Positions 1 to 26,230 of a stretch of DNA of 26,230 nucleotides are shown piece after piece (the stretch's first letter is position 1; each line of letters opens with the position of its first letter). Made by a program: the position numbers and the translations under genes. This DNA comes from an uncultured Chitinophagaceae bacterium. Its GTDB lineage: Bacteria; Bacteroidota; Bacteroidia; Chitinophagales; Chitinophagaceae. The stretch covers positions 1 through 26,230 of the forward strand of contig CAMPGG010000009.1 of the NCBI GenBank assembly GCA_946885335.1. Reading direction: 5' to 3'. The notes below the pieces were generated by a model. The model made no database searches, was not told where the DNA came from, and was given only the letters and a program-made list of their open reading frames with translations.

Positions 1-443
1 AGATTTCGGAGCAGGCAAAAAAATTGAATGACCTCGGCGTATTGGTTAATATGGGCGCTCATGGACAGATACAGGGAATTGGTGCACATTGGGAAACATG
101 GATGATGCAGCAAGGTGGCATGACTAACCTGCAGGCATTAAAAACGGCAACCATCAATCCAGCTAAATCTTTGGGTTTGGATGAACAGTTAGGTTCGCTG
201 GAAGTTGGTAAGCTGGCAGATTTGATCGTTATGGAAAAAAATCCATTAGAAAATATTCGTAATACGGAAAGCATTCAATACACCATGGTGAATGGAAGAT
301 TGTTCGATGCAGCAACGATGAATGAAACCGGGAATCATGAGAAAAAAAGAGGCGAGTTTTATTGGGAGGCAGTTAAAAATGCAGGATCATTTCCCTGGTT
401 TAATTTAACGGAAACGGAAACCTGCACTTGCGGACACCAGTGA
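1..443 (+). CDS. Amidohydrolase family protein, C-terminal end (partial)
   Basis: The reading frame is open from base 3 and continues off the left edge, so only about the last 146 residues are present. The text GAHGQIQGIGAHWE followed by ALKTATINPAKSLGLDEQLG and GSLEVGKLADLIVME is the typical C-terminal part of metal-dependent amidohydrolases, where the end of the TIM barrel returns to the small beta domain (the GxLxxGKxADLxV motif). In Bacteroidota such C-termini often belong to long proteins with a TolB-like propeller in front, but that part is not visible, so substrate and location are unknown. The TTG at 24 is an internal codon rather than a credible start. The last residues include CTCGH, a short Cys-rich tail of unknown meaning. 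It converges on the Crp/Fnr gene with a 28-base gap. Confidence 0.85.
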   Translation, partial: ISEQAKKLNDLGVLVNMGAHGQIQGIGAHWETWMMQQGGMTNLQALKTATINPAKSLGLDEQLGSLEVGKLADLIVMEKNPLENIRNTESIQYTMVNGRLFDAATMNETGNHEKKRGEFYWEAVKNAGSFPWFNLTETETCTCGHQ

Positions 444-471
444 TGGTTGAATGGTTGATAAGTTGAATTAA

Positions 472-1101
472 TTATATCAGTTCAATCACACCTCTTGACT
501 GCCTGATTTTATTTTCACGTTCAAATTGTTTTAATATCCGGCTAATCACTACGCGGGTTGTTCCCAGTTCATGTGCCAGGTTCTGGTGTGATAAATTTAT
601 TTTGTTTGAATTATCAGTTTGTTTCTTTTTCTCAAGATATTTTAATACGCGAACATCTATATGATCAAAGGCAACCCGTTCAAACGAACTGATTAATTCG
701 TCATAACGCAACCGGAACATTTCCATTACATATTTATTCCATGATGGATATTTTAACTGCCATTCTGTTAATAAACTTGCAGGGAAAATTATTACGTTAG
801 CTGGTTCAACTACAACACCATGCGATGTGCTTTTGTTATTGAAATAGGCTGCTGCCAAAGACATCGTACAGGTTTCTGCGGCATTAACATAATAAAGCAG
901 GATCTCTCTTTCTTCTTTTTGCTGAAAGACCCTGATGGAACCTTCGATAACTATCGGCAGAAATTTTACATACTGACCTTCTTTTACAATAACATCTCCT
1001 TTTTTAAAATCAACCAATTGTCCATTTTGCAAAATCTCCTCTTTAAATTCAGGTTCTGTAAAAAATGACAGTTTGTTGAATAATGCAGTTGATGAATCCA
1101 T
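472..1101 (-). CDS. Crp/Fnr family transcriptional regulator
   Basis: A 209-residue protein of normal Crp/Fnr length. Residues about 15-130 form the cyclic-nucleotide-binding-type beta barrel (FKKGDVIVKEGQ, then IEGSIRVFQ), followed by a long dimer helix and a C-terminal winged helix (LSHQNLAHELGTTRVVISRILKQ, about residues 168-190). There is no N-terminal cysteine cluster as in E. coli Fnr, so a 4Fe-4S oxygen sensor of that kind is not supported; one cysteine occurs in the barrel (AAETCTM). The DNA-recognition helix region GTTRVVISR resembles regulators that bind TTGAT-type half-sites, but specificity is inference. It sits 86 bases downstream of the DUF1059 gene on the same strand. It is one of two candidates for the factor that reads the Fnr-like boxes at the nos, hemN and ric promoters. 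Confidence 0.93.
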   Translation of the reverse strand: MDSSTALFNKLSFFTEPEFKEEILQNGQLVDFKKGDVIVKEGQYVKFLPIVIEGSIRVFQQKEEREILLYYVNAAETCTMSLAAAYFNNKSTSHGVVVEPANVIIFPASLLTEWQLKYPSWNKYVMEMFRLRYDELISSFERVAFDHIDVRVLKYLEKKKQTDNSNKINLSHQNLAHELGTTRVVISRILKQFERENKIRQSRGVIELI

Positions 1102-1187
1102 GTATTATGATTAAAGTGAGGTGTTGACTCAATTTAATAAATTATATGTATTTTTTTCGGCCGGTTGCATAAAAACGATAACGGTTT

Positions 1188-1358
1188 TTACTCCTCTTTT
1201 ATCAATGTGGTTATCTGCGCCGCTAATTCGGGTGTTACGGTTACATTATGTACTTCTGATGCATGTTTAGCTGCCTGGTTTAAAACTTCTTCATTTGTGT
1301 TTGCCTTGATTACACCGGGGCAATCAAATCCTACATCTGCGCATTTTAATGTTTTCAT
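1188..1358 (-). CDS. DUF1059 family small protein
   Basis: A 56-residue reading frame beginning MKTLKCADVGFDCPGVI and ending with ITTLIKEE before a TAA stop. The N-terminal C-x6-C pattern (Cys6, Cys13) with DCPGVI, then a helix containing AAKHASEVHNV, is the usual appearance of the DUF1059 family of small proteins, whose function is not established. The length is typical. The plus-strand frame over the same bases is its antisense shadow. The gene precedes the Crp/Fnr gene by 86 bases and could be cotranscribed with it. A perfect inverted repeat lies about 95 bases upstream of the start codon. Family assignment is from remembered sequence pattern. Confidence 0.85.
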   Translation of the reverse strand: MKTLKCADVGFDCPGVIKANTNEEVLNQAAKHASEVHNVTVTPELAAQITTLIKEE

Positions 1359-1452
1359 GATCTTATGTTTTTTGTGGTGAAAAAATTAATACATGTTTCG
1401 CAGGGCATGATTATGTGTTTCACAATAATAAGATCATCAAACAAATTAAAAT

Positions 1453-1468
1453 TGTATCAAAAGATACA
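1453..1468. promoter_or_regulatory. Perfect palindrome, candidate operator upstream of DUF1059
   Basis: TGTATCAAAAGATACA is a perfect 6-base inverted repeat with a 4-base spacer. It lies upstream of the minus-strand DUF1059 gene. A near match to the -7 element (TATTATTG on the minus strand, 1423-1430) is centred 34 bases from it. It does not match the TGAT-N4-ATCA pattern at the nos and ric promoters, so a different regulator, or none, may be involved. Confidence 0.45.
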
Positions 1469-1473
1469 TAAGG

Positions 1474-1553
1474 GGTGATTGGTTGAATTGTTGATTGGTT
1501 GATTTGTTGAATGCTGGAATTGGGAATTGGTATATTGGGAATTGGGCTGATTG
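1474..1553. repeat. Low-complexity GTTGATTGG / GGGAATTGG tract
   Basis: The stretch is built from degenerate repeats of TTGATTGG, TTGAATTG and GGGAATTGG. Similar wording recurs at 442-470 and 3317-3345, next to other gene ends. Together with the octamer array at 1623-1654 and the palindrome at 1453-1468 it makes up the 311-base gene-free gap 1359-1669; I see no reading frame in that gap. Confidence 0.5.
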
Positions 1554-1622
1554 GCATCCTAATATTACCCAGTCCATTTTGGGAATTTAGCGATGGGTAA
1601 TTAGATCTGCGCTATTTTTTGA

Positions 1623-1654
1623 CTAAACAACTAAACGCCTAAACATCTAAACAT
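1623..1654. repeat. Four tandem CTAAACNN octamers
   Basis: Four contiguous 8-base units (CTAAACAA, CTAAACGC, CTAAACAT, CTAAACAT) lie just beyond the stop codon of adenine deaminase. A second, less regular array with the same core in the opposite orientation is at 7618-7646. Confidence 0.6.
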
Positions 1655-1669
1655 TATAATAGATTAATT

Positions 1670-3289
1670 TCAAACAAAGGCAAACTTGTCTCCATCAAAC
1701 AAACCTTTATCACTAAGTTTTAAGTGAGGAATTACGAGTAATGCCATAAACGATAAAGTCATAAAAGGAGCTGAAAGGGTTGCACCGGCAGCTTTTGCAG
1801 CCTGGTCGATCAATGAATATTGCTCCGCTACTTTATAACCATCATCCATACTCATTAAACCTGCAACCGGTAATGGTAATACAATCTCTAATTGTTCGTT
1901 CATACAACTAATGCCTCCCTGGTGCTCAATGACAGCATTCACCGCTTTGCAAATACTTTCATCATCCACACCAACAGCAACAATATTATGACTGTCATGG
2001 GCAACCGAAGATGCTATCGCACCTTCTTTTAATCCAAAATTTTTTATAAATGCGGTGGAAACCGGCGCCTCAGTATACCGGTTCACGACAGCGATCTTTA
2101 AAATATCATTTTCCAAATCACAAATAATATATCCATTATTTGTTTTTGGTTTATGAAATAATTTATTGGTGATCAGTTGTCCATCGAGTGCTTCAATAAC
2201 AGCAATTTCTTCTTCACCATTATAAGCGGTTACAAAATCAGCCGGTTCTTTTTTCTTGCAAGAAAAATTGTTGATGATTTTGGTTTCTGTTCTTTCTATC
2301 AGTGTTTTTCCATTTTCAGCAACCAACACGCCATCAATATATGTTTGCAGAACTTGAAAGGATTTAAGATCATTCAATACCAAAAAATCTGCCGGTTGGC
2401 CGGTTTGCAAATAACCTACATCCAACTTATAATGTAATATGGGATTAATGCAGGCAGCTTGTAATACATGAAATATATCAATGCCTTTGGCAACGGCTCT
2501 TTGGCATAATTGATTTATATGTCCCTCTGCCAGGCTGTCGGGATGTTTATCATCGCTGCAAAACATGATCATGTTTGCATGATCATTTAAAAGCCCAATC
2601 AGTGCTTCAAAATTTTTAGCGGCACTTCCTTCGCGGATAATGATCTTCATCCCATGTGCAAGTTTTCCCAATGCTTCTTCTTCTGTAAAACATTCGTGAT
2701 CGGTACTGATGCCAGCTTCAATATAATTCTTTGCATCTTCCCCCATGAGTCCTGGAGCATGTCCATCAACAGGTTTTCCTAAACGCTGTGCCGCTTCAAT
2801 TTTCTTCATCACCTCTTCATCTTTATTCAGCACGCCGGGGAAATTCATCATCTCGCTCAGGTATTTTATTTCATTGCGATCTAAAAGCGCTGAAACTTCA
2901 TCGGCATTCAATACGGCACCGGCCGTTTCAAAAACAGTTGCCGGTACACAACTGGGTGCACCAAAATTGAATTTTAAAGGAACCTGCTTGCTGTTTTCAA
3001 TCATAAATTCAACACCACTGATTCCGCAAACATTGGCAATTTCATGGGGATCACTTACCGTGGCCACCGTACCACGTACTACTGCCAGTCGGGCAAATTC
3101 AGAAGGTACCAGCATAGAACTTTCAATGTGTACGTGGGCATCAATAAAACCAGGCGTTATAAAAGGAAGATTTTCATTTTCTGCCGGGGTGAATGGTAAA
3201 ATTTCAGCAATCAACCCATTTTCAATTTTAATTTCTGCCGGAAAAATATTCCTGTTCATAACATCAACTATCTGCCCTTTAACTTTCAT
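1670..3289 (-). CDS. ade: Adenine deaminase
   Basis: A 539-residue protein of the usual adenine deaminase length. It hydrolyses adenine to hypoxanthine and ammonia in purine salvage and is cytoplasmic. Visible signatures are [13 protein letters not shown] (metal-binding HxH, about residues 46-58), [12 protein letters not shown] (about residue 80), [15 protein letters not shown] and [14 protein letters not shown], all characteristic of the Ade/AdeC branch of the amidohydrolase superfamily, plus the C-terminal [15 protein letters not shown] region. The start at 3289 gives the expected N-terminus before the [13 protein letters not shown] motif. A TATCTTTA element lies about 20 bases upstream. 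There is no partner gene, and no clear terminator follows. The large plus-strand frame across 2745-3302 is its shadow. It has no obvious link to the respiration genes. Confidence 0.97.
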
Positions 3290-3436
3290 TTTTATTTTTT
3301 AAGAGGTAAAGATAAATAAGTTGAAAAGTTGATTGAATGAATGCTTATTGATCTTCTCAATTTGTTTACGATTTAATATGCCTGAAAGTTTTAAATTTCT
3401 TTACCCATAACTTCATTTTCAATTAATTTTAAGGCT

Positions 3437-4132
3437 ATGAGATGCATGATCGTAGATGATAATAAACTTGCCAGGATGGCCATGGTGCAATTGGTCAGTA
3501 TGGCTGATGACCTGGAACTGGTAGCTGAGTGTGAAACTGCTATAGAATGCTTTCAACTTGTAAAAAAGGAAAAGGTTGATTTATTACTGCTGGATATTGA
3601 AATGCCCGGAATGAGTGGAATTGAATTGACCCGCCATCTTGCAGATAAAAACCTTTTGATCATTTTTACCACGGCAAAAAAGGAATACGCGGTAGAAGCT
3701 TTCGAATTGAATGTGGCAGATTATCTCATAAAACCAATTAACCCGGCCCGTTTTTTAAAAAGTATTGAAAAAGCCCGGGAGATATTTGAAAGCAACAGCC
3801 AGGAAATGAATGTTGCAGAAAAGGAGTTCGTTTTTATTAAAGACAGTGGCGTTTTAAAACGGATTAATATGGATGATATCCTGTTTATAGAAGCCATGGG
3901 TGATTATGTAAAGCTTTATACAAATCAAAAATTTCATGTTATACATACGACTTTAAAAGCACTGGAAGAAAAATTGCCGGCTGCTAAGTTCATGCGTGTG
4001 CACAGGAGTTATATTTCTGCCATTAATAAAATTGATTTTATTGAAGAGGGAGTAATTAATGCCGCCAATCATACCATCCCTGTTGCGGATGCATATCGCA
4101 GCGCTCTTCAAAAAAGGCTAAACCTCCTATAA
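3437..4132 (+). CDS. LytTR-family response regulator
   Basis: A 231-residue regulator. Residues 1-120 are a CheY-like receiver with acidic pair VDDN at the start, phospho-acceptor Asp53 (LLLDIEMPGMSG), the conserved FTTAK and the lysine of LIKPINP. Residues about 127-230 are a LytTR DNA-binding domain (FIKDSGVLKRINMDDILFIEA, then MRVHRSYISAINKI). It probably acts as a transcription factor. The usual partner of such proteins is a LytS-type kinase; here the nearest kinase is the CHASE3 hybrid 415 bases downstream on the same strand, so pairing is possible but not shown. Its target is not evident from the sequence. Confidence 0.95.
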   Translation: MRCMIVDDNKLARMAMVQLVSMADDLELVAECETAIECFQLVKKEKVDLLLLDIEMPGMSGIELTRHLADKNLLIIFTTAKKEYAVEAFELNVADYLIKPINPARFLKSIEKAREIFESNSQEMNVAEKEFVFIKDSGVLKRINMDDILFIEAMGDYVKLYTNQKFHVIHTTLKALEEKLPAAKFMRVHRSYISAINKIDFIEEGVINAANHTIPVADAYRSALQKRLNLL

Positions 4133-4288
4133 TCATTCAATACCGTTTCTTTTACCTGTTTGGTCGTTTAAATATTGTCTCCTGACTTAATTCAAAAAAA
4201 GGATTATCCAAAGAATTTAATTTAGGTGTCCAGTTTTAGTAACCCGGATAAAAGGGTGTATAAGTTTCCGGGCCCTGGATAATTTATA

Positions 4289-4471
4289 ATGAAATCGAAA
4301 TACACTATTCTCTTTATTTTAGCGGTGCTGGCACTTTTGGCCAGTGAATATGTCTTTTTAATAGAAATCAGTAAACAACATACATCGGCTTTGATAATTG
4401 GTTCCGGGGCATTTATTATTCTTTCGCTTATCCTGGTTGTTTACTCTTATAAAAAAATGGAAGACCGGTAA
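4289..4471 (+). CDS. Small two-helix membrane protein, unknown function
   Basis: A 60-residue protein with two predicted membrane helices: about residues 5-25 (YTILFILAVLALLASEYVFL) and 34-53 (ALIIGSGAFIILSLILVVY), with a basic/acidic C-terminus KKMEDR. I do not recognise a family. It lies between the LytTR regulator (156 bases upstream) and the hybrid kinase (75 bases downstream), all on the plus strand. A small membrane subunit of the sensing pathway is possible but only suggested by position. Composition and open length support a real gene, but not strongly. Confidence 0.55.
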   Translation: MKSKYTILFILAVLALLASEYVFLIEISKQHTSALIIGSGAFIILSLILVVYSYKKMEDR

Positions 4472-4546
4472 TTCCTTTTTTAATGTTCATCTAAAATCCC
4501 CTTTTTTGAATAAGAACCCTGCCTGAAGTAAGTCCGCAGATATATA

Positions 4547-6730
4547 ATGGATGATGCTTCTTTTGTATATTACAGCATTCAAATCATGCTAAAGAGAAAG
4601 CTAAAATATTTTCCATTAATTGTCTTTTTGGTCAGTGTATTGATGATCGTTTTTCTGCAATTTAATTCCGGGCAAAGCATCAATACCCTCATTAATTCCA
4701 ACACTCGTCTATTAAACGAATTAAAAACACAGCGGGATCTACAAATACTTGAAACTTCCATTATTTCAGTTGAAAGTAATGTGCGTGGTGCTGTTATCAC
4801 GGAAAGATCTGATCACCTGAAAAACCTGGAAGGCGAAATTCAAAATATTCGTTTGGGTTTAAAAAAGCTGGATATCTATTTTGAAGACCCGGTTACAGAT
4901 TCCCTGATGAAATCTTTGACCCATGTTGTTGAAAGAAAAATAACACACAGTACAAGGATCATTAAGCAGTACGAACAATTTGGAAAAGATTCGGCAGAAG
5001 AATACATCAACCAGCACAGGGGAAAAGTAATGACCGACAGTATTGTTTTGTTGATAGATAAATTAACCAATACCCGGCAGGCATTTGTAAAAGCTATTAC
5101 GGATAATATTGCGGAAAATGGTAACAAGGCGCGGTCAAGAGGTATGTTCCTGGCTATTGTTGCTGCCATCTCAAGCATCTTTGCATTTTTCTATATCATC
5201 GCTATCAGCCGGAAACAACAAAAACTGATTGCGGTTTTAAATGAATCAGAAAAAAAGGAAAAAGAATCGGCACGTGTAAAGGACCAGTTCTTATCAAATA
5301 TGAGCCATGAAATAAGAACACCGCTCAATGCCATCCTGGGTTTCACAAATTTATTATCTAAAACTTCTTTATCCCCGGATCAAAAGGAATATGTAACCTA
5401 TATGCGTAGTTCCGGGCAAAACCTGCAGGCTATTGTAAATGATATATTGGATCTGTCCAAGATCGAAGCGGGAATGATGCGAATTGAAAAAACGAGTTTT
5501 CATTTTCCTGATTTAATCATGACCATAGATGCCATGTTCCGGGAGAAAGCGCAGGCAAAAGGAATTGTATTTGATTGTTCTATTGATAAAAATATTCCGG
5601 ATCATTTAACCGGTGATTCATTCCGTTTAACCCAGGTATTAACCAATTTATTGAGTAACGCGATCAAGTTTACTGAAAAGGGCAGGATTGATTTAAATAT
5701 CCGTTTGCATAGTAAAAATGAGGAGCAGGTAATTTTGGCATTTGAAATTACAGATACAGGTGTTGGTATTGATCAACATAAACTGGATATAATATTTGAC
5801 CGTTTTCAACAAGCGGAAATGGATACTACAAGAAAGTTCGGTGGCACAGGGCTGGGATTATCCATTGTTAAACAATTGGTTTTATTGAAAAATGGACATA
5901 TAGAAGTCAATAGTAAAAAAGGTAAAGGAACTTGTTTTAAAGTATTCATACCATTTGGTTTAGAAGTTCCAAAAATGGAAAAAGCCAATATAAAAAGTGA
6001 ACAGCCAACTTCTGCCCATCGCAAAAAAGCTCATATACTGGTTGCTGAAGACAATGAAATGAATCAGCAATTAATAAAGCATTTGCTGACTGCACATCAT
6101 TTTACTTTTGAAATGGTTTCAAATGGAAATGATGCCTTAAAAAAACTAAGTGAAAAAATATTCGATATCGTCCTGATGGATATTCAAATGCCAGGTAAAG
6201 ATGGATACGAAACCACCCGCCAGGTAAGAAATGAACTTAATAACCCTATCCCCATCATTGCCATGACCGCATATGCATTACCGGGAGATAAGGAAAAATG
6301 CCTGGCAGCGGGATTTGATGGTTATATTAAAAAACCAATCAGTGAACAGGAATTAATTAATGCTATTTACCAGGCGGCCATGGAAAGCAAAAAGCCAAAT
6401 ACCCGAAACCTGGTTAACACAGATTATTTAAATGAATTGTCAGGTGGCGATGCAAACTTCAGGGAAAAGCTTTTACGCCAGTTTGAAATACAATTACCCA
6501 GGGAACTTGATGAATTAGAAAATGCCATCAAACTTAAAAACAGGCAACATGTGCACAACATAGCACACAGTCTGAAATCTACATTGGGCTATGTGGGATT
6601 ATATGATGAGCAGGTTAGTAATTTATTAGAAAAGATGGAAAAAGAGGCAGAGCATTCATCAAGTGAATCAATGAATGCTTTTTTTGAATTTAAAGAAATC
6701 TGTTTGCAAGCCCTTAGTGAAATTAGTTAA
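4547..6730 (+). CDS. CHASE3 hybrid sensor histidine kinase with REC and HPt
   Basis: A 727-residue membrane phosphorelay protein. A first membrane helix (about 21-38) and a second (about 200-220) enclose a CHASE3-like helical sensor domain. HisKA follows with His254 (NMSHEIRTPLNAILGF), then HATPase_c (N box TNLLSNAIKF near 367-375, G1 DTGVGI, G2 GGTGLGLSIV). After a linker, a receiver domain at 495-612 has Asp545 (VLMDIQMPGKDG), and a C-terminal HPt domain has His674 (IAHSLKST). Phosphate can thus pass His-Asp-His inside one chain and on to a separate regulator. The signal is unknown. Met14 (4586) is an alternative start just before the first membrane helix. A strong terminator follows at 6853-6884. 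The LytTR regulator upstream is a possible output. Confidence 0.95.
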   Translation: MDDASFVYYSIQIMLKRKLKYFPLIVFLVSVLMIVFLQFNSGQSINTLINSNTRLLNELKTQRDLQILETSIISVESNVRGAVITERSDHLKNLEGEIQNIRLGLKKLDIYFEDPVTDSLMKSLTHVVERKITHSTRIIKQYEQFGKDSAEEYINQHRGKVMTDSIVLLIDKLTNTRQAFVKAITDNIAENGNKARSRGMFLAIVAAISSIFAFFYIIAISRKQQKLIAVLNESEKKEKESARVKDQFLSNMSHEIRTPLNAILGFTNLLSKTSLSPDQKEYVTYMRSSGQNLQAIVNDILDLSKIEAGMMRIEKTSFHFPDLIMTIDAMFREKAQAKGIVFDCSIDKNIPDHLTGDSFRLTQVLTNLLSNAIKFTEKGRIDLNIRLHSKNEEQVILAFEITDTGVGIDQHKLDIIFDRFQQAEMDTTRKFGGTGLGLSIVKQLVLLKNGHIEVNSKKGKGTCFKVFIPFGLEVPKMEKANIKSEQPTSAHRKKAHILVAEDNEMNQQLIKHLLTAHHFTFEMVSNGNDALKKLSEKIFDIVLMDIQMPGKDGYETTRQVRNELNNPIPIIAMTAYALPGDKEKCLAAGFDGYIKKPISEQELINAIYQAAMESKKPNTRNLVNTDYLNELSGGDANFREKLLRQFEIQLPRELDELENAIKLKNRQHVHNIAHSLKSTLGYVGLYDEQVSNLLEKMEKEAEHSSSESMNAFFEFKEICLQALSEIS

Positions 6731-6852
6731 CCTTTTTTTGCAAGCATTCAACATATAAAAGTTCAGTTTCACCGATTATTCAGAAAGCTTATTGTGTGCA
6801 TTTGTATTTTCAATCATCGATCTCATTGAACGTCTTTTATGGTTAAGAAATC

Positions 6853-6884
6853 GTCCTGCCTTTCCAGGCGGGACTCTTTTTTTT
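6853..6884 (+). terminator. Rho-independent terminator of the hybrid kinase gene
   Basis: A 9-base-pair stem, GTCCTGCCT / AGGCGGGAC with one T-G wobble and a TTCC loop, is followed by TCTTTTTTTT on the plus strand. The T-run ends at the trmD stop codon, so it separates the two convergent genes. Confidence 0.85.
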
Positions 6885-7566
6885 AATCACCATCATTCAA
6901 CAGATCAGGGCGTCGTTCAGTTGTTCTTTTCACCGCTTCATCATGCCGCCACTCATCTACTTTTTTAGGATCACCACTTAATAAAATTTCGGGCACTTTC
7001 ATGCCACGCCATTCTGCCGGTCTTGTATAAACAGGAGGAGCAAGCAATTGATCCTGGAAGGAGTCAAACAGCGCCGAAGTTTCATCATTCAACACACCCG
7101 GGATCAACCGGCCAACAGCATCAACCAAAATAGCCGCAGCCAGTTCACCACCGCTTAAAACATAATCGCCAATTGAAATTTCCTGAGTAACATATTTTTC
7201 CCTGATGCGTTCATCAATGCCCTTATAATGCCCGCAGATCAACAACAGGTTTTGTTTTAACGATAAACGATTTGCGGTTTGCTGGTTCAAAGTTTTGCCA
7301 TCGGGCGTTAAGAAAATGATCTCATCATATTTATGTTCATCATTTAATTTTTCAATGCATATTGCCAGCGGTTCCGGCATCATGACCATACCGGCACCAC
7401 CGCCAAACTGGTAATCATCAACCTGCCCATGTTTATAAGGAGTATGATCCCGTAAATTATGTAAGTGAATTTCCAACAATCCTTTTTCTTTTGCTCTTTT
7501 TAAAATGGAGTGAGAAAACGGGCTTGCAAGCAATTCGGGCAAGACAGTTATAATATCAATGCGCAT
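6883..7566 (-). CDS. trmD: tRNA (guanine-37-N1)-methyltransferase
   Basis: A 227-residue SPOUT methyltransferase that makes m1G37 in tRNAs reading CNN codons, using S-adenosylmethionine, and prevents frameshifting. The N-terminus [12 protein letters not shown], the [21 protein letters not shown] segment (about 36-56), [12 protein letters not shown] (about 110-121) and the knot loop [14 protein letters not shown] (about 131-144) are hallmark TrmD features, and the C-terminus [12 protein letters not shown] is typical. A TATCTTTG element lies at 7597-7604 on the minus strand, about 30 bases before the start. It stands alone here, without the usual rpsP-rimM-rplS partners. It is a housekeeping gene unrelated to its neighbours. 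Confidence 0.97.
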
Positions 7567-7617
7567 GTTGTATTCCAGAATTTAAATTGATCGCATCAAA
7601 GATAAGAAGGCGGGAAG

Positions 7618-7646
7618 GTTTAGGTTGTTTAGAGTTTAGCGTTTAG
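7618..7646. repeat. Four GTTTAG repeats
   Basis: GTTTAG occurs four times with start-to-start steps of 9, 7 and 7 bases. This is the reverse complement of the CTAAAC core of the array at 1623-1654. It lies in the gene-free gap 7567-7929. Confidence 0.5.
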
Positions 7647-7724
7647 GAATGTTTGTAGTCAGTAAGTTCGGCTCCTACCATTAAAGATTATTTTGGGGCT
7701 TTCATCTTCCCTTCTTTGTGCATC

Positions 7725-7800
7725 ATTTGTCCGGGCTGTTCGCTTTAGTCCTCGCTGCGCTGCGGGCTATCGCTGCCATCCCGCAGCCATTCGGCCCCGG
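7725..7800. repeat. GC-rich repeat-like element in a gene-free gap
   Basis: Within the 363-base gap 7567-7929 this stretch is far richer in G and C than its surroundings. It contains the perfect inverted repeat GCTGCGGG (7759-7766) / CCCGCAGC (7780-7787), the phrase CGCTGCGCTGCGGGC and GGCCCCGG. It resembles, from memory, short dispersed intergenic elements common in Bacteroidota genomes; other copies cannot be seen in this window. The rest of the gap holds the GTTTAG array, AT-rich DNA without a convincing frame, and the terminator at 7872-7903. Confidence 0.4.
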
Positions 7801-7871
7801 CATTTCAATCAACAATTGATGCCTGCCAATACAATTATTTGATAGTAAAAATTGTATTAGCTTCATGGTTA

Positions 7872-7903
7872 CAAAAAAGCCAGCCCCGGGGAACCGGGGC
7901 TGG
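7872..7903 (-). terminator. Rho-independent terminator of the oxidase operon
   Basis: A 10-base-pair stem, CCAGCCCCGG / CCGGGGCTGG (7880-7889 and 7894-7903) with a 4-base loop, is followed on the minus strand by a run of six T. It lies 26 bases past the stop of the cytochrome c gene and marks the operon end. Confidence 0.9.
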
Positions 7904-7929
7904 GAATTGAACTAAACCAACGATTCCCG

Positions 7930-8478
7930 TTATTGCAACGGGATATTTTTATCTGCCACTTCGCGGCTGATTGATTTTAATTGAACAGCAAACAATAGTC
8001 CCACAATAAGTAATGCTACTACTATAAAAAAGGCAATATAAAAGCCATAATTATCCTGTATGGTTAATGGTGTATAAGTTGGTCTTAATTTACCTGGCTT
8101 TTTAATTTGCGTAACAGCGGCTGCTGATGTAGTTTCAGACTTAATATATTCAACAATGCTTTTAATTTTTTCTGCGCTGATGTCTTGATGATCAGGCATT
8201 GGGATCTTATTGAATTTTTCAAAAATGGCAATGGCATCTTTGTCCCCTGCTTTTACCATTGTTTGCGAGGAATGAATAAAATTTATGATCCAGTCAATGG
8301 ATCTTCTTTCGTCTACGCCTGCCAGTGCAGGTCCTGTAAGTACTTTATTTACACTATGACATGCAGCACATCGGGTAGTAAAAATGGATTTCCCTTCTTC
8401 GATTGGCGTTTCGGCTTGCAGATTAAATATGCCAAACAGGGAAATAAATAAAACAGTTATGAATAACTTATTTTTCAT
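7930..8478 (-). CDS. Membrane-anchored c-type cytochrome of the oxidase operon
   Basis: A 182-residue protein with a Sec signal peptide (residues 1-22, ending LQAE), one heme c site CAACH (37-41), a likely axial Met94 in KIPMPDH, and a C-terminal membrane helix (about 145-166) with a short charged tail. It should sit on the outer face of the cytoplasmic membrane and pass electrons. As the last gene of the ba3-type oxidase operon, overlapping the SCO gene by 11 bases, it is the probable electron donor to the CuA centre of subunit II. Subunit fusion or a different acceptor cannot be excluded from sequence alone. Confidence 0.9.
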   Translation of the reverse strand: MKNKLFITVLFISLFGIFNLQAETPIEEGKSIFTTRCAACHSVNKVLTGPALAGVDERRSIDWIINFIHSSQTMVKAGDKDAIAIFEKFNKIPMPDHQDISAEKIKSIVEYIKSETTSAAAVTQIKKPGKLRPTYTPLTIQDNYGFYIAFFIVVALLIVGLLFAVQLKSISREVADKNIPLQ

Positions 8479-9106
8479 TTTTCAGTTTTTTAATATCAAT
8501 AATTAATTGGTCTACTTCTTTTTTACTGGTACCATCATAATATCCGCGAATGCGTTTTTTTCTGTCAACCAGTACCAGGTTTTCACTATGAATAAAATCT
8601 GTGGGTCCGCCATCACCATCCGTAGCAACTACCATGAAACTGTTGCGGGCCAGTTTATAGATCTCCTGTTTTGAACCTGTCAGCAGATCCCAGTTTTTTA
8701 CAGGCAGGTTAAACTTCTGAATGTATGCGGTCAGTTTTTCAGGGTTATCTCTTTCCGGATCAACGGTAAATGAATTGATCAGCACGGCATCATCATTATA
8801 TTCCTCGCTGACTCTTTTTAATGAGGCCGTCATCTTAGGACAGATAGTTGGACATGTTGTGAAGAAAAAATCCGCGACAACAATTTTACCTTCCCATTCT
8901 TTGGTGCTTTTCAATTCGCCATCCTGGTTAATCAAAGTAAAATCAGCGATGCTATGTTCACCATCATCTTTCAATCCTCTTCTTTCAGTTCCAAATACCG
9001 GCAACTTTTCAAATTTGCTTGTGTACCAACTGTACACACCATAGGCGCCAAATGGTGCTGCCAGGATGATGGCGAAATAGATCCATATGTTATTCCACTT
9101 GATCAT
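8468..9106 (-). CDS. SCO1/SenC family copper chaperone
   Basis: A 212-residue thioredoxin-fold protein anchored by an N-terminal membrane helix (about 8-28). The copper ligands of SCO proteins are present: Cys85 and Cys89 in TTCPTICPKM, and His173 in DFIHSENLVLV. SCO proteins deliver copper to, or keep reduced, the CuA centre of cytochrome oxidase subunit II. The gene overlaps subunit I by 4 bases and the cytochrome c gene by 11 bases, so translation is probably coupled, and its role in assembling the neighbouring CuA subunit is a safe inference. It might also serve the CuA domain of NosZ encoded nearby, which is speculation. Confidence 0.95.
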   Translation of the reverse strand: MIKWNNIWIYFAIILAAPFGAYGVYSWYTSKFEKLPVFGTERRGLKDDGEHSIADFTLINQDGELKSTKEWEGKIVVADFFFTTCPTICPKMTASLKRVSEEYNDDAVLINSFTVDPERDNPEKLTAYIQKFNLPVKNWDLLTGSKQEIYKLARNSFMVVATDGDGGPTDFIHSENLVLVDRKKRIRGYYDGTSKKEVDQLIIDIKKLKNEK

Positions 9107-10785
9107 TTTTTTACTTTCAATAAATCCGGAGCCGGGTTGGCCGGTGTAAATCGCGGTGCATTTGGTCCAGGGTTGGTTACTGCATCATACAATGCGGGTG
9201 TATAGGCAATCACAATGATAACGGCCATGGTTACCAGCCATGGTTTAAACCGGTCAAAAAGTGGAATTCTTTTTTCATCATGATAGGCTTCGCTATAGGG
9301 TAATTCCAAAACTGCATCCACTTGTTTTTTTCTAAACATGGTTCCAAAAAATACAACGATGAATAGCATGGCTGCAATAAACATAATGATACCACCCAGC
9401 AAGGCAAGCATGGTTGTTGGAACCCATTCAGGTGTAAACAATGTATGTTTTGGATTCAGGTAAGTCATACCCAGGTTTGTTCTTCTTGGCTCACCTATTA
9501 ATCCACCCCACATTAACCCTGTAGAAAATATCAGTACACCAATCATCCACAAATAAGGAATGATCACATTTACTTTTGGCAAAAAGATCTTCTTACCACT
9601 CATTTTTGAATACAGGTATGTACACATGCCAATAATGGCAAGAAATACGGGCCCCGCAACAGTCATGTGAAAGTGACCTGGCAACCAGGATGTATTATGA
9701 ATAACGTTGTTTAAAGAATAAGAAGCGTTTACAATACCTGTTAGTCCGCCAAAAATAAACAGGATCAATCCTGCTATCAGGTATGCAAACATGAAATTGT
9801 TTGTATCCAGGTATGGCAGCCTGGCCATCCATCCAAACAAACCTTTTGCTCCGCGTTTTACGCCTGCATATTCTAAAGAAGCTGCAATGGTAAATGCTGT
9901 AATAAAACTTGGAATAGTAACTCCATAAGTAAGTAAACCCTGGAAGAATTTAATATTTTGTCCAATACTTGGATCACTGAACTGGTGATGAACACCTACA
10001 GGAATAGAGAATATCAGGAATCCGAATAATGCAATGCGACCGGCTAAATCAGAATATAATTTTCCGCCTGCCAGTTTAGGAAGCATAACATAAAACATGA
10101 TGTATGCAGGCAACAACCAGAAGTAAACCAATGCATGACCAAAAAACCAGAATAATGTTCTTGCCAGTGTAACGTTTACATCCGCCAGGCCCATGGACCA
10201 TGGTAATAACAATACCAAAACTTCATATGCAACAGCCAGCGTGCAAACAAACCAGATGATGAAATTTATAAGTGTTCCTAAAACCGCTAATGGAATTTTT
10301 GTTGTCGGATTTTCTTTTCTCCATTCGCGGTACATCCGTGCCCAATCGAATAAAGGGATCCAGGAACCTACAATGATCAAAGCGGTTCCTAAATAAAAGA
10401 AAGGGTGCCCTTTTAACGGAGGGTAAAATGTATACAGCACGGAAGCCTTACCGGCTAACATAGCCCAGGCTGCCAGTACGGTTCCGATTACCATCAGCCA
10501 AAAACTGATCCACATGGCTTTTTTATTCGGTTCTCTTTTTAAAAAGAAGGTCATACATGCATGACCAAATGCAACCGCGAAAAAAGTAGTAAGTACAATG
10601 GCATTGATAACACCGTGAAGTGTAAGACCCTGGTAATATTCTAATTTTAAAAAGCTGGAATCATTCAATATACCTGCCCGGTAAATGGTTTGCATTAATC
10701 CGTGGTAAATACCCAGTATAAGTAGCGTAACCGGGATTCCCAGCAGCCAGAAAATAACTTTTTTTAGTGATCTGCTTACTTGCAT
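9103..10785 (-). CDS. ba3-type (B-family) cytochrome c oxidase subunit I
   Basis: A 560-residue integral membrane protein close in length and sequence to Thermus ba3 subunit I. Heme and copper ligands are visible: His57 (TLHGVINAI), His217 with Tyr221 in GHALVYFWLLPAY, His266-His267 (PVGVHHQFSDP), His371 and His373 (LPGHFHMTV). Also typical are LYTFYPPLKGH, KLYSDLAGRIA and GGLTGIVNASY. Tyr221, spaced HxxxY, is the cross-linked tyrosine of oxygen reductases, and NO reductases lack it, so I call an oxidase that reduces O2 to water and not NorB. Enzymes of this family have high oxygen affinity and some also reduce NO slowly (known for Thermus). It follows subunits IIa and II and overlaps the SCO gene. 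The usual Pro after His217 is Ala. Confidence 0.93.
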   Translation of the reverse strand: MQVSRSLKKVIFWLLGIPVTLLILGIYHGLMQTIYRAGILNDSSFLKLEYYQGLTLHGVINAIVLTTFFAVAFGHACMTFFLKREPNKKAMWISFWLMVIGTVLAAWAMLAGKASVLYTFYPPLKGHPFFYLGTALIIVGSWIPLFDWARMYREWRKENPTTKIPLAVLGTLINFIIWFVCTLAVAYEVLVLLLPWSMGLADVNVTLARTLFWFFGHALVYFWLLPAYIMFYVMLPKLAGGKLYSDLAGRIALFGFLIFSIPVGVHHQFSDPSIGQNIKFFQGLLTYGVTIPSFITAFTIAASLEYAGVKRGAKGLFGWMARLPYLDTNNFMFAYLIAGLILFIFGGLTGIVNASYSLNNVIHNTSWLPGHFHMTVAGPVFLAIIGMCTYLYSKMSGKKIFLPKVNVIIPYLWMIGVLIFSTGLMWGGLIGEPRRTNLGMTYLNPKHTLFTPEWVPTTMLALLGGIIMFIAAMLFIVVFFGTMFRKKQVDAVLELPYSEAYHDEKRIPLFDRFKPWLVTMAVIIVIAYTPALYDAVTNPGPNAPRFTPANPAPDLLKVKK

Positions 10786-10805
10786 GATAATTAATTTGTC
10801 GTTGG

Positions 10806-11267
10806 TTATTTAGTTTGGGGTTGGTGTACTATTACTTCAGCCTGCATGTTCTGGTGTCCTACACCGCAGTATTCATGACAGGTAATTTTATATACACCGG
10901 GTTCGTCAAATCGAACAGTTGTTTTGTTGATATTTCCATACACCGCCATCATATTCACATTTTTTTCGGCGATGTTGAATCCATGAACAACATCTTTTGA
11001 AGAAAGATAAAAATCCACTTCACTGCCTACCGGTACATATATTTCAGCAGGTTCAAACTGCCACATACTGGCAACGGAAAATACCTGGAAGGTTTTTTCA
11101 TCTATCTGGTTAATCTTCGGTTCTGTATATGCTTTATCAAATGGAATGCATTCGGGAACATCCGTTTGATATTTATCTTTTGCATATAAAATGGAGAATA
11201 TGAACAGGCCGATTATAACGCCCGAAATCATTAATACTTTTTTTTCTGATTTATCAATTACAGACAT
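10806..11267 (-). CDS. ba3-type cytochrome c oxidase subunit II (CuA)
   Basis: A 153-residue subunit with one N-terminal membrane helix (about 9-28) and a periplasmic cupredoxin domain. The CuA site is complete: His95 (DVVHGFNI), then CHEYCGVGHQNM with Cys130, Cys134, His138 and Met141. The short length with a single helix matches subunit II of B-family oxidases, not the two-helix A-family form. It accepts electrons from a cytochrome c and passes them to subunit I. It lies 9 bases after subunit IIa and 20 bases before subunit I. Confidence 0.95.
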   Translation of the reverse strand: MSVIDKSEKKVLMISGVIIGLFIFSILYAKDKYQTDVPECIPFDKAYTEPKINQIDEKTFQVFSVASMWQFEPAEIYVPVGSEVDFYLSSKDVVHGFNIAEKNVNMMAVYGNINKTTVRFDEPGVYKITCHEYCGVGHQNMQAEVIVHQPQTK

Positions 11268-11276
11268 ATAAGAATT

Positions 11277-11462
11277 TTAACTGCGTTCAAGCATTAAAAA
11301 ATAAATTCCAAACCAAATAATGAGGCATAATACAATGAGCAATACGAAGAAGGCCAATGCTCCTTTAGGTATAAATTTTTGTTTAGCGGGGACTTTAATA
11401 TACTCAGCGCCGATGTTGGTGGTGGCAGCTGAAGAAGTTTCTCCCTGGTTTAGTTCTTCCAT
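11277..11462 (-). CDS. Small single-helix oxidase subunit (IIa-like)
   Basis: A 61-residue protein with a hydrophilic N-terminus, the segment KQKFIPKGALAFF and one membrane helix (about 34-57) ending FLMLERS. Its position directly before subunit II, its single helix and small size fit the extra small subunit (IIa) of ba3-type oxidases, which supplies the helix missing from the one-helix subunit II. Sequence in this class is poorly conserved, so the assignment rests mainly on position and topology. It is the first gene of the operon, with a -7 element TAATTTTG 22 bases upstream. Confidence 0.75.
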   Translation of the reverse strand: MEELNQGETSSAATTNIGAEYIKVPAKQKFIPKGALAFFVLLIVLCLIIWFGIYFLMLERS

Positions 11463-11484
11463 TATTGTTGTTTTAATTCAGGGA

Positions 11485-11528
11485 CAAAATTATTCTGTGC
11501 AATATGACTCGCTTATGACATAGGGTAT
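11485..11528 (-). promoter_or_regulatory. Oxidase operon promoter with possible half Fnr-like site
   Basis: On the minus strand TAATTTTG (11485-11492) matches the TAnnTTTG element and predicts a start near 11481, leaving a leader of about 19 bases. At the offset used by the nos, hemN and ric boxes (centre 33 bases upstream) the sequence is ATACC-CTAT-GTCAT: the promoter-proximal half fits, the distal half does not. A near-palindrome ACATA-GGG-TATGT overlaps it (11518-11530). The -7 call is good, the operator weak. Confidence 0.5.
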
Positions 11529-11555
11529 GTTAAGTGGGTGAGGTTAATCAAAAAG

Positions 11556-11585
11556 AAACCTGATGAAAATCAGGTTTTATTTTTT
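11556..11585 (+). terminator. Hairpin with T-run between divergent promoters
   Basis: AAACCTGAT / ATCAGGTTT form a perfect 9-base-pair stem with a GAAA loop. On the plus strand it is followed by TATTTTTT, and on the minus strand by CTTTTTG, so it could work in both directions. No gene on either strand obviously ends here. Confidence 0.65.
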
Positions 11586-11656
11586 GCAGGTGACATGTTC
11601 ATGATAGCATTCATCCCTTTAACGATAATAGATTCTGTTAAGATTTTTTTTATTGA

Positions 11657-11671
11657 CAAACATCCTGTTTG
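11657..11671. promoter_or_regulatory. Inverted repeat CAAACA-TCC-TGTTTG upstream of hemN
   Basis: A perfect 6-base inverted repeat with a 3-base spacer, centred 17.5 bases upstream of the centre of the hemN Fnr-like box. It may be a second operator or chance; the window gives no further copy. Confidence 0.35.
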
Positions 11672-11674
11672 AGG

Positions 11675-11718
11675 TTAATGAAGATCATATTTTACAGGTA
11701 GCTGCCCTTTTATTTTTG
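11675..11718 (+). promoter_or_regulatory. hemN promoter with Fnr-like box
   Basis: TATTTTTG (11711-11718) is a perfect TAnnTTTG element. The box TTAAT-GAAG-ATCAT (11675-11688) is centred exactly 33 bases upstream of its centre, the same geometry as at nos and ric. The predicted start is at or just before the ATG at 11723, so the mRNA may be leaderless. Control of oxygen-independent heme synthesis by an Fnr-type activator is well known in other bacteria. Confidence 0.6.
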
Positions 11719-11722
11719 TGTC

Positions 11723-13099
11723 ATGAATTCAATTGAGCTAAACCCTTTACTGGTCAGAAAATACAATCAACCCGTACCCAGGTATACGAGTTATCCCACT
11801 GTGCCATTTTGGGAAAACCATATCGACAAGGACAGGTGGAGAAATGTGTTTTTACAGCAGTTTCACGATGTGAATCATACACAGGGGATCAGTCTTTATT
11901 TGCATCTTCCTTTTTGTGAATCTTTATGTACCTATTGCGGTTGCAATAAAAAGATTACTACTAATCATAAAGTAGAAAATGAGTATTTATCAGTGATTGA
12001 AAAAGAGTGGGATCTCTATCGTAAAATGATGAAGCAAACACCGGTTATCAGTGGACTTCATATTGGCGGTGGAACACCCACCTTTTTTTCTCCCAAAAAC
12101 CTGGAGCGGCTGATAAATTATATTTTAAAAGGCAGTATCATTCATCCCCGCCATGAATTCAGTATTGAAGGGCATCCAAACAATACCACGGAACAGCATT
12201 TAAAAGTTTTGTACAAATTGGGTTTCAGGCGTATCAGCTATGGCGTACAGGATAATGATCCTCAAGTGCAAAAAGTGATCAACCGTATTCAACCAATTGA
12301 AAATGTACAAAGAGCTACAGAACTAGCCAGGCAAATTGGATTCACCTCAGTAAATTATGACCTGATCTATGGATTGCCATTGCAAACCATGCAAAGTATG
12401 GAGCGCACCATAAACCAGGTGATTGAATTGAAACCTGACCGGATTGCATTTTACAGTTATGCTCATGTTCCATGGACCAGTAAAGGACAAAGACTTTTTG
12501 ATGAAACACATTTACCAGATGCTGAATTAAAAATCAACCTTTACTTAAAAGGGCAGGAGATGTTAACTGCCAATGGTTATACTAATATTGGCATGGATCA
12601 TTTTGCACTTCCCCACGATGAATTATATACTGCATGGAAGAATGGCACCCTGCACCGGAATTTTATGGGTTATACTTATCGCCAGAGTACATTGTTACTG
12701 GGTCTTGGTGTTTCCAGCATCAGTGATGCAGGCATTGGTTTTGCGCAAAATGAAAAAGCACTGCATGATTATTATGCAGCGATCAACAGTGGTGAATTGG
12801 CCATTACAAAAGGCTATTTTTTAAATGAAGATGACAAGGCGTTCCGCCAGTATATTTTAGATATTATTTGTAATGGAGAAACTAATTTTAAACCTGAGCA
12901 TTTACCGCTGATTAAAAAATACAGTTTCCCAATCCTGGAACTAATGAAACAAGATGGATTGGTAGAATATGACGAAAACGGCATCAGCCTGACCCCGCAA
13001 GGGCAATTTTTTCAACGCAATGCCTGCAGTGCATTTGATATGTTTTTACATATGAAAAGTAACTCAGGATCCATGCCTCAATTCAGCAAGGCTATCTGA
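11723..13099 (+). CDS. hemN: Oxygen-independent coproporphyrinogen III oxidase
   Basis: A 458-residue radical SAM enzyme that decarboxylates coproporphyrinogen III to protoporphyrinogen IX without oxygen. The HemN N-terminal signature PRYTSYPTVPFW (residues 19-30) and the cluster motif CESLCTYCGC (Cys65, Cys69, Cys72, plus Cys74) distinguish it from HemW-type heme chaperones. Other conserved parts are LHIGGGTPTFFSP, RISYGVQDNDPQVQ and the C-terminal HemN domain. Heme made this way supplies the oxidase and cytochromes encoded on both sides when oxygen is low. Only four bases separate the -7 element from the ATG, and no other start codon fits before PRYTSYPT, so translation without a leader is likely. 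It is divergent from the oxidase operon. Confidence 0.95.
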   Translation: MNSIELNPLLVRKYNQPVPRYTSYPTVPFWENHIDKDRWRNVFLQQFHDVNHTQGISLYLHLPFCESLCTYCGCNKKITTNHKVENEYLSVIEKEWDLYRKMMKQTPVISGLHIGGGTPTFFSPKNLERLINYILKGSIIHPRHEFSIEGHPNNTTEQHLKVLYKLGFRRISYGVQDNDPQVQKVINRIQPIENVQRATELARQIGFTSVNYDLIYGLPLQTMQSMERTINQVIELKPDRIAFYSYAHVPWTSKGQRLFDETHLPDAELKINLYLKGQEMLTANGYTNIGMDHFALPHDELYTAWKNGTLHRNFMGYTYRQSTLLLGLGVSSISDAGIGFAQNEKALHDYYAAINSGELAITKGYFLNEDDKAFRQYILDIICNGETNFKPEHLPLIKKYSFPILELMKQDGLVEYDENGISLTPQGQFFQRNACSAFDMFLHMKSNSGSMPQFSKAI

Positions 13100-13168
13100 T
13101 AATAAAGAATAACGTGTTATAGATATTGATCAAATATTTAATCGCGTTTTTTTACAACCGTATTTTTT

Positions 13169-14455
13169 ATGATAGGATCTGCGATCTTTTTTGAAAAATT
13201 AAAATCAACTGATCATGCGAGCATTAATCAGCGCCTTGACCTGTTAGTAAAACAATTACTGGGCATTTCATTTTTTAATCTTTTTTTAGTTGCTTGTTTG
13301 GGTTTATTACTCAGAATATTCCCATTCTTAAATGACTTTCCTTTATTATTTAAAAATGTATTGCATGGTCATTCGCATTTTGCTTTTGGCGGTTGGTTAA
13401 TGCCGGTGATACTGGCTTTACTTATCAGGTATTTTCCAGAACTCCGTCATTACATTTCGTTTAAGCATTGGCGTAACATTGCATTCATTTTTCTTATTTC
13501 CGCTTATGGTATGCTGCTTACTTTTCCATTTACCGGTTACGCATTGTTTAGCGTGATATTTTCCAGCATTTCTATTTTAGGTGGTTTTTATTTATCTGTT
13601 ATGTGCTGGAAGGCTATTGCATCATCTGCCAAAAAAATCTCATTACTTTTTTTAGGCTGGGCCTTTGTTTATTTTGTTGTGTCCTCTATTGGGCCCTTTA
13701 CTACCGGGCCATTAATTGTAATGGGTTATAAAGGCGAACCCATTTATTTCAATGCAATATATTTTTATTTACACTTTCAATATAATGGCTGGTTTGCATT
13801 TGTTGTTTTGGCATTGTTTTACCGGATGCTTGAAAACAGGAGGGTTAATACAAATGGTAAAAAGGTTTTGTTTGTATTAAATATGGCCATGTTACCTGCA
13901 TTTTTTCTTTCTGTATTATGGATGAAGCCTTCCTGGATCTTTTATGTTATTGGTGGAGTAGGAGCTGGTATACAATTATTAAGTATTTTTTGGCTGATGC
14001 AGGATCTTAAAAAAACAACTTGGAAATGGAATGGAGTTGAGAAGCTATTTATATTGGCAATGGGCGTTTTTATTTTTAAAATGATCTTACAATTCTTCAG
14101 TGCATTTCCTTTAGTAGCTGAAATAGCATTTACTTTTCGCAACTTTATTATCAGTTACCTGCATTTGGTATTACTCGGTTCTATCAGTTTATTTTTAATG
14201 GCTGCTGTTTTACAATCTGAGAAACGATCATTGACAGGAAAATTAAAAACGGGTATAAACCTTTTCTTCTTTTCTTTTATTACTACAGAATTAATATTGG
14301 TTCTCCAGGCTGCTTTAGCCTGGTTAGGTATTGTATTGCCCAATTACCAGGAGGGATTAATATTATTCAGTGCTTTTTTTCCCATTAGTTTTTGGATTAT
14401 CTGGACTGAAATCAGGTCTCAAATAAGTTTACAACCATCTCTTTCTTTAAAATAA
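13169..14455 (+). CDS. Multi-membrane protein with heme-copper-oxidase-like His motif
   Basis: A 428-residue protein with about 12 predicted membrane helices and almost no soluble parts. It carries HGHSHFAFGGW (His66, His68, His70), YLHFQYNGWF (His202) and YLHLVLLG (His332), each at or within helices. The spacing and the HxH-then-FGGW style recall subunit I of the heme-copper oxidase superfamily, but I do not find the full six-histidine set or a proton-channel signature. It is not a recognisable NnrS, which has a different N-terminal pattern. It lies 69 bases after hemN and may be cotranscribed; a half-site TTGAT is present in that gap. A heme-binding role in low-oxygen or NO physiology is inference from the histidines and neighbours. 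Function unknown. Confidence 0.8.
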   Translation: MIGSAIFFEKLKSTDHASINQRLDLLVKQLLGISFFNLFLVACLGLLLRIFPFLNDFPLLFKNVLHGHSHFAFGGWLMPVILALLIRYFPELRHYISFKHWRNIAFIFLISAYGMLLTFPFTGYALFSVIFSSISILGGFYLSVMCWKAIASSAKKISLLFLGWAFVYFVVSSIGPFTTGPLIVMGYKGEPIYFNAIYFYLHFQYNGWFAFVVLALFYRMLENRRVNTNGKKVLFVLNMAMLPAFFLSVLWMKPSWIFYVIGGVGAGIQLLSIFWLMQDLKKTTWKWNGVEKLFILAMGVFIFKMILQFFSAFPLVAEIAFTFRNFIISYLHLVLLGSISLFLMAAVLQSEKRSLTGKLKTGINLFFFSFITTELILVLQAALAWLGIVLPNYQEGLILFSAFFPISFWIIWTEIRSQISLQPSLSLK

Positions 14456-14483
14456 AAAATGCATGCTTTTCAAAGCATGCATT
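14451..14483 (-). terminator. Rho-independent terminator of the nos operon
   Basis: AATGCATGCTTT / AAAGCATGCATT forms a long self-complementary stem (14458-14483) with a tiny loop. On the minus strand it is followed by TTTTTTATTTT. It lies 22 bases beyond the nosY stop and separates it from the convergent gene. Confidence 0.85.
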
Positions 14484-14505
14484 AAATATTCAGTAATTAT
14501 ATTTC

Positions 14506-15273
14506 TTAAAGATCTTTTTTATTGAAAGATCTTACTGCCAGCATGATCGGGACAATGATCCAAATAAACATGATGCCAATTGTATAAAACAATCCAATGT
14601 TACTTCCAAAGAAATCCTTGTAAGTGGCACCGGTATATCCCATTAATGCACTTACATCCATTTGTAACATCAGGTAGATCCTGCCCAGGTCTATCGGGTT
14701 TAAAGAAGAAAGCAGCAAGGTGATCTTTTCCATTGGGTAATCACTGAAGGAGAAAAGGATCATCAGCACCAATCCATCATAGATCAACGCAAAATAAAAC
14801 CATAACAATAAGGCAATACCAATTCCTCGTGATTTGTCTTTTGATTTAACGGAAGCTAAAAATGCAATGGAAGTAAATGAAAGCGTTAACAGGGTACCAA
14901 CGATAATCAATGCAAGGCCAATATTATCCGGGTTGTAGATCAATACGGGCAAACCAACACCAATTAAAAATGCCGTAACCAATGATGATGCAATGCCACT
15001 GAATTCACTCAATAAAACTTTTTTCCGGCTGATGGGTTGCGTCAGCATCAGCTCAATAAATTCGTAAGAATTGTACCAGTGAATAGTTGAAAAAACCAGG
15101 CTTATCAATGGTACAACGATCAATACAACATTCAATAAACTCAATACAGCTTTTCCGCTGTTTGCTTCCATCTGGAAAAAACTCAATGATATTACCAGCA
15201 GGAACAGGGTATAAGCGATCGCCACTTTATTCCGGGCGATATCATATAAAACATATTTGGAGATCTTTAACAT
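14506..15273 (-). CDS. nosY: NosY-type ABC transporter permease
   Basis: A 255-residue membrane protein with six predicted helices, beginning LKISKYVLYDIARNK, as in NosY and other ABC-2 type permeases. With NosF it forms the NosFY ABC transporter that, with NosD, is needed to mature the copper centres of nitrous oxide reductase. The segment SLNPIDLGRIYLMLQMD is typical of NosY. The start lies 9 bases after the NosF stop, and it is the last gene of the operon before a strong terminator. Confidence 0.9.
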   Translation of the reverse strand: MLKISKYVLYDIARNKVAIAYTLFLLVISLSFFQMEANSGKAVLSLLNVVLIVVPLISLVFSTIHWYNSYEFIELMLTQPISRKKVLLSEFSGIASSLVTAFLIGVGLPVLIYNPDNIGLALIIVGTLLTLSFTSIAFLASVKSKDKSRGIGIALLLWFYFALIYDGLVLMILFSFSDYPMEKITLLLSSLNPIDLGRIYLMLQMDVSALMGYTGATYKDFFGSNIGLFYTIGIMFIWIIVPIMLAVRSFNKKDL

Positions 15274-15282
15274 GGTAATTCT

Positions 15283-16023
15283 TTATTTGGCAATTTTAAT
15301 ATAACGCAGATCAGGCTTTATGGTATTCTTCATGTGCCACGCAATAGCTTTATTCAATTTTTCTTCACCGGTTTCCTGGCGCAGATCTGATAATGATTTA
15401 AAAAATATCACTTTTCCTTCCTGGATGTATAAAACATCTGTAGTCAATTCTTCCAGGTCGCTGAGGATATGAGAAGTAATCAGGATTAATTTTCCTTTTT
15501 CTTTTTCATCCAATATTTTTTCCTTCAATATTTCGGATGAAAGCGGATCGAGGCCGGCAGTTGGTTCATCAAGGATCAATACATCCGCATCAAATAAAAA
15601 TGCCAATGCGGCGCTCACTTTCTGTCTTGTGCCGCCTGAGAGATTGCGCATGGATTTATCAAGAATGGTATCCAGTTTAAATTTGTAATACAATTCTTCA
15701 TCCAGGTTCTTTTCTGTATCCCGGATATTTTTAATCATTTTGAACAACTGTCCAATCTTCATATTATCAGGGTATCGACCAATTTGAGGCATATATCCAA
15801 TGCGACTTCTGTAATCGACTTGTTCCGTAATATCTACATCATCAAAAAATATTTGCCCGCTGTTGGGTGTAACCAGGCCGAGAATACTTTTAATGATCGT
15901 GGTTTTTCCGGAGCCGTTGGGGCCGATCAATGAAACGGCCTGTCCTTTTTTCAATTCAATATTGATATCTTTTAAGGCATGCAATTTTTTAAATTGCTTA
16001 TTGATGTTGGTTAGTCTGATCAT
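15283..16023 (-). CDS. nosF: NosF-type ABC transporter ATP-binding protein
   Basis: A 246-residue ATPase. Walker A is GPNGSGKT (34-41), the Q-loop is GYMPQ (76-80), the ABC signature LSGGTRQ (128-134), and Walker B LILDEP (149-154) with the switch histidine in ITSHIL. It powers the NosDFY complex used in copper-site assembly of N2O reductase. Its ATG overlaps the nosD stop by 4 bases, suggesting coupled translation. Neighbours nosD and nosY settle the assignment among many similar ABC ATPases. Confidence 0.93.
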   Translation of the reverse strand: MIRLTNINKQFKKLHALKDINIELKKGQAVSLIGPNGSGKTTIIKSILGLVTPNSGQIFFDDVDITEQVDYRSRIGYMPQIGRYPDNMKIGQLFKMIKNIRDTEKNLDEELYYKFKLDTILDKSMRNLSGGTRQKVSAALAFLFDADVLILDEPTAGLDPLSSEILKEKILDEKEKGKLILITSHILSDLEELTTDVLYIQEGKVIFFKSLSDLRQETGEEKLNKAIAWHMKNTIKPDLRYIKIAK

Positions 16024-17252
16024 AATTTAATTGCTTTCATTCTGGGTGATTGATCCGCGAAGTTTTCAGGAATAAGACTGGGAATGGCTTTTTCTGCCTT
16101 GTCCAATAAAGTGACCATAAAGCTTCGCATGAGCATTAATGAATTGGGGTTTTGTTCAATGATCATAGAGTATAAACTTACAGGGTGATAAGCAACATCG
16201 CCAATACCGTCTTTGTCCATATCATAACCTTCGTATTTATCCCAATAATTGTCATAAAATTCATTTTTCATCCTGCTGCCATTGGTGGCAATATCAAAAG
16301 TGTTATTCATGAAGTTGTTATGATGAAAAGTGTTTTCATCACAATTAGCCTGCACTTTCATGGACCAGCCATTAGCAGTAAAAGTGTTTTTTTGTACTTC
16401 CATCCGGTTGGTACCATCCAGGAAAATGCCTACCGTGTTCTGGTGAAAAATATTACCTACGATTTGCCCGTCAGAAATATCTTTTAATAAAATACCATAA
16501 GCGTTAGAACCCCAGTTTTGGTCAAAATTATTTTTGACCATTACAACTTTTTGAGAATACATCACAGCCACTCCGGCTCCATTGTTGCGAAAAGTATTAC
16601 CTATGTATGCATCATTATTGGAAAACATAAAATGTAATCCATAACGAATATTATGGGTGCTGAAATTATTTTTGATACTTGAATGTGTTACAAATTCAAA
16701 ATAGATGCCGTCCCGGTGTCCTTCCACATGATTATCCCTGATCACCATATTGGTGCATTGCCATAAGTGAATGCCATTGCCTGTATTCTGTTCATTTTTG
16801 GGATTTCCTTTTATGGTGTTATTGCGGACAATTCCCGTATGTGCATTGGCAACATGAATTCCAAAAAATGAATTGATGATCGTATTATTTTCAATAACAA
16901 AATGCGAGGCATCCACCGCATGTATTGAAGCCAGATCATTCATACTCGAACTGCCTGAATTTTGAAATTGAATGCCACTGATAAAAATACCTTTACCACT
17001 GATGGTAAGTATTTCATGTTCATTTTCACCATCTAAAATGGGTTCATCAATGCCAATCAGGTGAATGGATTTATTGATGATGATATTCCCTTCTTTATAC
17101 AAACCTTTTTTCAGTAGCACGGTATCGCCGTTACTGGCCATTTTAATGCCCTGTTTCAGTGTATTGATCACGCCATGTTTATCCACCACAATTGTGTTTG
17201 CAGAAGCAAAAAGAGAGGAGAGTGTAAAAAATATGAAAAGGAATTTGATCAT
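16020..17252 (-). CDS. nosD: NosD periplasmic maturation protein
   Basis: A 410-residue protein with a cleavable signal peptide (MIKFLFIFFTLSSLFASA) and a long right-handed parallel beta-helix (CASH/pectate-lyase-like repeats), seen as repeated N-x-I/F-x-x-N units such as NNTIINSFFGIHVAN and RDNHVEGHRDGIYFEF. The DNYWDKYEGYDMDKDGIGD segment near residue 350 is a NosD hallmark. NosD works with NosFY to pass copper and sulfur to the CuZ site. Its start overlaps the end of the NosL-fusion gene by 4 bases and its end overlaps nosF by 4 bases, so the maturation genes form a tightly coupled block. Confidence 0.95.
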   Translation of the reverse strand: MIKFLFIFFTLSSLFASANTIVVDKHGVINTLKQGIKMASNGDTVLLKKGLYKEGNIIINKSIHLIGIDEPILDGENEHEILTISGKGIFISGIQFQNSGSSSMNDLASIHAVDASHFVIENNTIINSFFGIHVANAHTGIVRNNTIKGNPKNEQNTGNGIHLWQCTNMVIRDNHVEGHRDGIYFEFVTHSSIKNNFSTHNIRYGLHFMFSNNDAYIGNTFRNNGAGVAVMYSQKVVMVKNNFDQNWGSNAYGILLKDISDGQIVGNIFHQNTVGIFLDGTNRMEVQKNTFTANGWSMKVQANCDENTFHHNNFMNNTFDIATNGSRMKNEFYDNYWDKYEGYDMDKDGIGDVAYHPVSLYSMIIEQNPNSLMLMRSFMVTLLDKAEKAIPSLIPENFADQSPRMKAIKL

Positions 17253-18286
17253 TTCAATACATTAAATAAGGTTGCCCAGTTGGTTACTTTGCCATCAATT
17301 TCTGCGGCTTTTTTTTCTGCAGCTTCCTTGTTTGTAAAAGCAGCGGCATTACTTCCCATCGGGCTTTTTAACTGGCTGCCAACTACAAAATAGGCGTCAT
17401 TCACTTTAATGAATTCGTGGTTGCCTGTATAATTTGTAAATAGTGTTTGGTGAATTTCGCTTAATTCAATCCCCCGGCGGTCCATAAATTTTCCAATACA
17501 TCTTGCATCATCGAATTTGTAAACCTTTCCTTTTTTTGATACGATTTCGCCGCCAAATTTGGGATCCATGATAGTCATTTTGCATTCTTCGCAATTGTCT
17601 TTGCCATATGCAATGGGTTCAGGTTCTGGTGTGCATCCTGCAAAAAATAAACAGGCGAAAATTGCGGTAACTACACTTACATTTTTACTGCTGGCCATAT
17701 GTTGTTTTGATTTTTTGTATTTTCTCCATTCAATAAACCAAACTGCAAAAGCTAATACAGCGGCACCGATAACAAACCAGGCGCCAAGATCCGGGTATGA
17801 GAAGGCATCGAAGTTAAGTAACTTTTTATGCCCTATTACGGGTGGTTGGTAAGTTAACCCGGGTACCTGGATAGCAGCAGTTGGATCAAGGTCATGACCG
17901 TAATCGTATCCCCACATATAAAAATCTACCAGGGCTGCTATACCAAATAATACCAGCAAAATGAGAAATGAAAAAAGCATTTTTCTGCTGCCGGTAAAAG
18001 CAACAATTAATCCATACAAAATAAAAAATCCGATGATAAAAGGGAGAATTTTAAATTCCGGGAACATATCTGCATTGATTGTTTTCATGCCGATGTAATG
18101 GTTTAAACCATTAATGATTTCAACCTGGCCGGTAATTTTATTAAGCCAGATCTGCATGGATAATCCTTCGGGGTATTGGGGAGCTATCAAATATATGGAC
18201 CAGGTAGGGAGAAAATAAGTCGCGATCATTGCGATGGCCGCAATGGCAACTAAAATTCTCGACGTATTGCTCATCTTTTTTTTCAT
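17249..18286 (-). CDS. nosL: Membrane protein (NosB-like?) fused to NosL lipoprotein
   Basis: A 345-residue protein of two parts. Residues 1-195 have four predicted membrane helices (about 10-28, 80-98, 102-122, 168-186) and the motifs YLIAPQYPEGLSMQIW, INGLNHYIGM and GYDYGHDLDP; this resembles a membrane protein I recall from clade II nos clusters, perhaps NosB. Residues 197-345 are NosL, the outer copper-delivery protein, with CEECKM (Cys232, Cys235, Met237) and the FDDARCIGKFM region. Oddly the NosL part starts with its own apparent lipoprotein signal: Met197, a hydrophobic stretch and the lipobox FFAGC (Cys218). Internal initiation at 17698 could therefore also make free NosL. The frame is intact, so this is a real fusion or a very tight gene pair read through in frame. 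Confidence 0.85.
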   Translation of the reverse strand: MKKKMSNTSRILVAIAAIAMIATYFLPTWSIYLIAPQYPEGLSMQIWLNKITGQVEIINGLNHYIGMKTINADMFPEFKILPFIIGFFILYGLIVAFTGSRKMLFSFLILLVLFGIAALVDFYMWGYDYGHDLDPTAAIQVPGLTYQPPVIGHKKLLNFDAFSYPDLGAWFVIGAAVLAFAVWFIEWRKYKKSKQHMASSKNVSVVTAIFACLFFAGCTPEPEPIAYGKDNCEECKMTIMDPKFGGEIVSKKGKVYKFDDARCIGKFMDRRGIELSEIHQTLFTNYTGNHEFIKVNDAYFVVGSQLKSPMGSNAAAFTNKEAAEKKAAEIDGKVTNWATLFNVLK

Positions 18287-18298
18287 GGTTAATTTCTT

Positions 18299-18331
18299 AA
18301 AAACTACCGGAACGCATTAGGTCCCGGTAGT
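18299..18331 (-). terminator. Terminator or attenuator between fasciclin and NosL-fusion genes
   Basis: On the minus strand ACTACCGGGAC / GTTCCGGTAGT pair over 11 bases (one G-T), loop of 7, followed directly by TTTTT. It ends only about 13 bases before the ATG at 18286, inside the operon, so it would lower rather than abolish downstream expression, or expose a separate regulated transcript. Confidence 0.75.
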
Positions 18332-18357
18332 AAAACAAAACACAAGACCTACTTTAG

Positions 18358-18918
18358 TTATTTTGTTGGTGGCAGTAATACCGCATCTATAACATGAATT
18401 ACACCGTTGGATGCGGGTATGGATGTAACGATATTGGCCGCATTGTTTACAACGACTTTTCCATCTTTATTTGTAATGGATATATTTCCTCCATTTACCT
18501 GGTTATATGTATAACCATCAATTAAAAGGCCTTCATTTAATATTCCAAGGTAAACGTGGTATTGTAAAATATCCTGTAACTGCTCCCTGTTCTCATCTTT
18601 CATCAGGTTGTCCAAAGTTTCTTTTGGCAATTTATCGAATGCAGCATTGGTTGGTGCAAAAACGGTAAATGGACCTGCATTGGATAATGCATCTACCAGC
18701 TGTGCCTGCTTGATGGCTGCTACCAGTGTTGTGTGATCTGCGGAACCAGCCGCAACTTTTACAACATCTTTTTGTGATTCATCATCTGCCACTGCTGATT
18801 GTCCTACCGTGGTACCCGTTGTTGTGGATTCTTCTGTAGTGGTGGTCTTTGTTTCATTATTGCAGGAAAAAAAGCTTACTAACAGTAATGTGCATGCTAA
18901 ATTTAAAACCTTTTTCAT
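18358..18918 (-). CDS. Fasciclin-domain lipoprotein
   Basis: A 186-residue secreted lipoprotein. The signal peptide ends with a lipobox at Cys19 (VSFFSC), followed by a Thr/Ser-rich linker (about 22-45) and one fasciclin (FAS1) domain from about 52 to the end. Its signatures are TLVAAIKQAQLVDALS, GPFTVFAPTNAAFDKLP and the C-terminal NGVIHVIDAVLLPP. FAS1 domains are beta-rich modules used in adhesion or protein contact; no enzymatic role is known for this class. It lies between nosZ (59 bases upstream) and the NosL fusion, bounded by a hairpin on each side, so it is cotranscribed with nosZ. A role as a partner of NosZ or its cytochrome on the membrane surface is inference. Confidence 0.92.
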   Translation of the reverse strand: MKKVLNLACTLLLVSFFSCNNETKTTTTEESTTTGTTVGQSAVADDESQKDVVKVAAGSADHTTLVAAIKQAQLVDALSNAGPFTVFAPTNAAFDKLPKETLDNLMKDENREQLQDILQYHVYLGILNEGLLIDGYTYNQVNGGNISITNKDGKVVVNNAANIVTSIPASNGVIHVIDAVLLPPTK

Positions 18919-18937
18919 GACTTTAGTTTTTGGTTTA

Positions 18938-18971
18938 ACAGCGGATGTTGCAGCAAAGCAACATCCGCTGT
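18938..18971 (-). other. Intercistronic hairpin after nosZ
   Basis: A perfect 14-base-pair stem, ACAGCGGATGTTGC / GCAACATCCGCTGT with a 6-base loop, begins 7 bases after the nosZ stop. No T-run follows on the minus strand, so it is unlikely to be a simple terminator. Such hairpins often protect the upstream mRNA from 3' decay, which would favour NosZ over later gene products. Confidence 0.8.
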
Positions 18972-18977
18972 CATTTA

Positions 18978-20996
18978 TTAATTGGTGCCTTTATTATTTG
19001 TATCGGTAGTGGCTGCAGTTGATGTAGCAGCTTTTTTACCGGTGTGAAAATAAATGGGTACATTACTTCCGGCAGGTGATACTCTTATATAGCCTTGCAT
19101 TTCCTGGTGCAATGCAGAACAGAAGTCAGTACAATAGTATGGGAATATTCCAACCTTTTCGGCTTTCCATTTTAATGTTTGTGTTTCGCCAGGCATGATC
19201 AATATCTCGGCGGTTTTAGCACCTTTAATAGCGAAGCCATGCGGTACATCCCAATCCTGTTCAAGGTTGGTTACGTGGAAATATACATCATCACCAACTT
19301 TTACACCTTCAATATTATCCGGGGTCAGGTGAGAACGGATGGCTGTCATCCAAACATGTACCTGGTTCCCTTTTCTTTCTACTTTTGTCTGGCCTTCACC
19401 TTTTGCAACATATGGGTGATTATTTTCTTCAATCTTATATATTTTCTTTTGTTTGTTCATTATTTTTTCTGCAGGAATTGATTCCGCATAGTGTGGTTCA
19501 CCGGTTGTAGGGAAGTCAAGGATCAATTTCATTTTCTCGCCACTGATATCATACAACTGTGCACTTTGAGCCAATTCGGGTCCTGTAGGTAAATAACGAT
19601 CTTTAGTGATCTTGTTATAAGCAACCACATATTTTCCATAAGGCTTTTTAGTTGGGCCGCCAGGAACTGATAAGTGACCAATGGAATAGTATGTTGGCAC
19701 ACGATCCAGTATTTTAAGATCTTTTACACTCCATTTAACTATTTCAGAAGACACGAACATAGATGTATAAGCGTTGCCCTTGTTGTCAAACTCTGTATGT
19801 AATGGTCCCAGGCCGGGTTTCTTTACTTCACCATGTAATACTGCGTCATAATTTAAAACAGGTATGCCATCATAGTTGCCATCATATTTTTTATCAGCAA
19901 TGGCTTGTTGCATTTTGGTGAAAGAAAATACAGGAATTATAGCAGCCAATTTACCAGAACCAACAATATATTCTCCGGTAGGATCGGTATCGCAGCCATG
20001 CGGCGATTTTGGACAAGGGATCATATAAAGAATGTCAGGTAATTCAGCAGGATCCAATACAAGTACTTCTGTTTTGATAGTTGAAGTTGCCATATGAGTG
20101 CTTTCATCCATCACATTATGTGCATACCTGACTGCCTGTTTTTTCCCTTTCCCGGCTTTAATATACTCCTCTGCTTTTTTCCAGTTAACAGCCATAATGA
20201 AATCTTTGTCTTTGGCAGATGCATTTACTTCTAACAAAGTATTTGCTTTCTCCGTGTTATAACTGCTGAAGAAAAACCAACCATGTGATTTGCCTTTACC
20301 AGCACGGGCCAGGTCAAAGTTTACACCCGGTGTTTTGATCTGGAATGCAATGTCCATATGTCCTGTTGTTTGGTCCACAGAAACAAAACTGATGGTTCCT
20401 TTAAAATTTTCTTTGTAGGTGTCAATGGGAACATCACCATCCGCATCATCCAGCGGAACACTAAAACGGGTTCCTGCAACAATGTATTCAGTGTTTTCGG
20501 TAATAAAAGGAGAGGAGTGGTTTCCTGCGCTGTTTGGCAATTCCAGTATCTCTGTTGTTTTAAATGTAGACAGGTCAACTTTTGCTAATCTTGGCGTATT
20601 ATTTCCATTGGCAAATGCCCAGCGGCCATCATGTTCACCGTCTGTTGTTGAAAGGGCAATGTGGTGAAGGTCATCCCATGGAACAAAACCATGTGAGGTT
20701 TCCAGCATGGGTTTTGATTCTTCGCTGTATCCCCATCCATTTTCGCCAAATTGCGAAAAGACCGGAACAATTTTGAGTAAGCGGCCTGAAGGCAGGCCAT
20801 AAACACCAATCTGGCCGTTGAAACCTCCTGATACGATGTTGTAAAATTCGTCATACTTACCCGGAGCAACATACGCTTTTTCAGCATCACCGCCCGCAGC
20901 AGCTTCGGCAGTTTTTGGTTTGCAGCTTTGCATGGTGCTAAATAGCAATCCAATGGTAGTTGCGGTTAATAATAGTTTTGTTTTTTTGAGTAGCAT
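18978..20996 (-). CDS. nosZ: Nitrous oxide reductase, clade II type, predicted lipoprotein
   Basis: A 672-residue enzyme that reduces N2O to N2 outside the cytoplasmic membrane. The N-terminus is a Sec-type signal without twin arginine and ends in a likely lipobox at Cys25 (TMQSC), unlike Tat-exported clade I NosZ. The seven histidines expected for the CuZ cluster can be matched: His111, His112, His160, His333 (SPHGCDTDP), His400 (GPLHTEF), His441 (IGHLSVPGG) and His502 (EPHYAES). The C-terminal cupredoxin domain has the CuA ligands His586 (VPHGFAI), Cys622, Cys626, His630 and Met633 in CTDFCSALHQEM. The C-terminal tail is Thr/Ala-rich. It is the second gene of the operon, 48 bases after a cytochrome c gene, with no nosR nearby, as usual for clade II. 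Confidence 0.97.
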   Translation of the reverse strand: MLLKKTKLLLTATTIGLLFSTMQSCKPKTAEAAAGGDAEKAYVAPGKYDEFYNIVSGGFNGQIGVYGLPSGRLLKIVPVFSQFGENGWGYSEESKPMLETSHGFVPWDDLHHIALSTTDGEHDGRWAFANGNNTPRLAKVDLSTFKTTEILELPNSAGNHSSPFITENTEYIVAGTRFSVPLDDADGDVPIDTYKENFKGTISFVSVDQTTGHMDIAFQIKTPGVNFDLARAGKGKSHGWFFFSSYNTEKANTLLEVNASAKDKDFIMAVNWKKAEEYIKAGKGKKQAVRYAHNVMDESTHMATSTIKTEVLVLDPAELPDILYMIPCPKSPHGCDTDPTGEYIVGSGKLAAIIPVFSFTKMQQAIADKKYDGNYDGIPVLNYDAVLHGEVKKPGLGPLHTEFDNKGNAYTSMFVSSEIVKWSVKDLKILDRVPTYYSIGHLSVPGGPTKKPYGKYVVAYNKITKDRYLPTGPELAQSAQLYDISGEKMKLILDFPTTGEPHYAESIPAEKIMNKQKKIYKIEENNHPYVAKGEGQTKVERKGNQVHVWMTAIRSHLTPDNIEGVKVGDDVYFHVTNLEQDWDVPHGFAIKGAKTAEILIMPGETQTLKWKAEKVGIFPYYCTDFCSALHQEMQGYIRVSPAGSNVPIYFHTGKKAATSTAATTDTNNKGTN

Positions 20997-21044
20997 TTTT
21001 TTGAAAATTTAAGAGTTACCTGAAATTGAATTAAATTAATCGGG

Positions 21045-21509
21045 CTATTTAACACCGTCGTTATGACGCATAAATTCTAAAATATGGCGGGCTTCTTCTT
21101 TTGAAACATTTTGATTCGGCATTCTGACAAGACATTGTTCCAATAGTTTTTGGGCTTCCGGGTCCTTTTCCAGCATCACATCTACATTTGTGATCATGTT
21201 CATGATCCAAACGGGTTCTCTCCTGGTCGTAATTCCACCCCAACCCGGGCCTACAACCCTTTCATCAGTTAGTTTATGACAGCTTTGGCATTTGAGTTCA
21301 TAAGTCTGTTTTCCAGCATCTACCCAGGTTGCATTCAATGGTGTAGTTACTTCAACTTCGGATGGTTGAATTAAATCAGGGTGAACTTCCTCGGCAGTCG
21401 AACTGGTTGTTTCAGTTTCAGTTTCAGTTGATGTGGAACTGGAATTGTCTGAACATGAAATGAAAAACGTGAAGCAAAGAATAATAAGCGTAGCAATGGA
21501 TTTGTGCAT
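21045..21509 (-). CDS. Lipoprotein c-type cytochrome of the nos operon
   Basis: A 154-residue lipoprotein: signal peptide with lipobox at Cys19 (FFISC), a Ser/Thr/Glu-rich linker (20-42) and one cytochrome c domain with CQSCH (74-78), GPGWGGI and probable axial Met130 (CLVRMPNQNV). As first gene of the nos operon it is the likely electron donor to the CuA site of NosZ; both proteins are predicted to be lipid-anchored on the same membrane surface. The start at 21509 follows a 20-base predicted leader from the TAnnTTTG element. A monoheme cytochrome encoded directly with nosZ has precedent in clade II clusters (for example the nosC genes), although orthology is not shown. Confidence 0.93.
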   Translation of the reverse strand: MHKSIATLIILCFTFFISCSDNSSSTSTETETETTSSTAEEVHPDLIQPSEVEVTTPLNATWVDAGKQTYELKCQSCHKLTDERVVGPGWGGITTRREPVWIMNMITNVDVMLEKDPEAQKLLEQCLVRMPNQNVSKEEARHILEFMRHNDGVK

Positions 21510-21532
21510 AAAGGGGTTTGTTTTAGTGAAAA

Positions 21533-21598
21533 CAAAAGTATCGGGATACTTTTTTTATAGTGATGATGTTTATCATCGTTACTATTGATGTTTGTCAT
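21533..21598 (-). promoter_or_regulatory. nos operon promoter with tandem Fnr-like boxes
   Basis: On the minus strand TACTTTTG (21533-21540) fits the TAnnTTTG element and predicts a start near 21529. No -33 TTTG is visible. Instead there is a symmetric box ATGAT-GTTT-ATCAT (21563-21576), centred 33 bases upstream of the -7 centre, i.e. about -41, and a second box TTGAT-GTTT-GTCAT (21585-21598) exactly 22 bases farther. Both share the core TGATGTTT and resemble the Fnr/Dnr consensus TTGAT-N4-ATCAA. This is the layout of a class II activator promoter with a tandem upstream site. Confidence 0.75.
21535..21552. promoter_or_regulatory. Perfect palindrome overlapping the nos -7 element
   Basis: AAAGTATCGGGATACTTT is a perfect 8-base inverted repeat with a 2-base spacer covering most of the -7 element. 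A protein bound here would block the promoter. Its arms share GTATC/GATAC with the palindrome at 1453-1468, though the spacer differs. Confidence 0.5.
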
Positions 21599-21736
21599 CA
21601 GGTTCACCATACCAGCTACACAAGTAAATAAAGACAGAAACCAGGTCTTATTTTAATTATAAATCTAAAATAATATGAAGAATAAAAAACATGCAAGATT
21701 AAATTTTTGCGCCTTGGAATAAAATCATGTGTCAGT

Positions 21737-21780
21737 ATGATTAATGTCAGGTTTTTAGGGATGGCGTTCAGTTTAATTTG
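21737..21780 (+). promoter_or_regulatory. ric promoter with Fnr-like box
   Basis: TTAATTTG (21773-21780) matches TAnnTTTG with one mismatch and predicts a leader of about 23 bases. The box ATGAT-TAAT-GTCAG (21737-21750) has its centre exactly 33 bases upstream, as at nos and hemN. The rest of the 297-base divergent region 21510-21806 is AT-rich with no convincing gene. Confidence 0.65.
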
Positions 21781-21806
21781 ATGGTGATTTTCCTAAAAAA
21801 AATTCC

Positions 21807-22565
21807 ATGCAAACAGACATTGTTAAGGTAAGTGATGCTGATATTGTTACAGACATTGTAAAAAGGGATTATCGAACGGCAGATATCTTTCAGCGTTTCG
21901 GTATCGATTTCTGCGGCAATGGAAAATTGCCATTAGATATGGTATGTAAAAACAATGAAGTAAATCTTGCGGAAATAAAAAAGGCGTTGAACGAGATGTC
22001 AATACCCTATTATTTATCTTCTTCCATTGCATATAATGAATGGTCAATTGATTTTTTGCTGGATTTTATTGTAAATGTTCATCATGACTATTTAAAAAAG
22101 ACAGTTCCCATTATTAATAAATTCATTACTGAAATTGCGGCAGGGCATAACCATACAATCTCTTTTATCGCGGATTTGAAATCTGAATTTGATAAATTAA
22201 GTACAGTAATGCTACCGAAGTTGCAGGAAGAAGAAGATATCATTTTCCCATATATCAGGCAAATTGCACATGCTTATCAAAACACGGAACCTTATGCACG
22301 ACTGCTTGTCAGAACATTGCGGAAACCCCTGGAAACAATGATGCTGCATAACCAGGAATTTACAAACCACGTGTTCAATGAATTGAATCGTATAACGAAT
22401 CAATACAACTTACCCGCAGATTCATGTACAACGCACCAGGTTTTGTATAATAAATTGCAGGAGCTGGAAAAGGATTTTTCCCAGCATATTTACCTGGAAA
22501 ATAATGTTCTTTATCCTAAAACCATTGCAATGGAAAAAGAGTTATTAATGCAGTCTGGTTTATAA
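21807..22565 (+). CDS. ric: RIC-type di-iron iron-sulfur cluster repair protein (ScdA/YtfE family), variant
   Basis: A 252-residue protein of the family that repairs iron-sulfur clusters after NO or oxidative damage. Residues about 8-65 are the ScdA_N (DUF542) domain with GIDFCGNG (Cys36) and Cys47; the usual motif has two adjacent cysteines. Residues about 80-245 form the hemerythrin-like four-helix bundle: VHHDYLK (His92/93), PKLQEEEDIIFPYI (138-150), MMLHNQEF (His181) and SQHIYLENNVLYP (His227, Glu231). In the second helix the family has a histidine ligand in H-x-x-x-E-E before the LFP motif; here that position is Lys138. Iron binding may be altered. It is divergent from nos, has an Fnr-like box, and precedes the PAS kinase by 140 bases. 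Confidence 0.88.
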   Translation: MQTDIVKVSDADIVTDIVKRDYRTADIFQRFGIDFCGNGKLPLDMVCKNNEVNLAEIKKALNEMSIPYYLSSSIAYNEWSIDFLLDFIVNVHHDYLKKTVPIINKFITEIAAGHNHTISFIADLKSEFDKLSTVMLPKLQEEEDIIFPYIRQIAHAYQNTEPYARLLVRTLRKPLETMMLHNQEFTNHVFNELNRITNQYNLPADSCTTHQVLYNKLQELEKDFSQHIYLENNVLYPKTIAMEKELLMQSGL

Positions 22566-22705
22566 TATCATCTGGCTAACCGTTTATGATTAATTTTGAG
22601 ATTCATCACCGGTTTGAAAATAGGGCAGGAATTATATATTTTCCATGGCACAGCACATTATAATACCGTGCATTGATTATTTTCACGGTTTATTAAAACT
22701 TTCAA

Positions 22706-24283
22706 ATGAAGAGACTCAGTAGCGGACGGGCAAAAGCATACGCTATTATTGTTTTTATATTGACCTTCCTTGTCATTTTCCTGCTGCCCGGTTATACTGT
22801 AACCGCAGGTGGATTGCTTCTCGGTATATTTTTTACAACATTTATTGAGAGTAAGATGTCCACTGTCATTGCAGGTTTGGCAAGTATACTGATCATTCTC
22901 TTTTCTGTTTTTTTCTTTGAAAGTGAAATGTTAAGGTCCTATATAATAACACAAACCATTTTCCGTATAGCCCTGGTGATTTTTGCTGTTCTTGTTGTGT
23001 TCTATATTAAAAACTTATACAGGGACCTGCAGTTTGATAAAACCCACATGACTTCGCTTTTTGAAAATGCAACTGAAGGAATTTTACTTACCAACAATAA
23101 GGGTGTTATCATCCTGGTAAATCCTGCAGCCGAAAGAATTTTTCAATACAAGGCCAATGAACTTATAAACAAACCAATTGAAGTATTGATACCCCAGCAA
23201 TATCGGCATGGGCATGTAAAACTTCGGGAAGGATTTCATAAGCATCCATCAGACCGGCAAATGGGTTCGGGCAGAGATTTGAATGGCGTTAGAAAAAATG
23301 GTGACCAAATACCAGTGGAAGTGAGTTTAAGTTTTTACCACCACCAGAATGAATTGTTCGTAATCGCATTTATTGTCGACATCACTTTAAGAAAAGAATC
23401 GGAAAGTGAAATGCTTAAGCAGCAAATGAAACTTGAAAAAGTAACCAACGACATTCGTAAATTAAATGCGCAACTGGAAATCAAAGTAGAAGAAAGGACA
23501 GCCATTTTAAAAGAAGCATTGCAGCGTTTGGAACAAAGCCAGCTGGAATTAAATGAGGCCCTGGATAAAGAAAGACAGTTAAATGAAATCAAAAGCCGTT
23601 TTGTTTCCATGGCCTCGCATGAATTCAGAACTCCATTAAGTACCGTATTATCTTCAGCCTCACTGCTTTCAAAATACACAACCACTGAAACCCAGTCAAA
23701 AAGAGACAGGCATATAAGCAAGATCAAAGATTCTGTAAAACATTTAAATGATATCCTGGAAGATTTCCTTTCGCTGGGTATGTTGGACGAGGGCCGGGTA
23801 AATATTTCTTTTATAAATTTTAATCTCCCGGTTTATATGAAAGATTTAACCGAGGAAATGGGTGGGTTGCTAAAAGATGGACAAACCATCGATTTTCACC
23901 ATGAAGGCAATGAAGAAATTTATTCAGATCCCAAATTATTAAAAAATATATTGATCAACCTGTTAACCAATGCCATAAAATTTTCGGATGAAGGCAAACA
24001 GATTATGCTAAAAACAATTTCAGATGGTGAAAAAACCACGATCATTGTAAAAGACAGTGGCATCGGTATTGCCCCTGAAGATCAAAAGCATTTATTCAGC
24101 AGCTTTTTCCGCGGAAAAAATGCGTTGAACATCCAGGGAACGGGTTTAGGTTTGCATATTGTAAACCGTTATTTGAAACTTCTTGGCGGTCATATACATT
24201 TGCATAGTGAACTAAATATAGGAACTACAATTACCATTCAATTACCAGTAAAAAAAGAACATGAAATCAGTCCTCATCATTGA
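22706..24283 (+). CDS. Membrane PAS sensor histidine kinase, FixL-like PAS
   Basis: A 525-residue kinase. Three to four membrane helices (about 11-30, 33-47, 52-71, 80-101) precede a PAS domain (about 112-230), a coiled coil (about 235-298), HisKA with His305 (MASHEFRTPLS) and HATPase_c (TNAIKFSDEG, DSGIGIAPED 450-459, GTGLGLHIV 478-486). In the PAS domain the stretch from Pro163 to Arg190 aligns without gaps with remembered FixL sequence, putting His170 at the heme-ligating histidine and Arg190 at the distal arginine. The same pattern also occurs in non-heme PAS domains, so heme is only a possibility. The gene overlaps the regulator gene by 23 bases, a clear two-component pair. A TAATTTTG element at 22591-22598 may be its own promoter. 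Confidence 0.93.
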   Translation: MKRLSSGRAKAYAIIVFILTFLVIFLLPGYTVTAGGLLLGIFFTTFIESKMSTVIAGLASILIILFSVFFFESEMLRSYIITQTIFRIALVIFAVLVVFYIKNLYRDLQFDKTHMTSLFENATEGILLTNNKGVIILVNPAAERIFQYKANELINKPIEVLIPQQYRHGHVKLREGFHKHPSDRQMGSGRDLNGVRKNGDQIPVEVSLSFYHHQNELFVIAFIVDITLRKESESEMLKQQMKLEKVTNDIRKLNAQLEIKVEERTAILKEALQRLEQSQLELNEALDKERQLNEIKSRFVSMASHEFRTPLSTVLSSASLLSKYTTTETQSKRDRHISKIKDSVKHLNDILEDFLSLGMLDEGRVNISFINFNLPVYMKDLTEEMGGLLKDGQTIDFHHEGNEEIYSDPKLLKNILINLLTNAIKFSDEGKQIMLKTISDGEKTTIIVKDSGIGIAPEDQKHLFSSFFRGKNALNIQGTGLGLHIVNRYLKLLGGHIHLHSELNIGTTITIQLPVKKEHEISPHH

Positions 24284-25316
24284 AGATAATAATGACATCC
24301 GCGAAAATACAGCTGAAATATTAGAGCTGGCAGGTTATAAAACCTTTACAGCAGAAAATGGAAAAAAGGGTGTTGACATTGCTTCACGGGAAAAACCCGC
24401 TGTGATCGTTTGTGATATCATGATGCCTGAATTAGATGGTTATGGTGTATTGCATTTGCTGCGTAAAAATGTTGAAACCCAGCATATCCCGTTTATTTTT
24501 CTTACAGCTAAAACGGAACGAAGTGATTTTAGAAAAGGAATGGAAATGGGCGCTGATGATTACATTACCAAACCTTTTGAGGATATTGAATTATTGAATG
24601 CCATTGAAGTAAGAATTAAAAAATCGGCTGTACTGGAAAATCAATATGCTTCTTCTCCACAGGGTATCAACCAGTTTTTGCATGATTTGAAAGATACAGG
24701 TGCCATGCAACAATTGTCTGACCAATATGAATTAGAGAACTATAATAAAAAACAGATCCTTTACCAGGAAAATAAGCGTCCCCGCTTTTTATACTATTTG
24801 GTAAAAGGTAAGGTGAAAGGTTATAAAATTCATGAAGACGGGAAGGAGTATATAACAGATATATATAGCAGCGGCGATTTTATTGGATATACAGCTTTGA
24901 TAGAAGATATGAATTATGATGACAGTACAACCATTATGGAGGAATCGGATATTCTGCAAATACCTCGCGAAGATTTTCAACAAATGATCTATGGAGACAT
25001 CAGCATTGCTGCCAAATTTATCCGGATTGTTACACAAAATGTAAAAGAAAAAGAAGAAAGATTATTAAGCCTTGCATACAGCAGCCTGCGCAAAAGAGTG
25101 GCTAAAGCATTGGTTGATTTAAATGCAAAATTCAACGATGATGGAGAAAATCGTTCATTAGAAATCAGCCGGGAGGACCTGGCTCATTATATTGGAACCG
25201 CCACGGAATCTTTAATCAGAACGCTGAGTGATTTTAAATCTGAAAAACTGATTGAAATAAAAGAAGGTAAAATCCGCATATTGGATCTTAATAAATTGAA
25301 GAATCTTTTATATTGA
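24261..25316 (+). CDS. Response regulator with Crp/Fnr output module
   Basis: A 351-residue fusion. Residues 1-122 are a CheY-like receiver with Asp9, phospho-acceptor Asp52 (VCDIMMPELDG), Thr82 and Lys104 (TKPFED). Residues about 140-265 are a cyclic-nucleotide-type sensor barrel (KKQILYQENKRPRFLYYLVKG, then IYSSGDFIGYTAL), followed by a dimer helix and a winged helix (LEISREDLAHYIGTATESLIR, about 288-308), as in Crp/Fnr proteins. Phosphorylation by the overlapping upstream kinase could thus control a Crp/Fnr-type DNA-binding domain directly. No Fe-S cysteine cluster is present. It is a candidate reader of the Fnr-like boxes at ric, nos and hemN; that link is inference. Confidence 0.93.
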   Translation: MKSVLIIEDNNDIRENTAEILELAGYKTFTAENGKKGVDIASREKPAVIVCDIMMPELDGYGVLHLLRKNVETQHIPFIFLTAKTERSDFRKGMEMGADDYITKPFEDIELLNAIEVRIKKSAVLENQYASSPQGINQFLHDLKDTGAMQQLSDQYELENYNKKQILYQENKRPRFLYYLVKGKVKGYKIHEDGKEYITDIYSSGDFIGYTALIEDMNYDDSTTIMEESDILQIPREDFQQMIYGDISIAAKFIRIVTQNVKEKEERLLSLAYSSLRKRVAKALVDLNAKFNDDGENRSLEISREDLAHYIGTATESLIRTLSDFKSEKLIEIKEGKIRILDLNKLKNLLY

Positions 25317-25354
25317 TTTAACCAGTTTAGTTATTGATAATGGGTGGTGTTATT

Positions 25355-25711
25355 TTAAGTTATCGATAATTCCATACCATGATCATTTTGTTGTTTCAGC
25401 GTCCATTTGTCCGTCATTGTAGTTTCTAACCAAAGAATTCCTGATTGACGGGATACCTGCACAATGATGCCAAAATCATCCTTGAATTTTTTTTCCAGGT
25501 CACCAACTACAACCTGGTCATCTAAATGTAAAATACCCTCCTGTTTCAAACCAGCCTGTGCAAGTGTAAAATTTTGCGGTATGTGAGATTTACCCGGTTT
25601 ATAAGTGTATCCTGATTTTGAATAAAATTCAAGTTTCAAATAAGGATAGGCCTTGTTGAAATCCTGCTGCAGATCATTTATCAATTTATTGCGGGATATG
25701 TTGAGTTCCAT
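25355..25711 (-). CDS. Conserved-looking hypothetical protein
   Basis: A 118-residue soluble protein without signal peptide or membrane helix. It begins ELNISRNKLINDLQQDFNKAYPYLKLEFY and has basic GYTYKPGKSH, LKQEGILHLDDQVVVGDLEKKF and FGIIVQVSRQSG segments, alternating strands and helices, and codon use like its neighbours. I do not recognise the family. It converges on the response regulator with a 38-base gap. A TAATTTTG element lies at 25754-25761 on the minus strand, and at the 33-base offset the proximal half GTCAG is present, the same half as in the ric box, but the distal half is poor (ATTGT), so membership in the same regulon is only a hint. Confidence 0.75.
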   Translation of the reverse strand: MELNISRNKLINDLQQDFNKAYPYLKLEFYSKSGYTYKPGKSHIPQNFTLAQAGLKQEGILHLDDQVVVGDLEKKFKDDFGIIVQVSRQSGILWLETTMTDKWTLKQQNDHGMELSIT

Positions 25712-25833
25712 ATTGGTAGCTTTTAATGGCTCTTGAAAGCATTTGACTCATACCAAAATTAGCTTTTGTAAAAAGTACGCTAACTGACAACAACAATAGG
25801 CGCAGGTGATTTATATCATTAACAAAAAGGAAA

Positions 25834-26226
25834 TCAGGAAACTTCATCAAAAAAATCGTCCCGGTCTTTACGTTGCCTTCGGGTAGGACGACCCACTTTG
25901 CTTTGTCGTTTACCGGTATAAAAACTGGCTGCCTGGAATTTAATTCTTTCCAATTCTTCTTCGGGTGTAATATCCAGGTAATATTTAATGGCTTCTGCAT
26001 ATTGAACCCTGTTATAAAGTAAGCCGGTAACTTTTATCAGCCATTTTTTTGCTTCTGTTTTCACTTCATATTCATCACCAACCGTTACCTGTTTTGAGGG
26101 TTTTACTGAATCGCCATTAAATTTTATTTTACCCGATTCGCATGCTGCAGTGGCCATAGATCTTGATTTAAACAACCTGATAGCCCAAAGATATTTATCG
26201 AGTCGAAGTTTTTCTTTTTCTGTCAT
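25834..26226 (-). CDS. hslR: S4-domain RNA-binding protein, Hsp15-like
   Basis: A 130-residue protein with an S4 RNA-binding domain at residues about 8-65: LRLDKYLWAIRLFKSRSMA, then GKIKFNGDSVKPSKQVTVGD, which is the Hsp15 pattern. Hsp15 binds stalled 50S subunits carrying peptidyl-tRNA and helps recycle them. The C-terminus is strongly basic (GKRQSKVGRPTRRQRKDRDDF), as in the family. The ATG lies four bases from the right edge, so nothing can be said of its promoter, and a few extra N-terminal residues cannot be excluded. Confidence 0.9.
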   Translation of the reverse strand: MTEKEKLRLDKYLWAIRLFKSRSMATAACESGKIKFNGDSVKPSKQVTVGDEYEVKTEAKKWLIKVTGLLYNRVQYAEAIKYYLDITPEEELERIKFQAASFYTGKRQSKVGRPTRRQRKDRDDFFDEVS

Positions 26227-26230
26227 TGAA

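What the first reader, a model, noticed from the sequence alone, without database searches (positions are those of the whole stretch)
11675..21780. Shared promoter geometry at nos, hemN and ric: one small regulon
In all three promoters an Fnr-like box is centred exactly 33.0 bases upstream of the centre of a TAnnTTTG-like element: nos (21563-21576), hemN TTAAT-GAAG-ATCAT (11675-11688), ric ATGAT-TAAT-GTCAG (21737-21750). The identical offset on both strands is hard to explain by chance. The oxidase operon (11485-11528) and the gene at 25711 keep only the promoter-proximal half, so their membership is doubtful; adenine deaminase by chance shows a TCAT at the same offset, a caution against half-sites.
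Basis: partly seen in the sequence, partly recalled or inferred. Interest (0 to 1): 0.75.

Follow-up and report, generated by a model that had tools for sequence, protein, structure and literature searches.

The report
Low-oxygen regulon with paired DNA boxes
The shared spacing in front of the nitrous-oxide, heme and iron-repair genes is real: it is the standard activator position, and a second box two DNA turns further up marks a wider low-oxygen regulon in related bacteria that is probably run by an unusual two-component regulator encoded next door.

Summary
Boxes at nos, hemN and ric lie 33.0 bases from a Bacteroidota -7 element. Published numbering centres that element at -8.5, so 33.0 means -41.5, the ordinary class II activator site. 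It recurs genome-wide: 62 of 192 box-element pairs in 16 related genomes.

Box-22-box-33-element (up to 3 mismatches) occurs 719 times in 60 family genomes, against 9 for the reversed pattern. Across the phylum it tracks a receiver-CRP/FNR fusion regulator encoded at 24261-25316: 13 of 15 genomes with it, 4 of 103 without. Its partner kinase has a FixL-like PAS domain.

Best reading: a FixL-like kinase and a fused "FixJ+FixK" activator switch on nos, hemN, ric, oxidase and stress genes at low oxygen. One regulon, wide in most relatives, though only 7 sites were found in the nearest genome. Binding, phosphorylation and oxygen sensing are inferred. New variant of a known kind.

The parts
21533..21540 (-). 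nos promoter -7 element TACTTTTG (6/6 to TAnnTTTG)
21563..21576 (-). nos proximal box ATGATAAACATCAT (8/8), offset 33, position -41.5
   Evidence: core unchanged in G055
21585..21598 (-). nos distal box ATGACAAACATCAA (8/8 to TGAY/RTCA), offset 55, position -63.5
   Evidence: core unchanged in G055
11711..11718 (+). hemN -7 element TATTTTTG (6/6); ATG starts 4 bases after it
11675..11688 (+). hemN proximal box TTAATGAAGATCAT (7/8), offset 33
11653..11666 (+). hemN distal box TTGACAAACATCCT (7/8 to TGAY/RTCA), offset 55
   Evidence: identical in G055
21773..21780 (+). ric -7 element TTAATTTG (5/6)
   Evidence: unchanged in G055
21737..21750 (+). ric proximal box ATGATTAATGTCAG (8/8 to TGAY/RTCA), offset 33
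21715..21728 (+). ric distal half-box TGGAATAAAATCAT (6/8; only the ATCA half is intact), offset 55
25754..25761 (-). -7 element TAATTTTG of the gene at 25711
25784..25797 (-). proximal box of the gene at 25711, ATTGTTGTTGTCAG (6/8), offset 33
25806..25819 (-). distal box of the gene at 25711, ATGATATAAATCAC (8/8), offset 55
11485..11492 (-). -7 element TAATTTTG of the oxidase operon
11515..11528 (-). weak proximal site of the oxidase operon ATACCCTATGTCAT (6/8), offset 33
11538..11551 (-). oxidase box TTGATTAACCTCAC (7/8), offset 56
   Evidence: core unchanged in G055
11560..11573 (-). oxidase distal box CTGATTTTCATCAG (8/8), offset 78, 22 bp from the previous box
   Evidence: core unchanged in G055
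22706..24283 (+). PAS histidine kinase; PAS domain resembles FixL (His170 and Arg190 at the heme-ligand and distal positions)
24261..25316 (+). response regulator: REC domain fused to a CRP/FNR-type cNMP-binding and HTH module; proposed regulator
21045..21509 (-). cytochrome c, first gene of the nos operon (nosZ 18978-20996, fasciclin, nosL, nosD, nosF, nosY to 14506)
21807..22565 (+). ric (iron-sulfur cluster repair di-iron protein)
   Evidence: NCBIfam match 163.7 bits, below its 204.7 cut-off; Pfam ScdA_N and Hemerythrin over cut-off
25355..25711 (-). 118-aa protein of an unnamed family (no NCBIfam or Pfam match); confident model, no significant PDB match
7930..11462 (-). oxidase operon: small membrane ORF from 11462, COX2, COX1, SCO, cytochrome c

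Best explanation
The shared geometry is a class II activator site (box centre -41.5) plus a second site two helical turns upstream (-63.5). Both are bound by the REC-CRP/FNR response regulator at 24261-25316, whose partner kinase at 22706-24283 carries a FixL-like heme-type PAS domain. When oxygen falls the kinase would phosphorylate the receiver domain. Two regulator dimers would then bind the 22-bp pair side by side, and the proximal dimer would contact RNA polymerase. This switches on N2O reduction (nos), oxygen-independent heme synthesis (hemN), iron-sulfur repair (ric), terminal oxidases and stress genes. Shown here: the geometry, its conservation, its genome-wide recurrence, and its co-occurrence with the regulator. 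Inferred: binding, phosphorylation, oxygen as the signal, and activation rather than repression.
For: Geometry; -7 element numbering from PMC6847099 (passages). Genome-wide offset peak: 62 of 192. Second box: over 80 distinct offset-33 hits in the fetched loci the mean core score is 5.42 at shift -22, against at most 3.52 at any other shift from -46 to -1. Box-box spacing is 22 in 40 of 58 exact pairs. Tandem pattern with up to 3 mismatches: 719 against 9 reversed controls in 60 genomes. Co-occurrence: 47 family genomes with a full-length regulator average 14.7 sites, 13 without average 2.2 (3.2 against 0.74 per Mb, p = 8.6e-6 per Mb). Phylum sample: 13 of 15 with the regulator have the pattern, 4 of 103 without (p = 3.3e-12); after removing genomes already in the family sample, 9 of 11 against 3 of 102. 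nos promoters: 14 of 15 loci with the regulator (65% identity or more, the window among them) nearby have the pair at exactly 33/22; 0 of 18 loci with a lone Crp/Fnr gene do. In G033 the regulator is the only protein with an HTH_Crp_2 match over cut-off. Its recognition helix keeps the Glu and Arg of CRP/FNR in 30 of 30 rows with data, some rows repeating a genome (residue roles recalled). The other Crp/Fnr protein in the window (472-1101) has, by eye, Val at the Glu position. Kinase PAS against FixL E = 1e-11; His170 in 29 of 29 rows with data, Arg190 in 27 of 29, counted by eye, rows including repeats of a genome. In G033, G027 and G055 all 9 sites with at most 1 mismatch lie before nos (3), Rrf2 (2), cbb3 oxidase (2), a CcoI-like ATPase (1) and the trmD region (1).
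Against: No binding, expression or oxygen data. The p-values treat related genomes as independent. Four phylum genomes have the pattern without the regulator, and two (41-43% identity) have the regulator without it. Two further genomes (of L005 and L013) have a tandem site with 2 mismatches before a lone Crp/Fnr gene but no fusion at E <= 1e-60. In the nearest genome, G055, only 7 sites were found, 4 of them unassigned, and the single-box scan there did not beat its control clearly (178 against 146). In the window only nos matches fully; ric has one intact distal half-site and the proximal box at 25711 is 6/8. The oxidase pair sits at 56/78, not 33/55. Between window and G055, box cores are unchanged at 59 of 64 positions against 129 of 176 for other bases, but ric contributes 4 of the 5 changes (12 of 16 core against 29 of 44 other bases unchanged there). 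Heme binding by the PAS domain is a motif inference. G055 is fragmented, and the window's own genome is not held.
Confidence: 0.77

Rival explanations
1. A classical FNR- or CRP-type protein (lone Crp/Fnr, possibly with an iron-sulfur cluster) binds the boxes; the fusion regulator has another job.
For: The box is what FixK2 binds (consensus in PMC6710368, passages) and FNR binds (recalled). Lone Crp/Fnr-like matches lie in 18 of the 76 nos promoter loci examined. Some tandem sites occur in genomes without the fusion. The window itself encodes a second Crp/Fnr-type protein at 472-1101.
Against: G033 shows no Crp/Fnr HTH over cut-off except the fusion yet has 11 tandem sites. The pair co-occurs with the fusion across the phylum. 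nos promoters beside a lone Crp/Fnr lack the exact 33/22 pair in 18 of 18 loci.
Confidence: 0.13
2. A layered system: the fusion regulator acts directly in the window's lineage; in others it switches on a lone Crp/Fnr gene which then activates nos, as FixJ switches on FixK. This extends the best explanation rather than opposing it.
For: 8 of 18 lone Crp/Fnr genes beside nos have a tandem site upstream (score 19 or more of 22), and the genomes of all 8 encode the fusion.
Against: L051 and L066, two of the 8, show the same boxes and are near relatives. 10 of 18 do not reach the threshold. Of the 8, only L079 has a nos box of 7/8 or more with an element of 5/6 or more at 33/34; L051, L062 and L066 have a 6/8 box. 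The upstream stretch was taken relative to a homology match, not a mapped start. No expression data.
Confidence: 0.3
3. The boxes are unrelated inverted repeats, such as transcription terminators, and the spacing is chance.
For: The oxidase distal box lies in a terminator-like hairpin (about 11556-11577, by eye) in the window.
Against: 0 tandem sites in 60 shuffles; 719 against 9 in genomes; in G055 the hairpin is broken but the box core is kept.
Confidence: 0.01

Closest known systems
FixLJ-FixK2-NnrR cascade of Bradyrhizobium diazoefficiens (PMC6710368; start of abstract in a listing and passages)
   Same: FixL-like PAS kinase, CRP/FNR-type DNA box (FixK2: TTGA/C-N6-T/GCAA), targets nos and hemN; cbb3 oxidase and CcoI as targets is recalled.
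   Different: Here the receiver domain and the CRP/FNR domain are one protein; the promoters carry two boxes 22 bp apart and a Bacteroidota -7 element.
Class II CRP/FNR-dependent promoters (recalled)
   Same: Proximal box centre at -41.5.
   Different: A second box at -63.5 is systematic. In at least 6 relatives (L007, L019, L020, L024, L068, L133) one pair serves two divergent promoters.
FNR of Escherichia coli (recalled)
   Same: Box core TGAT-N4-ATCA; Glu and Arg in the recognition helix.
   Different: The regulator has one cysteine, in the receiver domain, so no FNR iron-sulfur cluster; it has a receiver domain.
DosR dormancy regulon of mycobacteria (recalled)
   Same: Universal stress proteins, Hsp20 and CBS proteins under a heme-kinase two-component system.
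   Different: DosR is a NarL-type regulator; no homology was tested here.

Membership tests
Class II CRP/FNR-dependent promoter | Activator box centred at -41.5 | tested here: met
   Offset 33.0 to an element centred at -8.5 by published numbering; start sites in this genome are not mapped
Class II CRP/FNR-dependent promoter | Activation through contact with RNA polymerase | not testable with these tools
   needs in vitro transcription
FixLJ-FixK system | Kinase with a heme-binding PAS domain | tested here: inconclusive
   PAS matches FixL at E = 1e-11 and the ligand His and distal Arg positions are kept; heme itself not tested
FixLJ-FixK system | Separate FixJ response regulator with its own HTH | tested here: not met
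   The receiver is fused to a CRP/FNR module
FixLJ-FixK system | Separate FixK-type CRP/FNR protein acting on nos and hemN | tested here: inconclusive
   In G033 only the fusion has an HTH_Crp_2 over cut-off; the window has another Crp/Fnr protein at 472-1101 without the recognition Glu; other lineages have a lone Crp/Fnr beside nos
FixLJ-FixK system | Targets include nos, hemN and cbb3 oxidase | tested here: met
   Sites before these genes; by sequence only, in different genomes
FNR (iron-sulfur oxygen sensor) | Cysteine cluster for a 4Fe-4S centre | tested here: not met
   One cysteine in the 351-aa regulator, beside the receiver Asp
FNR/CRP DNA-binding family | Crp-type HTH with recognition-helix Glu and Arg | tested here: met
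   PF13545 E = 2.4e-18; Glu and Arg in 30 of 30 rows with data
Response regulator | REC domain with phospho-acceptor Asp and a neighbouring kinase gene | tested here: met
   PF00072 E = 7.9e-28; CDIMMP motif in 33 of 33 rows; kinase gene overlaps by 23 bases; phosphotransfer not tested

The most novel reading that the evidence does not exclude
Bacteroidota have condensed the FixL-FixJ-FixK oxygen cascade into two proteins. The receiver-CRP/FNR fusion works as a phosphorylation-driven pair of dimers that reads two boxes exactly 22 bp apart, often in a mirror-symmetric promoter serving nos and its divergent neighbour. This is the main low-oxygen and N2O-reduction switch of a large part of the phylum.
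Probability: 0.4. Interest if true: 0.78.

Novelty: new variant of a known kind. Interest (0 to 1): 0.62.

Why it matters
Bacteroidota carry much of the clade II nosZ that consumes the greenhouse gas N2O (recalled), and how they switch it on is little known. In the ten paper searches made here no listed title or abstract start describes this regulator or the paired-box promoter; most subscription papers are not in that library, and only two listed papers were opened. A 65-base pattern that can be scanned for, plus a named regulator and kinase, makes the question directly testable.

Tried and rejected
Whole genome of the window: not available as a file and not held; relatives were used instead. 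G055 (regulator 99% identical) served as nearest genome, but the DNA is only about 84% identical, so it is another species or a distant strain.

The Crp/Fnr protein at 472-1101 was considered as the regulator and set aside: Val in place of the recognition Glu by eye, and no second HTH_Crp_2 protein seen in G055 (fragmented assembly).

Fixed-spacing single-box scan of G055 with up to 2 mismatches: 178 hits against 146 controls, so single boxes with mismatches are not informative; only 0-1 mismatch or the pair is.

The terminator reading of the hairpin at about 11556-11577 was rejected.

The 118-aa protein: no NCBIfam or Pfam match; of the 120 homologs listed, the named ones are nearly all 'hypothetical protein'; model pLDDT 90.9 but no PDB match at E <= 0.001. 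Its function stays open.

In the cluster counts the loci were largely fetched because they hold nosZ or a site, so those counts are biased; the genome counts are not. The NosZ scan kept the best 80 of 574 relatives. The lists of places were cut off by the tool; the per-genome counts were whole.

Mended on recheck: the claim that the regulon is not small was limited (G055 has 7 sites), a separate FixK was changed from 'not met' to 'inconclusive', L005 and L013 were added as contrary cases, and the odds of the best explanation and of two rivals and the interest score were moved by 0.01 to 0.05 for these reasons.
Full report
WHAT WAS CHECKED. The ric element is the weakest (TTAATTTG, 5 of 6). In Flavobacterium johnsoniae the -7 element is T-12 A-11 n n T-8 T-7 T-6 G-5, with the start 4-5 nt downstream (PMC6847099, passages seen). 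Its centre is therefore -8.5, and an offset of 33.0 puts the box at -41.5. That is the class II activator position (recalled), so the offset by itself is the expected place for any CRP/FNR activator.

IS IT MORE THAN CHANCE. In the window, box-element pairs are most frequent at offset 55 (6), next at 33 and 14 (4 each); the mean over offsets 10-80 is 1.2, and 30 shuffles give 0.7 at 33 (maximum 2). In 16 related genomes the exact pattern TGAY-N4-RTCA with a gap of 8-38 to TANNTTTG gave 192 matches. Of these 62 have offset 33, 19 have 34, 12 have 35, 11 have 32, and the remaining 27 offsets share 88. The reversed pattern gave 95 in all (tables); in G055 it was 10 against 10, so there the totals alone say nothing.

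THE SECOND BOX. Upstream of 80 distinct offset-33 hits in the fetched loci, the mean core score at shift -22 is 5.42 of 8, against at most 3.52 at any other shift tested. When two exact boxes are sought with any gap of 0-30, 40 of 58 pairs in 8 genomes are exactly 22 bp apart. The combined pattern (box, 22 bp, box, 33 bp, element, up to 3 mismatches) gives 719 hits in 60 genomes of the family against 9 for the reversed pattern. In the window it occurs four times, at nos (0 mismatches), hemN (2), the gene at 25711 (2) and ric (3), and 0 times in 60 shuffles. The oxidase operon has a pair 22 bp apart at offsets 56 and 78, found also in G055. In L002 a pair lies at 54 and 76, and in L137 and L008 at 33 and 55 with 3 mismatches.

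CONSERVATION. Against G055 the cores of the nos, ric, hemN and oxidase pairs are unchanged at 59 of 64 positions, other bases at 129 of 176 (p = 0.0013); 4 of the 5 core changes are in ric. In at least six relatives (L007, L019, L020, L024, L068, L133) the same pair is read from both sides, element-33-box-22-box-33-element, with nos on one side and an Rrf2-family regulator gene on the other (Rrf2 named by Pfam on one member).

WHO BINDS. The ric gene is followed by a PAS histidine kinase and by a response regulator whose receiver domain is fused to a cNMP-binding/Crp-HTH module. Of the 80 NosZ loci, 14 hold the regulator at 65% identity or more near nos, 12 of them with the kinase and 10 with ric next to it (counted by eye). 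In 60 family genomes, the 47 with a full-length homolog average 14.7 tandem sites (median 11, minimum 1) and the 13 without average 2.2; per Mb 3.2 against 0.74, p = 8.6e-6. In a phylum sample of 118 genomes, 15 have the regulator at E <= 1e-80 and 17 have tandem sites with at most 2 mismatches (102 hits against 2 controls); 13 have both, and 4 of 103 have sites alone. Without the genomes already seen in the family sample it is 9 of 11 against 3 of 102. Genomes are not independent, so the p-values overstate. At nos itself, 14 of 15 loci with the regulator nearby have the pair at exactly 33/22; of 18 loci with a lone Crp/Fnr gene, 3 pass the score threshold at other spacings and none at 33/22. 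Loci with a 30-64% match: 4 of 5 pass (2 exact). Loci with neither in the fetched stretch: 17 of 38 pass (10 exact). In G033 the fusion is the only protein with an HTH_Crp_2 match over cut-off. These are associations, not binding data.

WHAT IT SENSES. The kinase's PAS domain aligns with FixL at E = 1e-11. The residue aligned with FixL's heme ligand (His; role recalled) is His in 29 of 29 rows with data, and the distal Arg is kept in 27 of 29; the rows include repeats of the same genome. Heme binding and oxygen sensing are inferred.

REGULON CONTENT. In G033, G027 and G055 all 9 sites with at most 1 mismatch precede nos (3), Rrf2 (2), cbb3 oxidase subunit genes (2), a CcoI-like ATPase (1) and the trmD region (1). 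G055 has 7 sites with up to 3 mismatches: nos, ric, hemN and 4 unassigned, each of the 4 with 3 mismatches. Among 218 distinct sites with up to 3 mismatches in all fetched loci, the larger groups downstream are the nos cytochrome (30), Rrf2 (17), lone Crp/Fnr (12), CcoI-like ATPase (12), cbb3 oxidase (10), hemN (8), ric (7) and the 25711 family (7), then universal stress proteins, Hsp20, OsmC, CBS, baeRF, cytochromes and FTHFS, and many singletons. This list is biased by how the loci were fetched.

A POSSIBLE REWIRING. In lineages with a lone Crp/Fnr gene beside nos, 8 of 18 such genes have a tandem site upstream. Of those 18 loci 15 were searched for the fusion: 13 genomes have it, among them all 8. 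Two other genomes with a tandem site before a lone Crp/Fnr gene (L005, L013) do not have it. The nos promoters of the 8 are mostly weak at 33/34: only L079 has a box of 7/8 or more with an element of 5/6. It looks like a FixJ-to-FixK step, which the window's lineage would skip, but the evidence is thin.

VERDICT. The hallmark is the pair of boxes, the regulon is wide in most relatives though perhaps not in the nearest genome, and the best candidate regulator is the REC-CRP/FNR fusion with its FixL-like kinase. It works like the FixLJ-FixK system but is not filed as a member: a separate FixJ is not met, a separate FixK is inconclusive. In the ten paper searches no listed title or abstract start describes it; of the listed papers only PMC6847099 and PMC6710368 were opened (passages).

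Noticed in passing
11711-11725: hemN mRNA is predicted to be leaderless: the ATG begins 4 bases after the -7 element, where transcription should start. The distance is 4-5 in 6 of the 8 hemN sites listed (18 and 19 in the other two).
   Followed up: partly
25355-25711: 118-aa protein of a large unnamed family (2464 hits among 3696 candidates), near the fusion regulator in 5 of the 6 NosZ loci where it was found; confident model without a significant PDB match, best weak matches ubiquitin-like. In G055 the stretch holding it (about 25320-25840) is missing beside the regulator.
   Followed up: partly
L194:802-2418 and L217:447-2066: Two kinase relatives have Met instead of the distal PAS Arg; such a change might alter gas binding. 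Both genes have a tandem site upstream with 1 mismatch, which is why they were fetched.
   Followed up: no
G001:C13:57696-57728 and 57843-58418: Small extra peaks in the offset table at 22-23 (14 of 192) and 44 (9 of 192), about one turn either side of 33; one offset-23 site lies just before a 246-aa Crp/Fnr frame, perhaps autoregulation.
   Followed up: no
11280-11462 minus: Small membrane ORF (61 codons read, no stop in the stretch) between the oxidase promoter and COX2; probably the real first gene of the oxidase operon.
   Followed up: partly
22591-22609: The kinase has a perfect -7 element TAATTTTG (22591-22598) without a box at -41.5, but a 7/8 box (22596-22609) overlaps its expected start; possible negative feedback, not tested in relatives.
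   Followed up: no
L022, L051, L062, L066, L074 nos promoters: In several lone-Crp/Fnr lineages the nos promoter shares an odd box ATGATTGnACGCAT at offset 33 before a TAAnnTTG-like element; perhaps the site of the lone regulator.
   Followed up: no
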